Assembly: GCA_002726245.1 (NCBI GenBank)
Contig: PBSM01000096.1
Location: 1-64,000 of the forward strand
Length of the DNA stretch: 64,000 bases
DNA from: Planctomycetaceae bacterium
GTDB taxonomy: Bacteria > Planctomycetota > Planctomycetia > Pirellulales > Pirellulaceae
Reading direction: 5' to 3'
The position numbers and the translations under genes were made by a program. Below are positions 1 to 64,000 of the stretch, one piece after another (within the stretch, counting starts at the first letter, position 1; the number at the start of each line of letters is the position of its first letter). Under the pieces are notes generated by a model. It was not told where the DNA came from. It saw only the letters and a list, made by a program, of their open reading frames with translations, and made no database searches.

Positions 1-72
1 GCTCTGCCTCACGGCCCCAAGCACCGCAAATTGTCGATGCTCTTCCAGGACCTGATTGCCCTCGCCGCGTGA
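1..72 (+). CDS. 3' end of an unidentified gene (partial)
   Basis: An open frame runs from the window edge to a TGA at 70-72 and encodes the last 23 residues of a protein (ending LFQDLIALAA). The 5' part lies outside the window. The tail is too short to assign to a family. It lies immediately before the decayed kinase gene, whose first recognisable codons overlap it in another frame, so the two may have been an operon or the junction may be part of the same decay. Confidence 0.3.
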   Translation, partial: ALPHGPKHRKLSMLFQDLIALAA

Positions 73-661
73 TCCCCTAAAGTGCAGTTGGGCAGCGACC
101 GCCCTTTACGAGAACGAGGCGAGACTCATCGTCGTCAAGTTCAATCGTGAGCAGTCGATCCTAGGCCTTCCGATGAAATGACTTGGGCGAGCGCTGGCTC
201 GTCGAGAAACGAAGTTGCTTCAACGACTTGCGCCGGTTGAGAATGTGCCTGCCGCCTGCGTGGACGTCAATGTAAACGGGAATGTCGTTTCGACCGCTTC
301 TGCGCACGAATATGTTCCCGGCAGGTCACTCCTCGCTACAGATCAAGTTGATGACGGCTTCTTTCCGCGTCTGTCGATGTTACTTAGCAAAATGCACAAA
401 CACGGTATCGCGTATGTGGACTTACACAAACGCGACAACATCCTTATCGACAACAACGGCGCGCCGCACCTGCTCGACTTCCAGATTAGCATGCACTTGC
501 CGTAGCGATGCCCATTCTCGTATGTCTTGAACATCCTGCAAAAATGCGATCGCTATCATGTCACGAAACACATGCTTCATTTTCGCCCTGACCAGTGCGA
601 CGAAGCGACTCGTCGCGCTGTACTTGATCCCCATCGTGGATTAAGGCACATCGGGTCATAG
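56..661 (+). pseudogene. Decayed InaA/RIO-like small kinase gene with two in-frame stops
   Basis: One frame encodes a small protein-kinase-like fold resembling lipopolysaccharide (InaA/Kdo) and RIO-type kinases. The catalytic loop HGIAYVDLHKRDN is encoded at about 398-439, followed by a metal-binding DFQ where classical kinases have DFG. The frame is broken by TGA at 179-181 and TAG at 503-505, but recognisable protein continues on both sides up to the TAG at 659-661. Both stops sit where a Trp codon (TGG) would be natural, so each can be explained by a single transition. No good start is visible; TTG at 56 is only the first possible one. The intact length would be about 200 residues. Family identity is from motif recognition; inactivation is seen directly. 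Confidence 0.6.
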
Positions 662-996
662 CCGTACCATTCCGAACGCTTCGCCGATGGTTGCTCGTCC
701 GCATCGAGGTTCGACGAGGTGATGGTATGGCTTCGTCCGAACACGCGTCGCACGAAGCGCCGAGCGATGCAGCTATTCTTCCGTTTCCTGGTCCAAGCGA
801 GGAACGAGCACGACCATCTGCTTCTTCTTCCGATGCCAGCTACCAGCACGCGGCTTAGGGAATGGCGCGGACTTAAGGATGTTGATTGCCTGGAGGGCTC
901 CACCGACGCGGGGTCGGTGGAGCCGCGATACAGCTTAAGTCCACGCCATTCGTGCGGCTTAGGCACGGTTTCCGGCTTCTCCGGTCAACACCCGGA
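662..996. other. Gene-free stretch with a nested palindrome
   Basis: No convincing gene. Open frames here are made by the inverted repeat described at 861-949. The rest shows no further structure that I can support. Confidence 0.5.
861..949. repeat. Nested inverted repeat (REP/MITE-like)
   Basis: Outer arms 861-877 and 933-949 pair with one mismatch around the core ACTTAAG. Inner arms 896-907 (GGCTCCACCGAC) and 913-924 pair perfectly around a 5-base loop. The inner core CCACCGAC..GTCGG recurs four times at 11101-11295, so it is a dispersed repeat family rather than a lone terminator. Confidence 0.7.
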
Positions 997-2133
997 CTAG
1001 GTGCGCATGAGGATGCGAAGCCCTTCCATCACGCGCATGAATCGGTTACGAGCTCTCTCGACAAGCTGAGTTTCCGCGATGTCTCGCGCCCGTTTTGCCT
1101 GCAAGTCTCGCGGGGCCATCTTGACCTTGCCGCTGGCGATGTCCATCTCTTCACGCCGAACCCGTTGCGCCCGCTGGGTGGCGGCCGCTATGAACTGGTT
1201 GGACATGCCTTCGATCGCCCTCGATGCCTCCTGGTACTTCCCTAGACGAAACTCGCGATCTCGTAGATGCGCGATCTGATCTGCACCGGGAACGAGTCGG
1301 CAACGCGACGCGGCGTCCATCAGTTGCGTGAAGGCACCCACATCCAGCACGGCGTCTCGTGCCCGGATGTCAAGCAAGTTTGCCTGCTGGACATCCTCCG
1401 GCGACCCAGCTAACTCGCCCTGACGTAAAATCGAGCCGGCGGTTAACGGCTTGGAGGCCTTAGTGCAAAGCTGGACCAATCGCCGCCTTCTGCCAAGATC
1501 CAAGAACTTTGTCTTCGATAGCGAGACGAGTTGTTCGCCAGAGACGGCATCTTCCGGCGAGATATCATTGCTACTCGGATCTGCGGCCGCGATGCGGATG
1601 AAGTAGTCACGGTCGTTGTCTCGTAGGAAGTAGCATGTGTGGCTTCGAATCGTGTGATCGGCAGCGACTTCCTGGACTTCAAAGTGCCGACGGATGACTT
1701 GAAACCTGGCGTCTCGCGAATCGGTGCTCTCGTATTCGAGAATGAGATCGGCCGGGAGCTGCGGAGGGACCGGCGACTTGCCAGTTGCCTGGACCGGTGC
1801 ATTGGACGAGCTTTCCTGGGTCGGTTGGGCAACGGCTTGGCGGTTCAACGCGGTAAGAACTTCATCAAACTTCACCAGCGCGTGGCGATACTTTTCCTGC
1901 TTGCTCGCAACTCGTTTGGCCTCCTCTTTGGTTGCCTCGGCTTCAACTTGGCTCAGATCCTTCTTGAGCGTCCGCAGGTGAGCCTTTTCGTAACGGTCCC
2001 TGACATTACCGACGATCTCCATCGCCACGGAATAGTCGCCTTGTCCGGCCGCCGCCGCTGCATCCTGAAGAGAATTCGCGAATTTGGCTCCTCGGATGAG
2101 AGCATACAGATCCTGAATGTCCGTCTCGATCAC
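997..2133 (-). CDS. Unknown protein, coiled-coil rich
   Basis: A 378-residue protein from a GTG start (CAC at 2131-2133). I do not recognise a family. Residues about 55-110 are rich in Lys, Glu and Ala and look like a coiled coil. A Pro/Ser/Gln linker follows near 105-130, then a mixed globular part, then a basic, helical C-terminus (about 290-378) with many Arg and Gln. There is no signal peptide or membrane segment, so it is probably cytoplasmic. It lies downstream of the pectin-related genes on the same strand, about 100 bases after the amidohydrolase gene, and could be co-transcribed, but its content does not suggest a linked role. Confidence 0.6.
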   Translation of the reverse strand: MIETDIQDLYALIRGAKFANSLQDAAAAAGQGDYSVAMEIVGNVRDRYEKAHLRTLKKDLSQVEAEATKEEAKRVASKQEKYRHALVKFDEVLTALNRQAVAQPTQESSSNAPVQATGKSPVPPQLPADLILEYESTDSRDARFQVIRRHFEVQEVAADHTIRSHTCYFLRDNDRDYFIRIAAADPSSNDISPEDAVSGEQLVSLSKTKFLDLGRRRRLVQLCTKASKPLTAGSILRQGELAGSPEDVQQANLLDIRARDAVLDVGAFTQLMDAASRCRLVPGADQIAHLRDREFRLGKYQEASRAIEGMSNQFIAAATQRAQRVRREEMDIASGKVKMAPRDLQAKRARDIAETQLVERARNRFMRVMEGLRILMRT

Positions 2134-2236
2134 AATAGGTCTTCTCGGTCAGCGTTCTCTAGTCGCCGACTTGTCGATGAGCGTTGGGGTCTGACACTGT
2201 TCAGGCAGCCAATCCATCGAATCCGCGACGCGGCGG

Positions 2237-3163
2237 CTAGACGTTCAGCAACTGCCTCGCATTGCTACGAAAGATCTTCTCGGCAACCTCCGGCGGCAGG
2301 GTCAGCTTCTGTTCGAACAACTCGAACTGCGGAACGTCTTGTTCGGGCGCTAAGAAGTCGGTGCCGAACATGATGCGGTTCTGACGGCGAATCAGGAACT
2401 CGCGGCCGAATTCCAGGTCACGACTGATCGAATTAGCGCCGCTCCCCGCGGATAGTTCGCCGTAGATGTTTGGATACTTCTCCATCAAGTTGTCGATCGC
2501 GCCGCCAGGCACTGTCTTCCCCTTCGGATAGCCACCGAGTTCAGCTTGCGTGGCATCACCCGAAATGGATGCCCACCAACCGGGACCGTGACCAACAAAG
2601 TTGGTGTTCGGATTCTCCTTAAGCACCTTTTCTAAACCGGGCAGGCCAGGCTTGTCGGTATTGCGTTGGTTGTCCAAGTGAAACAGCACCGGCAAACCGG
2701 CTTCGCCGCAAGCCGCAAACAAAGCCATGTTGCGAGGATCGTCGAACGGAATACCTGGCTTGCTTTCGCCAAAGCCTTTCGCTCCCGCTGCAATGTACTT
2801 CTGCAACATCTCGACCAAGCCCTTATGGCCTCCGCGAAACGACGTTCGAGGGTCGATCGAGCAGAATGGAATCAATCGATCGCGATAGGGCTTCGTCGTC
2901 GCTAGCACAAAGTCAGACGTCAATGGATAACTGGAGGATTCGGGATTAATGAGCGGCAAGATGACAGCTTGCGAGATGTCGTGCGCGTCCATCCACCTCA
3001 GCAGCACCTCCGCGGTCAGCACTTGCGTCGTGTTCCAGGTCTGGCCCAGATGTGTGTGCATGTCAAAGTAACGGCCCGGCGGATACTTCTTCTCGTCGGC
3101 ATGTGTGAGAGTTGCTGTTGCTGCTGTCGCCATTCCGGCGAGGAAGCTTCGTCGATCAAGCAT
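2237..3163 (-). CDS. Exported amidohydrolase (amidohydrolase 2 family)
   Basis: A 308-residue metal-dependent hydrolase of the TIM-barrel amidohydrolase 2 family, which acts on C-N, C-O or C-C bonds of small cyclic or aromatic acids and lactones. The N-terminus has a twin-arginine-like start (RRSFLAGM, residues 4-11), then an Ala/Thr-rich stretch, suggesting Tat export. The metal-binding HTH (His36, Thr37, His38) is visible, and a conserved MFGTDF motif near the C-terminus supplies the usual catalytic Asp. A GGAG ribosome site lies just upstream of the ATG. It follows the beta-helix gene by 34 bases on the same strand, so it is probably the third gene of a pectin-related operon, where it may process a degradation product; that role is inference. 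Confidence 0.8.
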   Translation of the reverse strand: MLDRRSFLAGMATAATATLTHADEKKYPPGRYFDMHTHLGQTWNTTQVLTAEVLLRWMDAHDISQAVILPLINPESSSYPLTSDFVLATTKPYRDRLIPFCSIDPRTSFRGGHKGLVEMLQKYIAAGAKGFGESKPGIPFDDPRNMALFAACGEAGLPVLFHLDNQRNTDKPGLPGLEKVLKENPNTNFVGHGPGWWASISGDATQAELGGYPKGKTVPGGAIDNLMEKYPNIYGELSAGSGANSISRDLEFGREFLIRRQNRIMFGTDFLAPEQDVPQFELFEQKLTLPPEVAEKIFRSNARQLLNV

Positions 3164-3197
3164 GGTCTGTATCTCCGGGTGAGTCGCCCGCTTTCGT

Positions 3198-4571
3198 TCA
3201 CGATTGCCGAATCATATTGCCTTCGACGGTCCCGTGGCTCTGCTGGTACATGATAGCGGCGTCGGTTCCGTGGCTCACGCTGTTGCCGTGGATCCACGCA
3301 TCACGGCTCTCTCCAGCAACGCGGATCGCCGCCAGCATTCCCCGCAGGCTCGAGTCTTCCGCGATGGAATTACCCTGGATGTGGCAATTCATTGAATCCA
3401 CGATGTCGATTCCGCGAAAACGCGGATTACCGATCTGGCAACCTGAGACCATGATCTCGCTCGAGTCTCGGATCGTCAGCGAGCCACCCTTCTCTCTGCT
3501 TCCCAACCAGCAGTCGTTGATGATGTTTCCCGTCAGGACGCAGCCAACGCAACGCTGCAACAGGATGCCATCCGTCGTCTTTGGCGCGTAGCTGGCGGGA
3601 CGACTGAAGCAGGTGTTCGAGCCGAGCGTGACGTAGTTGCTATTGAGCAACTCGACGTTCAATGCCTGACCGCCGTAGATCGTATTACCGGTGATGCTGA
3701 TTTTGGCTCCGTGGTTGATGACGATGTTCTTATCACGGCTGCCGAGAACGTTTCCTGTAATGTTGACCAGCCGGATACCGTCCCGGGTTTCAGCAACTTT
3801 GCCAACGATTAAGACATTTGCACCGGGCGCGTCTAGTGTGGCTTGCAGCGTGTTACTCGCGATTGTGTACTCGCTGATGATACCTTCCGGAGCAATCAAG
3901 ACGATCTCGCCGCTCTGTTCCGCACCTTCGCCTTCGTAACCGGAGTTGTACTCGATGTCGTTGCCGGTGATCTGGATATTGTGAACGTCGCCGTTCTTCT
4001 GCCGGATACCGGCTCGTTTGCAGTAACTGACGTGATTCGCGGAGATGATTACTTGGTGAAGGTTGCACTCGTCAAAGAAAACGCCCGTATCGTGGCAGTC
4101 GAAGATATGCGACGCGTTGAGCAGGAAATTGCGATTGCGTTCGACAAGATGAACGCCGAATCGGCAGCGACGAATCAAAGTGTTTTGAATCGTCGTTTGC
4201 ATCGTGCGACGCAGTTCGATCCCGTCGGCCTCAGGATGATCACCGAGAATCTCCAACCCGCTTACGATCGGCATCCGTTCGCGGTCCCAGGTGTGTGGCT
4301 TGAAGCTGTTAGGCGTCGCCGTCCCTTGGTGATCGCCGAGAATCCGAAACGCCGGCCCCGGCCCAGCCATCACGACACGAGCCGTCCCCTGATCGCCACG
4401 AAGTCCCAAGTAGCCGTGCTTGTGCGTGTCGAGGACGATCGGCCGTGTGATGCGATACGTGCCCTTGGCCAGATGTAGAGCACCATCGCCGTCATCAACT
4501 GCATGCTGCAAGGCTGCGGTATCGTCTGTCTGACCGTCACCCGCGGCTCCGAAGTTTCTCGCTTGTGACAT
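3198..4571 (-). CDS. Right-handed parallel beta-helix protein (pectate-lyase superfamily)
   Basis: A 457-residue protein opening with the FGAAGDGQTDDTAAL motif (residues 7-21), typical of the pectate lyase 3 / polygalacturonase-like beta-helix fold. Many short repeats with N-x-(I/V)-x-x-N-x-I spacing follow through residue 450. I see no signal peptide. The family contains polysaccharide lyases, hydrolases and carbohydrate epimerases, so the exact reaction cannot be read from the sequence. It starts two bases after the stop of the PL10 lyase gene, which strongly suggests co-translation and a shared role in uronic-acid polysaccharide breakdown. Confidence 0.8.
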   Translation of the reverse strand: MSQARNFGAAGDGQTDDTAALQHAVDDGDGALHLAKGTYRITRPIVLDTHKHGYLGLRGDQGTARVVMAGPGPAFRILGDHQGTATPNSFKPHTWDRERMPIVSGLEILGDHPEADGIELRRTMQTTIQNTLIRRCRFGVHLVERNRNFLLNASHIFDCHDTGVFFDECNLHQVIISANHVSYCKRAGIRQKNGDVHNIQITGNDIEYNSGYEGEGAEQSGEIVLIAPEGIISEYTIASNTLQATLDAPGANVLIVGKVAETRDGIRLVNITGNVLGSRDKNIVINHGAKISITGNTIYGGQALNVELLNSNYVTLGSNTCFSRPASYAPKTTDGILLQRCVGCVLTGNIINDCWLGSREKGGSLTIRDSSEIMVSGCQIGNPRFRGIDIVDSMNCHIQGNSIAEDSSLRGMLAAIRVAGESRDAWIHGNSVSHGTDAAIMYQQSHGTVEGNMIRQS

Positions 4572-4573
4572 GT

Positions 4574-6010
4574 CTACTTACTCGCCGCGATAAACTTACT
4601 CAATGTTTGGACATTAGCGATGAAAGTAGTCGTTTCGATGACTTGCACATTGTCACCGTCCTCGTAAGCACGCAATCGACCTGTCTCGACCCACGCTCCG
4701 CGCTTGTCCAAGGCATTGACAACTTGTTCCGCTTGTTTGGCCAGCGAGGGTGACATCTTGTAGGAGGGCTTCACGCCGCGAGTCTTCAGCGAGGCCGGAT
4801 CAGCTCGTAGGAGCTTGTCGTACTCCGACTGTAGCCGAGTAACTCGCGAGCTGACTTTGAATCCGTAATGCGTCGGCATGTCGTCATCTTTGTAAGTCAG
4901 CTCGTACTTCTTCGTGAAGTAGAGCGGTCGATTTGTCTTCAGCTCGTAAAAGCGAGCAAGCTGACCATTCGGTAACTCGGAAGCCTTTAGGTACTTCAGT
5001 GCTCGCGGGATCGGTTCCAAGAACTTCCGATCGCCTGTCTCGCGATAGATCGACATCAGCGTGCGGATCACGCCTTGCGATTCGCCACCCGTAACCGAAG
5101 CAGGTTCGAAACGGCGGGCCCATGCGGGACTCATCTCGGCATCGTACTGTTGGGCCCAGGCAGGTTGCGGTTCGGGCATCTGCGCCAGGATGATGAAGTC
5201 GCCGGCCTGTTTGGCGGCATCTCCGTATCGATGATCTTCGTAGATTCGTTCCGCTTCGAACATCGTCGCGATTGTGTCGGCAATCGTATCGTCGTTGAAG
5301 GTGTAGAAGCTGCGATAGTCCTTCTTGGGATGAGTGCGTGACCAAGTCTTCGGATAACGTGCGTTGAGAACCGGATGCTTGGCTGGATCTGACGGCTCGC
5401 TAAAACGCTGAGGCCAGGCACCGTTCGGATACTGTACCTGCAGCAGAGCAGCGAGCGCGTAGTCGATACATGCATGGACCTTCTTATCTTTGAAGTCCAA
5501 AGCACGATCGACTCGCATGAGATAACGCAAGGCGGACTGGGTCGTATCGTCATCGAGAGTCGTGACGTTGCGTGCTCCCTCGCCACCTCCATCGAAGCGG
5601 TACGCGTATTTCAGGCGAGGCTTCTTATCGAACTCGATACGATAGTCCCAGCCGCCTGATCGCAGTTGGCCTTTGACGAGAGCGTGCGCTGTCTCTCTCG
5701 CGGCCTGAAGGTACTTGTCGTCATCAGTCGCCTCATAGGCAAACAGGAAGGCACCGCCAACGGTCGGCGTACCGGGTGGCTGTACCCAGGCCGTCGTCTT
5801 GGATGCGAGGTTTTCACCTTCCTGTTTTGAAAGGTCTGCACTGTACCGCCACAAGTACGCTCCGCTGGCCGAAACGTCTGTGCGGAAGAAGTCTACGGCA
5901 CGCTGGAGCGCAGCCGACGCTTCTCGCTTCGAAAGCGGATCAGCTTTAGCTTGGCCGGAGACTGCCGCCACAAGCGCGCACACAACCACAACAACCGCGT
6001 TACGAATCAT
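4574..6010 (-). CDS. Secreted pectate lyase, family PL10
   Basis: A 478-residue protein with a signal peptide (residues 1-23, hydrophobic core VVVVVCALVAAV, cleavage near AKA). The mature part has the alpha-toroid features of family 10 pectate lyases (pectic acid lyase): LRSGGWDYR near residue 117, TLDDDTTQSALRYLM near 150 and QYPNGAWPQRF near 195. These enzymes cleave polygalacturonate by beta-elimination, with calcium and a catalytic Arg; the substrate is inferred from the family. It is the first gene of a minus-strand operon with the beta-helix protein and amidohydrolase. Start at 6010 is favoured by the signal peptide and by a GGAGAG stretch a few bases upstream. Confidence 0.85.
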   Translation of the reverse strand: MIRNAVVVVVCALVAAVSGQAKADPLSKREASAALQRAVDFFRTDVSASGAYLWRYSADLSKQEGENLASKTTAWVQPPGTPTVGGAFLFAYEATDDDKYLQAARETAHALVKGQLRSGGWDYRIEFDKKPRLKYAYRFDGGGEGARNVTTLDDDTTQSALRYLMRVDRALDFKDKKVHACIDYALAALLQVQYPNGAWPQRFSEPSDPAKHPVLNARYPKTWSRTHPKKDYRSFYTFNDDTIADTIATMFEAERIYEDHRYGDAAKQAGDFIILAQMPEPQPAWAQQYDAEMSPAWARRFEPASVTGGESQGVIRTLMSIYRETGDRKFLEPIPRALKYLKASELPNGQLARFYELKTNRPLYFTKKYELTYKDDDMPTHYGFKVSSRVTRLQSEYDKLLRADPASLKTRGVKPSYKMSPSLAKQAEQVVNALDKRGAWVETGRLRAYEDGDNVQVIETTTFIANVQTLSKFIAASK

Positions 6011-6142
6011 TTCAGCTCTCCTTCTTATCGCCTAGGGGCTACGACGCGTAGCCCAATGCACGATTCTTCTGTAGAGCATAGCGGAACGGGTGGGAGGTTG
6101 CACGCTGCGGCGGGACGCCAGTGCGGTGGGGAGCCGAATCGC

Positions 6143-6499
6143 CTAGCGGCGGTATCGACCGAATCGGCGGGTACGCGTTGTGTAGCGGTTCGACGAAGAC
6201 GATCTGCCGCGAGCGCCGCGGGAGCTAGTTGCCGGTTGAGATGCGGCTCCTGTTTCCGTGTTCGCTTCGGATTCGACTTCCTCTAGCGATGCCACTTGGT
6301 CGGGTTCGGACTCCGTTTCCGAGTCGGCGGCATCGGCGGACGGTGTTAGCGTGGAAGCAACAGGAAGTACGGGCGCGACGACCGTCACGCGACATATTCC
6401 TGACGATCACGAACCGCCTCGGCGAGCTGCGGACAACTCTCCCTGTAGGCATCCGGCCAGTATCACGCCGGCAAGAAAGATCTGCACTCTTCTAATCAC
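6143..6499 (-). pseudogene. Small lipoprotein gene interrupted by TGA
   Basis: A GTG at 6497-6499, preceded by a GAGAAGAGAGG ribosome site, opens a lipoprotein-like leader (VIRRVQIFLAGVILAGC) with an LAGC lipobox. The frame meets TGA at 6407-6409 after 30 codons and then stays open without further stops to 6143, giving an acidic middle (many Glu, Asp, Ser) and an Arg/Ser-rich tail. One TGG-to-TGA change would explain it. Codon choice remains gene-like after the stop. The function is unknown. A truncated 30-residue lipopeptide is the alternative. Confidence 0.45.
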
Positions 6500-6926
6500 T
6501 TGTAACCTCTCTTCTCCAAAATCGAGTTCATGGAACTGAAACAAACCAGCGACTCTATCGGCTTGGTGTCGGAGGTCAAGTGTCAAGAATAAACCCTTGT
6601 AACTAACGGTTTTTCGTAAGTAATTCTGCTTGGCAGGGCGAATCTATGTGGCCGGCTGTGTCCGTCCGGAACGTCGTCGTGGCTGTCAGGCAATGCCCCT
6701 AACTAAAGTTCTGCAAGTATGTTACGCATCGCTCCGAGTGGACATTGTTGACACGAATCCGCAACAGTTTTTACCTAGATGCAATCTGGCCGAATTGACA
6801 CTATGATTGGGTGATTAACTTGCGTCATTCTCTGCGCGGAGTCTGTGCGTGCTCGCGAGTTGTCGGGAATTCGTAGTGCCCCGCAGTCGCTCATTTCGGT
6901 TTGGAGCTTTTCTGTTTGAAGAGGTA
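6500..6926. other. Divergent intergenic region
   Basis: This lies between the minus-strand lipoprotein remnant and the plus-strand kinase. It must hold both promoters, but I see no element matching a strong sigma-70 consensus, no repeats and no RNA gene. GTG at 6849 extends the kinase frame upstream, but that stretch is not kinase-like. Confidence 0.4.
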
Positions 6927-8357
6927 ATGGGGAAAGGCCTGGTGGAATCTTCAGAGCGTGACCAGCGGGCGAACGACTCGGCGGACATTGGCGAGACAGC
7001 CATGTTCGGCGTCGATGCGGATGTCGCGTCTGAGGGGCCGGTGCGCGCTCGCATGGCGGGCGACTCCTTCGGCCGATATCGCTTGATGAAGACGCTTGGC
7101 GAAGGTGCCATGGGGTCGGTCTACCTCGCTCACGACGCGCAGCTCGATCGCAAGGTTGCACTGAAGATTCCGAAGTTTGATGCCAAGTCGGAATCGAAGC
7201 ACATCGAACGGTTTTTGCGCGAGGCACGCTCGGCGGCGACCTTGAGCCATCCGAACATTTGCCCTGTCTATGATGTCGGCGAGACCGATGGCACGCACTT
7301 CATGACGATGGCCTATATCCAGGGGCATACGCTGCAAGACTTCGTCAATCCCGAGAAGCCACAGCGTGATCGCAACGTTGCCAATGTTGTGCGGAAAATC
7401 GCGCTCGCGCTACATGAAGCCCACATCAACGGACTCGTGCATCGTGATGTCAAGCCTGGCAACGTGATGATCGACCAGCGCAACGAGCCGATCATCATGG
7501 ATTTCGGTTTGGCGCGGCAGATTGACGAGCATGACGACGCGCGTCTAACTCGCGACGGTGCGATACTCGGCTCGCCAGCATACATGTCTCCGGAACAGGT
7601 CGAAGGCAAAGCCAGCAAGATCGGCCCACACAGCGACTTGTACAGCCTTGGTGTCATCCTTTACGAGCTGCTAACGGGAAACTTGCCGTTCCAGGGATCC
7701 GTGGCATCGATCATCGGGCAGATCCTGGCGAAGGAACCTGTCAGTCCGCTGAAGTATCGCCCTGACCTGAGTCCGAAGCTCGTCGAGATCTGTCTCAAGG
7801 CGATCGCCAAGAAGCGCGAGGATCGCTATGCCTCGATGCAATCGATGGCGGCTGCTTTGATGGAGTTCTTGAAGTCGAAACCGGACGATGGAAAGAAATC
7901 GAAGCTGGAGCCTGCCCCGCAGCAAGCCCGAAAGAAGAAGACCGGGACCGACACAGATGCTGGCCTGAAGTTGAATACCGCGAACGTCTCGGTAACATGC
8001 GGCTGTGGTCAGCGGCTCGTTGCGAAGAAGGAAATGGCAGGCAAGATGGTTCGCTGCCCAAGTTGCAGCAATACGGTGCAACTGCCCAGGCCAAAGCAGA
8101 TCAATGTGTCTTGCCGTCACTGTGGCCAGCAGTTCAAGGCATTGGAAGAACTTGCGGGCAAAGCAGTGAAATGTCCAATGTGCACAAAACCGATTACCGT
8201 GCCGAACTCTGACGGGACCGCGGTCGTCGTACCCCAAATTGAAGTTACCTGTAGCTGTGGTCAGCAGTTTATGGCCTCGCGAGACCTCGCCGGGAAACGG
8301 GTAAAATGCACATCGTGCGGGGCGGCCCTAGTCATTCCGAATGCCGTGCTTAGCTAG
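6927..8357 (+). CDS. Ser/Thr protein kinase with three C-terminal zinc ribbons
   Basis: A 476-residue kinase. From the ATG at 6927 (GAAGAGG upstream) the glycine loop GEGAMGSV is at residues 58-65, the catalytic Lys at 80, HRDVKPGN at 172-179 and DFGLAR at 192-197, followed by SPAYMSPEQ, so the Hanks-type catalytic residues are complete. After about residue 325 comes a Lys-rich linker, then three related CxC/CxxC zinc-ribbon units of about 35-40 residues (each C-x-CGQ...GK.V.C..C) to the C-terminus. There is no membrane segment, so it acts in the cytoplasm. An upstream GTG at 6849 would add 26 residues without kinase similarity and lacks a good ribosome site. The targets are unknown; the ribbons may bind nucleic acid or a partner. 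Confidence 0.92.
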   Translation: MGKGLVESSERDQRANDSADIGETAMFGVDADVASEGPVRARMAGDSFGRYRLMKTLGEGAMGSVYLAHDAQLDRKVALKIPKFDAKSESKHIERFLREARSAATLSHPNICPVYDVGETDGTHFMTMAYIQGHTLQDFVNPEKPQRDRNVANVVRKIALALHEAHINGLVHRDVKPGNVMIDQRNEPIIMDFGLARQIDEHDDARLTRDGAILGSPAYMSPEQVEGKASKIGPHSDLYSLGVILYELLTGNLPFQGSVASIIGQILAKEPVSPLKYRPDLSPKLVEICLKAIAKKREDRYASMQSMAAALMEFLKSKPDDGKKSKLEPAPQQARKKKTGTDTDAGLKLNTANVSVTCGCGQRLVAKKEMAGKMVRCPSCSNTVQLPRPKQINVSCRHCGQQFKALEELAGKAVKCPMCTKPITVPNSDGTAVVVPQIEVTCSCGQQFMASRDLAGKRVKCTSCGAALVIPNAVLS

Positions 8358-8478
8358 TGTCTGCTGCAGAGTCTTGCACTTCTGGCGTCGGCGACACCTT
8401 CTAACCGCCCGCTCGGGGGTATTGTAATCGCTCCGCAAACGATTTCGTGTTTGTCGGGCCGATCCCACGCGGAAACCT

Positions 8479-8930
8479 GTGGTGGAAACAGATCGCAATC
8501 TACTTTTTGCATTACTTGCACTGCAGCTCGAGTACATCGATTCCGAGCAATTCGCGGCTGCTTGCGCCGCTTGGTCATCCGACAGGAGCACGCCGCTGGC
8601 CGAGCTGGTGCGCGAACGCAAGTGGCTTTCGGATGAGCAGCGAGACGAAGTCGAACGGCGGCTGGAGCAGAAGGTCGAACAGAACGGCGGCAACGCGGCG
8701 AAAACGCTGGCCCTTGAAGCAACGGTGGAGATGAGTCAGGCCGCGGCGGCTGCAACGAGGAGACTGAGCAAGGCAGCAGCATTGAGGAGACACTCGACTC
8801 GACCAGTCGATCCGTCGCCAAATCCACCTCGCCTCGCGATGACCTTGCTGCGACTTCGGCTGCGGAGTCGCAGCCGGGTGACGAATCGGCTGCCTCGCAA
8901 CACACGCAGTCCTATGGCCCTGGTGCTATG
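8479..8930 (+). pseudogene. N-terminal fragment of a Planctomycete Ser/Thr kinase
   Basis: The GTG at 8479 begins a stretch (DRNLLFALLALQLEYIDSEQF) typical of the N-terminal regulatory domain of large planctomycete Ser/Thr kinases. It continues through LAELVRERKWLSDEQRDEVE and a low-complexity linker. Near 8745 the coding signal moves to another frame (NEETEQGSSIEETLDS), so there is a frameshift. Around 8930 the linker (ending QSYGPG) runs straight into subtilase sequence. No kinase domain follows. It is a remnant joined by deletion to the next fragment. Confidence 0.6.
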
Positions 8931-9480
8931 AACATGCAAGGAGAACCATTGCCCTTCAGCAACTGGGGCGAGGCGTATCAGGAGCACGGTGTGCTCGCTC
9001 CGGGCGAGCATATTGTTGGTGCGGTGGCCGCGTGGCTCACTATTCTGGCACGAGCTTCGCGACGCCCATCGTCAGCGGCATCGCGGTCCTGGCGCTGAGC
9101 GCGGTGATCAAGAAAGAACAGCTTCCAGAACCAAGTGCGCTGCGCCACGCCATTCTGCAAAGCACCATTGATTGCGAGATTCAACCCACTAGCGATTGCT
9201 CAAAACTGCTCTCGGGAAGACTGAACGTTTCCGGAGTGATCAAGGCCCTAAAGCGAGGTTCCCACGAGATGCATGAGACAGCTTACACCGAACCGATCGA
9301 AGTAAACGTTCCAACCGTGCCACAACCTGACCAGGTCGAAGCATCCGGCTGCGGCTGCGGGTGCAGCGGTACTTCGCAACCGGTCTACGTCATCGGCGAG
9401 ATCGATTATGACTTTTCCTCGCTTTCGCGGCTGAATTCGCTTCAGCAGAGCATGGCGAGGGTGGAATCATTGGAACGGGA
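8931..9480 (+). pseudogene. PatG-like subtilisin protease fragment
   Basis: The sequence FSNWGEAYQEHGVLAPGEHI followed by SGTSFATPIVSGIA (catalytic Ser of the S8 subtilisin family, in GTSFATP) is the C-terminal half of a subtilase. It is followed by a Cys/Gly cluster and a VIGEIDYDF segment like the region after the protease in PatG-type (cyanobactin-maturation) proteins. The catalytic Asp and His parts are missing. A small deletion near 9022-9026 breaks the frame between the two recognisable blocks. From 9032 one long frame continues into TonB-receptor sequence, so the protein end is also lost. Confidence 0.6.
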
Positions 9481-10894
9481 TTTGAACGTGCAAAACCGAG
9501 TCGATTTCGGCCGACACTTGTGCGGGTTCCAAGAACAGGAAATCATCGTGGCGAGTGGCATGTCGTTGCAAGCCAGATTGACGCCAAACGGCCTTTTCGT
9601 TCCCGGTTATGCGATCACGACCGTCGAAGCCATATCGACAGGTTCCCGCTTTGCCTTTACATGGGGTGATGAATCGTCTGATCAGTCCACGTTGGGTGCC
9701 GACGTTACTGTCGTTACGCAGGAGTTGAACGACATCGAAGACCCATTGGGCTTGGGATTCTTTCCATTCTTTCGAGGCCCGCTCAACCTCCCAATTCCTC
9801 CGTCGAGGTCTACGGACGTTGGTTTGTTCGCCGATCGAAGCTGGCATCCCAGCGACGACGTCACTCTGAGCGCGGGTGCCCGTGTCGATTTCGTATCGAC
9901 CGACGCCGACAATGCAGTTCCTGATCTGCGAGACACGTTCAATTTTCCTTTCCCACCGATAACCGTCTCCACTCTGAAGCAGGCTGGTCTCGACCAGTCG
10001 TTCACGCCTTGGTCCGTGTACCTCAATGGCGAATACGAAGCTGATTGCGATTGGACGTTTGTAGGGGGAGTTGGTTACGGAGAACGTCCCCCAAGTTTGA
10101 CCGAACTCTATACGGCCGGCTCGTTCATCGGCAGCTTGCAGCCCGGGCTCACTCGCCTGGAAGGGGACCCTGAACTGCAGTCCGAGCGAAGGCTACAGGC
10201 GGATCTCGGCTGGCGCACCGAACAGGGACCCTTCAACGTTAGCCTGAACGGATACTACGCATGGACCTGGGACTTCATCACGTACGACGACATTGACGGA
10301 GGTGTCGGGACGGTCGCGGGTTTGGCTGACGGATCTGACTTCCAACGTGCTGCGTATACTAATACGAATTTCGCCACGCTGGCCGGCTTCGAACTGTTGG
10401 GCGACGTCTTGCTCACGGATGGCCTCACAGCCTATGGAATTGTTAACTATGTCGAAGGCTTCGATCGCTCGCGGGATGATCCATCACGCGTCGGCACAAT
10501 CCTCAGGCCGCTTGTCGGCCAACCAGCGACCAACTCTCGCAGCAACATTGGCGGAATCGATACCGAGCCGCTACCGGGCATCACGCCACTCGAAGCGATT
10601 GTCGGATTGCGGCTGCATCAGCGTTGTCCAAATCCGGCCTGGGGCGCCGAGCTGGAAGCGAGAATCGTTAACGATCAATACCGTATCGCGAGAACTCTCT
10701 CTGAAATCGCGACTCCTGGTTTCACCATCTGGAACATCCGCGGTTTCTGGCAGGCTCGCGAAAACCTGACCGTTATCGCCGGTGTCGAGAACTTAGGCGA
10801 CAAGTTTTATCGCGAACACCTGGACTTCCGCAGCGGTCGCGGCGTTTTCCAACCAGGTGTCAACTTCTACGTCTCGACCGAAATGGTCTACTAA
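9481..10894 (+). pseudogene. C-terminal beta-barrel of a TonB-dependent receptor (5'-truncated)
   Basis: The last 470 or so residues read as a TonB-dependent outer-membrane receptor barrel. There are alternating amphipathic strands, an RPPSLTELY-type motif near the middle, the phrase VIAGVENLGDKFYREHLDFR before the end, and a terminal aromatic strand ending in Tyr. The plug domain, TonB box and signal peptide are absent; the reading frame is instead continuous upstream with subtilase sequence. As it stands it could not be exported or gated, so I call it a truncated gene. A terminator hairpin follows at 10927. Confidence 0.65.
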
Positions 10895-10926
10895 ACGCCA
10901 GAACAACATTCGAGTCTAACTTCCGA

Positions 10927-10961
10927 GATGCCTGGCTGCCCCTAACGGCCGGGCATCTTTC
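10927..10961 (+). terminator. Rho-independent-like terminator
   Basis: A 10-bp stem (GATGCCTGGC pairing with GCCGGGCATC, one G-T pair) encloses an 11-base loop and is followed by TTTCGTTT. It lies 33 bases after the TonB-receptor stop. Confidence 0.65.
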
Positions 10962-11100
10962 GTTTGAGTAAGGAACGAAGCAGTAATTAAACCAGCATCT
11001 TGGTTAGAAAGCACGCTGCGATGATCTCCGACTCTTGTCCCGAAGGGACACAGTCGAATAGCCCCAGGTTTCAACTTTGTCTTTACCCACATTTCACCAC

Positions 11101-11295
11101 TGACCCCCGTGTCGGTGGAAGCATGATTGAAGGCTACAGTCGAAGCACCACGGACGCAGGCCCCTCCGACCCCGTGTCGATGGACCTCATGACTCGACAT
11201 TGCTTCCACCGACACAGGGTCGGCGGGGAGCCGTTTCTCGCTTGGAGCCCGATAGCTTTCCAATCGTTGCCCCACCGACACGAGGTCGGAGGAGG
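11101..11295. repeat. Four copies of a CCACCGACACGGGGTCGG-type repeat
   Basis: Copies lie at 11101-11122 and 11160-11185 (reverse orientation) and at 11202-11229 and 11269-11295 (forward). Each has the core (C)CACCGACAC-GGGTCGG with small changes. The pairs face each other, so a cruciform or RNA hairpin can form. The same core occurs as a perfect hairpin at 896-924. Confidence 0.65.
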
Positions 11296-11449
11296 CGACG
11301 GATGTGGGCAAGGGCTAAAGAAATGCCGGTTCAATTTATGCCTCGTTCCTACAGTCCCGCTTGGCTCGCGGAACCTACTTGCATCCTAGCGACCCTCAAG
11401 CCACGATGACCCGGCAAGCCGCGCTAGTCCTTCGCTTGGAGTCCTCACG

Positions 11450-12340
11450 ATGAAACATCTACCGCTAGGTCCGCTGTGCTACGAATTCAGTCGCCACAAC
11501 GAGCCGCGTTTGAGAATCGAATCCGGTGAAACAGTTCTTGTGGAAGCCGAAGATGCTTTCTCTGGTCAGATCCGAACCAACGACGACCGCCGAGACAAGT
11601 CACTCAAGCCGTATGGCAATCCTCAAACAGGGCCGATCTGGGTCGGAGACGCTGCTCCTGGCGATGCGTTGGCGGTGAAGATCGAATCAATCGAACCAAG
11701 TATCGGACAGTGTGCGACGCGGACGAGTGATCCTAAGCAACTCGCGCAGTGGCTTGGTACGGACTGTCCGCACGGAACACATGTCTGTCCGATCCACGAT
11801 GGGCTGATCTACTGGAGCGACGACTTGACGATTCCTTACCGTCCGATGCTCGGTTGCATTGGCACAGCTCCCGATACGGGAGTGCCAACGACCGGTCCGG
11901 CTGGACCACACGGCGGCAACATGGACATCATCGAAACCGCCCCTGGCAACACAGTGTTTCTGCCGGTGTATGTCGAAGGTGCCTACCTCTATCTCGGCGA
12001 CGCCCACGCCGCGATGGGGCACGGCGAGCTATCGGCTAGCGGATTGGAGATGGCCTCCAAAACAACGATCACGGTCGAGTTGCTGAAGGGCAAAACGATT
12101 CCCGCTCCCCGCATCGAAGCTCCCAACGAGATCATGACAATCGCCACCGGCTGCCCGATGGAGCGATCGATCGCGCAGGCTTACGCTTGGCTAAGCCTGT
12201 GGATGGAAGCGGACTATGGTTGGGGTCGTTGGCGAGCCTACGACATCCTGACGCACGTCGGGCAGATCTCTGTCGGCTACTACGACATCGGCACGGTCGC
12301 AGCCAAGATCGACAAGGAGTATCTCGCGAAACCAAGCTAG
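11450..12340 (+). CDS. Acetamidase/formamidase family protein
   Basis: A 296-residue cytoplasmic enzyme of the FmdA/AmdA family, which hydrolyses formamide or acetamide to ammonia and the carboxylate. Family marks are the PQTGPIWVGDAAPGDALAV block (about residue 59), GPHGGNMD (about 158), a LYLGDAHAAMGHGEL metal/active-site segment (about 178-192) and a C-terminal YDILTHVGQISVG. The length is near the family norm of about 300. It has no close neighbours on its strand and is followed by the end of the PQQ gene on the other strand. The exact substrate is unknown; such enzymes usually release nitrogen from small amides. Confidence 0.88.
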   Translation: MKHLPLGPLCYEFSRHNEPRLRIESGETVLVEAEDAFSGQIRTNDDRRDKSLKPYGNPQTGPIWVGDAAPGDALAVKIESIEPSIGQCATRTSDPKQLAQWLGTDCPHGTHVCPIHDGLIYWSDDLTIPYRPMLGCIGTAPDTGVPTTGPAGPHGGNMDIIETAPGNTVFLPVYVEGAYLYLGDAHAAMGHGELSASGLEMASKTTITVELLKGKTIPAPRIEAPNEIMTIATGCPMERSIAQAYAWLSLWMEADYGWGRWRAYDILTHVGQISVGYYDIGTVAAKIDKEYLAKPS

Positions 12341-12427
12341 TGCGAGTCGCACGGACATTGGCGTGCGCGGCGGCTTGAATCTCCGTTGGTATTGACAACT
12401 CCACGCTACAACGACGTGATTCGTACT

Positions 12428-15271
12428 CTAGTCACTAATGATCTCGATACCGCTAAGAAGCGTCTTGCCGGCCCGAGGTATGAGCTCGACTATCAATTCA
12501 CCCTCGCTCCCGATTGATCGAGTTTCGTGAACGACCGACTTCATGTTGCCTTTCGCCACCGCCGCAACATCGAACTGGCTTCCAACGGCTTGACCGTTCA
12601 GCTTCACATCGAAGACCCGCTTGCCTATCTCGTTTGCTTCAGGTTCGACGAAGCTAAGTCGCACCGTGAACTGTCCTGGCGTCAGTCCTGATACAACGAT
12701 CTTCTTAGCTCCCTGCACACCGGAAGCGGCTACCCAGGGCCAACCATCTCCGCCACGCATCCACGCTGAGTGCCGATAGAAGTAGGTCGCGGAATCAGGT
12801 TGCACTTGAACCTTCAAGTCCGGTGAAGGGCCACCGCGGGCAGGATAGTCGAGCCACAGCGTGCCTTCCTCTGTCATACGATCTCCCGGTGCACCGAAGT
12901 TGATTCCGACGCGCTGGATGTTGGTTGCATCTGCCGGACCCCAAGCCGACCACTGTTCGTGCTTGGGTGGCATGTTCGTCATCGCGAGGCCAGCGGGCAG
13001 TGGATAGCTGCAGGTACAGCCTTCGTAGAAGTACGGGACATTCAATACGCCGCACGCTGGAATGATACTGTTGGTGCAACCGGACCGTGGGCCGCTGATG
13101 TTGCAAACACCGCTTTCCAGCCGCTTATCATAGAACGCAGGTGTGCCGCTGCGCATCGTATAGAACAACCCGTAATCGACTCCGCCGTCACAGCCATAAC
13201 TCTTGGGAATGGCTCGCGGCTCCGACTTGCCTGTCAGTGGATTGATCCGCCGGCCAACGATTGGCTGCTTTGGCTTCCAGGCGTCCTTCTGGCTCGGCGG
13301 GCGATATTGATTGGGTTGCTCCGCGTCGCGATCACGCTCGGGCAATTCGATCTTCGCCAGCAACGGCTCGCCGGGCGAAACGATTCGTCCGGTGTACACA
13401 TCCGAAACGACAGGCGGCAACAGCTTATAAGGCGGCTCGCGCTCTTTGCGGTGTCTCGCCATCCAATCTTTTGGCAGTGAGATCATCACGCCATCAACGA
13501 ACCAAGGTTGCGGAGAGCGTTTGAAGTGGCCGAGCGTATCGTCGAACCACAAGACGCCGAGTGGCGCGCGAATGTGTTCGTCTGGGCTCGACCAGCCACC
13601 GACGTAGTTGACAGCTCCGTCTAGCGCACCAGAGCGGCGCATGACCGTCCAAGGTCCTTCCCTATCAATACTCAATTGACTTGCACCAGGGTTTGTGAGT
13701 TCGCTTCGCAACTGCTCGCGCTCGCCCGCGGAAAGAGCAAGAAACGCCTGTCCGCCGTAGGGGCGTAACGGATTGAACAAGTCGCCACTCAGTTGCTCGA
13801 TCCAACTCGCCCCAAGAGCCCGTTCCGGATCGTCGATAATCATCGCAGTCGCGAGATACGGCGGCAGCGCAAAGCTCTGCCGTTCGCCAACATGCAGCGC
13901 GACCCTCTGTCCATACTGAGAACTCTCATCCAGCAAACGCCTCCAGGTTGCGACTCGCTTGGCGTCGGGTTCCACAACGATCAGATGAAGACTCGTGTTC
14001 GCCAGCAGATTCGTCAACCACTCGTAACTCCGAACACCCCAGATGACCACGTATCCGCGTTCGCCCTGTAGCGATTCATAGAGCGTCTTCAGCCGTTCCG
14101 ACGACGCAGAGTCTCCTGAGCTAATCTCGGCCTGCGCTAACGCATGCGCCAGCAGATCCCCCGCATCTTTACTTTGGCCGAAGCAGTGAATGCGCCCGTC
14201 CGTCGCAACAACAAAAAGCTTCTGATCGGCGGCCAGCATCGTATAGACTTCGCCACTCACGCCTGGGAAGCTGTCAGCGAACTTCATCGTCTTGTCGCCA
14301 ACGCGGATGGTTGACCTTCGCCCAACCGTTCCCGGGCCTTGATATGTCTTGTCCTCGTGCAGGTCGCTATTGAGTTCTTTATCCTGCGTCACGATCCCGC
14401 GTCGAATGTCCGCGGATGCAAACCAACTTCCTGGCAGACGTCCGGCCTTCGGCAACTCAAACGACTTCAGCTTTCCCGTCTTCAAATCAAACGTCGCAGG
14501 ATAAGCTTGACCGCACGGGACAATCAAGTCTTCGCCGCTAATGACGAGGTAGCCCTGAGGCGTTACGCCGCCCATGGCTTTGGCGGAATGCGGGTGTTGA
14601 CCGTAAACATTGCCACTGTCATCGTTCCGCCAGATCACGTTTGCGGTCTTGGCATCGAGACAGTAGACGAACACACCCTCGAACGACCACACACCCGAAG
14701 CGAAGTAGAGCTTTCCGTCTTTCAGCACAGGACCGCCGCGCACCGGCCACAGTGAAATGAGCCGCCCGTTTCCGAGTACTCGTCTGCGTGTCGGAGCCGC
14801 GCGGAACTTCCAGAGCAACTTTCCATCGTCAGACGCGAGGCAATAGACATGACCATCGTCAGCACCGAAGAAGACTCGGTCTTGCCAGACAACGGGAGCA
14901 AAACGCACGGGGCCTTCGGCATAGAATCGCCACAACTCGCGGCCCGTCTGGGTATCGTAGGCAGTGACGCGGTCATTGAACGACGACCCGACGAATAGCC
15001 GCTTGCCGGATACCACAGGTTCGTAGCCCGCATCAAACTGCAAACGCTTCGTTCGATAGGCTGGCTTTAGCCTTGGCAGATCACGCGTCCACAGCAGCGC
15101 CAGATCATTCGGCAATTGCTCCTCGTTCTCGGCACTGCGTGAAGCGTCATGCCGCCACATCGGCCAATCAGACGCTTCGACGTGGCTGCTTGCTAGGCAT
15201 GCACACAGAAGGCAAACAGTTCTAACGATCGTTCGGCTCATCGTCAGTGTTCTCCGGCGAGCAGAATTCAA
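12428..15271 (-). CDS. Secreted PQQ-propeller protein with methyltransferase-like and malectin-like parts
   Basis: A 947-residue exported protein. A signal peptide follows the start (hydrophobic TVCLLCACLASSHVEA); the internal Met (MSRTIV) may be the true start, 10 codons later. Residues about 40-370 carry beta-propeller blades with the repeated pattern AYDTQTGRELWRF / CLASDDGKLLWKF, as in PQQ-dependent and BamB-like proteins. Residues about 400-520 (VIWGVRSYEWL, LIVVEPDAKRVATWRRLL) look like a Rossmann methyltransferase-type insert, with propeller-like sequence resuming after it. The last 170 residues (VQRVGINFGAPGD to the end) resemble a malectin carbohydrate-binding domain. Planctomycetes have many such large secreted proteins of unknown role; no catalytic activity can be assigned. 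Confidence 0.8.
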   Translation of the reverse strand: MNSARRRTLTMSRTIVRTVCLLCACLASSHVEASDWPMWRHDASRSAENEEQLPNDLALLWTRDLPRLKPAYRTKRLQFDAGYEPVVSGKRLFVGSSFNDRVTAYDTQTGRELWRFYAEGPVRFAPVVWQDRVFFGADDGHVYCLASDDGKLLWKFRAAPTRRRVLGNGRLISLWPVRGGPVLKDGKLYFASGVWSFEGVFVYCLDAKTANVIWRNDDSGNVYGQHPHSAKAMGGVTPQGYLVISGEDLIVPCGQAYPATFDLKTGKLKSFELPKAGRLPGSWFASADIRRGIVTQDKELNSDLHEDKTYQGPGTVGRRSTIRVGDKTMKFADSFPGVSGEVYTMLAADQKLFVVATDGRIHCFGQSKDAGDLLAHALAQAEISSGDSASSERLKTLYESLQGERGYVVIWGVRSYEWLTNLLANTSLHLIVVEPDAKRVATWRRLLDESSQYGQRVALHVGERQSFALPPYLATAMIIDDPERALGASWIEQLSGDLFNPLRPYGGQAFLALSAGEREQLRSELTNPGASQLSIDREGPWTVMRRSGALDGAVNYVGGWSSPDEHIRAPLGVLWFDDTLGHFKRSPQPWFVDGVMISLPKDWMARHRKEREPPYKLLPPVVSDVYTGRIVSPGEPLLAKIELPERDRDAEQPNQYRPPSQKDAWKPKQPIVGRRINPLTGKSEPRAIPKSYGCDGGVDYGLFYTMRSGTPAFYDKRLESGVCNISGPRSGCTNSIIPACGVLNVPYFYEGCTCSYPLPAGLAMTNMPPKHEQWSAWGPADATNIQRVGINFGAPGDRMTEEGTLWLDYPARGGPSPDLKVQVQPDSATYFYRHSAWMRGGDGWPWVAASGVQGAKKIVVSGLTPGQFTVRLSFVEPEANEIGKRVFDVKLNGQAVGSQFDVAAVAKGNMKSVVHETRSIGSEGELIVELIPRAGKTLLSGIEIISD

Positions 15272-15527
15272 CGTGGGTTATGTTTCAGGCTAGCGCGACG
15301 TAGCCGCAACCAACACAAACAGGCACGCTCTGCATTTCATCACGGCCGTCTCTTCAGTCCCGGACGATCGGTAGTAGGCGTAAACCCTCGGAAACGTTCT
15401 CACAACATACACAAAGCCCCGGAGGGCGACACTATCGATCACACAACGCTCGGACGTCGCCCTCCGGGCTTTGGGCGCGTTTTACCTTCCTTCCCGGGGC
15501 TTACGCCCTGTCGTTTGCGCACAAGTT
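15272..15527. other. Intergenic stretch with one long hairpin
   Basis: There is no gene. It holds the hairpin at 15413-15472 and otherwise nothing I can interpret. Confidence 0.45.
15413..15472. repeat. Inverted repeat with AAAGCCC..GGGCTTT arms
   Basis: Arms 15413-15430 and 15455-15471 pair over about 17 bases with one bulged C, around a 24-base loop. The GC-rich stem ending in TTT could terminate transcription in either direction, or be a dispersed intergenic palindrome. Confidence 0.55.
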
Positions 15528-15790
15528 TCATATTGTCCGAAGGCGAGCCATGCGTTTGCAATATTGGTCATTCTTCTGAGTCCGACCCGGATGGCCTGTG
15601 GTCCAGGCGGTCGTTCCCACTTTGAAGTAATTGTGCCGCCCACGCAGGATCGGATTGATCTCGCGGATGACCTCCTGCAGGCTCAGGTAATAGCGCCTTC
15701 TGATCTTCATGCGGATCTTCTCTTTCAGGGATTGCACCGCCTTGCGACGCGGCAGCGATAACAGTTTTAGTCCAACTTCGTCGCTTGGCC
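15528..15790 (-). pseudogene. Relic of a group II intron reverse transcriptase/maturase
   Basis: The frame encodes KEKIRMKIRRRYYLSLQEV followed by IREINPILRG and HNYFKVG. This is the signature of the C-terminal (thumb/maturase) part of group II intron-encoded proteins, where IREINPILRGW..YF is conserved. Only about 80 residues remain; the reverse-transcriptase core (YADD) and the DNA-binding/endonuclease tail are missing. The intron RNA structure is not visible. It shows that a retroelement once inserted here. Confidence 0.6.
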
Positions 15791-15927
15791 GGATACGGCA
15801 GGCTGCCTATCGACAGCGACTGCGCGTCAACACCTGAGGAGCCCAGTGCCGTAGTTCCGCTCGTGGGGGCGCCGAGCAACCGGCGTCCCTACCGCGAAGG
15901 CGGCGGTTTACGAGAAGCTCAAGTAAG

Positions 15928-16230
15928 TCACTGCGATGTCGTCATCTCGTCGAATACGATCGCAGTCTCGCGAAGAAGCAGGTGGCATGCCAGCCAGTCG
16001 TGAGGATGAAGGAAGAAACCGCGGGAGATGAAGGGACGGTCGGCGAGTATGCTCTCGACCCAGGTTTTGGCTTTGTCACGCCATTGACGCGCCTCCTCGG
16101 AATGTCCGAGCCGCTGGTGGGCCATGGCCAATACCAGCCAGTTGGTGACATTTGCTTTCCACGTCGGATCCACATCCAAGGCTTCGTGAAGCGACTCGAT
16201 GGCCTTGTCGTGCTGGCCAATCCAACCGAC
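15928..16230 (-). pseudogene. C-terminal TPR fragment of a Planctomycete kinase/TPR protein
   Basis: The frame ending at 15928 reads GQHDKAIESLHEALDVDP, then NWLVLAMAHQRLGHSEEARQW and a final LHPHDWLACHLLLRE. This is the TPR-containing C-terminus common in large planctomycete Ser/Thr kinase or WD40/TPR proteins. Recognisable sequence stops at about 16225, where the opposite strand becomes sigma-factor coding sequence. No N-terminal part is present, so it is a fragment cut by a deletion or rearrangement. Confidence 0.6.
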
Positions 16231-16809
16231 GAATTTGCCGAAACGTTGGCTTTGGCCCGCCAAGGCGATCCGGTCGCGATCGCGCGATTGGTCGAGCGGT
16301 ATGAGCCGAAGGTCCGCATGGTCGCCCACGTACTGCTGGGACGGGCGTTGCGGCCTTATCTCGACTCGGTCGATCTCGTGCAGTCGGTGCATAAGAGCTT
16401 GATAGTGGCTCTGCGGACCCGGGACTACGATCTCTCCAGCCCCGAGCAACTCGTTGCCTTGGCCATCACGATGGTGCGGCGAAAAACAGCACGACACTGG
16501 CGGCGAGTCCAACGGCAACAACGGTTGACCGGCGGGGCGGATGAGTCGGGAAATCTACCCCAGCTACTCGCGTCGCTGAGTGACTGTCGCGAGGATCCCG
16601 CCGACGCAGCGCAGTTCAACGACCAGCTCGAACATCTCTGCGAGAATCTCGACGCATCCGAACGACGCATGTTGGAGATGCGACTGCAAGGTTACACGTC
16701 GCCTGAAGTAGCGCGGGAACTCGGCATGCATGCCGTAGCGGTCCGCGTCCGCTGGACCCGCCTGCGCCAGCGTTTGCAAGCCAGCGGCGTCGTGGCCGAT
16801 TGGATTTGA
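16210..16809 (+). CDS. ECF-like sigma factor, possibly 5'-truncated
   Basis: About 199 residues from the GTG at 16210. Region 2 features (LARQGDPVAIARLVERYEP, then YLDSVDLVQSVHKSL) and a region 4 helix-turn-helix (LRLQGYTSPEVARELG-like, then VRWTRLRQRL) are present. These match the ECF-type sigma factors common in planctomycetes, which direct RNA polymerase to a small regulon. The frame is open upstream to 15982, but that part is antisense to the TPR fragment and is not sigma-like. The junction falls at about the first residues of the protein, so the native start and promoter may be lost. Function is therefore uncertain. Confidence 0.7.
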   Translation: MLANPTDEFAETLALARQGDPVAIARLVERYEPKVRMVAHVLLGRALRPYLDSVDLVQSVHKSLIVALRTRDYDLSSPEQLVALAITMVRRKTARHWRRVQRQQRLTGGADESGNLPQLLASLSDCREDPADAAQFNDQLEHLCENLDASERRMLEMRLQGYTSPEVARELGMHAVAVRVRWTRLRQRLQASGVVADWI

Positions 16810-16832
16810 AGGCAAGTCTGTGTTCTCGGGTC

Positions 16833-16891
16833 AGCCGAAGGGCGCTAGCCCACGGTTAAATGCGAAGAACGGGTGCTAGCGCCCTGCGGCT
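16833..16891. repeat. Palindromic repeat with GGGCGCTAGC arms
   Basis: Arms 16833-16850 (AGCCGAAGGGCGCTAGCC) and 16875-16891 (GCTAGCGCCCTGCGGCT) pair with few mismatches. It lies 24 bases after the sigma-factor stop, so it may act as a terminator, but the arm sequence looks like a dispersed repeat. Confidence 0.6.
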
Positions 16892-16928
16892 AATTCGATG
16901 GACCCGAACATTTGGACCTGGCAGACCA

Positions 16929-17065
16929 CTAGGTGGACAGCGCCACTTTCGTGAACCATACAAGCACGACGCGTAAGCGAGTGAGTAACTTACGGCCAGA
17001 CTCACTCGCTTGCGCGTCGTGCTTGTATGCTCGCAGATCGATGCCAAAGTGGCGCTGTCCAACTA
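16929..17065. mobile_element. MITE-like element with nested inverted repeats
   Basis: Outer arms 16929-16949 and 17045-17065 (starting CTAG and containing TGGACAGCGCCACTTT) match with one difference. Inner arms 16959-16986 and 17000-17027 (TACAAGCACGACGCG core) are 28 bases long with one mismatch around a 13-base loop. The 137-base unit encodes nothing and ends in CTAG on both sides. Its shape is that of a non-autonomous transposable element. Confidence 0.7.
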
Positions 17066-17090
17066 GGTGGCGGTGGATTCGAAATGACGA

Positions 17091-18274
17091 TCATGCATCG
17101 GCGGCTTTCCGCACTTCGGCCTGCACGATTTGGGCATATGGGTTGTCGGGTTCCAGTTCGATCGCCTTGCGCACATCGGCCAGCGCTCGTTCCAGGTCAC
17201 CTTGTTTACGATAAGCGTTGGCGCGTTCAGCGTAGACCGAAGAACGGTTGGACAAGCGGATCTCGTCGAAGATCCTGTCGTCATCGGGGGCATCGGTCAG
17301 CGCAAGATACTTGGTAAAGTCCGCGACTGCCTCGGTGTAGGAGCTAGCTTCGGAATGGACGTCTCCGCGATTGCGGTAAATCGAATCGTCCTCGGGAACC
17401 AGCCGAATGGCCTCACTGTAGTCTGCAATGGCCCGATCGTACTGGTTGTCGAGTTGATAGAGAAAAGCGCGAGAGCAATAAACGTCCCCGCGCTCGGGAC
17501 ACGACTCAATGGCGATGCCGTACGTCGCGATTGCCTGGGAGTGGTTGCCACGGGAGGAACAGAAGTCGGCGACTTCGAGAAGCGATTCGATATTCCCTGG
17601 ATCCAGCCGGTTCGCTTCGCCGAAATGTGTGAGTGCCTCGCTCACATAACGCTCGCTGTCCTCATCGCCGAGATGCTCCGCGTACTTGCCTTTTTCAGAG
17701 CCGCCTGGCCCAAGGCCACTTGCTGTGCGGCGAGCTGTTTGTCCGTGGCTCCGCGTCCATCCGCGGTAATCGCAGCCGATTCGTACGGTCGATCGAGCGC
17801 AACGGCGAGCCATTGGGCAATCTTTTCCAGCGACTCGCACGCTTCCGCCGGATCTTCCTCGGGAATCAACCCGTGCAGGATTGCAAGCGAGTGGTCGGGT
17901 GTTTCGATTTCCAGCAACCCGGAATACTCCATCGGCTCCGTTTCATCGTCCGAGCGCTCCTCGACAGCCTTCACCCGTATCAGACGGATGTCGCGGAAAG
18001 GGTACTCGCGTTTGCGTAGACCGGAGCGCACGATCATTGCTTGCTGGTGCCAGTCGAAGGAAACCTCTTTCTTCGTTCCTCGGATTAGCCGATATGCCAA
18101 CAGACCGCCAGCCAAGCCACCCGCGGCGAACCCAGCGCGGCCTAGTCCAACGATGGCATGGCAAAGGCTGGCCGCCACCAGGCCCCCGACGGCTGCCCAA
18201 AGGGCGGGCAACCTTGGGCTGACAAACGCAACGTGTTCGCCGGGCTGCCATAGGACAACATCTTCCCGAATCAT
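17091..18274 (-). pseudogene. Membrane protein with PH-like and TPR parts, frameshifted
   Basis: The 5' part (ATG at 18272-18274) encodes two hydrophobic segments (about residues 22-65, Ala/Gly/Leu-rich), then a PH-like beta-rich domain (FDWHQQAMIVRSGLRKREYPF). Near 17691-17695 the sequence has a run of five A on the coding strand; after it the coding signal moves by one base into another frame, KYAEHLGDEDSERYV, which runs through at least four TPR-like repeats (ALTHFGEANRLDP, AIADYSEAIRLVP, ALADVRKAIELEP) to 17091. The combined product would be about 394 residues. A one-base indel in the A-run is the simplest explanation; recoding is less likely. Confidence 0.6.
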
Positions 18275-18456
18275 CCAAATGTCGGCGTCGTCCTTATCGA
18301 GTCCGTCATCCCCGGTTGGTCAAGCGCCATGTTCATTTTTCTCCGGCGTCGTGGAGTCCGCTTCAACGGTCAATCGATTGGCGCGAAGAGATCCTCGCGG
18401 ATGGGCGTCTTGCTGTTCCAGTTTTCTTTGCGGCTTCTCTCCAGTAGGTTATCAAT

Positions 18457-18476
18457 CCCCAGGTTGAAACCTGGGG
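18457..18476. repeat. Perfect palindromic hairpin
   Basis: An 8-bp stem (CCCCAGGT with ACCTGGGG) has a TGAA loop. It has no T tract, so a terminator role is unproven. Confidence 0.5.
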
Positions 18477-18586
18477 CTAATTGACCGGGTCCCTTTGGGA
18501 CAACGCTCGGAAACTATCGCCGAACGCTTACTACCCAAGATTCCGGTCTAATTGTTAGTTCGTTCCTTAGCATTGTCACATTCGTT

Positions 18587-18676
18587 AACGCGATCCCAAC
18601 GGGGAGCTAGACGTGGAAGCTCGCTCTCAAGCTCCCTCGACCCAACGGAGTTGTGTGCCTGGATCGCGTTCAACGA
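18587..18676. repeat. Nested imperfect inverted repeat upstream of accB
   Basis: Outer arms AACGCGATCC and GGATCGCGTT enclose inner arms around GGGAGCT and AGCTCCC. It is non-coding and resembles the other palindromic repeats of the window. Confidence 0.5.
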
Positions 18677-18821
18677 GCCACTTGCAGCCGTGAGCGGTAT
18701 AGTAGGGCCAACGCCTTGACGCTTCTTCTAGCGGCTATTAGAATCCGACCCAAGTTGTGTCACGGTATAGGTTTGTGCAAACACCAGCCTGCCGGCTGGA
18801 TAACTTACTGCGGAGCCAACG

Positions 18822-19340
18822 ATGGCCGATGAATCGCAAGGCGGAGATGTGTTCGACGAAGAACGTCTCTGTCGCCTGATCGAACTGATGAAGGAACATG
18901 ATCTCGAAGAGATCGACCTGCAGGAAGAAGACCAGCGGATCTGTCTGCGACGGAACGTTGGAGGCGGTGTGACTGCTGGAGGCTATCCCCCGCCAGGCTT
19001 TGCAGCTCCCTATCCTGCTCCGGCGCCGCCACCTGCTCCGACACTCGTCGCGCAGTCGATTGCTGCCACCACTGCCGCCAGCGGTGACGGCGACAATATC
19101 ACCGTGATAACAAGCCCGATGGTCGGGACGTTCTACACGAAACCGAATCCGAATTCGCCGACTTACGTCAAAGTTGGCGATCACGTCGATCCCGAAAAGA
19201 CGATCTGCATCATTGAAGCGATGAAGGTCTTCAGCGAGATCCCCGCCGAGATCAGCGGTCGGATTGTCGCCGTGCTCGTCCAAAACGAAGAACCGATCGA
19301 GTTCGGCACGCCTCTGTTCAAAGTCGATACGCAAGCGTAG
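18822..19340 (+). CDS. accB: Acetyl-CoA carboxylase biotin carboxyl carrier protein
   Basis: A 172-residue carrier protein for the first step of fatty-acid synthesis. The N-terminal helix region (residues 10-45) is followed by a Pro/Ala-rich flexible linker (55-90). The C-terminal biotinyl domain (95-170) has the biotinylation motif EAMKV with the target Lys at 135; the usual second Met is Val, which biotin ligases often accept. GGAG lies 5 bases before the ATG. accC follows after 79 bases, the standard accBC arrangement. Confidence 0.95.
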
Positions 19341-19419
19341 GAGAGGGAGTAGGCAGTTGGCTGTAGGGAATAGTGGTTTTCTTCTCCTACTGCCTACTAC
19401 CTACTACCTACTACTCCCC
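19341..19419 (+). promoter_or_regulatory. accB-accC spacer with alternative base-pairing and no ribosome site next to accC
   Basis: GGGAGTAG at 19345-19352 is complementary to CTACTCCC at 19411-19418, just before the accC ATG. AGTAGGCAG at 19348-19356 is also complementary to CTGCCTACT at 19390-19398. The two pairings overlap and exclude each other. The spacer has tandem CTACTAC units and no purine-rich ribosome site beside accC, so structure may control accC translation. Confidence 0.4.
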
Positions 19420-20766
19420 ATGTACAAACGCATCCTGATCGCAAACCGAGGTGAGATTGCTCAGCGGGTGATCCGCGCCTGTCGGGAGATGGGGATCGAG
19501 ACAGTTGCGATCTTCAGCGAAGGTGATCGCGGCAGCGCCTACTTGGAGTTAGCCGACGAGACCTATTGCATTGGGCCGGCGAAGTCGGCCCAGAGCTACC
19601 TAAAGATCGATCGAGTCATCAGCGCGGCGGAAGTCGGCAATGTCGAAGCGATTCATCCCGGGTATGGTTTCCTCGCGGAGAACGCTCATTTCAACGAAAT
19701 CTGTCGCAGTTGCAAGATCGACTTTATCGGGCCCACTCCCGAAGCGATGGAGATGCTGGGCGATAAGAACACAGCTCGAGGAATCGCTCGCGAAGCCAAC
19801 GTCTCAGTCGTACCTGGCAGCGACGGATTGCTGGAAGACGAAGAGACGGCGGTCAAGGTCGCGCATGAAATTGGCTTTCCGGTGCTGATCAAGGCGACAG
19901 CCGGCGGTGGCGGCCAAGGGATGCGAGTCGCAGCGAATGAGTTAGTGCTGAAGACAGCGGTGCAACAAGCTCAGACAGAAGCGGCGGCGGCGTTCGGAAA
20001 TGCTGGCGTCTATCTCGAGAAGTACATCGAGCGGCCTCGGCACGTCGAAGTGCAAGTTATCGCCGATCATCACGGCAACGCCGTACATCTCTGGGAACGC
20101 GAGTGCTCGACGCAACGGCGGCACCAAAAGCTGATCGAAGAGAGCCCGGCTCCCAACTTGCCGCAGGAAAGACGGCAAGAGATGTGTGAAGCGGCGGTTC
20201 GGCTGATTAAGAACTGCAACTACACGAACGCCGGAACGGTTGAGTTCATCGTCGATAAGGAAAACAACTTCTACTTTATCGAAGTTAACGCTCGCATTCA
20301 GGTCGAACATCCAGTTTCTGAAATGGTCACTGGGATCGATCTGATCCAATCGCAAATTGCGGTTGCTGCCGGTGAGCCACTACCGTTCAAGCAAGAAGAC
20401 ATTGAGCAACGCGGTGCGGCGATCGAATGCCGGATCAACGCCGAGGATCCCGACCACAACTTCCGACCGAGCCCCGGAAAGATCACTCGCATGTTCGTCC
20501 CCGGCGGTCCCGGTGTTCGCTTCGAATCGCACGCCCATCAAGGCTATGTCGTCCCACCTCACTACGACTCGATGATCGGTAAACTGATCGTCCATCAACC
20601 GACACGGGCACAAGCTATCGCGTGCATGCTCCGCGCCCTCGACGAGCTTCGCATCGAAGGCATCGCCACGACGGCGTCCTTCCACAAGCAAGTCCTTCAG
20701 CACTCTGAATTCGCTGAAGGCCGCGTTGACACGAGCTTTGTGGAACGCGTGTTCTTGAACGATTAA
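19420..20766 (+). CDS. accC: Acetyl-CoA carboxylase biotin carboxylase subunit
   Basis: A 448-residue ATP-grasp enzyme that carboxylates the biotin on AccB with bicarbonate and ATP. It starts [16 protein letters not shown], the invariant family opening. The ATP-binding glycine-rich [12 protein letters not shown] loop is at about residues 158-169, the catalytic [16 protein letters not shown] block at about 286-301 and the C-terminal biotin carboxylase domain reaches SFVERVF. The length matches E. coli AccC (449). The frame is open upstream inside accB, but the MYKRIL start at 19420 is certain by homology. It is probably co-transcribed with accB. Confidence 0.96.
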
Positions 20767-20900
20767 CTCCACAGTCGCATCGTCTCACGTTAATCCGTTT
20801 CGCTCGGTCGCCGGTCCGTCCTTGGCGAACCTCAGACCTACAAATAGAATCGAGGGTTCGCATGTTGGTGCCGGTAGGCAAGTTGATGGAGAGTTAAGCG

Positions 20901-22211
20901 ATGGAGAACACACTCAACAGACCTCCGAAGCAGGATTCACCGTTCCAACGTGTCGCTATTCTGTTCGCGGGTGGTCCGGCTCCAGCGGCAAACGCGGTGA
21001 TTTCGACTTGTGCCACATCTTTTTTGCGGAATGACATCCAGGTCTTGGGGATCAAGCATGGGTATTCCAGCTTGATTGACTATTCAACTGACAAGCCGCT
21101 CGAGGCGGGGAAGGACTTCATTGTTCTCGACCATCCGATCTTGAAGCGGACTCGCAATTCGCAAGGCATCTTGATTGGGACGGCTCGGGCCAATCCCGGC
21201 AAGAGCGTTTCTCACCCTGCGCATTTCGACGACGCGGAAAAGGTTGCGCCCCTGAAGCGGACTTATGAAGGACTCTGCTCGCTCAAGGTCGATGCATTGA
21301 TTTCGATCGGCGGCGACGACACGCTCAAGACCGCCAACAAATTCAAGATGTATCAGGATCGGTTGCCGGCTGATGCCAAGCGGATCCCGATCGTACACCT
21401 GCCGAAAACAATCGATAACGACTATCACGGCATCGATTTCACGTTCGGCTTCTTTACGGCTGTCGATACGTTAGCCACGGAGATTCGCAATCTGTTGCAC
21501 GATGGCGAGGCGAGCCGCGCGTACTTCCTGGCCGAAACGATGGGACGATCCGCCGGTTGGTTAGCGTATGGTGCGGCGATCGCCGGCGAGGCAAGCTTGG
21601 TGATCAGCGTCGAAGATATCACCGGCGACTTGTGCGATGAAGAAACGATCACCGACCCGCGGACAGGCGAAGCAACGACTCGCGCCGTGATGCATGTCGA
21701 TCGAGTGATCAACCGCATTGTGCGAATGATGGAGGCGCGCGAGGAAGAAGGCAAACAGTATGGCGTAATTGTCATTGCCGAAGGGTTAGCCGAGTTCTTA
21801 CCCGCGAAGTACCTGGAAGGAATTCCACGCGACGATCACGGACACATCTCGATCTCAGAAGTCGAACTTGGACGGATGTTCGCCAAGCTTGTTGCCGATG
21901 CCTATAAGGCAGAGACGGGGCGCACTCGCAAAGTTAATGGTCTGCAGCTTGGGTACGAGTCGCGTTGTGCTCAGCCCAATGCCTTCGATGTGATGCTGGG
22001 CAGTCAGCTTGGCGTTGGTGCTTATCGAGCTTTGGTCCAAGAGAATCTGAACGGCGTGCTGGTGTCCGTATCGGGCCAACTCGAATTACACTACGAGCCG
22101 TTCGAGGAGCTTATCGATCCCGAAACACTCGTTACCAAGGTTCGCTACATCCAAACGGGTTGCGACTTCCACAGCTTGGCTCGGTTCTTGGAGACCGACG
22201 CTAACGATTAG
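20901..22211 (+). CDS. pfp: Pyrophosphate-type 6-phosphofructokinase
   Basis: A 436-residue phosphofructokinase-family enzyme, converting fructose 6-phosphate to the 1,6-bisphosphate in glycolysis. SIGGDDT (GGDD at residues 137-140) carries Asp where ATP-dependent enzymes have Gly (GGDG), and HLPKTIDNDYHG (PKTIDND 168-174) has the Lys of the pyrophosphate-dependent group. These two marks argue for PPi as donor, making the step reversible. The ETMGRSAGWLA motif near 216 is conserved. AGAGTTAAGC precedes the ATG. A terminator-like hairpin follows at 22269. Confidence 0.9.
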   Translation: MENTLNRPPKQDSPFQRVAILFAGGPAPAANAVISTCATSFLRNDIQVLGIKHGYSSLIDYSTDKPLEAGKDFIVLDHPILKRTRNSQGILIGTARANPGKSVSHPAHFDDAEKVAPLKRTYEGLCSLKVDALISIGGDDTLKTANKFKMYQDRLPADAKRIPIVHLPKTIDNDYHGIDFTFGFFTAVDTLATEIRNLLHDGEASRAYFLAETMGRSAGWLAYGAAIAGEASLVISVEDITGDLCDEETITDPRTGEATTRAVMHVDRVINRIVRMMEAREEEGKQYGVIVIAEGLAEFLPAKYLEGIPRDDHGHISISEVELGRMFAKLVADAYKAETGRTRKVNGLQLGYESRCAQPNAFDVMLGSQLGVGAYRALVQENLNGVLVSVSGQLELHYEPFEELIDPETLVTKVRYIQTGCDFHSLARFLETDAND

Positions 22212-22268
22212 TCCCCCCCACTGCACAGTCAAGTTTCGTTTCGTAACGCCTTTTCAATCCGAAATGAA

Positions 22269-22314
22269 ACGCCGCCCGCCACAAAGCGATGTGGAGTCGC
22301 AGGTCGGGCGGCGT
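22269..22314. terminator. Terminator-like hairpin between convergent genes
   Basis: ACGCCGCCCG at 22269-22278 and CGGGCGGCGT at 22305-22314 are perfect complements around a 26-base loop. It lies between the ends of pfp and the DUF1990 remnant and could serve both strands, with weak flanking T or A. Confidence 0.55.
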
Positions 22315-22316
22315 AT

Positions 22317-22910
22317 TCAACGAGTAACGCGTTCAGACGGCGCAGTCGCCCGCTGCATTGCTTCGCAAGACAAGCGGCGAAAGCGTGCTTGCCCCAGCCG
22401 GACGATTGGATATCCGAGATGAGTCACCAGGTGATTGGGTCGTGAAATGGCGCAGATCTCGTACGACACAGAATCGTCTTCAGGCTTCCACTCGACGACG
22501 AACGCTTCCTCGCCGCATTCGATATGTCCCGGCAGCGTCCGTAGGCGAAACCAAACCGTTTGGGGTCGTCGATCGTATAGACAATTCGGCAAGGATGCAG
22601 CGTCCAAAACGGGCCCGCACGAAACTGTACGGCGACCGAAGCTCCTCGTTCGATCCGTGTGTCCGGCCAATAGAGCGTTGTCATTGCGTGGTCAAACATC
22701 TTCCAAGACTCGATAGCTTGCTTCGCCTGCTCGAAGACATCGCGCCCCGCGCCCAAACAGATTTGTGCGCGATCACGATCGAAGCCGCGCGGAGTTTCGT
22801 TGCGCTGTGTGATACCTTGGGCCTTGGGCAGAGTACGAGAACGGTTCTCGCTTCTGAGTCATCAAGTAGCGGATCACCGCAGCTTCGGTCGGTCGAGTCA
22901 GTGCAAGCAT
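22317..22910 (-). pseudogene. DUF1990 family gene, broken twice
   Basis: ATG at 22908-22910 begins MLALTRPTEAAVIRYLMTQK..PFSYSAQG, the N-terminus of DUF1990 proteins. At about 22820-22835 a 7-base unit (GCCCAAG) is directly duplicated and shifts the frame; removing one copy restores GITQRNETPRGFDRDRAQ and then LGAGRDVFEQAKQAIESWKMFD. A second shift of one missing base near 22538 separates FGFAYG from TLPGHIECGEEAFVVEW and the rest (ISRPNHLVTHLGYPIVRLGQ). The intact product would be about 195 residues, with unknown biochemical role. Confidence 0.75.
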
Positions 22911-23040
22911 GTCGCTTTGTCCTTCGTCCGGTTGCCTATTCGAACAACCGCACAGGCACGCTAAAGTTAACGGCCGCGGAAGCAATCTTGACCCATCAAC
23001 GTATTGCCGGTACGTTGCCCGACCGGAGGAAGTAGCTCGG

Positions 23041-24172
23041 ATGGATCGATATGAGGTTGTCGTGGTCGGCGCGGGGCTGGCAGGCTTGACTTGCTCGCGG
23101 TGGCTTGCCGAGCGAGGCTCGAAAGTCCTTCTGGTCGATCGAAACAACCGGCATCTTTGTACGCCGCACGCTGGAAGACTTCTCGCTGCCAGCCGATTGC
23201 CTGGGCCCACCCGTTCGTGATGTGAAGCTCTACTCACCGCGACGCCGCACGATGAGTCTGTCGAGCGAGCACGACGAGTTCCGCGCGGGCAAAATGGGAC
23301 CGCTTTATCTTGGCTTGTTGGAGGCTGCGGTGAGCGCGGGCGTCCAGTGGTCTCCATCGACAAGCTTCCAGCGGACGACAGATCATGACGACGGCGTGCG
23401 GATTGAATTGGACACGCACGGTCGTCGCAAGACGATCCTGTCGCGCTACATCATCGGTGCCGACGGAGCTAACTCGCGCGTGGCTCGCGAACTGGGGCTC
23501 AGCCAAAATCGCGAGTGGATCGTTGGTGTCGAAGAAGTGTACGACAGCGTCGCGTTGAACGATCCACCTTGCTTGCATTGTTTCCTCGATCCAGAATTGG
23601 CACCGGGATATATTGCGTGGCTGGCACACGACGGAGAAGAACTGAACATTGGCGTTGGTGGATACGGCAACCAGTTCGATCCGAATGCTCGCCTGCAGCA
23701 GTTTCGCGAAGAGGCCCGCCAGTATTTCAGCCTGTCAGGATTGAAGCTCACTGAACGACGTGGTGGTCGCATTCCGATAGGAGGCATCTTGCCTGAGATT
23801 GTTAATTCGAGCGGATTGCTTCTCGGTGATGCTGCCGGAGCCGTCTCCCCACTAACCGCTGGTGGGCTCGATCCTTGTCTGCGGCAGTCAGCGCTGGCAG
23901 TGCAAGTTATCACCGAGTTTCTCAACGGCGGCGATGTCACGACGCTGGATCGCTACCGGAGCATACCGTTCCGAAAACGCTTTCGCTTTCGAAATCTGTT
24001 ACGTCGCGGCCTATCGAGCATCCGCAGGCGAGGTATGGCCGAGTTTGCCTTTCTCGCCCTGAGAACGTTCCCCTTCAACCGGATCGCCCAACACGTCTTC
24101 TTCGGTCGCAGCTCCTTTCCTCTCAAGGAATGCGAGCTCCCATCGGCTGTCGCATATCGCAACGTCGGTTAA
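23041..24172 (+). pseudogene. FAD-dependent oxidoreductase (geranylgeranyl-reductase-like), frameshifted
   Basis: GGAGGAAG precedes an ATG at 23041 that opens with the dinucleotide-binding motif VVVVGAGLAGLTCSRWLAERG. After KVLLVDR (near 23140) the expected residues before the conserved TTGIFVRRTLEDF are missing and the frame changes, so a small deletion occurred. The second frame then runs intact to 24172 with IIGADGANSRVAREL and LLLGDAAGAVSPLTAGG, both FAD-binding motifs of the GGR/UbiH-like group. The family reduces isoprenoid chains or hydroxylates aromatics. As written no full-length enzyme can form. Confidence 0.75.
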
Positions 24173-24264
24173 TGTAGGTCCGCATCTCCGACACGATGCT
24201 ACTAGCAATTCGCCAACGCGCAAGCGATACTGCGATGGCACGTTCACAATGCGGAGCCAGCGTT

Positions 24265-25689
24265 ATGAAGAAGCTTTGCCTCACAGGCCTGTTGGTCTGT
24301 CTGTTTGTTTTATCTGTCTCGATTCTCACTGCTGCTGACTCGCCGCCGAACTTCGTGGTGTTTCTAGCCGATGACCTCGGTTGGGGTGACCTGGCGTGTT
24401 ATGGCCACCCGCAGATCAAGACACCGAACCTGGATGCCTTCGCCAAGCAAGGTGTTCGCTTCACGCAATGTTACTCCGCGTGTGGCGTCTGCTCGCCGTC
24501 GCGCTCGTCGATTCTGACCGGACGCACGCCGTATCGGAATGGTGTGTTTCGTTGGATTCCTGAGAAGCACGAAGTTCATCTGCGCACCAGCGAGATCACG
24601 ATCGCGGAACTGCTGAAGGACCGACGATATACAACATGTCACGTTGGAAAGTGGCATCTCAACGGGTACTTCAACTCGCCCGAGCACCCTCAGCCGAGCG
24701 ACCACGGGTTCGACCATTGGTTCGCGACACAGAACAACGCCGGGCCCACTCACAAGAACCCGACGAACTTCGTTCGCAACGGAAAGCCGGTCGGGCTACT
24801 GGAAGGATACTCTGCCCCTCTCGTTGCTGAGGAAGGAATCCACTGGTTACGTGAATTGCGGGATCCGAAGAAGCCCTTCTACCTCAACATCTGGACGCAC
24901 GAACCGCATCTTCCGATCGAATCCGATCCGCAGTTCATGGACTTGTATCCGGGAGACGACGTCGGGCTTCGGCAACATCATGGCAATGTGACTCAACTCG
25001 ATCACGCCTTCGGAAAGGTGATGGCCGCGCTGAAGGAACTGGATCTTGTTGACAACACGGTTGTATTCTTCACGTCCGACAACGGACCCGAAGGAAGCGG
25101 CAAGCCGGACCTGAAGAATCCTGGTTCGCAGCGCGATCGCACCCGCGGATCGACGGGTGGCCTGCGTGGACGCAAACGTGATGACTACGAGGGTGGTATT
25201 CGAGTCGCAGGCATGGTGCGTTGGCCAGGCCAAATCCAACCTGGAACGATCAGCAAGACGCCCGTCATCGGTAGCGACATCTTTGCCACGATGTGCGAAA
25301 TCGCTGATATTCCACTACCGCGGGATCGCGTCATCGACGGTGCCAGCATGTTGCCGGCATTCGACAATCAACCGATCAAGCGGACGAAGCCGCTGTACTG
25401 GCGAACCCACATCTCGTCACCTGATTCGCGAGTCGCCGTTCGCATCGGCGATTGGAAGATCGTTGCGGATCAGTCGTTGAAGAAGTTCCAATTGTTCAAC
25501 TTGAAGGACGACGAGCGCGAGACGACCGACCTCGCTCAGAAGCACGCTGACAAGTTCGCGGAGATGAAAAGGACATTGCTCGCGATGGATGCCGAAGTCC
25601 TCGCCGACGGCCCCGACTGGTGGAAGAAGGAGCAACCGGAAGATCGTCGCCGTCGCGCGAAGAAGAAACAAAAGAGAGCATCTAAGTGA
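24265..25689 (+). CDS. Secreted sulfatase (formylglycine type)
   Basis: A 474-residue arylsulfatase-family enzyme that removes sulfate esters, in planctomycetes typically from algal or host polysaccharides. A signal peptide is visible at residues 1-24 (LTGLLVCLFVLSVSILTAA). VVFLADDLGWGD (31-42) supplies the metal ligands, and CSPSR at 76-80 is the C-x-P-x-R motif whose Cys76 becomes formylglycine. HVGKWHLNG and FFTSDNGPEG are further family marks. The C-terminus is very Lys/Arg-rich. GTG/ATG codons upstream extend the frame to 24196, but the signal peptide and a GGAG site favour 24265. The next gene begins 47 bases later, so the two are likely an operon. Confidence 0.93.
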   Translation: MKKLCLTGLLVCLFVLSVSILTAADSPPNFVVFLADDLGWGDLACYGHPQIKTPNLDAFAKQGVRFTQCYSACGVCSPSRSSILTGRTPYRNGVFRWIPEKHEVHLRTSEITIAELLKDRRYTTCHVGKWHLNGYFNSPEHPQPSDHGFDHWFATQNNAGPTHKNPTNFVRNGKPVGLLEGYSAPLVAEEGIHWLRELRDPKKPFYLNIWTHEPHLPIESDPQFMDLYPGDDVGLRQHHGNVTQLDHAFGKVMAALKELDLVDNTVVFFTSDNGPEGSGKPDLKNPGSQRDRTRGSTGGLRGRKRDDYEGGIRVAGMVRWPGQIQPGTISKTPVIGSDIFATMCEIADIPLPRDRVIDGASMLPAFDNQPIKRTKPLYWRTHISSPDSRVAVRIGDWKIVADQSLKKFQLFNLKDDERETTDLAQKHADKFAEMKRTLLAMDAEVLADGPDWWKKEQPEDRRRRAKKKQKRASK

Positions 25690-25736
25690 CAAAGGAGCTT
25701 CGTAGCCAGTTCTGGCACCCGATCCGAAAGACCCTC

Positions 25737-28700
25737 ATGAAGCTCCGCCTTCTCTCGTCGATGCTCGCCGTTCTGGCAACGCATTCCCTTGCGGCAGGCG
25801 CCGATGACTCTATTGAACTCCTGTTTCTCGGAGATCGCGGGCATCACCAGCCAGCCGCCCGCGCCGAACAGTTGATTCCGGTGCTGGCGAAACGCGGCAT
25901 CAACATTACGTATACCGAGAGTGTGAACGATCTCAACTCGGAGACACTCGGCAAGTACGACGGCTTGCTCGTTTATGCCAATATCGATGAGATTTCGCCG
26001 TCGCAGGAGCAGGCGTTGCTTCAGTATGTTGAAGCGGGCAACGGCTTCATTCCCCTGCACTGTGCTTCGTTTTGCTTCCGCAACTCAGAGAAGTACGTCG
26101 CTCTCGTCGGAGCACAATTCCAGCGCCACGGTGGAGAGAGCTTTCGCACTCGCATCGTCGGGCGCAGTCATCCGATCATGCAAGGCTTTGACGGATTCGA
26201 AAGCTGGGACGAAACGTATGTCCACACGAAGCACAACGAAACCCATCGCACGGTGCTTTCCTACCGCGTCGATTCGCAAGGTCGTGAACCGTGGACATGG
26301 GTGCGAACGCACGGCAAGGGGCGCGTCTTCTACACAGCCTGGGGGCACGACGCTCGCACGTGGGGAGAACCCGGTTTTCAAAACCTCATCGAACGCGGAA
26401 TCCGCTGGGCGATCGGGGCCGACCCGGGCGATGTCCCTTCGTTCAAAGACCCGCATGCGTTCCCGATCCCCGCCATGACGCCAAAGCGAATGGATGTGCA
26501 GCCGTTTGAATACACAGAGGCCAAGGTCCCGTTCTATCCCCCAAGTGCAACGTGGGGGAAACTCGCCGAGCCGCTCACAAAGATGCAGAAGCCGTTGCCT
26601 GCCGAGGAATCGCTGAAGCACATGGTCGTGCCGGTGGGCTTCGAAGTGAAGCTGTTTGCTTCCGAACCGGATCTCCGCAAACCGATCTGTATGACGTGGG
26701 ATGAGCGAGGCCGATTGTGGTGCGGCGAGACGATTGACTATCCCAACGAGTTGAAGCCGGAAGGTGAAGGCCGTGACAGCATCAAGATCTGCCAAGACAC
26801 CGATGGCGATGGTCGAGCCGACAAGTTTACGGTCTTCGCCGACAAGTTGAGCATTCCAACAACCATTACGTTTCATCGCGGCGGAGTGATCGTTCAAGAC
26901 GGAACCAAGACTTGGTACATGAAAGACAACGACGGCGACGACGTGGCCGACGAGAAGCGAGTTCTGTTCGATGGCTGGAACATGCGCGACACGCATGGCG
27001 GGGTGAGCAATTTCCAGTACGGGCTCGATAACTGGATCTGGGCCATGCAAGGCTATAACAACTCGTCACCGACCGTGGACGGTGAGGCGGATCAGTCGTT
27101 CCGCATGGGGTTCTTCCGTTTCAAGCCGGATGGTTCCGAGCTCGAATTCATCCGCTCGACGAACAATAACACATGGGGCTTAGGGATCAGCGAAGAAGGT
27201 ATCGTCTTCGGTTCAACGGCGAATCGCAATCCTAGCGTCTACATGCCGATTCCTAATCGGTACTACGAAAAGGTGCGAGGTTGGTCGCCGAGTCAACTCG
27301 GCACGATCGCCGATACCCATCTCTTCGAGCCAATCACGGAGAACGTTCGGCAGGTCGATCATCACAACGGCTACACGGCCGGAGCCGGGCACGCACTCTA
27401 CACGGCGCGGACCTACCCGGAGGAGTATTGGAATCGCGTCGCGTTCGTTTGTGGGCCGACGGGGCATCTCGTCGGTTCCTTCGTGATAACTCGCGACGGG
27501 GCCAGCTTCAAGTCAACAAGCCCCTTCAACCTGCTCGCCAGCGATGACGAATGGTCCGCGCCGGTCATGGCGGAAGTCGGGCCGGACGGAAACGTGTGGG
27601 TGCTCGACTGGTACAACTGCATCGTGCAACACAATCCGACTCCGGCGGGTTACAAGACCGGCCAGGGCAATGCTTACAAGAGCGAGTTGCGCGACAAGCG
27701 ACATGCGCGGATCTATCGGATCGTGTACCGAGGTTCGGCAAGCGAGAAGAACGCAGCGCCGCGTCTCCGAGACGTTGCTGGCGAAGAACTTGTTGCGGCG
27801 TTGAAACATCCGAACATGTTCTGGCGGCGGCATGCACAACGTCTGCTGGTCGAGCGGGGTAAGCGAGATGTTGTGCCAGACCTGATCGAGCTTATCGACG
27901 ACCGCGGCTTTGATCAAATCGGCTTGAATCCCAGATCCATTCACGCGTTGTGGACGCTCAAGGGATTGGGCGCGTTGCACGGTGACGATGCGGAGGCGAA
28001 CAAAGCGGTCATTCGCGCGTTGCAGCATCCGTCACCCGGAGTGAGGCAAGTCGCAGTCGCGGTCTCGCCAAGAACAGAGAGTATGTTGAAGGCGCTGCTG
28101 GCGAGAAGGGTCGCGGTGCACGCAGATCCTCAAGTGCGGTTGGCAACGTTCCTGGCACTCTCTGAGTTCTGGCAAACGAATGATCTTGGCTTGCTGATTG
28201 ATCATGCGATCGCACGCCGGCAGAACCATACCGATTCGATTCTTCTCGATGCGTTGACAGTCGCGGCCGCAGCGCACGCGCCCAGCTACCTTGCCGCCGT
28301 GCTCGGCGAAGGTGCCTGGTCCGAGCGGCCCGTCGCACACGGGCTGCCGCAAGTTCGGGAACTTACTCGTCGCGTTGCCGAACATTTCGCTCGCGGCGCG
28401 GGCCAGGAGCAAATCAAGGAACTGCTCGCGTTGCGGCTCGATTCCCGCCTCAAAACGGAGCTCGATGACGTCAGCGCGGGACTAGCGGCTGGATGGCCGC
28501 AGGAGGAAGTTGTGGTTCTGGACCGGAAGACAGAGGCTGGTCTTGTTGCTTGGGTAAAGCAAGCGACACCGGCGGCGCAAGCCAACCTCGTGTCTCTCGG
28601 TTCGCGCTGGGGGAGCAAGAAGCTGGAAGCCTATGTTTTGGAGATTGCCGCCGCGTTCACGAAACAGGTCCAAGATGAAAGCCTCTCGGAAGCGGAAAGG

Positions 28701-30110
28701 CTTGCCGCGGCGAATCAACTGATCGAGTTTCGTGGCACCGATGGCAAGGCGGTCGTGACGTTGCTGGATGTGATTACGCCTCGGACAACGCCGGCGTTGT
28801 CCGAAGGTCTGTTCGCAGCGATTGGGAAAAGCGAATCGACCGAAGCAGGCATCGCCCTGGTGCAGCGGCTATCGTCGCTAACTCCGAAGGCTCGAGCATC
28901 GAGCTTGCGAGTGCTGTTGTCCCGGAAGGAATGGACGGCAGCGCTCGTTGACGCTCTCGCAGCCGGCAGGATCCCTCTCGGTGATCTCGCCCTGGAACAA
29001 AAGCAAGCGTTGACGGCCCATCCGAACCGCCAGATTGCTGCCAAAGCAAAGGCGATGCTTAGTCGCGGCGGCGGGTTGCCGAATGCTGATCGGCAGAAAG
29101 TGATTGATGAGATGCTGCCGCTAACGAAACTCACCGGCAACGTCGCGGCTGGCAAAGCCGTCTTCAAGAAGACGTGCGAGAAGTGCCACACGCACAGCGG
29201 TGAAGGCACGAAGATCGGCCCTGATTTGACGGGCATGGCGGTGCATCCCAAGCACGAGTTGCTAATTCATATCCTCGATCCGAGTCGATCGGTCGAAGGC
29301 AACTATCGCATCTACACGGTGGTGACCGAGAGCGGCAAGGTGCTAAGCGGATTGTTGGCCGCCGAATCGCGAACGGCTCTGGAGTTGATCGACGTAGAAG
29401 GCAAGAAGCACATCATCGTTCGAGACGAGATTGACGAGTTGGTCTCATCGAAGAAGTCGCTCATGCCGGACGGTGTCGAGAAGCAGCACACGCCACAGGA
29501 TCTGACCGACCTGCTCGAATTTCTGACGCAGCGCGAAAAGTTTATCCCGATTCCACTCGACAAATACGCGACAATCGCGAGCACGCAGGGGATGTTCTTT
29601 ACAAAGGAAGGCCCTGTCGAACGGCTCATCTTTCCGGATTGGTCGCCAAAGACATTTGAAGGCGTCCCGTTCTATCTGGTCGATCCGAAAGATGATCGCG
29701 CGGCAAACGTAATCATGCTGCATGGCCCTCGCGGCAACTTCCCACCTCGGATGCCCAACTCGGTCACACTCCCTTGCAACACTCCAGCCAAGGCAATCCA
29801 CTTCCTGAGCGGAGTCAGCGGTTGGGGCTTCCCGGCCATTCAAGAGAAATCCGTGTCGATGATCGTGCGATTGAAGTATGCGGACGGTGAAGCCGAAGAC
29901 CATCCGCTGCGAAATGCGGTTCACTTTGCGGACTACATCCGCCGCGTTGATGTTCCCGAATCGAAGCTGGCTTTCATGTTGCGAAGCCAACAAATTCGAT
30001 ATCTCGCGATCTATCCGAAGCGATCTCAGGCGATTGGCAGCATTGAGCTTGTGAAAGGACCGGATCAGTCGGCTCCGATCGTGATGGCCGTGACGATCGA
30101 GGGACATTAG
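25737..30110 (+). CDS. ThuA / PVC-type dehydrogenase / HEAT / c-type haem protein
   Basis: A 1457-residue exported protein. A signal peptide (MKLRLLSSMLAVLATHSLAAGA) precedes a ThuA-like domain (about 25-235: FLGDRGHHQPAARAEQL, FIPLHCASFCFRNS, YTAWGHDARTW). A seven-bladed propeller of the PVC membrane-bound dehydrogenase type (about 270-680; FEVKLFASEPDLRKP, DTDGDGRADKFTVF) is followed by HEAT-like helices (about 690-1120) and a haem-binding domain with CEKCH at 1147-1151. The last 150 residues form a beta-rich domain. Such proteins are typical of planctomycetes and Verrucomicrobia and are thought to oxidise sugars in the periplasm, passing electrons to the haem. Pairing with the sulfatase suggests polysaccharide use. 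Confidence 0.9.
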   Translation: MKLRLLSSMLAVLATHSLAAGADDSIELLFLGDRGHHQPAARAEQLIPVLAKRGINITYTESVNDLNSETLGKYDGLLVYANIDEISPSQEQALLQYVEAGNGFIPLHCASFCFRNSEKYVALVGAQFQRHGGESFRTRIVGRSHPIMQGFDGFESWDETYVHTKHNETHRTVLSYRVDSQGREPWTWVRTHGKGRVFYTAWGHDARTWGEPGFQNLIERGIRWAIGADPGDVPSFKDPHAFPIPAMTPKRMDVQPFEYTEAKVPFYPPSATWGKLAEPLTKMQKPLPAEESLKHMVVPVGFEVKLFASEPDLRKPICMTWDERGRLWCGETIDYPNELKPEGEGRDSIKICQDTDGDGRADKFTVFADKLSIPTTITFHRGGVIVQDGTKTWYMKDNDGDDVADEKRVLFDGWNMRDTHGGVSNFQYGLDNWIWAMQGYNNSSPTVDGEADQSFRMGFFRFKPDGSELEFIRSTNNNTWGLGISEEGIVFGSTANRNPSVYMPIPNRYYEKVRGWSPSQLGTIADTHLFEPITENVRQVDHHNGYTAGAGHALYTARTYPEEYWNRVAFVCGPTGHLVGSFVITRDGASFKSTSPFNLLASDDEWSAPVMAEVGPDGNVWVLDWYNCIVQHNPTPAGYKTGQGNAYKSELRDKRHARIYRIVYRGSASEKNAAPRLRDVAGEELVAALKHPNMFWRRHAQRLLVERGKRDVVPDLIELIDDRGFDQIGLNPRSIHALWTLKGLGALHGDDAEANKAVIRALQHPSPGVRQVAVAVSPRTESMLKALLARRVAVHADPQVRLATFLALSEFWQTNDLGLLIDHAIARRQNHTDSILLDALTVAAAAHAPSYLAAVLGEGAWSERPVAHGLPQVRELTRRVAEHFARGAGQEQIKELLALRLDSRLKTELDDVSAGLAAGWPQEEVVVLDRKTEAGLVAWVKQATPAAQANLVSLGSRWGSKKLEAYVLEIAAAFTKQVQDESLSEAERLAAANQLIEFRGTDGKAVVTLLDVITPRTTPALSEGLFAAIGKSESTEAGIALVQRLSSLTPKARASSLRVLLSRKEWTAALVDALAAGRIPLGDLALEQKQALTAHPNRQIAAKAKAMLSRGGGLPNADRQKVIDEMLPLTKLTGNVAAGKAVFKKTCEKCHTHSGEGTKIGPDLTGMAVHPKHELLIHILDPSRSVEGNYRIYTVVTESGKVLSGLLAAESRTALELIDVEGKKHIIVRDEIDELVSSKKSLMPDGVEKQHTPQDLTDLLEFLTQREKFIPIPLDKYATIASTQGMFFTKEGPVERLIFPDWSPKTFEGVPFYLVDPKDDRAANVIMLHGPRGNFPPRMPNSVTLPCNTPAKAIHFLSGVSGWGFPAIQEKSVSMIVRLKYADGEAEDHPLRNAVHFADYIRRVDVPESKLAFMLRSQQIRYLAIYPKRSQAIGSIELVKGPDQSAPIVMAVTIEGH

Positions 30111-30123
30111 AGCGGCGCATGTC

Positions 30124-30229
30124 GTTGGAGTTCCGGCTTTACCCGGCGACACTGCGTAGTAGTAGACTGGATCGCGACCCACTGACGTTTTGTAGAGAGA
30201 GCAAGACCGCCTAAAGGCCAGACTCCAAC
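30124..30229. repeat. Inverted repeat between convergent genes, copy 1
   Basis: Arms 30124-30146 (GTTGGAGTTCCGGCTTTACC start) and 30207-30229 (ending GACTCCAAC) are imperfect complements. The same sequence type occurs at 61907-61972. Both copies lie exactly between the 3' ends of convergent genes. Confidence 0.65.
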
Positions 30230-30232
30230 ACA

Positions 30233-31042
30233 TCAACGATCGCGGGCGGTGCGGCGGCGGGTCAGATCATCGCGGACCGGATTGAAGCGTTGCACATAGA
30301 TCGGCGTCTCGGCTTCAAAGCGTCCGTGGCCGAAGACGAACAATTTGGCGGTGACCAAGCCGTGAGTGTTCAGAGTCAGGTTCGTGGCTCGGCCAGAATG
30401 GCGATAGGGGAGTTGATACACAGCACCATGCGGGCCGAAATCGTCCGCATCGACTCGGAGCGACCAACGCCCAAGCTGTGGAAATGCCTTGGCGTCATGA
30501 AGCGGAAGCCGCTTCCGTCCGACGAACTCGACGATCAACTGGCCAGAAACGGGAACAGCAGTGCCATAGATGTTGCGCGTGTGTAGCCGAACCTCGATGC
30601 CGTCATCTACTGCATCGCGATCCCAGTTAGAAACTCGAGCTTCTACGTCGATGGCTTGCACACGCGATGCAGCGTTTCGCGTAATGATCGGACGCGGCAG
30701 ATGCATGAGGGATTCGGAAGCCGACGCTGGAGCTATGACCGAAGAGGCTTCAATAGCTTTCGATTTCAACTCGTCCGCGCGTTCCTTCAGAACTGCACGG
30801 TGAACTTGCTTGCCCTCGACGTTAGCTACCTCGACGTTGTCCCAAGCCACGGAAGTTGCCAGCACGAAAGCAGTGCCTGTTGAACGCAACCAAAACCGCT
30901 CGTCATTGGTCCTCAGATCGATTTCACCGGCGAGCATACGACCATCCTTCAGCCACACCAACGTCACATCGGCGACCGTTGTTCGGCAGAGCGCGAGAGT
31001 CGATAGAACGACAAGACAGCATATTGCGGCGCGGCGAATCAT
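30233..31042 (-). CDS. Secreted protein of unknown function
   Basis: A 269-residue protein with a signal peptide (MIRRAAICCLVVLSTLALCRTTVA). GGAGA lies 7 bases before this ATG, so I prefer it to an upstream ATG at 31075. The first mature part (DVTLVWLKDGRMLAGEIDL) looks like a small beta-barrel of the kind found in planctomycete secreted proteins, and residues about 120-250 form a second beta-rich domain with an RLPLHDAKAF / LGRWSLRVDADDF pattern. No catalytic motif is apparent. It is divergent from the selenoprotein gene with 222 bases between the starts. Confidence 0.7.
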   Translation of the reverse strand: MIRRAAICCLVVLSTLALCRTTVADVTLVWLKDGRMLAGEIDLRTNDERFWLRSTGTAFVLATSVAWDNVEVANVEGKQVHRAVLKERADELKSKAIEASSVIAPASASESLMHLPRPIITRNAASRVQAIDVEARVSNWDRDAVDDGIEVRLHTRNIYGTAVPVSGQLIVEFVGRKRLPLHDAKAFPQLGRWSLRVDADDFGPHGAVYQLPYRHSGRATNLTLNTHGLVTAKLFVFGHGRFEAETPIYVQRFNPVRDDLTRRRTARDR

Positions 31043-31264
31043 GTGGCGTCTCCAGAATTGGGGCACCACCAACAAGGGTAATTCGAATGCCGGTTCACTC
31101 GTGCGGCTTGCGTCGTTGCGCTAAGTACGTTGCATCAATAGCCTTCTGATACGCGGCTCAGCCGCAAGTGAATCGAAGACTTGTGTTGCTTTATGTCAAC
31201 ACGTTGCGGATTCGCATCATTGATTGGTCTAATGTAGGTCCACTATCTACAAAGAAGACCATAA

Positions 31265-31801
31265 ATGAACATCGCTGTCGGAATCGCTGCACCGGACGTG
31301 ACGCTTGCCGATCGTGAAGGCAATGAAGTCCGCCTCGCCTCGCTCTGGCAAGAGAAGCCGAGAGTCTTGCTCTTCGTGCGGCATTTTGGCTGACCGATGT
31401 GTCGCGAGCACGTGGTCGATGTGCGAGAGGAGTACGAACGATTTCTGGAGGCCGGCGGCGATGTTGCAGTCGTCACGATGGGCACCTCCGAACAGACCGC
31501 TGCCTTTCGTGAGAGGAATCAACTCCCGTTCATTTGCCTCGCCGATCCAAAGCGCGTGGCTTACGAAGCCTTCGGTGTGCCGAGAGGAACGGTCGCGCAA
31601 GTTGCCGGTCCTGCCGTGTGGGGTGGCGGATTGAAGGCGGTCCTACGTGCAGGGATCGGCAAACCCGTTGGCGATGTCTTGCAGCTACACGGCTCGTTCA
31701 TTATCGATCGCGATGGCATCGTACGCTTCTTTCATCTCCCGAAGAACTCCGTGGATCGCCCGACGAACGAAGAGCTAATCGCCCAGCTAGTGCTTCTGTA
31801 A
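31265..31801 (+). CDS. Selenocysteine-containing AhpC/TSA (Prx-like 2) protein
   Basis: ATG at 31265 begins a 178-residue thioredoxin-fold protein (IAAPDVTLADREGNEVRL, then LLFVRHFG). Codon 43 is TGA (31391-31393) and is followed by PMCREH. Relatives in the AhpC-TSA_2 / PRXL2 (SelU-like) family have HFGCPFCRE here, so TGA replaces the first Cys of CxxC and the motif is Sec43-x-x-Cys46. The frame then continues with full similarity (GDVAVVTMGTSEQTAAF, GSFIIDRDGIVRFFH) to TAA at 31799-31801. A hairpin with a GGUCG loop lies 14 bases after the TGA. Such proteins are thiol- or selenol-based peroxidases/reductases. A nonsense mutation is the alternative, but position and hairpin favour Sec. Confidence 0.8.
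31391..31424 (+). promoter_or_regulatory. TGA (Sec) codon and bacterial-type SECIS hairpin
   Basis: After the TGA at 31391-31393, GCACGT (31408-31413) pairs with ATGTGC (31419-31424), six pairs including one G-T, around the loop GGTCG (31414-31418). Bacterial SelB recognises a hairpin inside the coding sequence, shortly after UGA, with G-G-U in its loop. Here the loop begins 20 bases after the UGA. Confidence 0.65.
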
Positions 31802-31905
31802 TCGTCCGCATCAAGGCGGAGCACCCTGTCGTCAACTCTGTGGCTGTTTGATACGATGTTCGTTTGCGTAACAACAGACGCACGCTGGATTTCCGCAAAG
31901 GAAGC

Positions 31906-34062
31906 ATGATGGCACTCGACCCCTATCAACTCTGTCCGTGTGGCAGTGGTAAGAAGATTAAATTCTGTTGCTCCAAAGACATCGTCCCCGAACTGGACAA
32001 GGTGATCCGGGCCGTCCAAGGAGAACAACGTGTTTCGGCGCTCAGCAGCGTCGCTAAACTTATCGAGGAGAAAGGTCCGCGACTCGCGTTGCTCGCGCTA
32101 AGAGCAGACGTCGAGCTTGCTCTCGGCCAATTAGAACAAGCCGATAAGACCATTGATGAGTTCCTGGCTGCATCGCCTGACAATCCTGTCGCCCTCGCTT
32201 TGTCGGCGATCCATGCCGGTGGCAAGAACGATCTCGAAAGCGCCATCGAAGACCTCCAGCAGTCGCTAGAGCATCTCGGCGGCGTCATGCCTCCGTCAGT
32301 GTACAGCGCCATTGGCGTCGTAGGCCAAACGCTACTCGCTCACGGCGATGTGTTGGCGGCTCGCGGGCATTTGTTGATGCAAGTTGGCTTGGCGGGCGAG
32401 CGTGATGAGAATCCGATCCGCCTCTTGATGCGGATCAACATGATGCCGGAGATTCCGCTACTGCTAAAGCAAGACTACCACTATGCGGAACGTCCCGAAG
32501 GCGCCGAGTGGGCAGAAGCATTTGATATCGCGATGCAACAAGCGCGAAAGGGTGCTTGGGTTGCTGCCTGTGAGAAGCTGGATGACTTGGAAGAACAATT
32601 CCCGGACCAGGGAGCTATCCTCAAGAACATCGCGATCCTGAGCGGCTGGGTCGGACAACGCGACGAAGCATCGATCGCGTGGCGCAAGTATTCGCGCCTC
32701 GAAGGCATTCCGCTGGACGACGCGGTCGAAGCCGAGGCGCTCGCACAAATGCTCGACCCGAACGCCGAGCGGGACGAGCTCGATTCCGTTGCCGTCATCT
32801 ATACCGTGACCGACGTCGAGAAGCTGATGGAACTGCTGCTATCGAATTCACGCGTCGGAAGGATGCCGATCGATCCGGCCGAAATGGCTGACGACGACGG
32901 GCCGCCACCCAAAGCTGCCTTCTGGCTACTTGATAAAGCGGTCCCGGAAAGCGGAGTCGATCTGACGCGCGAGCAGGTGCCGAATGTGCTCGGTGAGATG
33001 TATATCTACGGCAAGGAGACCGATCGCCCGGGTCGGATCGAGTACAGTCTCGTCCGTGACGAAGACTACGATTCACGCAAGCAGGCACTTGCCGAGTTTG
33101 CCGGTGAGTTCATCGAAGGCGAACCGACGGAAGAGGTTCTTGGACCCGTTCCGAAAGTGTCGGCGGGCCTTACCTGGCGCTGGCGGCTTCCCGACGATAC
33201 GCCAGCCGAGAAGCGGACGGAGCTTGTCAGCGAGCAGCGGCGCGAATCGATGCTGCAGCGCTGGCCCGCGATGGAGCTGAAGACTCTCAATGGCAAGACA
33301 CCCCGCGAACTCGCCGCCGACCCGGCCAACCAAGTACGCTCGCTCGCGGCAATCTTGCTGCTCGAATTGTCGAATGAGCAGAACAGTGCCGACTTCGACT
33401 TCAACGAGCTGCGTCGGGAGCTCGAGCTTCCGACGTGTGATCCGATCGATCCCGCGCACGTTGACGCGATGACATTGTCACTGGTGCAGATCCCGTTCGT
33501 TGAGGTCGAGAAGCTGAGCGACGAAGGTCTGCTGACGCTCTATCGGCGAGTTGTCTTGAAATACGCGGTCACATCGATCCGGATTATTGCTGAGGAAGTC
33601 TTGCGGCGCGACAGCTTGAATGACACGGTTGACAAGAATGAAGCCTACGACTTGCTAATCCGCACGGCGACCGATTCAGAAGATGCTCTGCGTCACGTGG
33701 AAGACGCGAAGCAGGCCACTAGTGAACGTGCCGAGTCGTCAGCACGCTGGTTGCTCGCTGAACTCTCGGTGCGACTCTCTCGCTACGAAGCTGAGCAAGC
33801 ACAAGCGATCATCCAAACGTTACAGCTTCATCATCGCGACGAGCCCGGAGTCGCTCAAGGCCTGTACGAGATCCTCGCGAGCTTCGGTTTGATAACCCCC
33901 GATGGTACTCCTCCGGCAATGCCCGCTGCCGCTGCTCAAGCAGCCGTTGCGGCACAACCCGCTGCGGCAGATGGCGGTTCCGCACTTTGGACGCCAGACA
34001 GCCCCAGTGAGTCGGCTCCGACTGAGCAGAAGTCGAAGCTGTGGGTGCCGGGGATGGACTGA
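31906..34062 (+). CDS. SEC-C motif protein with TPR-like helices
   Basis: A protein of about 718 residues (ATG at 31906, or the next codon at 31909, preceded by AAAGGAAG). The N-terminus carries a SEC-C zinc motif (YQLCPCGSGKKIKFCC, about residues 7-22), like the zinc-binding tail of SecA and many nucleic-acid or ribosome-associated proteins. Residues 40-280 look like TPR repeats (ALAALRADVELALGQLEQA-like helices), followed by a mixed domain and an Ala/Pro-rich tail. There is no signal peptide. The start of ribD follows after 43 bases. The function is unknown; no catalytic motif was seen. Confidence 0.75.
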   Translation: MMALDPYQLCPCGSGKKIKFCCSKDIVPELDKVIRAVQGEQRVSALSSVAKLIEEKGPRLALLALRADVELALGQLEQADKTIDEFLAASPDNPVALALSAIHAGGKNDLESAIEDLQQSLEHLGGVMPPSVYSAIGVVGQTLLAHGDVLAARGHLLMQVGLAGERDENPIRLLMRINMMPEIPLLLKQDYHYAERPEGAEWAEAFDIAMQQARKGAWVAACEKLDDLEEQFPDQGAILKNIAILSGWVGQRDEASIAWRKYSRLEGIPLDDAVEAEALAQMLDPNAERDELDSVAVIYTVTDVEKLMELLLSNSRVGRMPIDPAEMADDDGPPPKAAFWLLDKAVPESGVDLTREQVPNVLGEMYIYGKETDRPGRIEYSLVRDEDYDSRKQALAEFAGEFIEGEPTEEVLGPVPKVSAGLTWRWRLPDDTPAEKRTELVSEQRRESMLQRWPAMELKTLNGKTPRELAADPANQVRSLAAILLLELSNEQNSADFDFNELRRELELPTCDPIDPAHVDAMTLSLVQIPFVEVEKLSDEGLLTLYRRVVLKYAVTSIRIIAEEVLRRDSLNDTVDKNEAYDLLIRTATDSEDALRHVEDAKQATSERAESSARWLLAELSVRLSRYEAEQAQAIIQTLQLHHRDEPGVAQGLYEILASFGLITPDGTPPAMPAAAAQAAVAAQPAAADGGSALWTPDSPSESAPTEQKSKLWVPGMD

Positions 34063-34105
34063 TTGGCCGTTTGGCCTCGTCGCAACCAAGAGTAGCCAGC
34101 ATGCG

Positions 34106-35242
34106 ATGAACCGACAAACGTTTGACGCTGCTCGCATGGCTCGTGCCTTGGAATTAGCTCGTCGCGGGGAGGGCTATGTCGAGCCGAATCCGATGGTTGG
34201 GTGCGTGATCGTGCGACGTGATGAAGTCGTCGGTGAAGGCTATCATCAGCGCTTTGGCGGCCTTCACGCAGAGCGAGAAGCCTTACAGTCGGCCGGCGAT
34301 GCGGCGCGAGGCGCTACGATGTATGTGACGCTTGAGCCTTGTTGCCATCACGGCAAGACTCCTCCTTGTACGGAAGCGATCGTGGCTGCGGGAATTGCCC
34401 GCGTCGTCGTCGCTCGACGCGATCCGTTCCCGAACGTGGATGGCGGAGGCATCCGCGCGCTAAGCGAAGCCGGCATCGAAGTGGAGGTTGGCACCTGCGA
34501 AGGCGAAGCGAGCGCGCTCGACGCCCCCTACCTTAGGCTTGTCGAAACAGGTCGGCCTTGGGTCATCGCCAAATGGGCAATGACACTCGACGGCAAGATC
34601 GCGACTCACGCAGGCGACAGTCAATGGATTTCGAATGAGAGTTCGAGAGCGATTGTCCACCAACTTCGTGGCCGCGTCGATGCGATTCTGGTGGGCAGCA
34701 GCACAGCGCGAGCCGACGATCCTTTGCTGACCGCTCGACCGGCCGGACCTCGAACCGCGACGCGAATTGTTCTCGACTCGCACGCTTCGCTCTCGCTCGA
34801 TTCACAGCTCGTAAAGACAACGGCCGAGACACCGGTTCTGGTTGTCACGGGTGGCGCAGCGACTGCCGATAGGACGCAAGCTTTGACAGACGCGGGCTGC
34901 GAAGTTCTCAAGATCGAGGCAAAGTCGCGTGAGGCTCAACTCCAAGCATTATTGACGGAACTTGGACATCGTCGCATGACCAACATCTTGGTCGAAGGTG
35001 GCGGGACGCTGTTGGGAAGCCTTCACGATGCGAAGCTGATCGACGAAGTGCATATCTTCGTCGCTCCGAAACTTGTCGGCGGAGCTCATGCGCCCGCGCC
35101 GATTGCTGGAACCGGATTCGCAACGATGAAAGAGGCTGTTCGGATGCGAGACGCAACCGTTGAGCGTCTCGAAGACGACATCTACGTTGTCGCGAGACTT
35201 GAAGGGGAGGATACACCGCTAATGAGCGCTGATCGACGCTAA
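34106..35242 (+). CDS. ribD: Riboflavin biosynthesis deaminase/reductase
   Basis: A 378-residue bifunctional enzyme that deaminates the pyrimidine intermediate and then reduces its ribosyl side chain in riboflavin synthesis. The deaminase domain (1-145) has the zinc and catalytic motifs HAE (54-56) and PCCHHGKTPPC (78-88). The reductase domain (150-370) has WVIAKWAMTLDGKIA, DAILVGSSTARADDP and VEGGGTLLGSL, as in RibG-type enzymes. The start at 34106 fits the family opening; the frame is open further upstream but overlaps the previous gene. The other rib genes are not in the window. Confidence 0.94.
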   Translation: MNRQTFDAARMARALELARRGEGYVEPNPMVGCVIVRRDEVVGEGYHQRFGGLHAEREALQSAGDAARGATMYVTLEPCCHHGKTPPCTEAIVAAGIARVVVARRDPFPNVDGGGIRALSEAGIEVEVGTCEGEASALDAPYLRLVETGRPWVIAKWAMTLDGKIATHAGDSQWISNESSRAIVHQLRGRVDAILVGSSTARADDPLLTARPAGPRTATRIVLDSHASLSLDSQLVKTTAETPVLVVTGGAATADRTQALTDAGCEVLKIEAKSREAQLQALLTELGHRRMTNILVEGGGTLLGSLHDAKLIDEVHIFVAPKLVGGAHAPAPIAGTGFATMKEAVRMRDATVERLEDDIYVVARLEGEDTPLMSADRR

Positions 35243-35294
35243 TGGAAGAGTCATCAGCGACAATTAGCGTGTATCGGCAGTTCGGCCCAACGAT

Positions 35295-38165
35295 CTATCG
35301 GCGATCCTCGCGCCGCTGGAATTGGCTCAGGTTCTGCAGATCGAGCGAACGGAAGCGGTCTAGCTCGAAGTGTTTGCTGTCAGGCCAGAAGAGGATTTTG
35401 CCGGCGTTCAAAGTGCCAGGTTCGCTGCCGGGCGTTTGTTGGAACTGAAGAACGGCGTCGTTGCGGCCGTCGCCTTCTAGGATGAGTTGGTCTTTCGCTT
35501 TGGCGTACGAAACTCGCTGGCCGGTCGCGGTGAAAGTTTGGCCGCGGACGAAGGCGTTGCCGGTTGCTTCCAATTCGATTGCGTCAAAGCGATCGCGTTT
35601 CTGGCCCATGTCGGCGATGGAAAGTCGTTCGGAATTGATCACAACGTCGCGCTGGCCAAGCTGCGACGTACGCGTCGCTTGGATGGTCTGGTCCCAAGAA
35701 GAAACCGGACCGTACAACGAGCGGACTCGACCCAAGAACTCAACTTGCCGGCGATTCAAATCGCCAACCAACTCGCGCTCGAAATCAACTCGTAGATAAT
35801 GCATGCCTTTGGGAGTGGTGGCGAACTGACCTTCCTTGAACAAGTCGCTCCCGTTGTGCACGCTTGTCACCCAACCCGGCCCGTCGCCGTGTAGTTTTCC
35901 CGTGGCTTGGCTAAAGCTGAGGTTGTGGACATGCATCTGCTCGGTGCTCTTTCGGGCACCTTGCAGGTCGAAGACTTCACTGCGAATCACGCTGAGCCCG
36001 TTAAAGCGCAGGTCTCGTAATCCTATCTCGCCCCGCTCGTCAAGCTTCTTGAAGTCGATGAATCGGGTTAGTTCGGCTGTCAGCGAATCGCCTCGCGCGT
36101 TGAAGTGAAGCTGCTCACCGCCGCGAAGCAACTGAACGCCGCGAGCAACCGCGTCGCCGTCAAAGGTCGCGCTCCGTCCGTCGAATCGCATTTGCCGCTG
36201 CCACGCGAGATGCGACGGGTGCTGTGGTGCGTTCTTCCGAGGCAGCGTCATCTCGCCCGGACCTTGCATCTCGACGACATTCGATCCGTAGAACAACTGG
36301 ATCGTCTGTCCTACGATCAACGCACCCTGAGCACCGACGCGCGCGGGCTCGCCAACAATCGTTGCCACAGGATTGTCAGTGTTTCCACGTTCGACCTGAA
36401 ACGAGTTGCAGTCCAGCGAGATACTCTGCGAATCAGGAGCGTCGATACTCTCGCAGTGAACTCGACCAGCCGCCGCCAGCCGAACGACTTGCGGCTGATC
36501 GCCCAGTTGCAGTTCGGCATTTAGCTTCTCAGCCGTCACGTGAAGCTTCCGCATCTGGTCCGGAGGTTGGTTACCCGTCGCCGATAGCAGCGGCGGTTGG
36601 TTACCCGCCGAGCTCGCGGCATCCGGCGAATCGGGACTCATGAACCAGATGTTCGCCTCGTCCAGCGCGCCTGACATGCGCGGCGAATCAAAACGGACAT
36701 GGCCGGTCGCCTTCAAACGATCGGGTTGGATCGCGAAGCGTTTTGGATTGTCCGGTCGAGGCGTCTCGTCGAGGAAGACGTGCAGCTCGTCAGCCGAGAA
36801 CTCGCCTGAGCCTTCAGCCTGAACGTGAGCCTTTCCGACGAAGCGAAGCCACTTGCTGCCTTCGAAGTCCTCTAGAAGAACGTCGTTCTGCCAGGAGACT
36901 TCAAAAGGCCGATTCTCATCGCCAAATCGACCGGTGACGCGCCCCGGTCCCGCGGCCCACATACGACCTAAGCGACCGTCCGGGCCAAGTTCATACTCGA
37001 TCTCGCTTGAAGCAACCTGGTATTTCTCGGTTCTTAGCTCGACGCCGTTCCGGTCGCGAATCCAAACACGATTCGTTTCCAAATCCATTTGGAGTTCCTC
37101 GCCGCGTGCTAAACCTCCCATCGAGTCCGCGCGGAGTGTTACCGGCAGACCGAACGCCACAATCTTGGTGGGTTTCGCGCCGGCCGAGGCGAGTTCCGAG
37201 TCGCCGTCCGCGTTGTTGTCATTGCTGAAGTGGATATCTAAATGCTGGCAATTGAGCTGGTCACTGGGGCCATCCGAATTGTGGCGAAGGACATCGACGT
37301 GATCGTCCAAGGAGAGCAGATACTCGTCGAAATCGAATTCCAACGCACCGCGGCACTTGAAATCTACCAGCGTCGTCTTCCGCAAATCCGCCGGTTTCTT
37401 TCGGGGACTGCCGCCGATCGCCAGTTTCCCGGCCGGCACCTGCAGATTGATCTTATCGACACGCACGAGTTGGAACGACTTGATGCGTCCCACGCTGGAC
37501 TTCGACAAAGCTTTCTCGTTGGTCTTCGTCGGCGGATGCATCACGATGGCCAGATCACCACCCGTACCCGAGTTGGGTCCGTAACGAAAGGCAACGTCGT
37601 GAGGCGTCCAGATCTTTCGTTCCTCGATGCGAATGCCGCGAGTTACGATTTCGAGGCCATCGTCTTGCCCTGAAGTCGGCGGGCTGTAGATGACGACTTC
37701 GCCCGTGAGTTCTCCGCCAACCAAGCGTCCGAACTTGCCGCGCGGGATATTCAACTCGCCTTCGAAGAAGAGGACCGCGCCCTCGGGAGCACGCAGCACG
37801 ATCGGACGTGGATCGCCGGTCTCTTGGCCCGCGTCGAAGATCATCGAACATCGAGTCAGCTTCATTCGGCTAATGGGCTTAATACCAGGCAACGGCTTCT
37901 TGCTTGGTAAACGCTCGTAGTCATCGAAGATCAGCTTTCCGCGGTCTGTTTCCAAAACCTTGGGGCCGTCTAACTCCCAGGAATCTGCCGGAAATAGCGA
38001 TACGAATCCACGCTCGCGTGGGGCGTGTTGCTGAGCTGATTTGGTGATCGAGAGTGACAACTCGATCGTTGGCTCGAGGAGTGGGACCGCCAACGCCGTA
38101 TACGCGAAGTGTGCCCCCAAGATGGCGAGCAGGCACAGGAACGTTCTTTTCAGACGTTGCTTCAC
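35295..38165 (-). CDS. Large LptC/LptA-like (OstA-fold) envelope protein
   Basis: A 956-residue protein with one N-terminal membrane anchor (about residues 8-28: TFLCLLAILGAHFAYTALAV), then an LptC-like start and long beta-rich repeats of LptA/OstA type (for example LRFVGKAHVQAEGSGEFSADEL near 425). These recur through the protein with many strand-turn units, so it could form an extended beta-jellyroll bridge for lipid transport across the periplasm. E. coli LptC and LptA together have about 375 residues; this is far longer. It is the third gene after kpsF/kdsD and kdsC on the same strand, the order found before lptC-lptA in proteobacteria. The role in LPS transport is inferred from context and fold. 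Confidence 0.7.
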   Translation of the reverse strand: MKQRLKRTFLCLLAILGAHFAYTALAVPLLEPTIELSLSITKSAQQHAPRERGFVSLFPADSWELDGPKVLETDRGKLIFDDYERLPSKKPLPGIKPISRMKLTRCSMIFDAGQETGDPRPIVLRAPEGAVLFFEGELNIPRGKFGRLVGGELTGEVVIYSPPTSGQDDGLEIVTRGIRIEERKIWTPHDVAFRYGPNSGTGGDLAIVMHPPTKTNEKALSKSSVGRIKSFQLVRVDKINLQVPAGKLAIGGSPRKKPADLRKTTLVDFKCRGALEFDFDEYLLSLDDHVDVLRHNSDGPSDQLNCQHLDIHFSNDNNADGDSELASAGAKPTKIVAFGLPVTLRADSMGGLARGEELQMDLETNRVWIRDRNGVELRTEKYQVASSEIEYELGPDGRLGRMWAAGPGRVTGRFGDENRPFEVSWQNDVLLEDFEGSKWLRFVGKAHVQAEGSGEFSADELHVFLDETPRPDNPKRFAIQPDRLKATGHVRFDSPRMSGALDEANIWFMSPDSPDAASSAGNQPPLLSATGNQPPDQMRKLHVTAEKLNAELQLGDQPQVVRLAAAGRVHCESIDAPDSQSISLDCNSFQVERGNTDNPVATIVGEPARVGAQGALIVGQTIQLFYGSNVVEMQGPGEMTLPRKNAPQHPSHLAWQRQMRFDGRSATFDGDAVARGVQLLRGGEQLHFNARGDSLTAELTRFIDFKKLDERGEIGLRDLRFNGLSVIRSEVFDLQGARKSTEQMHVHNLSFSQATGKLHGDGPGWVTSVHNGSDLFKEGQFATTPKGMHYLRVDFERELVGDLNRRQVEFLGRVRSLYGPVSSWDQTIQATRTSQLGQRDVVINSERLSIADMGQKRDRFDAIELEATGNAFVRGQTFTATGQRVSYAKAKDQLILEGDGRNDAVLQFQQTPGSEPGTLNAGKILFWPDSKHFELDRFRSLDLQNLSQFQRREDRR

Positions 38166-38213
38166 GGTTGTCTGGTTCTCTCCGGAGAAGGCCGAGACTG
38201 GCAGGGAACCTTG

Positions 38214-38735
38214 CTAGCCCGTGTACTTCCGGACCAGATCGTCCCACATCCCCTTTGCTTTCAGTATCCATTCGATTGCTTCACGGACAGCGCCTTGGCC
38301 GCCCACAAGCTCCGTCACGTAATCGGCTCCCGCTCGCACCTCCTCGCAAGCGTCGGCCACTGCGATCCCCAATCCCACTGCACGCATGACGGGAAGATCC
38401 GGCAAGTCGTCTCCGATGTAGCAAACCTGATCGGCTTCAAGCTCCAGATCCGTCATCAAGTCCTGCGCGACTGGTACTTTCTCTTCAAAGCCCTGCCGCA
38501 CGATATCAACGCCCAACTCCGACGCACGAAGCTTCACGATGTGCGACGTACGCGCCGTCAAGATGCCGAACTTGAATCCGCCGCGCTGCCACTGCTTGAT
38601 GCCCTGACCATCACGGCAGTGAAACCGCTTTTGCTCGATTCCATGATTGTCGAAGATGATGCCGCCGTCCGTAAACACACCGTCCACGTCCGACAGAATC
38701 AACTCCACTCTCTTACATCGGTCTTCGATCTTCAT
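38214..38735 (-). CDS. kdsC: 3-deoxy-D-manno-octulosonate 8-phosphate phosphatase
   Basis: A 173-residue HAD-superfamily phosphatase that removes phosphate from Kdo 8-phosphate. The DVDGVFTDG motif (residues 16-24) holds the nucleophile Asp16 and acid/base Asp18; ILTARTS (near 58) and the IGDDLPDLPVM metal-binding loop (near 107) complete the active site. The lack of a large cap domain and the length fit the KdsC/YrbI type. The next gene upstream in transcription, kpsF/kdsD, ends 8 bases before its start. Confidence 0.92.
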   Translation of the reverse strand: MKIEDRCKRVELILSDVDGVFTDGGIIFDNHGIEQKRFHCRDGQGIKQWQRGGFKFGILTARTSHIVKLRASELGVDIVRQGFEEKVPVAQDLMTDLELEADQVCYIGDDLPDLPVMRAVGLGIAVADACEEVRAGADYVTELVGGQGAVREAIEWILKAKGMWDDLVRKYTG

Positions 38736-38743
38736 ATACGTTG

Positions 38744-39844
38744 CTAGCTCGGCAAACGGTTCGGTAGAGGCAGTGTTTTTGGAAATCCGCCGTTGGCAGA
38801 GTTTGACGGCTCGGCCGGTCGGACGGTTGCCTTCCCGGATGATTCGCGTGCCAACACGTCGGTGATATCGATTAAGCCGATTGGCTTACCTTGGTCGTTC
38901 ACCACCGGCAGCTCGCTGATCTTTCGCTCGCTGAGCAGTTCAATCGCGCGCGGCATGCGAGTGCCTTCGGCCACCGTCGTCGGTGCACGTGTCATGAGGT
39001 CGCGAACCGGCGCGTCGAGCGCGGCGTCTTGTTTGCTTTCGAGCAGCCTCGCCAGATCGCTGTCGGTAAAGATGCCGCTCAACATGCCGTCTGAATCGAT
39101 CAACATGATCGCTCCCGTTCGACGGCCCGGGCGGCTCGCGCCGGCAAACACTTCGCGGATGGACTGCGTCTCGGCCGAGACGCGACATTCGCTTAAAGGT
39201 CTCATCACTTCTTCGACCTTCGCAAGCTTGCGGCCGAGGCTGCCTCCGGGATGGAAGCGAGCGAATTCCTCGGGTGCGAAGCCACGCGTGCGGCTAACGA
39301 CGAGAGCCAGCGCATCCCCCATCGCCATCATCGCGGTTGTACTCGTGCTCGGTGCCAAGCCGAGAGAACAAGCTTCGCGGATAGACCCCAGATCAAGAAC
39401 GACTTGGGCTGCGGTGGCTAGTGCGCTTTCAGCGTTGCCGGTAATTGCGACGATCGGTGCACCGAAGGAGTTGATCGACGGGAGCAGTCGCGTGACCTCT
39501 TCGGTTTCACCGCTGAAGGAAAGGGCGAGCACGACATCGTTGCCCCGGACCCGTCCCAAGTCGCCATGGATCGCTTCGCTCGGGTGGAGAAAGTGTGCAT
39601 TGGTGCCTGTTGAGGCGAGGGTGGCCGTGATCTTCTGGCCGACCTGCCCAGCTTTACCCATGCCCGTAACGATGACGCTCCCGCCGCAGGCCAGCAGATG
39701 CTCGACCGCGTCGCAGAACTCGTCGTGCAGGCCCGAAGCCAGCCCGACAAGAGCTTCCCCCTCTTGGCGGAGGATCTCCCGGCCGAAACGCAATTGTTCG
39801 AATCGGCTCAGCGGGCGCTGGCCACTAGCGGCTTCCGTGCTCAT
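38744..39844 (-). CDS. kdsD: Arabinose-5-phosphate isomerase (KpsF/GutQ/KdsD family)
   Basis: A 366-residue sugar isomerase that makes arabinose 5-phosphate, the precursor of Kdo. An N-terminal SIS domain (about 40-190) has VIVTGMGKAGQVGQKITATL and LALSFSGETEEVTRLLP; the conserved HPGGSLGRKL motif is near 205. Two CBS domains follow (about 220-340: EVMRPLSECRV, then VRDLMTRAPTTV). The extension after residue 340 is Pro/Ser-rich and unusual. It is the first gene of the Kdo/LPS operon and starts about 130 bases from a tRNA gene on the same strand. Confidence 0.9.
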   Translation of the reverse strand: MSTEAASGQRPLSRFEQLRFGREILRQEGEALVGLASGLHDEFCDAVEHLLACGGSVIVTGMGKAGQVGQKITATLASTGTNAHFLHPSEAIHGDLGRVRGNDVVLALSFSGETEEVTRLLPSINSFGAPIVAITGNAESALATAAQVVLDLGSIREACSLGLAPSTSTTAMMAMGDALALVVSRTRGFAPEEFARFHPGGSLGRKLAKVEEVMRPLSECRVSAETQSIREVFAGASRPGRRTGAIMLIDSDGMLSGIFTDSDLARLLESKQDAALDAPVRDLMTRAPTTVAEGTRMPRAIELLSERKISELPVVNDQGKPIGLIDITDVLARESSGKATVRPAEPSNSANGGFPKTLPLPNRLPS

Positions 39845-39970
39845 TGACGACGTCTTCCATGACGGGTCGGAGAAACAAGCGGGATTCTACCCGCAACGCG
39901 GGGGAACGCGAACACCGATCGGGCGATCCCGCGCCAAAAGAAGCCTTGCCGAGCCGACAAGGCGTCAGAG

Positions 39971-40043
39971 TGACCCCTACGGGACTCGAACCCGTGTTGC
40001 CGGCGTGAAAGGCCGGAGTCCTAGACCGCTAGACGAAGGGGCC
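39971..40043 (-). tRNA. tRNA-Glu (anticodon TTC)
   Basis: The reverse strand folds as a cloverleaf of 73 bases. The acceptor stem GGCCCCT pairs with AGGGGTC (one G-T pair). The anticodon arm CCGGC-CTTTCAC-GCCGG carries TTC. The T arm has GGGTTCGAGTCCC. The CCA end is not encoded. Confidence 0.95.
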
Positions 40044-40206
40044 GCTTTCTTGAGGCCGCTCGGTATCGTAGCAGCCTAACCAGATCGTCAAAAGACGGGT
40101 AATCGCAAGAGGGCCGCGAAAAACAGACTGCGGAGCAGCGGGCAGTTCGGAGGCGGGTGCGAAACTGGGCACGAGGGTGGAGGATCGGCATCAACGGCCG
40201 GGCGTG

Positions 40207-40425
40207 CTACTCTGCCGCGTCCTCTTCATGGGACGCCTGTTCATTTTCCTGGGTCGCCTGCTCATTCCGCTTGATGGCATCGTAAACTTCGCGGCGGTGG
40301 ACCGGTATTTCCTTAGGAGCTTCCACGCCCAGACGCACCTTGTCGCCACGAATCTCGACGACGACGATCGTAATGTCATTGTTGATGACAATACTCTCGT
40401 TCTTCTTGCGGGATAAAACTAACAT
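40207..40425 (-). CDS. csrA: Carbon storage regulator CsrA
   Basis: A 72-residue mRNA-binding regulator. It starts MLVLSRKKNESIVINNDI, the family signature, and continues with VRLGVEAPKEIPVHRREV, which holds the RNA-binding residues of CsrA/RsmA. The tail is long, acidic and Gln/Glu-rich beyond the common 61-65 residues. CsrA binds GGA motifs in leaders and changes translation or stability of target mRNAs. It is divergent from the complex I genes. Confidence 0.95.
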   Translation of the reverse strand: MLVLSRKKNESIVINNDITIVVVEIRGDKVRLGVEAPKEIPVHRREVYDAIKRNEQATQENEQASHEEDAAE

Positions 40426-40859
40426 GGTCCATGTCCTTGTAACACGTTCGCGGCGTCGTCAAAGTCCTTCTTACCGTGGTTTCCGCTCTATCAGTTGCTC
40501 TCAAACCGTGACCAGTAAAACGCTTGCGCGCACATCATGGCTTCCACCCACTCTACGTGCTGGCTTAGCGTAGTCAAGGAAAGCCCGAGCGGGTGGCGGG
40601 ATTTTCGACGGATTTCCCGCTAGTGTGCAGCTACGACCCCTATTGCTTTCGGCTCTTCTCTGGACTGCACAGCTTCACATCAGCTGGCCGATTCGCGTTA
40701 AGCTTCTTATATGAATACTGTTACGATCCCAGTCATGGCTTGTGGAGCCGCCCATCTGGCAATCGAGGCAGCAGATTTTCATCCGCTTGCGGAGTCATTA
40801 GTGCTGTCTATAATTCACCGCTGGCTTGTGAACAGCATCTCTACTTTTGGCGCTGCGCG
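40426..40859. other. Divergent region between csrA and nuoI
   Basis: The region contains a sigma-70-like promoter at 40787-40814 facing nuoI, and must hold the csrA promoter. The open frame upstream of nuoI (from 40593) lacks protein-like content, so I treat it as non-coding. Confidence 0.5.
40787..40814 (+). promoter_or_regulatory. Sigma-70-like promoter for the nuo operon
   Basis: TTGCGG at 40787-40792 and a perfect TATAAT at 40809-40814 are 16 bases apart. The -10 box ends 46 bases before the nuoI ATG, leaving a short leader. Confidence 0.5.
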
Positions 40860-41387
40860 ATGTTGGATTGGCTTAGGAATATTAAGGTGGCCGTCTGGAC
40901 CGTTGGTCGCGGCATGCTCGTGACGCTGCGGTATTGGCTGATCACCTATCAGCAAGACCGGGGCACGTTCACGGAGAAATTCGAGTATCCGGAGAAACCA
41001 GTGCCGGTTGCCGCACGCTACCGCGGCTTTCACCGCTTTGACTTGACGACCTGCATCGCGTGCGATCAGTGTGCCAAGGCGTGCCCGGTGGACTGTATTT
41101 ACATCGGGAAGGAGCGGGTTGAGGGCGCGAAGGGTTTCAAGGTTACCGGTTTCGCCATCGACTACTCGAAATGTATGTTTTGCGCCTTGTGTGTCGAGCC
41201 TTGTCCGGTCGATTGTATCTTTATGGGAGCGACGCACGACCTAAGCTGCTATAGCCGCGACGGATGCATTGTGGACTTCTCTCGGTTGCCCACGGATGTG
41301 GGCTGGGGCCGTTCGACGCTCAATCCAACCGCTGTGGCGGAGTCAAAAGTCCTAACAGAACCAGTGCACGGCGGCCCGAACCAGTAG
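40860..41387 (+). CDS. nuoI: NADH-quinone oxidoreductase subunit I
   Basis: A 175-residue ferredoxin-like subunit of complex I that carries two [4Fe-4S] clusters (N6a, N6b). The ligands are C65xxC68xxC71xxxCP and C105xxC108xxC111xxxCP, all present. The N-terminal part ([24 protein letters not shown]) forms the membrane-facing helix. It is the first gene of the cluster, placed ahead of nuoA, which is unusual; in E. coli it lies between nuoH and nuoJ. The start at 40860 is fixed by homology, while the frame is open further upstream. Confidence 0.94.
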
Positions 41388-41428
41388 TACAATATAGTTA
41401 GCTAGTTCTACCGCTCAGCGAGTAAATC

Positions 41429-41896
41429 GTGGCACCTGCAGACTACAAGCCAGACAAGATCTTCACCGTCGAAGAGGCGAACGCGCGGCTTCCGTTGGTG
41501 CGTGCGATCGTAGCTGACATAATGAAGCTCTCAAGCGACCTCTTTGACCGTCGCGAGCGGCTCAACCAGCTTCAGAGCCGCCGGCCCGAGGGTACGGTTA
41601 ACGTCTATCAAGAAGAGCTTGCTCAGATCGAGGAAGAACTTGAACGCGACGTTGAGCGGCTGAACGCGTACGTCGAAGAGTTGCTTGAACTTGGGGTCGA
41701 GCCCAAGGGTGTTCGCGATGGCTTAGTCGATTTCCCGGCGATTCTGGACGACAAGCTAGTCTATCTTTGCTGGAAGTTCGATGAACCGGAAGTTCTGCAC
41801 TGGCACGATCTCGATGCGGGATTCGAGGGCCGGCAGTCGCTCACGGCCGGGAGTGTTGCCGAGGGTGCCGATTCAGAAGATGCCTTCGACGTCTGA
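41429..41896 (+). CDS. DUF2203 family protein
   Basis: A 155-residue protein of the DUF2203 family: FTVEEANARLPLVRAIVADI at the start, a long acidic helix (about 45-90), and GLVDFPAILDDKLVYLCWKFDEPEVLHWHDLDAGFEGRQ in pieces towards the end. The initiation codon is GTG at 41429. The biochemical function is unknown. It sits inside the complex I cluster, between nuoI and nuoA, in the same orientation, so co-transcription is likely, but a role in complex I is not established. Confidence 0.8.
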   Translation: MAPADYKPDKIFTVEEANARLPLVRAIVADIMKLSSDLFDRRERLNQLQSRRPEGTVNVYQEELAQIEEELERDVERLNAYVEELLELGVEPKGVRDGLVDFPAILDDKLVYLCWKFDEPEVLHWHDLDAGFEGRQSLTAGSVAEGADSEDAFDV

Positions 41897-42015
41897 TCGG
41901 CTCTACGTTCGAGGCTACTTCGCACTACGGTCACTTGCAGTTTCGCGGCACGCGCCTACAATCCTAGACTTGGTTTCTGTTGATTCAGCACGTCTAGGTT
42001 GAAACGCGGCAAGCG

Positions 42016-42651
42016 ATGTCAGCTTTTGGTTCTTCCATTGGAATCGTCGCCTATCTGGCACTCTTCGCTGGCGTGGGGGTCATCTTCCTCTTCGTCAATC
42101 TCCTGGTCGGTCGCTTCGTACGCCCGGCGGATCCACACGAAGAGAAACTGGAGATCTATGAATGTGGCGAGCCGACGATCGGTTCGAGCTTCGTGCAGTT
42201 CGATCTTCGGTTCTATGTCGTCGCTTTGTTGTTCATCATCTTCGATGTCGAAGTTGCGTTCTTCTTTCCGTGGGCGACGGTCTTCGGCAAGGCAACGCAT
42301 ATGGCAGATCCCGGCTTCCGCGTGGCGACTGCATCCGTGTCAGAGGGCGGTGTTGAACTGACGGAGCATGGGAGGCTGCTCTACCAGGAGATGGGCGTGC
42401 GCAATCCAACTCCGGTGAAGAATAAGTCGGCCTCCGCTGCTAATCGAATTGCTCACGAGGGCGCGAAGAAGCTTGCGTTGGTAACGCTCGTTGACATCGT
42501 CGTTTTCTTCGCCGTTCTGCTGGTTGGATTCGCCTATGTTTGGAAGCGTGGCGACTTAGACTGGGTGCGCGCTGTCAGCGAGGAACGTGCGCGCCGGCTT
42601 CCGGAATCTCCGCCGGAGAGCGTTGCTGAGGAACCCGCGCTGTCGGCGTAA
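42016..42651 (+). CDS. nuoA: NADH-quinone oxidoreductase subunit A (extended)
   Basis: A 211-residue membrane subunit. The family block KLEIYECGEPTIGSSFVQFD (residues about 43-62) and FYVVALLFIIFDVEVAFFFPW (about 66-86) are clear. Usual NuoA has about 120-150 residues; here about 60 extra polar residues lie between the second and third membrane segments, and there is a Pro/Glu-rich tail. The third segment (ALVTLVDIVVFFAVLLVGFAY) is present. nuoB, normally next, is absent; nuoC follows after 54 bases. Confidence 0.92.
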   Translation: MSAFGSSIGIVAYLALFAGVGVIFLFVNLLVGRFVRPADPHEEKLEIYECGEPTIGSSFVQFDLRFYVVALLFIIFDVEVAFFFPWATVFGKATHMADPGFRVATASVSEGGVELTEHGRLLYQEMGVRNPTPVKNKSASAANRIAHEGAKKLALVTLVDIVVFFAVLLVGFAYVWKRGDLDWVRAVSEERARRLPESPPESVAEEPALSA

Positions 42652-42705
42652 CAAATCATCTTTGGCAAAGCTGTTCTTTGCCGCGAATGCTATTGGTGGA
42701 GCGCA

Positions 42706-43236
42706 ATGAGCGGATCGAATCTAGTTGAGCGTCTATCGCAGCAGTTTGGCGAAAAGATCACCGGCTCGAATCTCGAAGCGATTGATCCTTGGATCGAAGT
42801 CACTCCCCAAGGGATCGTCGAAGTCACCCGGTATTTGCGCGATGATCCGGACTTACAGCTCAATCTGCTGAACTGCATTACCGGCGTGGACTATTTCATC
42901 GCTGACGAAAAGAAAGCCAAGAAGGCTGGTTGGGATCCGCATACAGAGGTTGTCTATCACCTGTCCAGCACCAAGAACAAGCACACGTTGGTTCTGAAGG
43001 TGATGCTGCCACGCTGGAAAGACGGTGTCGAGGGCGAGTTGCCTGAAGTGCCTTCCATCGCGGGTGTCTTTAGCACCGCTAATTGGCATGAACGCGAGGT
43101 ATTCGACCTCTCGGGTGTGATGTTTACAGGGCACCCGGACCTGCGTCGGATTCTGTGTCCGGAAGATTGGATCGGGCATCCACTGAGGAAAGACTACGAA
43201 ATGCCGCTTGAATACCACGGGATCCGTGGCCGCTGA
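42706..43236 (+). CDS. nuoC: NADH-quinone oxidoreductase subunit C
   Basis: A 176-residue subunit of the peripheral arm. It has the family's C-terminal motif around [42 protein letters not shown]. It is a separate gene from nuoD, unlike the NuoCD fusion of E. coli. GGAG lies 7 bases before the ATG. A 60-base spacer full of short repeats separates it from nuoD. Confidence 0.93.
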
Positions 43237-43238
43237 TG

Positions 43239-43290
43239 TCATTTGTCATTGGTCACTGGCCAAGGACTTAAGGACAAATGACCAAGGACT
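43239..43290 (+). promoter_or_regulatory. nuoC-nuoD spacer with inverted and direct repeats
   Basis: TCATTTGTC at 43239-43247 is complementary to GACAAATGA at 43273-43281. CCAAGGAC occurs twice (43260-43267 and 43282-43289), and TTGGTC pairs with GACCAA. No clear ribosome site lies next to nuoD. The design resembles the accB-accC spacer. Confidence 0.4.
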
Positions 43291-43296
43291 AAACGA

Positions 43297-44502
43297 ATGG
43301 CTACTCAACTCGACGATCCACGCATCATTGAATTCGACGTCCGCACCGACGAGATGCTCGTCAATATGGGCCCCCAGCATCCGAGCACGCATGGCGTGCT
43401 GCGGCTGGTATTGCGGACGGATGGCGAGATCGTGTCAGAAGTTGAACCGCACATTGGCTACCTGCATCGTTGTGCCGAGAAGATTGGTGAGAATCTGACG
43501 CCGCGGCAGTGGATTCCGTATACCGATCGCATGGACTACTTGGCCGGGATGAACATGAATCTCGGCTGGGCCCTCGCCGTCGAGAAGCTGGTCGATCACG
43601 AGCTATCCGAGAAGGCGAAGCATCTTCGGGTGATCCTTGCAGAGATGGGCCGAATCGCTAGTCATCTCGTAGGTATGGGCGCGTACGGGCTCGATCTGGG
43701 AACGTTCAGTCCGTTTCTATACGCCTTCCGCGAGCGAGAGAAGATCCTCGATCTGTTTGAGGAGGCGTGCGGTGCGCGACTGACGTACAGCTATCTGACT
43801 CCCGGAGGTGCCACCGCCGACCTACCGAATGGCTGGCTGCAAAAGTGCGAGGCCTTTCTCGAACAATTCGAGCCCATCATCCAAGAGTACCACGCTCTGC
43901 TGACGACTAACGCGATCTTCGTCAAGCGAACGGCCAGCATCGGTGTAATGTCGCCTGAGATGGCTGTCGATTTCGGCTGCACAGGCCCGGTTCTCCGCGG
44001 AAGCGGCGTTGATTATGACCTGCGGCGTGACGGCGAAGAGCGTTATACGGAAATGTACGATGGCTATGCCTTTGAGGTGATCGTACAGAAAGACGGCCAT
44101 TACCCGCGCGACCACGATTACCCTGCAGTGCCGAAAGAAGCGGTGCTCGGCGATTGCTGGCATCGGTTCTACGTCCGGATGCTCGAAGTTGTCCAAGCGA
44201 TTGACATCGTCCGGCAGGCAATCGACCGGTATAGCACGGCCAGCGGCGACTATGGGGTTCCGATCAAGCTGACACAGAAGCTGCCCAAAGGTGAAGCGTA
44301 CCTCGAAACGGAATCTCCCCGAGGCCAAATGGGTTTCTATCTCATTAGTCATGGCGACTCGATTCCATGGCGTGTGCGGGCTCGAAGTAGTTCATTCTGC
44401 AATCTGTCGGTGACGTCGGATTTGTGTCGCGGATGCCTGATTGCAGACGTCCCGGCGATCGTCGGTTCACTCGACCTTGTCATGGGCGAAATCGACCGAT
44501 AA
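43297..44502 (+). CDS. nuoD: NADH-quinone oxidoreductase subunit D
   Basis: A 401-residue subunit that forms the quinone-binding site with NuoB. The N-terminal NMGPQHPSTHGVLRLVLRTDGE motif (about residues 23-44) with its quinone-site His is intact, as is GYLHRCAEKIGE, and the C-terminal RARSSSFCNLSV..CRGCLIADVPAIVGSLDLVMGEIDR has the family end. The length is normal for a separate NuoD. A 233-base gap with one short hairpin (about 44701-44720) separates it from nuoH. Confidence 0.95.
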   Translation: MATQLDDPRIIEFDVRTDEMLVNMGPQHPSTHGVLRLVLRTDGEIVSEVEPHIGYLHRCAEKIGENLTPRQWIPYTDRMDYLAGMNMNLGWALAVEKLVDHELSEKAKHLRVILAEMGRIASHLVGMGAYGLDLGTFSPFLYAFREREKILDLFEEACGARLTYSYLTPGGATADLPNGWLQKCEAFLEQFEPIIQEYHALLTTNAIFVKRTASIGVMSPEMAVDFGCTGPVLRGSGVDYDLRRDGEERYTEMYDGYAFEVIVQKDGHYPRDHDYPAVPKEAVLGDCWHRFYVRMLEVVQAIDIVRQAIDRYSTASGDYGVPIKLTQKLPKGEAYLETESPRGQMGFYLISHGDSIPWRVRARSSSFCNLSVTSDLCRGCLIADVPAIVGSLDLVMGEIDR

Positions 44503-44735
44503 GCACGCACGCATCGCCCAGCCTGCCTAGCTCCCGAATCGCGGCTCTGTGGGCTTAACCAAGCGGTTCATCGCCCGCGATTTTGTCCATCCGGGGGCTT
44601 GTCGGTTCCCAATACTTTGTGCCATATTTCACGATCTTCGTAACGAATAATTGACGCTTTCCACCTGCTCGCGGGTGGTGGCAGAGAACATAAACTCCCG
44701 CGCCGGTTTGATGGCCGGCGTGAGGTGATCAGGGA

Positions 44736-46118
44736 TTGTCACCAACTGTGGCTGATTTCTTCCACAACTCTTTCCGCTTGCCAGAGTCGCTCGCTTACCT
44801 CACAGCGGCTGTGATTCACTGCGTGTTGATCATTCTCGTCGTGGCGGTCGGAGCGTTGCTCTTCATCTGGCTGGAGCGGAAGGTTTCCGGGCGCATTCAA
44901 GATCGCCTGGGACCGACTCGGGTGGGTGGTGCCTTCGGTTGGCTGCAAACGTTAGCCGACGGCATCAAGCTGATCGCGAAAGAAGACATCACACCCAAGG
45001 ACGCCGATTGGCTCCTCTTCAAGCTCGCCCCATACATTGGCTTCGCCGCTAGCTATTGCGCCTACATTGCTCTGCCGTTTGCGGACGGCTGGGCCGCGCG
45101 GCACATGAATACAGCCGTCTTCTTCATTCTGGCAGTGCTTGGCATTGAAGTCTTCAGTCCAATCTTGGCTGGTTACGCTTCGGGTTCGAAGTGGTCACTG
45201 TTCGGTGCGATTCGTGAAGCGGCTCAAGTCGTGAGCTACGAAGTTCCGCTTGGCATGTGCGTCGTCGTTCCGGTCTTCCTGTGTGGCACGATGAACCTGG
45301 TTACGATCGGCAACATGCAAGCGGGTTTGTTCACCAATTGGCTGGTGTTCAACGATCCGTTCACGTTTGTGATCGCGGTCGTGTACTTCACCTGCGCGAC
45401 TGCCAGTGTGAATCGCGCGCCGTTTGACTTGGCTGAAGCCGAGAGCGAACTCGTCGCTGGTTTCCACACGGAATACTCCGGTTTGCGATGGAGCTTCTTC
45501 TTCATGGCCGAGTACGGATCGATGTTCCTGGTCAGTGGTCTAGCCGCGATCTTGTTCTTTGGTGGTTGGCATGGGCCGATTCCGATTGGTGAGATACTTG
45601 GTGACTTTCTGGCCTACGTGGTCACACCGCTTGTTGGGATTGTTGCGTGGCTGTTGAGTTTCGTGTTTAAGAACGTGCACACCGCCGATCATGTGGCGGT
45701 TGCTGGCCACATTGCCAACTCGCTTGGTTGCCTAAACTTCCTTCTCAAGGGACTGATTGGCGTCACTGTGATGATGTGGGTGCGGTGGACGCTGCCCCGC
45801 TTGCGTATCGATCAAGTGATGACGACGTGCTTGAAGTACTGCGTTCCAATCGCGGCAATCTGCTTTCTCGGTGCGCTCGGCTGGCGCGTTGCTGATTGGA
45901 CGACAGGTGCTGACATTCCTCTTGTCGGGATTCACTATGGCAAGGGTGGTCGCGGCATGGTTCGCGAATCGTGGGTTGAGCAAACACAGTCGGCGAAAGT
46001 TGCCGAAAACGACGTTCCCGACGCGCCGATCACAGATCCCAACGCATCCGACGGCCCCACGGGTAGCGTCGAGCAATCACCAGACGAGCTGTTGACGATG
46101 AAAGGCGGTGACCAATGA
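44736..46118 (+). CDS. nuoH: NADH-quinone oxidoreductase subunit H
   Basis: A 460-residue membrane subunit at the junction of the arms, lining the quinone chamber. Eight or more membrane segments are present; family motifs include WLERKVSGRIQDRLGPTRVG (near residue 44) and NRAPFDLAEAESELVAGFHTEYSG (near 225), with its conserved acidic residues. The C-terminal 60 residues are a polar extension (AKVAENDVPDAPITDPNASDG). The start is TTG at 44736 or GTG at 44748. nuoJ overlaps its end by 4 bases. Confidence 0.93.
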   Translation: MSPTVADFFHNSFRLPESLAYLTAAVIHCVLIILVVAVGALLFIWLERKVSGRIQDRLGPTRVGGAFGWLQTLADGIKLIAKEDITPKDADWLLFKLAPYIGFAASYCAYIALPFADGWAARHMNTAVFFILAVLGIEVFSPILAGYASGSKWSLFGAIREAAQVVSYEVPLGMCVVVPVFLCGTMNLVTIGNMQAGLFTNWLVFNDPFTFVIAVVYFTCATASVNRAPFDLAEAESELVAGFHTEYSGLRWSFFFMAEYGSMFLVSGLAAILFFGGWHGPIPIGEILGDFLAYVVTPLVGIVAWLLSFVFKNVHTADHVAVAGHIANSLGCLNFLLKGLIGVTVMMWVRWTLPRLRIDQVMTTCLKYCVPIAAICFLGALGWRVADWTTGADIPLVGIHYGKGGRGMVRESWVEQTQSAKVAENDVPDAPITDPNASDGPTGSVEQSPDELLTMKGGDQ

Positions 46119-46738
46119 TGTTGCTCGCTGCTGAAGTCGCCCCGTCCTTCTGGCATGGCTTCTTCTTCGTTTTCTTTGCTCTGCTGACGTGTGGGTTTGC
46201 ACTGGGCGTGCTCTTCTCGAATAACATCGTTCGTATGGCGTTCTATCTGGTGCTCTCGCTGGGAGCGTCGGCAGGGCTGTTCTTCCTGGCCGGTGCCGAG
46301 TTTGTCGGCGCGATGCAGTTGATGATCTATGTCGGCGGGACGCTTGTATTGCTCATCTTCGGAGTGATGCTCACCGCACAAAGTCGTTTCATCTCGATGA
46401 AGACCCCTAGCGGCGAGTGGGTACTCGGTGTCGCCGTCGGCGGGTGCCTATTGCTCTTGCTGCTCAGCGTCGCCTTTCAAGTTAAGGACTGGCGGACACC
46501 GCGCGGTAAGGGGGGGCTTTCTCTTGAGGACTCAAAGACCTCGTCGCAGATCGGCATGGCTTTCACAGGCGTTCGCGTTGACAAGTTGGACCAAAAGAAC
46601 GAGCAATTGGCGGGCGGTATGTCCGGGTATCTTTTGCCGTTTGTCATCGTGTCCGTTCACTTGCTGGTCGTGCTGGTTGGAGCCGCCTACATGGCGAGAA
46701 CAAAGCGACGTGCAACAGCGACGGGGGCCGTCGGATGA
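46115..46738 (+). CDS. nuoJ: NADH-quinone oxidoreductase subunit J
   Basis: A 207-residue membrane subunit with five predicted segments. The segment containing FVGAMQLMIYVGGTLVLLIFGVMLT (near residue 70) is the conserved helix of NuoJ (TM3, with a pi-bulge in known structures). The ATG overlaps the nuoH stop, and its own stop overlaps nuoK, both signs of translational coupling. Confidence 0.93.
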   Translation: MMLLAAEVAPSFWHGFFFVFFALLTCGFALGVLFSNNIVRMAFYLVLSLGASAGLFFLAGAEFVGAMQLMIYVGGTLVLLIFGVMLTAQSRFISMKTPSGEWVLGVAVGGCLLLLLLSVAFQVKDWRTPRGKGGLSLEDSKTSSQIGMAFTGVRVDKLDQKNEQLAGGMSGYLLPFVIVSVHLLVVLVGAAYMARTKRRATATGAVG

Positions 46739-47067
46739 TCGCACTCGTTTCCGTCTCCGTTTCGCATTATCTGGTCGTTGGTGCCATCTTGTTCGTCACC
46801 GGCGTTATCTGCATGGCGACGAAGCGAAACTCGCTCGGTGTCTTGATGGGCGTTGAGCTAGTCCTCAACGGCGCGAATCTAAACTTCATTGCCTTCGGCA
46901 GCAGCTACCTTCGCGCCAATTCACTCGGGCTGGATGGCCAGCTCATGTCGTTGTTCGTCATCGTGTTGGCTGCGGCCGAGGCGGCGGTTGCGTTAGCGAT
47001 TGCATTGAACTTCTACAACAATCACTCCACGATCGACGTGGATCAAGCTAGCGATCTCAAAGGCTGA
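46735..47067 (+). CDS. nuoK: NADH-quinone oxidoreductase subunit K
   Basis: A 110-residue subunit with three membrane segments. The conserved GVELVLNGANLNFIAF (near residue 39) includes the essential membrane Glu, and AAAEAAVALAIALNFY follows, with the second Glu. Start and stop overlap neighbours (ATGA with nuoJ, TGATG with nuoL). Confidence 0.95.
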   Translation: MIALVSVSVSHYLVVGAILFVTGVICMATKRNSLGVLMGVELVLNGANLNFIAFGSSYLRANSLGLDGQLMSLFVIVLAAAEAAVALAIALNFYNNHSTIDVDQASDLKG

Positions 47068-49889
47068 TGGACGCTGCGAACCTCATTCCGACATTGCTAG
47101 GCACGGCGGTTATCTTGCCGCTGGTGTCCTTCTTTGTGATCCTGCGATACGGACCAAAGATGGGCAAGGCCGGCGAGTACGCAGCCTATGTCGCGACCGG
47201 CGCGATCGGTTCGGCGGCAGTCCTCTCGTTCTTTTCGCTGGTCGTCTGGCTCACGCAGCACATGCCGGAAGCTGGACATGCGGCCGCACAATCGAACGAG
47301 CCTCGCACCGCCTTCGTCAATTCGGATGGTACGGTGCCGGTGGCCTTGCTATCGGAAGCGGGAGAAGATCATGCGTCGCAGGGGCATGCGAGCGACGCGC
47401 CGCACTATACGGGTGAGTTCAATCTGCCTGCCCTCGGTCCATGGGTTCTCGGTCAATTCGGCGACTTGCGGCTGAGTATCAGCTACTACATCGATGCGCT
47501 GACGGTGACCATGTTCTGCATGGTCTCGTTCATCGCGACGTTGATTCACATCTATGCGATGGGGTACATGCACGAAGAGCTGCATGATGTCACCGATCAC
47601 GAAGTAACGATGAGCGACGGCGAGCATCTGCATCGCCCCGGCCGCTACCCTCGCTTCTTTCAGTACCTATCGCTGTTCTGCTTCAGCATGCTCGGCCTCG
47701 TCGTTGCCGGTAACATTGCGATGGTCTTCGTCTTCTGGGAGCTAGTGGGCATTTGCTCCTACTTCCTGATTGGCTTCTACGTCGAGCGGCACAGTGCGAC
47801 CGCCGCCGCTAACAAGGCGTTCATCGTGAACCGTGTTGGCGACTTCGGTATGATCATTGGCCTGCTCGCCCTCTGGTCTGGCCTGGGAACGTTCTCGTTC
47901 GGTGACATCGAATACAAACACAACGGCGAAGAACGCCATATGGATGGCATCTTCACGCTGGTCGCGGACGCTCAGGAAGACCATCACGGGCATCGCACGA
48001 TGCAAGCACCCGAAGGAATGGTGCGGCTTGCGGCCGCCGACGAGATTGCTGATCTGGTCGAAGCGAATCAGCAGCCAGTCGATGAGATCGGCAATTCGGG
48101 TTTCGACGTGGTTGCTGCGGTCGAAAGCGGCATCGATGACGAGACTGTTAAGACTTGGCGCGAAAGCGGGCTCGGCTATGGGCTGCTGGTCGTTGCCGGG
48201 TTGGGAATCTTCTGCGGTTGCGTTGGGAAGAGTGCTCAGTTTCCGCTTCATGTCTGGTTGCCCGACGCGATGGAAGGCCCGACACCTGTCTCCGCGCTGG
48301 TGCATTCAGCAACGATGGTCGCGGCTGGCGTTTATCTGGTGGGCCGCTTCTTCCCGGTGTTCACACCCGAAGTCTTGCTGGTCATCGCTGTCGTCGGCGT
48401 AATAACGCTCTTCATGGCAGCCACGATCGCGATCACAGCCACTGACATTAAACGCGTTCTGGCATATTCAACCGTCAGTCAGCTCGGATACATGATGATG
48501 GCGTTGGGAGTCGGCGGCTGGGTCGCGGGCTTGATGCACCTGATCACGCACGCATTCTTCAAGAGCTTGCTCTTCATGGGCTCCGGTTCGGTGATCCACG
48601 CAGTTCACACGAACGAGATGCCGGAAATGGGCGGCTTGCGAAAGAAGATGCCTGTCACGGCCTACACCATGTTGGTCGGTTGCTTAGCAATCGCCGGTGC
48701 CGGCGTTCCTTTCATGATGATACTTTTCGGACACTTCCCCGAAGGGCTCGGCTTCAGCGGCTTCTACTCCAAGGATCGCATCCTAGAGCAAGCCTTTTCA
48801 TTCATGCAGAGCAACGACCATGCCTTCGCCGGGATCTTTTTCCTGGCTGCGGCAGGTGGTGCGGCAATTACCGCTTTCTACATGTTCCGGATGTGGTATC
48901 TCACCTTCGCGGGTGAGCCTCGCAACGAAGAGCGATACGATCACGCGCACGAGTCGCCACCAACGATGTACGCCCCGCTCGTGATCCTCGCGGTGATGGC
49001 AGTAACCGTCGCTTGGTCTCCCCTACAAGGCCTCGTTGGTGGCTTGATTGCTGCGGTCGCCTTCTTCGTTGGTCGGCAGATGTTCCGATCGAAGGCGTCA
49101 AATGATCACGGACACTCGGCCCATCATGCAGACACTTCTCATGGCGATGGGGAACATGGCCATGACGACGATCATGGTCACTCGGCCTTTCCACCTTGGA
49201 TCGGCGATCTCCCTTGGGCGTTAAGCGCGGTCGTTCTCGGCGTTGCTTTGATTTGGCAGTTCGGCGGCGCGCTACAAAACGTTACGCTTGTAGGGTTGCT
49301 TGAACAGGCTCGTCCCGCAAGCACAGTAGCAACGGCGGATGGTGTTTGGCTCGATGGCTGGAAGTGGCCGAATGAGCACGTCGCTCACGAGCCCGCCAAC
49401 GTCTATTCGATTGTCGTTCCTGTTTCGCTGATCGCGATCGGAACGGCCTTCACAGGATTTTTGTTGGCCACCGTGATGTACGGCCTCGGCTATCTCGATC
49501 CGGCGGAAGTGCGGAACCAGTTCAAAACGGTCTATACATTCCTGCTCAACAAGTGGTGGTTCGACGAGTTGTATGACTTCTGTCTGATTCGACCGACTCA
49601 CTGGATCTCGGGAATCGTCTCCGGCATTGATCGCAACTGGATCGATCGGCTTATCGATGGTTCGGCGGCCCTCGTGCGATCGTTCTCGATCTTCTGGGCG
49701 TGGCTGGCAGACAAAATGGTCGTCGATACGATCGTCGATGCGGTCGCTGCACGTACCTACGCTCTCGGTCTTTCGCTGCGTTCCGTACAAACGGGACGGC
49801 TTCGACAATACGTGATGTTTATCGTCATCGGCGCGGTGGCGATCTTCGTCTTGATTAGTTTCTTCTGGAACCCAACCATTGCTGGCTGA
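47067..49889 (+). CDS. nuoL: NADH-quinone oxidoreductase subunit L (enlarged)
   Basis: A 940-residue proton-pumping antiporter-like subunit, against about 610-700 in most bacteria. Core motifs FWELVGICSYFLIGFY and GKSAQFPLHVWLPDAMEGPTPVSALVHSATMVAAG are intact. Extra polar loops lie near residues 75-130, 280-375 and 670-720; the last is very rich in His and Asp (HGHSAHHADTSHGDGEHG). Together they account for the excess length. The final stretch holds the last membrane helices and the horizontal helix of the family. The ATG overlaps the nuoK stop. Confidence 0.93.
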   Translation: MDAANLIPTLLGTAVILPLVSFFVILRYGPKMGKAGEYAAYVATGAIGSAAVLSFFSLVVWLTQHMPEAGHAAAQSNEPRTAFVNSDGTVPVALLSEAGEDHASQGHASDAPHYTGEFNLPALGPWVLGQFGDLRLSISYYIDALTVTMFCMVSFIATLIHIYAMGYMHEELHDVTDHEVTMSDGEHLHRPGRYPRFFQYLSLFCFSMLGLVVAGNIAMVFVFWELVGICSYFLIGFYVERHSATAAANKAFIVNRVGDFGMIIGLLALWSGLGTFSFGDIEYKHNGEERHMDGIFTLVADAQEDHHGHRTMQAPEGMVRLAAADEIADLVEANQQPVDEIGNSGFDVVAAVESGIDDETVKTWRESGLGYGLLVVAGLGIFCGCVGKSAQFPLHVWLPDAMEGPTPVSALVHSATMVAAGVYLVGRFFPVFTPEVLLVIAVVGVITLFMAATIAITATDIKRVLAYSTVSQLGYMMMALGVGGWVAGLMHLITHAFFKSLLFMGSGSVIHAVHTNEMPEMGGLRKKMPVTAYTMLVGCLAIAGAGVPFMMILFGHFPEGLGFSGFYSKDRILEQAFSFMQSNDHAFAGIFFLAAAGGAAITAFYMFRMWYLTFAGEPRNEERYDHAHESPPTMYAPLVILAVMAVTVAWSPLQGLVGGLIAAVAFFVGRQMFRSKASNDHGHSAHHADTSHGDGEHGHDDDHGHSAFPPWIGDLPWALSAVVLGVALIWQFGGALQNVTLVGLLEQARPASTVATADGVWLDGWKWPNEHVAHEPANVYSIVVPVSLIAIGTAFTGFLLATVMYGLGYLDPAEVRNQFKTVYTFLLNKWWFDELYDFCLIRPTHWISGIVSGIDRNWIDRLIDGSAALVRSFSIFWAWLADKMVVDTIVDAVAARTYALGLSLRSVQTGRLRQYVMFIVIGAVAIFVLISFFWNPTIAG

Positions 49890-49892
49890 TAG

Positions 49893-52223
49893 ATGTTTGA
49901 TCCCTTAATCCTGCTCAGCTTGATCGTCTTCCTACCCGCCGCCGGCGCTATCGTATTGGCGATCGTGCCTTTCAAGGACGACGTGATCCGCTACATCACG
50001 TTAGCGGTCACGATTGCCGTTCTTGTCGTGTCTGTCATCGGGTTTTTCGGCATCGGCGATACGCAGTTCAACACGGCGCAAGCATCAATGCAGAGCGTCT
50101 TTAATAAGTCGTGGATTCCGTCGTTCAATATCTATTACTTCATGGGAATCGATGGCATCAGCTTGCCGCTGATCATGTTGACCGCGGTCGTGAGCGTCTT
50201 GGCGATGGGAGCGAGCTGGTCGATCAAGAAGCAAGTGAAGGGTTATTGCATTCTCTTCCTGTTGCTCGAAACAGGGATGCTGGGCGTGTTTCTCGCACTC
50301 GACTTCTTCCTGTTCTATGTCTTCTGGGAAGTCATGCTGCTGCCGATGTACTTTCTTATCGGTGTGTGGGGTGGCCCGCGTCGAGAATATGCCGCGATCA
50401 AGTTCTTTCTCTACACGCTCGTCGGTAGCGTGTTGATGTTGATCGCGATCCTGATGATCTACTTCCACAGCGACCTGCGACAAGTCGTTGCCATCTCCGA
50501 CCTTGTTAATGACAGTAACGAGGCGGCAGTGACCTGGGATGAACTGCAAATCGCCGAGAAGAGCGCCGCAGTCGCCGGCATCACGATTGCGGCTGCAGAC
50601 CCACAGCGACCTGACGCCGCGCTGATGCTCGTTCGGACCGGAGATGATCTCAGTACGTCTCTGCAAGTGAAATTCGTCGTCGAGCCAAGTTCCGAGACGC
50701 CTACTGAAGGCGAAGCAGCGGTCGGTGCTGCGATTGTCGGCGAGAATGGAATCGTTGTTGCACTGCCCGCGAATGCGAAAACGGCGGCAGACGCTGCTCG
50801 CGTCATCAACGAGAGCGTAGATGTGAACAGCCTGCTGCGAGCCCGCGCGGTATCGGGAGGCGGCGAGATCCAGGCGAGTGACAGCATCACTCTCCCCGCG
50901 GCTGACAAGCCTGCCCGTACTTTCAACCTGCTCGCATTGGCTGCGATCGGTCAACACACCGATTTATTTGACGCCAAGTTGCTATTCGGCTGGTCGCTGC
51001 AAGTGTGGGCGTTCGTGCTGTTGTTCATCGGCTTCGCCATCAAGGTCCCGTTGATTCCCGTTCACACTTGGTTGCCGGACGCTCACGTCGAAGCACCAAC
51101 GCCGATCTCGATGATCCTGGCCGGCGTGCTGTTGAAGATGGGCGGTTATGGAATCATTCGTATCTGCTATCCGATCTGTCCGGCCGGCGGCTACGCACTG
51201 ACCGGCTTCGTCTGCACGCTGGGCGTGGCAAGCATGGTCTACGGTGCCTTTGCGGCCATGGCGCAAACCGACTTTAAACGACTTGTCGCCTACAGCTCGG
51301 TCAGCCACATGGGTTACGTGGTGCTGGGCCTCGGCGTTTGGTCGGCTCGCGACTACGGCCTGTATAACTCCGACTATTGGAACATGGGGGTTCAAGGAGC
51401 CATGTTCCAGATGATCGCCCACGGTATCAGTTCAACCGGCATGTTCTTCATGGTCGGTGTGATCTATGACCGCGTACACCATCGGAATCTGAACGAGTTT
51501 GGCGGATTGTTCAGCAAGATGCCGGTCTACACGTCGCTCGCCGTTATCATTTTCTTTGCGGGGTTAGGCTTGCCAGGACTCTGTGGATTTCCGGGCGAAT
51601 TCTTCGTCGTCCTTTCCGTTTTCCAATACAGCGCTCTGATAGCAGTCATCTCGGCAGCGGTCGTTATCCTGACGGCCGGTTACATCCTCTGGTCGATTCA
51701 ACGCGTCTACTTGGGAGCGGAGTACAAGGGGCCACACGAAGAAGCCCTCGTGCCCGCGACTCTTCGCGAAAACGCTATCGCTACCATCATTGCCGTGTTA
51801 GCAATCCTCCTCGGCGTCCTGCCATATCACACCGTGCTACGTTACATGGACAGCACGATCACTGAACAAGTCGAAGACTTGAGCGCTTGGACAAAGCGAC
51901 ACGAGCTGACTCTCGCCGAGTCGGATGGCGCGGACTCACAGGACGAGGAACCTGCGCCTACGGAGCACATCGGTGGTGTTGACCCGACTGCGAATAAGCT
52001 CTCCGCCTCGCCCGGCACTGCTAGTACTTCGTCTCGACTTAGCTTTCGGGTAGGCCGTAGCGAAAGTCGCCAAGACTTTTGGTCAATACCGGGAAGAGCC
52101 GAAGCTCTTAGCGAGCTTCGCTACCCGAAAACTGAGCTGCGACGGAATACTAGGGCGAGGCCTCAAACAGAATTCATCGCTGTCAACGACGAAGCACTTT
52201 CTACTGCAGAAGCTAATCCGTGA
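49893..52223 (+). CDS. nuoM: NADH-quinone oxidoreductase subunit M (with insertion and repeat-derived tail)
   Basis: A 776-residue pump subunit, against about 500 normally. The membrane core is complete (FFLFYVFWEVMLLPMYFLIG near 135; KVPLIPVHTWLPDAHVEAPTP near 385; FKRLVAYSSVSHMGYV near 460). An additional soluble domain of about 150 residues (roughly 195-345, Ala/Val/Asp-rich, beta-type) interrupts the core before the segment LLFGWSLQVWAFVLLF. After residue 640 the tail leaves the family and includes about 50 residues encoded by the palindromic element at 52006-52160. The start of nuoN overlaps its stop by 4 bases. Confidence 0.92.
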   Translation: MFDPLILLSLIVFLPAAGAIVLAIVPFKDDVIRYITLAVTIAVLVVSVIGFFGIGDTQFNTAQASMQSVFNKSWIPSFNIYYFMGIDGISLPLIMLTAVVSVLAMGASWSIKKQVKGYCILFLLLETGMLGVFLALDFFLFYVFWEVMLLPMYFLIGVWGGPRREYAAIKFFLYTLVGSVLMLIAILMIYFHSDLRQVVAISDLVNDSNEAAVTWDELQIAEKSAAVAGITIAAADPQRPDAALMLVRTGDDLSTSLQVKFVVEPSSETPTEGEAAVGAAIVGENGIVVALPANAKTAADAARVINESVDVNSLLRARAVSGGGEIQASDSITLPAADKPARTFNLLALAAIGQHTDLFDAKLLFGWSLQVWAFVLLFIGFAIKVPLIPVHTWLPDAHVEAPTPISMILAGVLLKMGGYGIIRICYPICPAGGYALTGFVCTLGVASMVYGAFAAMAQTDFKRLVAYSSVSHMGYVVLGLGVWSARDYGLYNSDYWNMGVQGAMFQMIAHGISSTGMFFMVGVIYDRVHHRNLNEFGGLFSKMPVYTSLAVIIFFAGLGLPGLCGFPGEFFVVLSVFQYSALIAVISAAVVILTAGYILWSIQRVYLGAEYKGPHEEALVPATLRENAIATIIAVLAILLGVLPYHTVLRYMDSTITEQVEDLSAWTKRHELTLAESDGADSQDEEPAPTEHIGGVDPTANKLSASPGTASTSSRLSFRVGRSESRQDFWSIPGRAEALSELRYPKTELRRNTRARPQTEFIAVNDEALSTAEANP
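52006..52160. mobile_element. MITE/REP-like palindromic element inside the 3' end of nuoM
   Basis: Arms 52021-52053 and 52121-52153 match at 26 of 33 positions as inverted repeats, both ending CTAGTA outwards, with extra complementary CCTCGCCC / GGGCGAGG at 52006-52013 and 52153-52160. The interior holds further palindromes (AGCTCTTAGCGAGCT). The frame of nuoM stays open through it, adding about 50 residues to the protein. Confidence 0.75.
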
Positions 52224-53995
52224 ACCTCCACGAACTCGTTAACGAACTGATCTTCGACACGAAGGACAAGAGTCTGGGCATGTTTATGCCCGAGCTGTGT
52301 CTGTGTGCGACGATCGTCCTGCTACTGTTGATTCGCCTGTTTAAGGCGGGGCAGCAGGTCGATCTCTTTTGGGTCGTGCTGGCGGGCACAGGAGCTGCAG
52401 TGCTTTGTGCGTCACCATGGACTCATCTGGGCAGTGCTCCGGCGGTCCCCGTCGTCCGGACAGAGATCTTCACGGGGATGCTCGTCTACGATCCGTTCAC
52501 CGTCTTTATGCGAGCCATTCTGATTGGCTTTGCATTTCTGTTCGCGATCTTCACCAAGCTCTCCGGCATTCCTGATCGTGAGGACGGAGCCGACATCTAT
52601 ACGCTCGTTCTCGGCTCGACGCTCGGCATGTGCTTAATGGCTTCCGCCAACCATCTTTTGATGGTGTTCATGGCAGTCGAAATGGCCAGCGTTCCGTCGT
52701 ACGCTCTGGCTGGGATGCTGAAAGGACGACGGGTCGGCAGTGAGGCGGCTCTGAAGTACTCCGTCTACGGAGCCGGTGCTGCGGGAGTGATGTTGTACGG
52801 TATTAGCTTGGTGGCGGGCCTGCTGAACACAGTCCACATGCCGACGATGGCTGCTCAACTGGCGGAACGCCTGCCAACGATGCCGTCGGGAGAAGCGATG
52901 GTGCTGGCGGTCGGCGGCTTGATGATTATGGTTGGCCTCGCGTTTAAGCTTTCGGCCGTACCATTTCACTTCTGGTGTCCCGATGTCTTCGAAGGAGCGT
53001 GTGCAGAAGTGAATGCGTTCCTCAGCATTGCTTCCAAAGCGGCCGCTTTAGCGTTATTGGTACGAGTCGCCATCGGATTCGGGGCCATTCCACCCGAGGC
53101 ACGACACACACAACAAGTCGCTTCGGCCGAGATTGGTTCTCGCGGATTGTTCGCGGTCGCAGATGACGAACATCCGAAGGAAGACACAGCGAAATCCAAT
53201 GGCGACGCAGCACACGGGCACTCCGAAGGCGAGGCACCTCATGCCGTCAGTGGCACGCCGAATGAAAACCTCGCCGGTTCGCGGTTCTTCATGGCCAAAC
53301 TAATTGCCTTCCTCGCGGCAATTACTTGCACCTTTGGAAATCTCGCCGCCTACGGCCAGACGAATATCAAACGACTGCTCGCCTATTCGACGATCGCCCA
53401 TGCTGGCTACATGATGATGGCAGTCCCCGCGATGCTGGTCATGGCAGGTGACGCCCCCCTTCGAGCGCAAGCGGCTGTTAGCGCGCTGGCGATCTACATC
53501 GGCATCTATTTGTTCATGAACTTGGGAGTCTTCGCAATCGTCGCGTTCCTGAGAAACGCCTTGCGAACTGAAGAGATTGCTGACTACGCAGGACTCATTC
53601 GACGATGTCCCTTCACAGTGGTTTGCTTTGTGTTGATCTTGTTCAGCCTCGTCGGCTTGCCACCTTTGGCAGGCTTCATTGGCAAGTTCGCCATCTTTGC
53701 TTCGTTAGCGGAAGGCTGGACCGTCAGTGGCTACACAGCGCACTTCTTAATCGTGTTACTCGTCGTCGGCGGGATGAACACGGCGATCAGCTTGTTCTAT
53801 TACCTGCGAATTGCTCGCGTGATGGTGATCGAAGACGAACCGGCCGATCGTCAGCCGTTCGTTTATCCGGAAGTTTCGCTGCAAGGCGCGTTTGTTTGTC
53901 TGTTGACGGCTCCTGCGGTGCTCTTGATTTTCGATTGGGAAACGCTCAGTCAGTGGGCGCAGGCAGCTACACAGTACCTTTTGGTGGCGGCGTAG
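52220..53995 (+). CDS. nuoN: NADH-quinone oxidoreductase subunit N
   Basis: A 591-residue pump subunit, longer than the usual 480-500. Core motifs include LLMVFMAVEMASVPSYALAG (near residue 145), FKLSAVPFHFWCPDVFEGA (near 245) and NIKRLLAYSTIAHAGYMMMA (near 385). A polar insert of about 65 residues (about 295-355, with His, Glu, Asp and Ala) explains the extra length. It ends the complex I cluster; a small ferritin-like gene follows closely. Confidence 0.94.
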   Translation: MNLHELVNELIFDTKDKSLGMFMPELCLCATIVLLLLIRLFKAGQQVDLFWVVLAGTGAAVLCASPWTHLGSAPAVPVVRTEIFTGMLVYDPFTVFMRAILIGFAFLFAIFTKLSGIPDREDGADIYTLVLGSTLGMCLMASANHLLMVFMAVEMASVPSYALAGMLKGRRVGSEAALKYSVYGAGAAGVMLYGISLVAGLLNTVHMPTMAAQLAERLPTMPSGEAMVLAVGGLMIMVGLAFKLSAVPFHFWCPDVFEGACAEVNAFLSIASKAAALALLVRVAIGFGAIPPEARHTQQVASAEIGSRGLFAVADDEHPKEDTAKSNGDAAHGHSEGEAPHAVSGTPNENLAGSRFFMAKLIAFLAAITCTFGNLAAYGQTNIKRLLAYSTIAHAGYMMMAVPAMLVMAGDAPLRAQAAVSALAIYIGIYLFMNLGVFAIVAFLRNALRTEEIADYAGLIRRCPFTVVCFVLILFSLVGLPPLAGFIGKFAIFASLAEGWTVSGYTAHFLIVLLVVGGMNTAISLFYYLRIARVMVIEDEPADRQPFVYPEVSLQGAFVCLLTAPAVLLIFDWETLSQWAQAATQYLLVAA

Positions 53996-54012
53996 TTTAG
54001 AGCGTGTTGAGT

Positions 54013-54444
54013 ATGAGTTCTGCAGACACCATCAACGTGCTGAACCGGCTCGTGGGAATCCACAACCGGTCGCTGCCCGTTTACCTCACGTACGCCTCAC
54101 CAGCGTGGGAACGCGGTGACGAAGCGGCTCGAGAAGTACTGGCCAACATCTCAACCGATCATACCGAGACGGTCGATCGATTGGCTGCGATGATCGTTGA
54201 AAATGGCGGAACGGTGGACAATGGTAAGTTCCCGATTTACTACACCGGATACCACGACCTGTCTTTCGATTTCTTGCTCGTCAGGATGATCTTGGAGCAG
54301 AAGCAAGATATCACCACCATCGAGCAAAGCATCACGCAGCTCGAATTGTCTCCGCTTGCCAAGGCCGCTGCACAAGAGGCATTAGGCGCTGCCAAGGGGC
54401 ATCTCGAGTCCCTTGAAGAACTCAAACAAGCGTCTGCGTCGTAG
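54013..54444 (+). CDS. Ferritin-like four-helix protein of unknown function
   Basis: A 143-residue helical protein (start MSSADTINVLNRLVG). Its pattern, with His near 17 and His/Glu pairs (TDHTETVDRL), and a long helical end (AAAQEALGAAKGHLESLEEL), resembles small ferritin-like bundle proteins of the DUF2383/DUF892 kind, but I cannot fix the family. It starts 17 bases after nuoN and is followed by tatD, so it may be co-transcribed. An alternative ATG/TTG lies at 54004. Confidence 0.6.
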   Translation: MSSADTINVLNRLVGIHNRSLPVYLTYASPAWERGDEAAREVLANISTDHTETVDRLAAMIVENGGTVDNGKFPIYYTGYHDLSFDFLLVRMILEQKQDITTIEQSITQLELSPLAKAAAQEALGAAKGHLESLEELKQASAS

Positions 54445-54465
54445 ACCGACGTTAGCGGTGTATCC

Positions 54466-55245
54466 ATGCGTTTCTTCGACACGCACTGCCATTTGGACGA
54501 TGAGCAGTTCGATCCCATTCGCGAGGATATTATCGCGCGGGCCGTCGAGGCTGGTGTGCGCCAGATGCTTGCTGTCGGCGTGACCGCTGAGTCCAGCCAG
54601 GCTTGTACTGAGTTAGCCGACAAATATGAGCCCGTTCTCGCAGCCGTCGGGATTCAGCCCAATTACTGTGTCGAAGCCAAGCCCGGAGACTGGGAAAGGA
54701 TCGTCGAGTTATCTCAATACCCGAACGTCGCGGCGTTGGGCGAGACAGGCTTGGACCGCTACTGGGATCATTCTCCTTTCGAGTTGCAGCAGGATTACTT
54801 CGATCGGCACCTTCGCCTGTCGCAACAAACGCAACTGCCATTCGTGGTTCACTTGCGAGATTGCGAAGAAGAGATCTTGCAGATGCTGCGCGAAGCGAGG
54901 TCGCGCGGGCGGCTGACCGGCATTATGCACTCGTTCACGGGCACGGAAGCCGGTGCGGCTGAATGTGTTGAATTGGGCTTACACATCAGTTTTGCTGGCA
55001 TGGTGACCTACAAGAAGTCAGAAGAGCTGCGCAACATCGCCGCGACGGTGCCCAGCGAGTGCATCTTGATCGAGACGGACGCTCCTTACTTGTCGCCGCA
55101 CCCCCGGCGCGGTCACCGACCCAACGAGCCCGCGCTCGTCGTTCACACCGCCGAGTGTCTCGCGGAGGTGCGCGGCGTCACGATTCAAGAGTTTGCACAG
55201 ACGACGACATTGACTGCTCAAGGTTTGTTGAGACGTCGAGGCTAG
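54466..55245 (+). CDS. tatD: TatD-family metal-dependent DNase
   Basis: A 259-residue TIM-barrel hydrolase. The metal ligands are visible as FDTHCHLDD (His7, His9), IGEIGLD-type GETGLD, FVVHLRDCEEE and ILIETDAPYLSPHP near the end. TatD/YcfH enzymes cut DNA from the 3' end and take part in repair and quality control. The length is normal. It is followed by 68 bases and the thioredoxin-like gene. Confidence 0.92.
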   Translation: MRFFDTHCHLDDEQFDPIREDIIARAVEAGVRQMLAVGVTAESSQACTELADKYEPVLAAVGIQPNYCVEAKPGDWERIVELSQYPNVAALGETGLDRYWDHSPFELQQDYFDRHLRLSQQTQLPFVVHLRDCEEEILQMLREARSRGRLTGIMHSFTGTEAGAAECVELGLHISFAGMVTYKKSEELRNIAATVPSECILIETDAPYLSPHPRRGHRPNEPALVVHTAECLAEVRGVTIQEFAQTTTLTAQGLLRRRG

Positions 55246-55313
55246 ACGGGCGCGAGAACACGTATTACACTCGCGACGATTAAACCATAACTCGCAATGA
55301 TGGGAGACAGACG

Positions 55314-55907
55314 ATGGTGAAGACTGCCAGCACAATGTTATCTCTGGGAACGACCGCCCCAGACTTCTCGCTTGTCAACGTCGATGGCCAAACCGTCTCT
55401 TTGGCCAACCTGAAGGGCTCCCAGGTGTTACTGGTCGTTTTTATGTGCAACCATTGTCCATTCGTAAAACACATCGCCACCGAACTGGCTCGCCTGGCAA
55501 TCGACTATCAACCGCAAGGCTTAGCGATGGTGGGCATCAATTCGAATGATGTCAGCTCTCACCCTGACGACTCACCTGAGCAGATGGTGCACGAGGCAGA
55601 ACTGCAGGGTTACACCTTCGCGTATCTCTTCGACGAAACGCAGGAAGTAGCGAAGGCCTACCGAGCCGCCTGTACTCCTGACTTCTTCCTCTTCGATGGC
55701 GAACAGAAACTGGCCTATCGGGGCCAACTCGATTCCAGTCGTCCGGGCAACGATGTCCTCGTGACCGGCAAAGATCTGCGGGCCGCGATCGATGCCGTGC
55801 TTGCCGGTGAAGCCGTTCCCGCTGACCAGACGCCGAGCATCGGCTGCAACATCAAATGGGCAGCCGAAAAGGAGCCCGAGTACTTCGACCCTGCGGGCGT
55901 AAGCTAA
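55314..55907 (+). CDS. Thioredoxin-family (AhpC/TSA-like) protein
   Basis: A 197-residue thioredoxin-fold protein without signal peptide. The active site is CNHCP (Cys45, Cys48). FSLVNVDGQTVSLANLKGS before it and VAKAYRAACTPDFFLFDGEQKLAYRGQLDSSRP (in pieces, with the cis-Pro TPDF) after it are typical of the Prx-like thioredoxin group common in planctomycetes. It probably acts as a disulfide reductase or peroxidase. GGGAGA precedes the ATG. Confidence 0.88.
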   Translation: MVKTASTMLSLGTTAPDFSLVNVDGQTVSLANLKGSQVLLVVFMCNHCPFVKHIATELARLAIDYQPQGLAMVGINSNDVSSHPDDSPEQMVHEAELQGYTFAYLFDETQEVAKAYRAACTPDFFLFDGEQKLAYRGQLDSSRPGNDVLVTGKDLRAAIDAVLAGEAVPADQTPSIGCNIKWAAEKEPEYFDPAGVS

Positions 55908-56028
55908 GTCTGTTTGAATCTGAGACTTGATGCACGGCGTTTCGACGACAAGATGCTTTCAACGATAGCAGACCAACTCACTCTTCCGCCGACCTGCGCA
56001 AGCGACTAGTATTCCGCGCGACCCTTTA

Positions 56029-57050
56029 TTGACACGCGGGGTTCGATGGATTGGGCCCTATATCGCCACGGAGGGCGACTTTAACAGCGCGCAACCCACC
56101 GCCCGACCTAAGCTTACTGTCGCAGTGATCGTGCGCGATGCAGCGGCCGCACTGCGTGAAACCCTTTCTTCGATCCAGGCGATTGCTGACGAGATCGTCG
56201 TCGCTGATACGGGCTCGGCGACAACTCCCCGGCCGTGGCCAAAGAGTTCGGCGCGAAAGTCCTTGAAACTCCGTGGCAGAACGACTTCTCGGCTGCTCGT
56301 AATTTCTGCCTCTCGCACGTAATGGGCGATTGGGTGTTGTGGCTAGATGCCGGAGAAACGCTTTCAGCTTCGGATGCCGAAACGATTCGGCAAGCCGTGA
56401 AGTACGTCGCCCAGTTCGACGTGCGTTTTCGCGATCCTTGTCGATGTTCCACCGAATGGACCGAATGCTGCCGCCGAACAGATCGCTCAAGTTCGCTTGT
56501 TCCCCAAGCACGCACAGATTCGGTTTACGGGCAAAGTTCGCGAGTCGATCGACCAGGCTTTCACTTCTCTGTCTCTGATAGTGGAGCCGCTGCAGGTCTG
56601 CATTCATCGGTCAAGCCGGGAACACGATTCAAAGGCCAAGGAAACCAAAGCACGTCGCAACATTCGCATCGCCGAGGCCGAGATCACCGAAGCGGGCGTG
56701 CAGCCGAGGCTGCTGAATTGTTTGGGAGACGCCTTTCAGACATTGAAGGATAACGACCGCTCTGTTCAGTTCTTTCGCCACGCCCTGCAGGCGAGCGAGC
56801 CTGGTTCGACCGGCATGCTCGAAGCGTACTACGGGATCATCACGTCGCTGGACGACGACCCCCGGCACGACGAACAGCAGCTCGCTGTCTGTGTGAAGGC
56901 CATTGAGGTCTTTCCGACCGACGCGCAACTGCTGTGCGCGATGGGCGGCTACTTGCAGCGCCAGGGGCAAACCGAGTTGGCCATGAAGGCGTATCACACT
57001 GCGTATCAATTCGGTCAAGTAAACCCTGGCGTGTGGCACGTTGGTTGCGT
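56029..57050 (+). pseudogene. Glycosyltransferase family 2 / TPR gene with two frameshifts and lost 3' end
   Basis: The three frames join as one protein: LTVAVIVRDAAAALRETLSS and IADEIVVADTGS (GT2 start), then after a shift near 56218 AVAKEFGAKVLETPWQNDFSA and GDWVLWLDAGETL, then after a second shift near 56420 LVDVPPNGPNAAAEQIAQVR and TPR-like helices to about 57045. It then runs into antisense of the TadG-like gene instead of a normal stop. GT2 enzymes transfer sugars from nucleotide donors; here the catalytic DxD-containing region is split over frames, so no active enzyme is expected. Confidence 0.75.
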
Positions 57051-57070
57051 TCACGAGATTAGTCCGTCAT

Positions 57071-58112
57071 CTACTCCACCAGCAACAAGGGACGTTTCGC
57101 GGCGATCTCGCGGAAGACGCGTTTCAGCTCCTTCTTTTGCTGCGAGACACTGCCGGCGACGTGGTAGTGAACGCCTGTGGTCGTATTGGCGATTTCGCGC
57201 ATGATAGCTCGATCGGAGTTCACGCTGAAACTGATCGCAACAATCGGGATACCAGCTCGCGCACAAGCGGCCGCTTCGTCACGAACGTACTGAAATGGGG
57301 CGCGATTCAGTGGGCGATTCGCCATCCCGTCGGTCATCACAACCATCAACTTCTTCGTGCCTTGCCGAGCGTTGTTGGTTAGCTCGACTCTTCCTCGTTC
57401 CATGCCTTCGCCCATGTTCGTCCAATCGCCAGCCGAACGCCCGCACACGTCTCGGAGCAAGTCAGGCAGATCGAACGTCAAGCCTTGCGCCAGCGAGCCG
57501 TTCGTGGATATAGACCGAGAAGCCGACGCGGTCGTTGGCTCTTGACTGTTGCAGCACGGAGATAAACACGGCGACGGCGTCCTTCAAGGCTCCGATCTTG
57601 TTAGACGAGTTCATCGAGCCGGAGTAGTCCAGAACGAGCATGATGTCGCGCGGCTGATAGGTCGCAACGGCGGATGCACCCATCTTGAAACTGTCGTGCT
57701 TGAACACTTTTCCGAAGAAGTGCGGTGCGTTCGAGCGATCGGCGACGACTTTCACGGCGTTCAACGGCTCTTGGCCCTTCGCGAACGAACGATTACTTCG
57801 GTTCCAGTGACCAAACTCGACGGTCGTCGCGATGTCGCTTTTCTTGACCGTACCATTCGTTCGCGCGTTGCGTTGGACGTAATCGATCGCGGACTTCCGC
57901 GCATGCTGCCGACCACGAGGCAGTTCGCCAACGCCGGCGAGCGCGCCTGCATCGACCGCCGCTTGCATGTCGGTGCGCACTGTTAGCATGAAACCGATAT
58001 CGATCGCTGCCGCCACGAGCGCGAGCATAGCAACTAACGCGACAGCCGCCAGAACAGCGATCGCTCCCTTGCGCGGACGGGTGATTCCAGAGACTTGATC
58101 AGCGCGCAGCAT
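57071..58112 (-). pseudogene. TadG-like protein with von Willebrand A domain, frameshifted
   Basis: ATG at 58110-58112 (strong GGGAGAGAG site) begins a TadE/TadG-like protein: RKGAIAVLAAVALVAMLALVAAAID is the membrane anchor, followed by AAVDAGALAGVGEL. A vWA domain follows (DIMLVLDYSGSMNSSNKIGALK, with the DxSxS metal site). Near 57507 the frame changes (VGFSVYI to TNGSLAQGLTFDLPDLL), then it continues to 57071 (MVVMTDGMANRPL). One extra base would explain it. Such proteins accompany Tad pili or act at the cell surface. Confidence 0.75.
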
Positions 58113-58314
58113 GAGACTCTCTCCCAAAAGCAGGCAAGAAGGTAAGTGGCAGCCGGCAAGGCGGCAGAACCCAGCGACGAACCAAGCCTTGTGAATGCAG
58201 ATTAGATGCAAGAGAGCTCTTTGTCTCGCTTCACTTTACTGCTCGCTGGCAGTCCGTCGGATATGCAACCGCGTTGCGAATAGGCAACACGATGTCGTTC
58301 GGTAACTTCCGAGG

Positions 58315-59223
58315 CTACCGGTTCTGGAAGCGAACGGCTTGCTCGATGATGTCGATGCCGACCAATCGGCTCCAGGCCTCGATCGCTTTGGTGAACATTT
58401 GACCGGGCGCGCCGCCACCGATCGGCTGACCATCGACTGCCGACACCGGGAGCAAACACGGTGACGTGCTGCTGAGAATCACCTCGTCGGCGGACTGCAG
58501 ATCCTCGACGGTCAGAGTGCGGTGGGAAAAGGACGTTTTCAGTTCCGCAGTGAGGTCTTCCAAAGTCGCTGCGCTCACACCGGGCAAGATCTTCTCGCGG
58601 GGTGGCGAGACGAAACCTTCGCCGTCGCGATAGATCACGATGTTCGCGGTCGAAGCTTCGGTGACAGTGCCTGTTTGATCGAGCAGCAAAGCTCGGGCAT
58701 CCGGATCGATCCGCCGGGCTCGTTGGTCGGCCAAGTAATAGTGCATACGGCTACGGCATTTCAGCTCAAGCGGCCAGCAATCACCCGGAACTTGCCGAAT
58801 GTTCGTGACCACAAGTTTCTGGCCGCTACTGTACTTTTCGGCCCAAAAACGAAACGGCACAGGAAACGTATGCATCGCGATGGTGGGCGCGTTCGAGCTG
58901 GCCGGTGCCATGGCGAGATAGGCACCAGGAGTGACGAACAGACAAAGCCCGAGATCGTCCCCGGAAGCCAGCAGGCCATGATTGTGCCCGGCCAGTTCTT
59001 CCGCGGCAGCAGCCAGTGAATCGACGTCGATGCTGAAAACACCAACGACATCCAGTGACCGGCGGAGACGTTGCAAGTGCTCGGCCAAACGGAACAGGCG
59101 GCCGTTAAAGGTTCGCAGTTGTTCGGCAATTGTGACGCCTTGGACGAACCCCGCGTCCCACACGGGAAGTGACAGTTCACTGGCGGGAAGGAGTTGCCCG
59201 TTTAGATAGGCGAGAGGTTCCAT
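58315..59223 (-). CDS. Class IV aminotransferase
   Basis: A 302-residue PLP enzyme of fold type IV (branched-chain / D-amino acid aminotransferase / aminodeoxychorismate lyase group). It starts MEPLAYLNGQLLPASELSLP with the usual WDAGFVQGVTI segment. The PLP Lys lies in LELKCRSRM (Lys155), and GTVTEASTANIVIY and PPREKILPGVSA are conserved. The substrate cannot be read: it could be an amino-acid transaminase or the PabC-type lyase. No pathway neighbours are present. Confidence 0.87.
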   Translation of the reverse strand: MEPLAYLNGQLLPASELSLPVWDAGFVQGVTIAEQLRTFNGRLFRLAEHLQRLRRSLDVVGVFSIDVDSLAAAAEELAGHNHGLLASGDDLGLCLFVTPGAYLAMAPASSNAPTIAMHTFPVPFRFWAEKYSSGQKLVVTNIRQVPGDCWPLELKCRSRMHYYLADQRARRIDPDARALLLDQTGTVTEASTANIVIYRDGEGFVSPPREKILPGVSAATLEDLTAELKTSFSHRTLTVEDLQSADEVILSSTSPCLLPVSAVDGQPIGGGAPGQMFTKAIEAWSRLVGIDIIEQAVRFQNR

Positions 59224-59292
59224 CGAGCGATCTCACGGAGGGAGTAGTGCCACCTCCAATCTAAACGCCCGACGACGATTTCCCAATCCCCG

Positions 59293-60276
59293 TTACCAGT
59301 CGAGAAGTACCTGGCGCGCTTCTTCCATGACACGATCTGAACGGAAGTAATTCGCTTCGGCATGCGATTTCCCAACGCTGGAGCGAACGTCGGATTGCTC
59401 GATCAAAGTAGCCAGTGACACATCGTCGTACATGCCCGTATACCCTAGGGCCGCAGGCCGCCCGTGCTTCTCAATCAGGTGATATCGCTTTAGGACCGGA
59501 TCCTTTGAGTTGTACTGGATAAGCAGGTGTTCGATTTGGCTTGTTGCGAGCTCGTGGCAACCGTTCGCGTATAGCCAATTGTTGTGAAGCGCGGCTGCCA
59601 TGAAGGCAACTTGCATCGATCCGCCCGGTCGCTGCAAGCCAGGAGGCAACGTGCAGCCGGCGAGTTCTCCCCCTGACAGAACGTGCAGCGCGCCCGAGGT
59701 TACGCGAGCACCATAGCTATAGCCGACGATGCTGATCGGGGAATTGTTGCCGAGGTGGCCAAGCAGCCAGGCAAAATAGTGTGCCTCGCCGCTGGTGTGT
59801 ACTGCCTTGGCGCGCACATCGCGAACTTGCCCTTTGATCTTATCGCTGGGCCACGACCAAATCACAAACCGCGTCGGGCGAGCCTTGCTGCAATCGAAAA
59901 GACCGTGATAAGCATCCCAACCGCGGCGAATGGCATCGCACGCATCCACGCGATTCCCGTGCAAATAAAACAACGTAGGCTGATCCGCTGTTTGACTGTT
60001 CAGAAAATCATCCAGCGTTGAATCGATCCATTCGTCTTCGCCAATCGATCGCTTGATCCGAAGATCGACGTCCTGTTCCTGCTTGTGCAAACACTCGCAT
60101 CCCAAGTGCCGCGTCGAAATGAGCCACACGTCATCGGCTCGCGTCTCCCGGCAATCAATCTCACATATCGACTGCTGCTCCGGCGAGGCTGACTCGGCCT
60201 GGGCGCTTGCCTGACCAAGTAGAACAAGCAGCGTTCCGAAGAGATACCAGGAGTTCTTTCTTTCCGCAACGCTCAT
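59293..60276 (-). CDS. Exported alpha/beta hydrolase
   Basis: A 327-residue protein with a signal peptide (LFGTLLVLLGQASAQA, cleavage near residue 27). FYLHGNRVDACDA (HGNR at 106-109) and GYSYGAR (Ser187) give the oxyanion and nucleophile of the alpha/beta-hydrolase fold. There are about eight Cys in the mature part, fitting a secreted protein with disulfides. The substrate is unknown. A divergent lipoprotein gene lies 236 bases away. Confidence 0.78.
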   Translation of the reverse strand: MSVAERKNSWYLFGTLLVLLGQASAQAESASPEQQSICEIDCRETRADDVWLISTRHLGCECLHKQEQDVDLRIKRSIGEDEWIDSTLDDFLNSQTADQPTLFYLHGNRVDACDAIRRGWDAYHGLFDCSKARPTRFVIWSWPSDKIKGQVRDVRAKAVHTSGEAHYFAWLLGHLGNNSPISIVGYSYGARVTSGALHVLSGGELAGCTLPPGLQRPGGSMQVAFMAAALHNNWLYANGCHELATSQIEHLLIQYNSKDPVLKRYHLIEKHGRPAALGYTGMYDDVSLATLIEQSDVRSSVGKSHAEANYFRSDRVMEEARQVLLDW

Positions 60277-60410
60277 GTGGTCGGAGTCGTTGGTGTGTAG
60301 CTACTAATTGCGTCAGATGTCAATCGCCAGCCAAGAGTAGCTTTTTCTGAACGTGATGCGTTGGAGAAACGCGACACGATTAGCAAAAAAAAATCGGACG
60401 TTGAATTTGC

Positions 60411-60429
60411 ACATCACGGCGCGTGATGT
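60411..60429. promoter_or_regulatory. 19-base perfect palindrome upstream of a lipoprotein gene
   Basis: ACATCACG-GCG-CGTGATGT is an exact inverted repeat with a 3-base centre, 83 bases before the lipoprotein start and near the start of the divergent hydrolase gene. It has the form of a dimeric regulator's operator. No regulator is identified. Confidence 0.4.
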
Positions 60430-60512
60430 AGAGTTGCGTGGCCGCAGGGTCTCCATGCGATTCAGGCCACACAATGAGAAGCTTTACGATGTCCCCTCTC
60501 GGAGAATTTACT

Positions 60513-60740
60513 ATGAAGAGGCTCGCGATTCTGACGATCATCGTGGTGACGACGATCGCAACACCCGGCTGTTGCCGGTCGTGGTCGCTCTTCCGCTGGA
60601 ACCAAGGCGACGCCTGCAATACATGTAGCAGCAGCGGCGATTTCGGCTCCTATCAATCGGGTCCGATCTACGAAGGAGGCCTCCTTCCGCCTCCGTCTAA
60701 CGTGTTGCCAGGCCCAGTGTCGCAACAAAGCGGAAGCTAA
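60513..60740 (+). CDS. Small lipoprotein
   Basis: A 75-residue protein. MKRLAILTIIVVTTIATPGCC has a lipoprotein signal with an ATPGC lipobox. The mature part is short and rich in Ser, Gly and Pro (CNTCSSSGDFGSYQ, LLPPPSNVLPGP), with several Cys. GGAG lies 8 bases before the ATG. The frame is open upstream to 60438 but lacks a good start. The function is unknown. Confidence 0.65.
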   Translation: MKRLAILTIIVVTTIATPGCCRSWSLFRWNQGDACNTCSSSGDFGSYQSGPIYEGGLLPPPSNVLPGPVSQQSGS

Positions 60741-60957
60741 CGACTTTCATCACCCCTCCCCTCGGTGATGTGACCCGCTGCGGGAAGTACGCGCCATCCT
60801 GAACGCGTCTTCTCTCGGCGGGTCTTTTCGTGCGCGTGTTCTTTTCACCACCGGCCGTTCCCGTGAGTAGAATGGACTTTGGTATGTCCTTTGCATGCTA
60901 AGGCCACATCCTCTACGACAAGCACGCATCGAAGACCTCGCACCGAGGAGAGCATCC

Positions 60958-61902
60958 GTGAGAATCGTTACTGCCGTTGCCATCTGCGTACTCGCAATTA
61001 CGTCCACCGCGCAAGCTCAGCTTGAATTGGAAAGCGAGAACGGAATCAAACTCGACAAGGAGCTGACTCAGCGATGGAAAGTGGGCATGTCCATCACGGC
61101 GGCGGCTGGGCCGTGTGGTGGGATCTACGGAACTGCGACGGTGCCAACCGACTGGCCGGAACAGCGAGTCCGCGTTGTTGAAGAAGATTTCTCGTCAGAA
61201 GTCAGCAACGTCAAATATCGGACGCTGGACAACGGTGTGAAGCAAATGCTGGTCTCGATCGCTCGACTGGAAGCGGGAAGAGAAGCTCATGCGTTCGTGA
61301 CGTTTGAAGTCACGAAGAGTTCGATCCTGGCCCCGGATGATCCAACGCAGTTCAAGATACCTAAACGTGTCCCTCGCGACATCGGCAAGTTCATGGCTCC
61401 GAGCCCGTTTATCGAGAGCCGGCATCCCAAGATCAAATCGCTCGCCCGCGACCTCGTCAAAGACAAGGAAAACGCGTGGGAGAAGGTCGAGTCGATGTAT
61501 GATTGGGTTCGCGAGAACGTCGAGTATGTCAACGGACCGCTCAAGGGTGCGATGGCGGCTTTGAAAGACAGGAACGGCGACTGCGAAGAACTTACTTCGC
61601 TATTCATTGCTGTCTGCCGAGCGAATCGCATCCCGGCTCGGACGGTTTGGATCCCTGGACATTGCTATCCCGAGTTCTACTTGCACGACAAAGACGGCAC
61701 CGGGCACTGGATCCCGTGCCAAGCGGCCGGCACGCGTGACTTTGGCAGCATGCCCGATCATCGCCCGATTCTCCAGAAGGGCGACAACTACCGCGTGCCC
61801 GAGAAGCGAAAACCTCAGCGTTACGTGGCGGAGTTTCTCAAGATCGATTCCGCCGGCGGCAAGCCACAGGTCAAGTTCGTGCGAGAGTTAGCTGGCGGTT
61901 AG
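60958..61902 (+). CDS. Exported transglutaminase-like (cysteine protease fold) protein
   Basis: A 314-residue protein from GTG at 60958, preceded by GAGGAGAG, with a signal peptide (RIVTAVAICVLAITSTAQAQ). The transglutaminase-core signature is clear: WVRENVEYVNGP, then NGDCEELTSLFIAVCRANRIPAR with catalytic Cys209, and GHCYPEFY with His235, followed by an Asp in the HDKDGTGHW region. These proteins are usually periplasmic peptidases or amidases; the partner is unknown. A hairpin repeat follows the stop. Confidence 0.85.
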   Translation: MRIVTAVAICVLAITSTAQAQLELESENGIKLDKELTQRWKVGMSITAAAGPCGGIYGTATVPTDWPEQRVRVVEEDFSSEVSNVKYRTLDNGVKQMLVSIARLEAGREAHAFVTFEVTKSSILAPDDPTQFKIPKRVPRDIGKFMAPSPFIESRHPKIKSLARDLVKDKENAWEKVESMYDWVRENVEYVNGPLKGAMAALKDRNGDCEELTSLFIAVCRANRIPARTVWIPGHCYPEFYLHDKDGTGHWIPCQAAGTRDFGSMPDHRPILQKGDNYRVPEKRKPQRYVAEFLKIDSAGGKPQVKFVRELAGG

Positions 61903-61906
61903 TTGG

Positions 61907-61972
61907 TTGGAGTCCCGCCTTTAGGCGGCTAGTCCCGAAGTCTGAACGAACCGCCTAAAGATGGGACTCCAG
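61907..61972. repeat. Inverted repeat between convergent genes, copy 2
   Basis: Arms 61907-61928 (TTGGAGTCCC..TTTAGGCGG) and 61951-61972 (CCGCC..GGGACTCCAG) pair with two or three mismatches. It is the same sequence type as 30124-30229 and lies between the transglutaminase and hemerythrin-like gene ends. Confidence 0.7.
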
Positions 61973-61975
61973 CGA

Positions 61976-62458
61976 CTAATCACCAACTCCAATATCGTTG
62001 TCATACTCTTCCAAGATTAACTGGTTCTCAGCGCGCTCATGCTGTTGGAAGCGGTCGTCAAAGGCCCGAAACTGCCTGGCCGATTCCAAGATCAACCGGC
62101 CATTGTTCGAGGCGAGTAAGAGCTGCTCGGCGAACTCGGTCAGCGCTACCGCCGACAAGTAAAGATCGCGATGCTCGGCGCGCAGTCGTTCCGCTTGCTC
62201 ACAAAGCCGCGGAGCGACTTCGACCGGATCGTCAAAGTAGCCGTAGGCCTCTTCGAGCGCGAAGTGCAACGCCAGTTGATCGCGAAGCTGTTCGATCAAG
62301 CCGAAGAACCGGCGCGGTGCGGCATAGATCATGGCTGGCTCGTGCGACATCCGTCTGGCATTGGAGAGCAGTCGCCAGAGATCTTGGTTAACGTCCTTGA
62401 TCTCCTGCAGAAAGGCCGCATTGACCGTAACCGTTCCGGTCATCGTTACAGTGGCCAT
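61976..62458 (-). CDS. Hemerythrin-like (HHE) protein
   Basis: A 160-residue helical protein. His39, LHFALEE (His65, Glu69), LRAEHRDLY (His96) and a final QQHERAENQLILEEYDND are spaced as in hemerythrin-like cation-binding (HHE) proteins, which bind a di-iron centre and O2 or NO. There is no signal peptide. The ribosome site is very strong (AAGGAGG, 6 bases before ATG), suggesting good expression. Confidence 0.75.
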   Translation of the reverse strand: MATVTMTGTVTVNAAFLQEIKDVNQDLWRLLSNARRMSHEPAMIYAAPRRFFGLIEQLRDQLALHFALEEAYGYFDDPVEVAPRLCEQAERLRAEHRDLYLSAVALTEFAEQLLLASNNGRLILESARQFRAFDDRFQQHERAENQLILEEYDNDIGVGD

Positions 62459-62805
62459 CGTATCCTCCTTTCGTCCGCCGTCGGCAAGTCGATCCGATCA
62501 GCGGGACCCGACTGACTGTTTGCCATCCTTGCCGCTCACGAAATGATTCATCATTCCGGACAGGAGGAAGAGTGAACCCGCCATGCAAGTGAAGCCTTGT
62601 CATGATGAGGACGTTGGCGAATCGACTCAATCGCCCTCAGGCTAAGACATCACTATGAGCGAGTCAAGCTTTTTCGCTCCAGATGCAAAAGGATCGCGAC
62701 AACTGCGTGCTGGCGGACACCCCGAAAAACGCCCGCTACCCCGTTAATATCACCAGGATGCGCCAGATGTACGGGCACACCGGGACAAAAGATGCATCCG
62801 ATCTG
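62459..62805. other. Intergenic region without recognised features
   Basis: I find no gene or repeat that I can support. A short plus-strand frame (62683-62889) overlaps the DUF1501 gene antisense and has no protein-like content. Confidence 0.45.
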
Positions 62806-64000
62806 TCACGCTATCAAGCGTTGAATCACCTTGCCACCTTGATCGGTCAGCCGCACTTGCAGCCCTTTGAACCGGTGTGTAAAGCGTAGGTGGTCGAAGC
62901 CGAAGAGCTTTAACGTCGTGGCATGGAAGTCGTTGACGTGGACAGGATCTTTCACGGGAGCCCAGCCGATCTCGTCCGTCTCGCCATACGCCAAGCCTCC
63001 CTTGATGCCGCCACCGGCCATGAAAACACTGTAGCCAAACGGGTGATGATCGCGCCCGACGGCGTCGTTCTTTCGGCCGGCACGATTCTCCCAAAGTGGA
63101 GTGCGTCCGAATTCACCGGCGAAAATCAGCAGCGTTGAATCGAGCAACCCGCGCTGTTTCAGATCCTTGATCAGCGCCGCGATCGGCTGATCCGCCATGC
63201 CAGTGTTGTAGCCAAGCTCTTGATCGATGTTGCTGTGATGATCCCAGGAGGCGTGTACCAGAGTTACAAACCGAACACCTCGCTCGATCAATCGTCGCGC
63301 GAGCAAACAGTTTGTGGCAAACTGCCGGTAAACATTTGGCCCGCCGCCACGGAAGTTGTGCTTCTCCGGTTCCTTGCGAGTGACTCCATAGGAATCGAGT
63401 GTCGCCTGTGTCTCGCCGCTGAGGTCAATCAGTTCGGGCGCGGCGGCTTGCATGCGAAAAGCGAGTTCATACGACGAGATACGGCTGGCGATCTCGGGAT
63501 CTTGAAGCGCCTCGTAACGCTGCTTGTTTAGCGCCGTCAGCGTATCGAGTGCGCGTGCCTGGACGTCGCGCGAGATGCCGGCGGGATTGTTCAGGTTCAG
63601 AACCGGTTCACCTTGACTGCGGAACACGACTCCTTCGTAAGTCGATGGCAAGAAACCACTCGACCAATTCGAGACGCCACCGCTGCTGCCACGTCCCGCA
63701 GACATAACGACGTAACCGGGCAAATCACTCGATTCGCTTCCCAACCCATAGTTCAACCACGACCCCATGCTCGGTCGGCCAAAACGAGGGACGCCGCTGG
63801 TGAGCATCAGTTGAGCCGGATGATGGTTGAACGCGTCGGTGTGCATGGAACGCACGAGGCAGATGTCGTCAGCACACGTTCCCAAATGCGGCAGGAAATC
63901 CGACAACTCCATCCCACATTCGCCGTGCTTACTGAACTCGCGGGCACTCCCGGCAAGCACAGCCGTCTCCTTCTTCACGAACGCGAAACGAACATTCTCG
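62806..64000 (-). CDS. DUF1501 family protein (partial, 5' end outside window)
   Basis: The frame is open to the window edge, giving at least 398 residues. Features of DUF1501 (sulfatase-like fold, typical of planctomycetes) are FVKKETAVLAGSAREFSKHG, LTSGVPRFGRPSMGSWLNYGLG, RGVRFVTLVHASWDHHSNI and LLIFAGEFGRTPLWENRAGRKNDAVGRDHHPFGY. The catalytic role is unproven; these genes usually pair with DUF1549/1553 secreted cytochromes. The N-terminal signal sequence is outside the window. Confidence 0.9.
   Translation of the reverse strand, partial: ENVRFAFVKKETAVLAGSAREFSKHGECGMELSDFLPHLGTCADDICLVRSMHTDAFNHHPAQLMLTSGVPRFGRPSMGSWLNYGLGSESSDLPGYVVMSAGRGSSGGVSNWSSGFLPSTYEGVVFRSQGEPVLNLNNPAGISRDVQARALDTLTALNKQRYEALQDPEIASRISSYELAFRMQAAAPELIDLSGETQATLDSYGVTRKEPEKHNFRGGGPNVYRQFATNCLLARRLIERGVRFVTLVHASWDHHSNIDQELGYNTGMADQPIAALIKDLKQRGLLDSTLLIFAGEFGRTPLWENRAGRKNDAVGRDHHPFGYSVFMAGGGIKGGLAYGETDEIGWAPVKDPVHVNDFHATTLKLFGFDHLRFTHRFKGLQVRLTDQGGKVIQRLIA

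Follow-up and report, generated by a model that had tools for sequence, protein, structure and literature searches.

Bacterial selenoproteins with a peroxiredoxin-like (Prx-like) domain and a UxxC motif, in which U is selenocysteine (Sec), were described from the Sargasso Sea in 2005 (PMC1088965) and at scale in GOS data (PMC2398784). Recent reviews list Prx-like selenoproteins, though neither names the NCBIfam family NF040769 considered below (PMC9312934; PMC13188914). The Prx-like thiol:disulfide oxidoreductase selenoproteins (PF00578; UxxC or UxxU) commonly have a Prx-like domain, a thioredoxin-type UxxC motif, frequent Cys homologues, and a bacterial SECIS shortly downstream of the UGA (PMC1088965; PMC2398784; PMC9312934; PMC13188914). 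The distinction between thioredoxin-like UxxC and the TxxU of Sec-containing peroxiredoxins has already been drawn (PMC1088965). In the published model of the bacterial SECIS, the loop has 3–9 nt and the upper stem 4–16 bp, a G lies within the first two loop positions, the distance from the UGA is 16–37 nt, and the minimum free energy is at most -7.5 kcal/mol (PMC13188914). Selenoproteins of planctomycetes are also already known (PMC4807772).

Here we consider a gene in a 64,000-nucleotide stretch of a Planctomycetaceae genome (contig PBSM01000096.1, assembly GCA_002726245.1), referred to as the window. The plus-strand frame at 31265-31801 begins with ATG at 31265, ends with a stop codon at 31799-31801 and has TGA as codon 43 (31391-31393), which bears out the frame proposed in the first-pass annotation of this DNA. 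On the evidence below, its product is very probably a SelL-related / Prx-like (AhpC-TSA) selenoprotein. The features of the locus are as follows.

31265..31801, plus strand: probable selenoprotein gene for a SelL-related / Prx-like redox protein of 178 aa, codon 43 being Sec (profile matches and model)
31391..31393, plus strand: TGA, predicted Sec43, first residue of the UxxC motif in RHFG-U-PMC (U or C in this column among relatives)
31400..31402, plus strand: TGT, Cys46, second residue of the UxxC motif and predicted selenylsulfide partner (no change at C46 among 6 or 33 aligned proteins)
31408..31424, plus strand: putative bacterial SECIS hairpin, 6 bp (GCACGU/AUGUGC) with the 5-nt loop GGUCG (covariation in 15 Sec genes, local fold, published model)
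31397..31801, plus strand: ORF of conventional gene calling, starting at Met45 and lacking Sec43 (ORF list)

The ORF list holds only 31397-31801 on this frame. The first-pass annotation had expected standard annotation to truncate the gene and miss the active site; this is so for plain ORF calling, but not generally, as NCBI has a curated family model and RefSeq annotates many selenoproteins (PMC13188914). A frame that stays open through a TGA says little by itself, because the window contains 160 TGA codons preceded by 30 open codons and followed by 50. Among these candidates for TGA-interrupted genes, three that were inspected with Pfam gave no match, and only the one at 31265-31801 was taken up as convincing.

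What carries weight is protein similarity across the codon. The 178-aa product matches NF040769, 'SelL-related redox protein', over residues 9-174 with 147.7 bits (cut-off 120; E = 2.5e-43), so homology across the TGA is not due to chance. It also scores 80.3 bits against Pfam AhpC-TSA (PF00578) and 42.5 bits against AhpC-TSA_2 (PF13911; gathering score 27). Most of the scanned Sec and Cys relatives pass the NF040769 cut-off, and one close Cys relative falls just below it at 112.4 bits. On these scores, the SelL-related / UxxC Prx-like selenoproteins are the closest named family for the predicted product. NF040769 is a subfamily label whose curated cut-off the gene passes, rather than a function shown by test. 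SelL of aquatic animals is likewise a Prx-like selenoprotein, and its redox motif also spans four residues; its two Sec residues, in UxxU, are reportedly linked as a diselenide (Shchedrina 2007). SelL has two Sec (PMC3473315), whereas the window gene has one, and its single TGA and UPMC motif rule out SelL in the strict sense. The product resembles SelU / PRXL2 / prostamide-prostaglandin F synthase in being above the AhpC-TSA_2 cut-off, and the family profile (11-168) aligns over nearly its full length with the prostamide/prostaglandin F synthase 9us9 (E = 1.2e-7). Sec forms of SelU occur in animals (PMC3473315); the gene described here, in contrast, is bacterial, carries an in-frame bacterial SECIS, and has nothing that indicates prostaglandin chemistry. 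A classical peroxiredoxin, with a TxxC or TxxU peroxidatic motif, is ruled out by the thioredoxin-type UxxC, although the fold is still Prx/Trx-like. Compared with the published Prx-like selenoproteins, the gene belongs to a planctomycete-type branch with RHFGUPxC and a SECIS position of its own.

Among homologues sampled from the family and the order, the codon-43 column holds either U or C between conserved flanks, as the first-pass annotation had asked to be checked. Its placement of the TGA at the first Cys of HFGCPFC also agrees with the alignment, in which RHFG-U-PMC lines up with RHFGCPFC, RHLGCPFC and similar motifs. Two alignments, of 6 and of 33 proteins, show no variation at R39, H40, G42 and C46, and nothing but C or U at position 43. 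Fifteen genes, the window gene included, share the TGA and are spread over genera g1, g42, g354 and g3 and one further genome of the order. Besides the window gene, they comprise a gene in G041 (RHFGUPLC, 52% identical), those of three g354 genomes (RHFGUPMC, with 77-78% identity downstream of the TGA), nine from genus g3 (RH[LI]GUVFC) and an order-level one in G085 (RHLGUPFC). Cys genes are found in genera g18, g43, g11 and g19. Similarity had been claimed to continue on both sides of the TGA, and it does: identity to the three g354 relatives is 65-73% before the TGA and 77-78% after it, and substitutions are in excess at third codon positions on both sides. In the comparison with L162, the counts by codon position are 12/9/24 over 37 codons before the TGA and 24/9/73 over 132 codons after. 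The third-position excess on both sides means that the upstream part has neither decayed nor been falsely joined.

Scanning the genome contigs with the single protein as query gave no matches, and scanning them with a 6-row alignment gave 52 loci; the latter pattern back-translates Cys, so that members with TGA cannot be found by it. Viral contigs held no relatives, and plasmids held distant ones only, with less than 35% identity among the matches listed. Further redox genes with a TGA came to light in the relatives and in the window genome. Another Prx/ResA-like family in the relatives (L057, L058, L059 and L060) has a conserved W-U-P-[YFI]-C motif with TGA, and its members are probably selenoproteins too. 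In the window genome, the redox gene L062 (G000:C315, about 1655-1975) has a TGA in ASW-U-PFC and an extra in-frame TAG shortly after, and is a damaged gene or a sequence error.

As the SECIS, the first-pass annotation had pointed to six base pairs with a GGUCG loop at 31408-31424. This hairpin, GCACGU-GGUCG-AUGUGC, is present and fits the published bacterial model (PMC13188914), with a 5-nt loop, six pairs, and a loop that begins 20 nt after the TGA. The energy limit of -7.5 kcal/mol is reached by the local fold of 31403-31434 (-8.4 kcal/mol), but not by the bare 17-nt hairpin (-6.3 kcal/mol). Folding the region, also suggested at first pass, gave a divided answer: over 31385-31440 the best hairpin is a different one that pairs the UGA (z = -0.24), while the SECIS hairpin is the best fold solely when the folded stretch starts downstream of the UGA (31403-31434). 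The window hairpin alone is not significant under synonymous codon shuffling (p = 0.19), and a scan of the window at Rfam gathering scores returned tRNA only, with no SECIS flagged.

The decisive evidence is comparison across the clade. All 15 of its Sec genes form the six pairs at the identical place with a GGU loop, so that 100% of the 90 pair cells are paired. Twelve cells are doubly changed, compared with 4.5 in shuffles, none of 500 of which reached twelve. Covariation scores 0.384, and sliding the partner strand yields 0.089 at most. The full paired GGU hairpin is absent from the 18 Cys homologues compared. The Cys gene of G018 (L011), a selB-positive genome, keeps five of the six pairs without the GGU loop, possibly as the remnant of a SECIS after a change from Sec to Cys; others keep fewer pairs. 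A strong hairpin in the Cys homologue L012 (p = 0.002) was rejected as a SECIS, as its 12-nt loop lies outside the model. Over the broader family, the combined p-value from synonymous shuffling is 3e-10 in 23 Sec genes and 0.12 in 16 Cys genes, figures that overstate independence because the sequences are related. The case for this putative SECIS is a comparative one, and is not built on the window hairpin alone or on single-sequence folding.

The genome from which the window comes is a 7.6-Mb draft in 356 contigs (89% complete, 1.7% contamination), and its sel genes sit on other contigs. Gene content and the named relatives L077 and L078 would place the host in or near Pirellulaceae. All four components named for checking at first pass, selA, selB, selD and tRNA-Sec, are present. 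The tRNA-Sec scores 66 bits against Rfam RF01852 (gathering score 47), with the anticodon tca according to ARAGORN. SelB scores 373.5 bits (cut-off 242), SelA 563 bits (cut-off 268) and SelD 352 bits (cut-off 125), and in the selB and selD searches the controls, E. coli and M. jannaschii, behaved as expected. The selD gene (L047:1501-2427, minus strand, G000:C321) has an in-frame TGA of its own in SCAGUAGK, the usual Sec/Cys site of SelD, which makes this SelD a selenoprotein as well.

Presence of selB also tracks the residue across the close clade. Among 30 genomes in which the residue could be read, 11 of the 14 with a Sec gene have selB and 15 of the 16 with a Cys gene lack it (Fisher p = 9e-5, not corrected for kinship, the relatives not being independent). 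One of the 11, G653, is counted on a truncated selB match below the cut-off at a contig end. By genus, four Sec genera have selB and three Cys genera do not, with one Cys genome (G018) that has it. In three g3 genomes with the TGA gene (G002, G650 and G651), the selB search gave no match. G002 (L014, L073, L159) is 99% complete and has the Sec-type gene, with neither selA nor selB above the cut-off; selB is present elsewhere in its genus. Both G002 and G651 have a Sec-type selD, and G002 also has tRNA-Sec, so that a gap around selA-selB is the likely explanation for these two. G650 is only 69% complete.

Three other readings of the TGA have to be weighed against Sec insertion. It might be a true stop, in which case the functional protein would begin at ATG 31397 and the 42 codons ahead of the TGA would be leader or remnant sequence, and a plain ORF does exist at 31397-31801. 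That ATG, however, is Met45 of the motif itself, a position at which most of the tabulated Sec relatives have TTC, CCG, TTT or other codons, and the protein made from it would be without its nucleophile. The upstream part, moreover, shows a coding pattern in its conservation and supplies the opening strands of the predicted fold, which leaves this reading extremely improbable. Least probable of all is that the TGA is a nonsense mutation in a pseudogene or a sequencing error for TGC or TGT. The draft state of the assembly, in 356 contigs, and the in-frame TAG of L062 lend this some plausibility, but independent genomes of several genera share both the TGA at this codon and the matching SECIS hairpin. 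This conservation refutes the reading and also answers the assembly-error objection foreseen at first pass; apart from the TGA, moreover, the frame is unbroken and shows coding constraint.

A third reading accepts read-through, and supposes that the UGA is mostly decoded with Cys or another residue, for example under selenium scarcity. Cys homologues are stable and widespread, so Cys would be tolerated at this position, yet such decoding would have no need of dedicated Sec machinery or of a SECIS that is conserved and covaries; we consider it very unlikely. Sec insertion thus stays the preferred reading, and the first-pass proposal of a probable Prx-like selenoprotein with Sec in a UxxC motif is upheld by the sel genes, the relatives and the covarying hairpin.

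The window genome also encodes a second selenoprotein of the family (L049; G000:C37:26613-27122, minus strand), with the motif RHLG-U-LPC. It belongs to a sister clade with ULPC-type motifs, in which an AGUU loop lies 25 nt after the UGA on stems of 4-8 bp. Doubly changed cells in this clade's hairpin number 41, where shuffles give 14.2; covariation scores 0.598, and slid versions reach no more than 0.152. Since GGU and AGUU hairpins both occur in the window genome, two genes of the family there carry different SECIS arrangements. A tree of 114 homologues requires eight Sec/Cys changes, at least four of them forced by well-supported branches; its bootstrap is not fully settled and its deep branches lack resolution. 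It may be, though we put this forward tentatively and somewhat doubtfully, that Sec and Cys were exchanged several times, largely with the presence or loss of SelB, and that the SECIS arose or moved separately in the two clades (GGU at 20-21 nt as opposed to AGUU at 25 nt).

An AlphaFold2 model built from 33 sequences, with Cys modelled at position 43, has a confidently predicted Prx/thioredoxin fold (mean pLDDT 95.9) in which residue 43 immediately precedes helix 44-55, at the start of the active-site helix. The best Foldseek matches are Bcp/AhpE-type peroxiredoxins and ResA thiol-disulfide oxidoreductases, and the family profile finds the same groups by sequence. From sequence and model, we infer that the protein may serve in oxidative defence as an oxidoreductase or peroxidase that depends on thiols. 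Gene neighbours contain no redox operon that would point to a partner or substrate: upstream lies a large ThuA / DUF7133 / cytochrome c protein (25686-30110), and the others are a protein without a Pfam match, a large SEC-C-like / TPR protein, a RibD-type protein and a weakly LptD_N-like protein. PADLOC gave no match.

In the mechanism that we propose, the ribosome meets the UGA at codon 43 with the GGU-loop hairpin 20 nt downstream, in a genome that supplies tRNA-Sec(UCA), SelA, SelD and SelB. As in established biology, SelB-GTP carrying Sec-tRNA would bind the hairpin and deliver Sec at the UGA. The product is predicted to fold as a thioredoxin/peroxiredoxin-like protein, with Sec43 at the N-terminus of the helix that bears the active site and Cys46 three positions further along. 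Given the thioredoxin-like UxxC motif and the matches to Prx and ResA, Sec43 would be the nucleophile that attacks a peroxide or an oxidised thiol; a Sec43-Cys46 selenylsulfide would then form, to be reopened by a cellular thiol reductant, for example thioredoxin.

The gene adds a member to a selenoprotein family known in bacteria for two decades, and is not SelL proper. It provides a well-supported selenoprotein, together with its SECIS, for a lineage with a sparsely described selenoproteome, and it shows how plain gene calling drops a catalytic residue. Close Sec and Cys versions, among which SelB and the hairpin have been gained or lost correspondingly, form a natural set in which the contribution of Sec, and the origin and decay of the SECIS, may be studied.

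Follow-up and report, generated by a model that had tools for sequence, protein, structure and literature searches.

Downstream of kdsD and kdsC, E. coli K-12 carries lptC, lptA and lptB (kdsD-kdsC-lptC-lptA-lptB). The planctomycete locus studied here begins in the same order and continues with a single long gene, which raises the question of whether its product could serve as LptC and LptA at once in LPS export. A 2022 survey, using models that included E. coli sequences, found planctomycete Lpt components only in part and called the system 'largely reduced' (PMC8871954). An earlier genome study (2012) rested its case for a planctomycete LPS outer membrane on LptD and BamA, and a word search of its main text returned neither LptA nor LptC (PMC3422733).

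The kdsD-kdsC locus and its relatives in Pirellulales

The window, i.e. the whole stretch of DNA analysed (64,000 nucleotides; positions 1 to 64,000 of the forward strand of contig PBSM01000096.1), comes from Planctomycetaceae bacterium assembly GCA_002726245.1 (89% complete). ORF listing placed kdsD, kdsC and the long gene on the minus strand, at the coordinates noted earlier, with the following features:

38744..39844, minus strand: kdsD, arabinose-5-phosphate isomerase with SIS and CBS domains (366 aa)
38214..38735, minus strand: kdsC, Kdo-8-phosphate phosphatase (173 aa)
35295..38165, minus strand: putative giant Lpt bridge protein, LptC/LptA-type (956 aa, GTG start)
38076..38162, minus strand: predicted N-terminal transmembrane helix of the giant (residues 2-30; motif Y-x(5)-P-x(3)-P)
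37611..38000, minus strand: N-terminal beta region (residues 56-185), conserved, at the LptC position, LptC sequence match absent
36939..37589, minus strand: first LptA-like module (residues 193-409; hhalign repeats, VIA-align, fusion alignment)
35910..36434, minus strand: middle LptA/LptC-like module (residues 578-752; hhalign repeats, segment model, VIA-align)
35334..35951, minus strand: C-terminal LptA-like module (residues 739-944; PF03968, VIA-align)
35463..35654, minus strand: Pfam LptD_N/LptA match PF03968 (residues 838-901; Pfam search)

The first two products exceed the cut-offs of TIGR00393 (KdsD/KpsF; 273 bits vs 203.7) and TIGR01670 (KdsC; 149 bits vs 107), and by coordinates the intergenic gaps are 8 bp (kdsD-kdsC) and 48 bp (kdsC-giant). 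The first-pass annotation had proposed a match to the proteobacterial order kdsD-kdsC-lptC-lptA, with an anchored protein of 956 residues as third product, and both points were confirmed.

Among 117 genomes sampled from the same order, homologues of the giant turned up in 115; the first search missed three, of which G011 was recovered with a profile. The remaining two, G023 and G106, are incomplete drafts (78% and 73%, respectively). Of 31 loci, 23 have at least 1.4 kb of upstream sequence, and in 20 of these the gene immediately before the giant is a kdsC homologue; the other eight were too short upstream to be counted. Among 29 further loci (L076-L104) kdsD or kdsC adjoins the giant in 28, the exception (L083) beginning within the gene. 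In both Pirellulales and Planctomycetaceae the giant comes after kdsC or kdsD, and because this adjacency holds in most relatives' loci the gene order is not due to chance. No lptB-like gene was seen behind the giant in the loci examined, part of which were read by eye. Removal of three short sequences (L065, L067 and L068) and one split in two frames (L058), and of L066 for the second model, gave alignments/models A3 (28 rows) and A5 (27 rows).

The Y-x(5)-P-x(3)-P motif is invariant in all 29 aligned homologues, and on the strength of this conservation the N-terminal helix is probably kept as an anchor and not cleaved off as a signal peptide. Hydropathy of the giant peaks at residue 9, with no further peak past residue 40. 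Comparison of residues 30-250 with the LptC part of compact LptC-LptA fusions by hhalign revealed no similarity (A1 segments 30-130 and 60-250, probabilities ≤0.3), so this part is not called LptC by sequence; position and anchor are what would identify it as LptC.

Predicted fold of the long protein

PF03968 matches the giant marginally (20.8 bits vs a cut-off of 20.4; 17.6, below it, in a six-frame genome search) and 18 of 29 giant homologues at E <= 0.01, while the NCBIfam LptA equivalog TIGR03002 falls far under its cut-off (19.3 vs 71.7 bits). The LptC family PF06835 has no match anywhere in the home genome and one among the 29 close homologues (E 0.006). Internal repeats were identified by hhalign between residues 330-500 and 570-740 (E 1.2e-9) and between 270-440 and 810-956 (E 2.4e-8). 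Searching PDB sequences with the A1 profile returned nothing at E <= 10, and the Lpt family was reached by structure comparison only.

AlphaFold2 predicted the whole giant as an all-beta chain after the N-terminal membrane helix (pLDDT 80.3, pTM 0.60); inside the chain, five stretches of at least 10 residues have low confidence. The closest matches in structure, located at three places along the protein, are LptA, LptC and the N-terminal domain of LptD: of the 20 Foldseek matches with E <= 0.001, 18 are LptD chains, and Lpt proteins fill VIA-align ranks 1-26 (Z 8.4-13.5; following row, 7.8). The C-terminal module aligns with LptA 2r1a_G (Z 13.5, rmsd 2.2, 127 residues) and LptC 6mit_C (Z 12.0), and the middle module with the LptA fold (Z 11.9 over 123 residues) and LptC 6mjp_C (Z 12.2). 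Residues 395-752 modelled alone gave pLDDT 88.5 and pTM 0.84, with VIA-align ranks 1-20 again all Lpt (Z 8.9-12.2; following row, 5.6). An unrelated fold, named in the first-pass annotation as counting against its proposal, was not found. Of the continuous jellyroll expected there, the jellyroll modules held up, best matching LptA, LptC and LptD; continuity stands less firmly at the whole-model pTM, the modules likely forming one unbroken groove in the predicted structure.

Beta-groove proteins transport various lipids, and the giant might instead be a TamB/AsmA-like bridge for phospholipids or hydrophobic planctomycete lipids rather than LPS. Foldseek does list a TamAB entry (rank 42, E 0.014), but Lpt entries rank above it in every structure comparison and the TamA rows in VIA-align (Z 6.0-7.1) are not above background. 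The Kdo-gene neighbours, the LptD neighbour in several lineages, and the LpxC and Kdo transferase encoded in the home genome also speak against this reading, which appears very improbable.

The same gene slot across the phylum

Long genes adjoining kdsC occur phylum-wide in planctomycetes, ranging from 559 to 1691 aa. Sixty regions were taken after kdsD, and kdsC adjoined kdsD in only 34; in the other 26, neighbours were unrelated, short, truncated or without assigned identity. Three of the 34 lack a long gene behind the pair: kdsC is followed by a stand-alone 174-aa LptC in L146, a methyltransferase in L175 and a metallopeptidase in L188. For Pfam counts four regions with a long gene after kdsD and kdsC not recognised (L151, L168, L177, L183) were added to the 34, and among these 38 slot genes 21 match LptD_N and 16 match LptC. 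Of the 77 matches from the phylum-level search, 37 are weak and partial.

In distant planctomycete families, proteins in the same slot begin with a Pfam LptC domain and continue with LptA domains; in L152, L173, L179 and L163 both exceed the curated cut-offs, LptC first. The focal family aligns with compact LptC-LptA fusions over residues 265-642 (E 1.3e-11). Several long slot genes (e.g. L139, L147 and L155) have no Pfam Lpt match, and in L142 a weak LptC match lies at the far C-terminus, contrary to the expected order. An lptD homologue directly follows the slot gene in nine regions (L130, L132, L139, L141, L144, L150, L151, L118 and L124).

These relatives bear on whether the giant includes an LptC unit at all. 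It could be a lengthened LptA-type bridge carrying an anchor of its own, with LptC's role falling to a separate, highly divergent LptC or to LptF/LptG alone; the undetectable LptC sequence in the focal N-terminus and the stand-alone LptC of L146 are in keeping with this, as are E. coli LptF mutants described as bypassing LptC (PMC9972910). Set against it are the conserved-motif N-terminal helix, the lptC gene position and the relatives with N-terminal LptC, which make it quite unlikely. The evidence is best explained by a fused LptC-LptA bridge whose length varies with lineage.

Exporter genes in the home genome and the proposed bridge

The remaining exporter components, expected elsewhere in the genome if the initial proposal was right, are present on contigs other than that of the giant: LptB (317 bits), two copies of LptF/G and an LptD candidate just below the Pfam cut-off. 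No second OstA domain was identified in the home genome by six-frame PF03968 search or with the OstA-domain profile A4, whose matches were limited to the giant and a single weak one of 25 residues (E 4.3). These sequence searches lend weak support to the absence of a separate LptA, because both missed the N-terminal jellyroll expected in the genome's own LptD candidate (a failed positive control). The anticipated lack of separate lptC and lptA genes was borne out with this caveat: none was detected (PF06835, OstA), in a genome 89% complete.

In E. coli, LptA and LptC associate head to tail, and a real but multi-part bridge, made of several giants, or of a giant and a hidden small LptA, stacked end to end, would follow the same principle; the poor detection of divergent OstA domains leaves space for such a small LptA. 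This arrangement is unlikely given that the home genome yielded no second OstA-like gene and that, in lineages where the giant and lptD adjoin, no intervening gene was seen.

The Lpt-like modules, the anchor and the single-chain LptC-LptA proteins in the same slot elsewhere support the original suggestion of a single bridge combining LptC and LptA functions, and it is highly probable that the giant is the periplasmic bridge of the planctomycete LPS exporter, uniting LptC with at least two LptA units in one chain. The N-terminal helix would anchor it in the inner membrane next to LptB2FG, like LptC, and the jellyroll (beta-taco) modules that follow would make up an extended hydrophobic slide. 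LptB2FG would lift Kdo-containing LPS (kdsD and kdsC share the gene run) into the first module, from which it would be pushed from module to module toward the C-terminal LptA-like domain, which would dock on the N-terminal domain of outer-membrane LptD. What travels along the bridge, in which direction, and its docking with LptF/G and LptD are inferred, as are groove continuity and the dual LptC and LptA role.

Such a protein fills the LptA/LptC gap and would explain why bridge parts looked missing from the phylum: in planctomycetes one long anchored protein appears to stand in for two or more small ones. More tentatively, Planctomycetota may have swapped a self-assembling LptC-LptA filament for one covalent bridge of gene-set, lineage-specific length, so that a single molecule would reach from LptB2FG to LptD, possibly matching the width of the unusual periplasm in each lineage as a ruler. 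The giant itself would offer a natural fixed-length bridge, in which the jellyroll modules between the membranes can be counted from the sequence instead of being estimated from an oligomer, and a system for testing the continuous-flow model of LPS transport.

Compared with known systems, the giant resembles LptC (E. coli b3199, PF06835) in directly following kdsC, in its single predicted N-terminal transmembrane helix and in the jellyroll fold of its middle and C-terminal modules, but has 956 aa rather than 191, several modules rather than one and no PF06835 match. LptA/LptH (PF03968, OstA) shares the fold of the C-terminal module and the Pfam match at 838-901. LptA is a short, separate, soluble periplasmic protein that has a cleaved signal peptide and oligomerises, whereas the repeats of the giant are covalently joined and predicted to be anchored. 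The N-terminal domain of LptD provides the top Foldseek matches; LptD additionally carries an outer-membrane barrel at its C-terminus, while the last module of the giant is LptA-like and the home genome has a separate LptD candidate. TamB/AsmA-like proteins are likewise long anchored chains with a beta groove spanning the periplasm, but the structural matches of the giant are to Lpt first and its neighbourhood is LPS-related.

The kdsD-kdsC gene run and its surroundings

The three-gene run proposed by the first-pass annotation from the sequence alone was recovered in the home genome (7.6 Mb, 89% complete) at exactly the same coordinates, entirely on the minus strand:

38744-39844, minus strand: kdsD (KdsD/KpsF, confirmed by NCBIfam)
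38214-38735, minus strand: kdsC (KdsC, confirmed by NCBIfam)
35295-38165, minus strand: ORF of 956 aa (the giant), third gene of the run

This order parallels the E. coli K-12 locus (kdsD-kdsC-lptC-lptA-lptB); the annotation had pointed to the proteobacterial kdsD-kdsC-lptC-lptA locus. ribD (33902-35242, plus strand) is convergent with the giant gene, 52 bp apart; the first start of the ribD ORF falls within the preceding TPR/SEC-C gene and the true start is probably near 34100. Directly upstream of kdsD is tRNA-Glu (TTC; 39970-40043, minus strand), the sole tRNA in the window, and upstream of both lies a 72-aa ORF (40207-40425, minus strand, starting MLVLSRKKNESIVIN), which we take to resemble the RNA-binding regulator CsrA. 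A large complex I type cluster (40593-52223, plus strand) opens with a ferredoxin-like ORF (by eye) and includes two long subunits, 940 and 776 aa, that Pfam assigns to the proton-antiporter type, and a 1474-aa protein (25686-30110, plus strand) combines ThuA, DUF7133 and cytochrome c domains in one chain.

Sequence and predicted structure of the giant

The sole strongly hydrophobic stretch of the giant is residues 1-30. Because the motif closing it is conserved (Y22, P28 and P32 invariant in 29/29 sequences), this N-terminal helix appears to be a retained anchor rather than a cleaved signal peptide. A single Pfam LptA/LptD_N domain (residues 838-901) scores slightly above cut-off in the protein scan and slightly below in the six-frame genome scan; the same family is matched by 18 of 29 giant homologues at E <= 0.01, and LptC by one of the 29, weakly. 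Comparison of the giant-family profile with itself revealed internal repeats: 330-500 with 570-740 (E 1.2e-9), and 270-440 with both 630-800 (E 5.8e-9) and 810-956 (E 2.4e-8).

The AlphaFold2 model of the whole giant, built on 28 sequences (pLDDT 80.3, pTM 0.60), has one helix (2-30) followed by a long series of strands. At E <= 0.001 Foldseek gave 20 matches, 18 of them to LptD chains. In VIA-align, rows 1-26 are all Lpt proteins (Z 8.4-13.5; next row unrelated, 7.8), including LptA over 739-909 (Z 13.5), LptC of LptBFGC over 716-918 (Z 12.0) and other LptA entries within 193-409 (Z 8.4-9.5). Residues 395-752, folded separately, are better defined than the whole chain (pLDDT 88.5, pTM 0.84), and here rows 1-20 are all Lpt (next row 5.6; best Z: LptC 12.2, LptD 12.0, LptA 11.9). 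Together, the matches to both models place predicted Lpt modules at about 193-409, 578-752 and 739-944. Given the modest whole-chain pTM, the relative placing of the modules, and hence a single unbroken groove along the giant, is likely rather than certain.

Distribution and the gene slot behind kdsC

Giant homologues were found by protein search in 114 of 117 genomes, most of the same family and order; a profile search added one (115/117), the remaining two being 73% and 78% complete. Across the phylum the profile matched 77/392 genomes, 40 in the giant's own class (home genome included; mostly strong) and 37 in other classes (weak and partial). All 20 of the unmatched genomes listed are outside this class, and the sample holds 295 further unmatched genomes. 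Named relatives among the searched contigs are all Planctomycetota, many labelled Pirellulales. kdsC lies directly upstream of the giant in 20 of 23 usable loci (genome-contig search), and in the other main family of the class the direct neighbour is kdsD (20/20 loci, L085-L104). One lineage has longer ORFs (355-710 aa; L105:3673-4740, L106:2889-5021, L108:8375-9937) that end in the kdsC-like domain, apparently fused to something upstream, with the giant behind.

The slot was sampled in 60 regions, each lying downstream of a kdsD homologue: 59, mostly one per family, were drawn from a kdsD survey that matched 140/148 genomes, and one came from a further genome, G011. kdsC follows in 34, and in 31 of these the next gene encodes 559-1691 aa. 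Among 38 genes in this slot, including four loci with a long gene after kdsD and without a recognised kdsC, 21 matched LptD_N and 16 LptC (E <= 0.01). When 19 proteins, three of them second-next genes, were scanned singly, LptC first and LptA later, both over curated cut-offs, were identified in four: L152 (654 aa), L173 (641 aa), L179 (648 aa; three LptA stretches) and L163 (931 aa). L164, L156 and L158 have LptC over cut-off and LptA slightly under, and L182 the reverse. Judged by sequence, these are LptC-LptA fusions. The giant family aligns with six compact fusions over giant residues 265-642 (E 1.3e-11), with no alignment of its N-terminal 250 residues to the compact proteins. Both the finding of the first-pass annotation and its reading, that the giant may combine LptC and LptA functions in one chain, hold; the protein is best seen as a variant form of Lpt bridge rather than a separate kind of system.

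An LptD homologue lies directly behind the giant in nine loci (L130, L132, L139, L141, L144, L150, L151, L118 and L124), and 8/34 second-next genes in the slot regions match Pfam LptD. L146 carries a stand-alone LptC (174 aa) behind kdsC. Genes of one planctomycete family behind kdsC in L147 (1797-6611; 1604 aa; zero Pfam matches when scanned singly) and L181 (1814-6889; 1691 aa) may be the longest bridges, or may be another kind of protein.

Partner genes and comparison with known systems

The home genome encodes LptB (317 bits, equivalog cut-off 240), two LptF/LptG permeases (158.8 and 128.4 bits as proteins) and an LptD candidate, together with LpxC and a Kdo transferase domain. The LptD candidate, an open frame of 1093 aa, is slightly under the Pfam cut-off (19.0 vs 22.4) and matches genes of other planctomycetes, e.g. 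L144:1317-3947 (4e-22), itself over that cut-off (29.6). A separate LptA or LptC was not detected: PF06835 (LptC) found nothing in this 89% complete genome, nor did PF03968 or a profile of the giant's C-terminal module find a second OstA domain. This negative is weak, because the same searches also missed the N-terminal jellyroll that an LptD such as the candidate should carry.

In the simplest reading, LptC and LptA genes behind kdsC would have merged and then lengthened through repeat duplication. We infer the giant's cargo, contacts, transport direction and sufficiency as follows: its anchored N-terminus would take LPS from LptB2FG, its modules would hand it onward along the chain, and the LptA-like module at its C-terminus would connect to LptD. 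Data from E. coli show LptA to be capable of contacting LptF where LptC has been bypassed (PMC9972910), so a far-drifted LptC-like N-terminus would in principle be tolerable.

The planctomycete Lpt system has been termed largely reduced, with lpt genes clustered in Proteobacteria only among 85 genomes (PMC8871954). LptD and BamA were identified in all planctomycete genomes studied in PMC3422733, where a word search of the text returned neither LptA nor LptC. In the titles and abstracts returned by searches of open-access literature we recognised no description of a fused Lpt bridge; earlier mention in subscription journals or preprints, outside this scope, is possible. Interest is raised by the phylum-wide pattern of a single gene slot and a single chain of varying length, with LptC at the front where recognisable and LptD adjoining in several lineages. 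Two separate OstA-domain proteins of about 200 aa are reported from diderm Firmicutes (PMC5007114), and separate LptC and LptA from Borrelia (PMC10353723).
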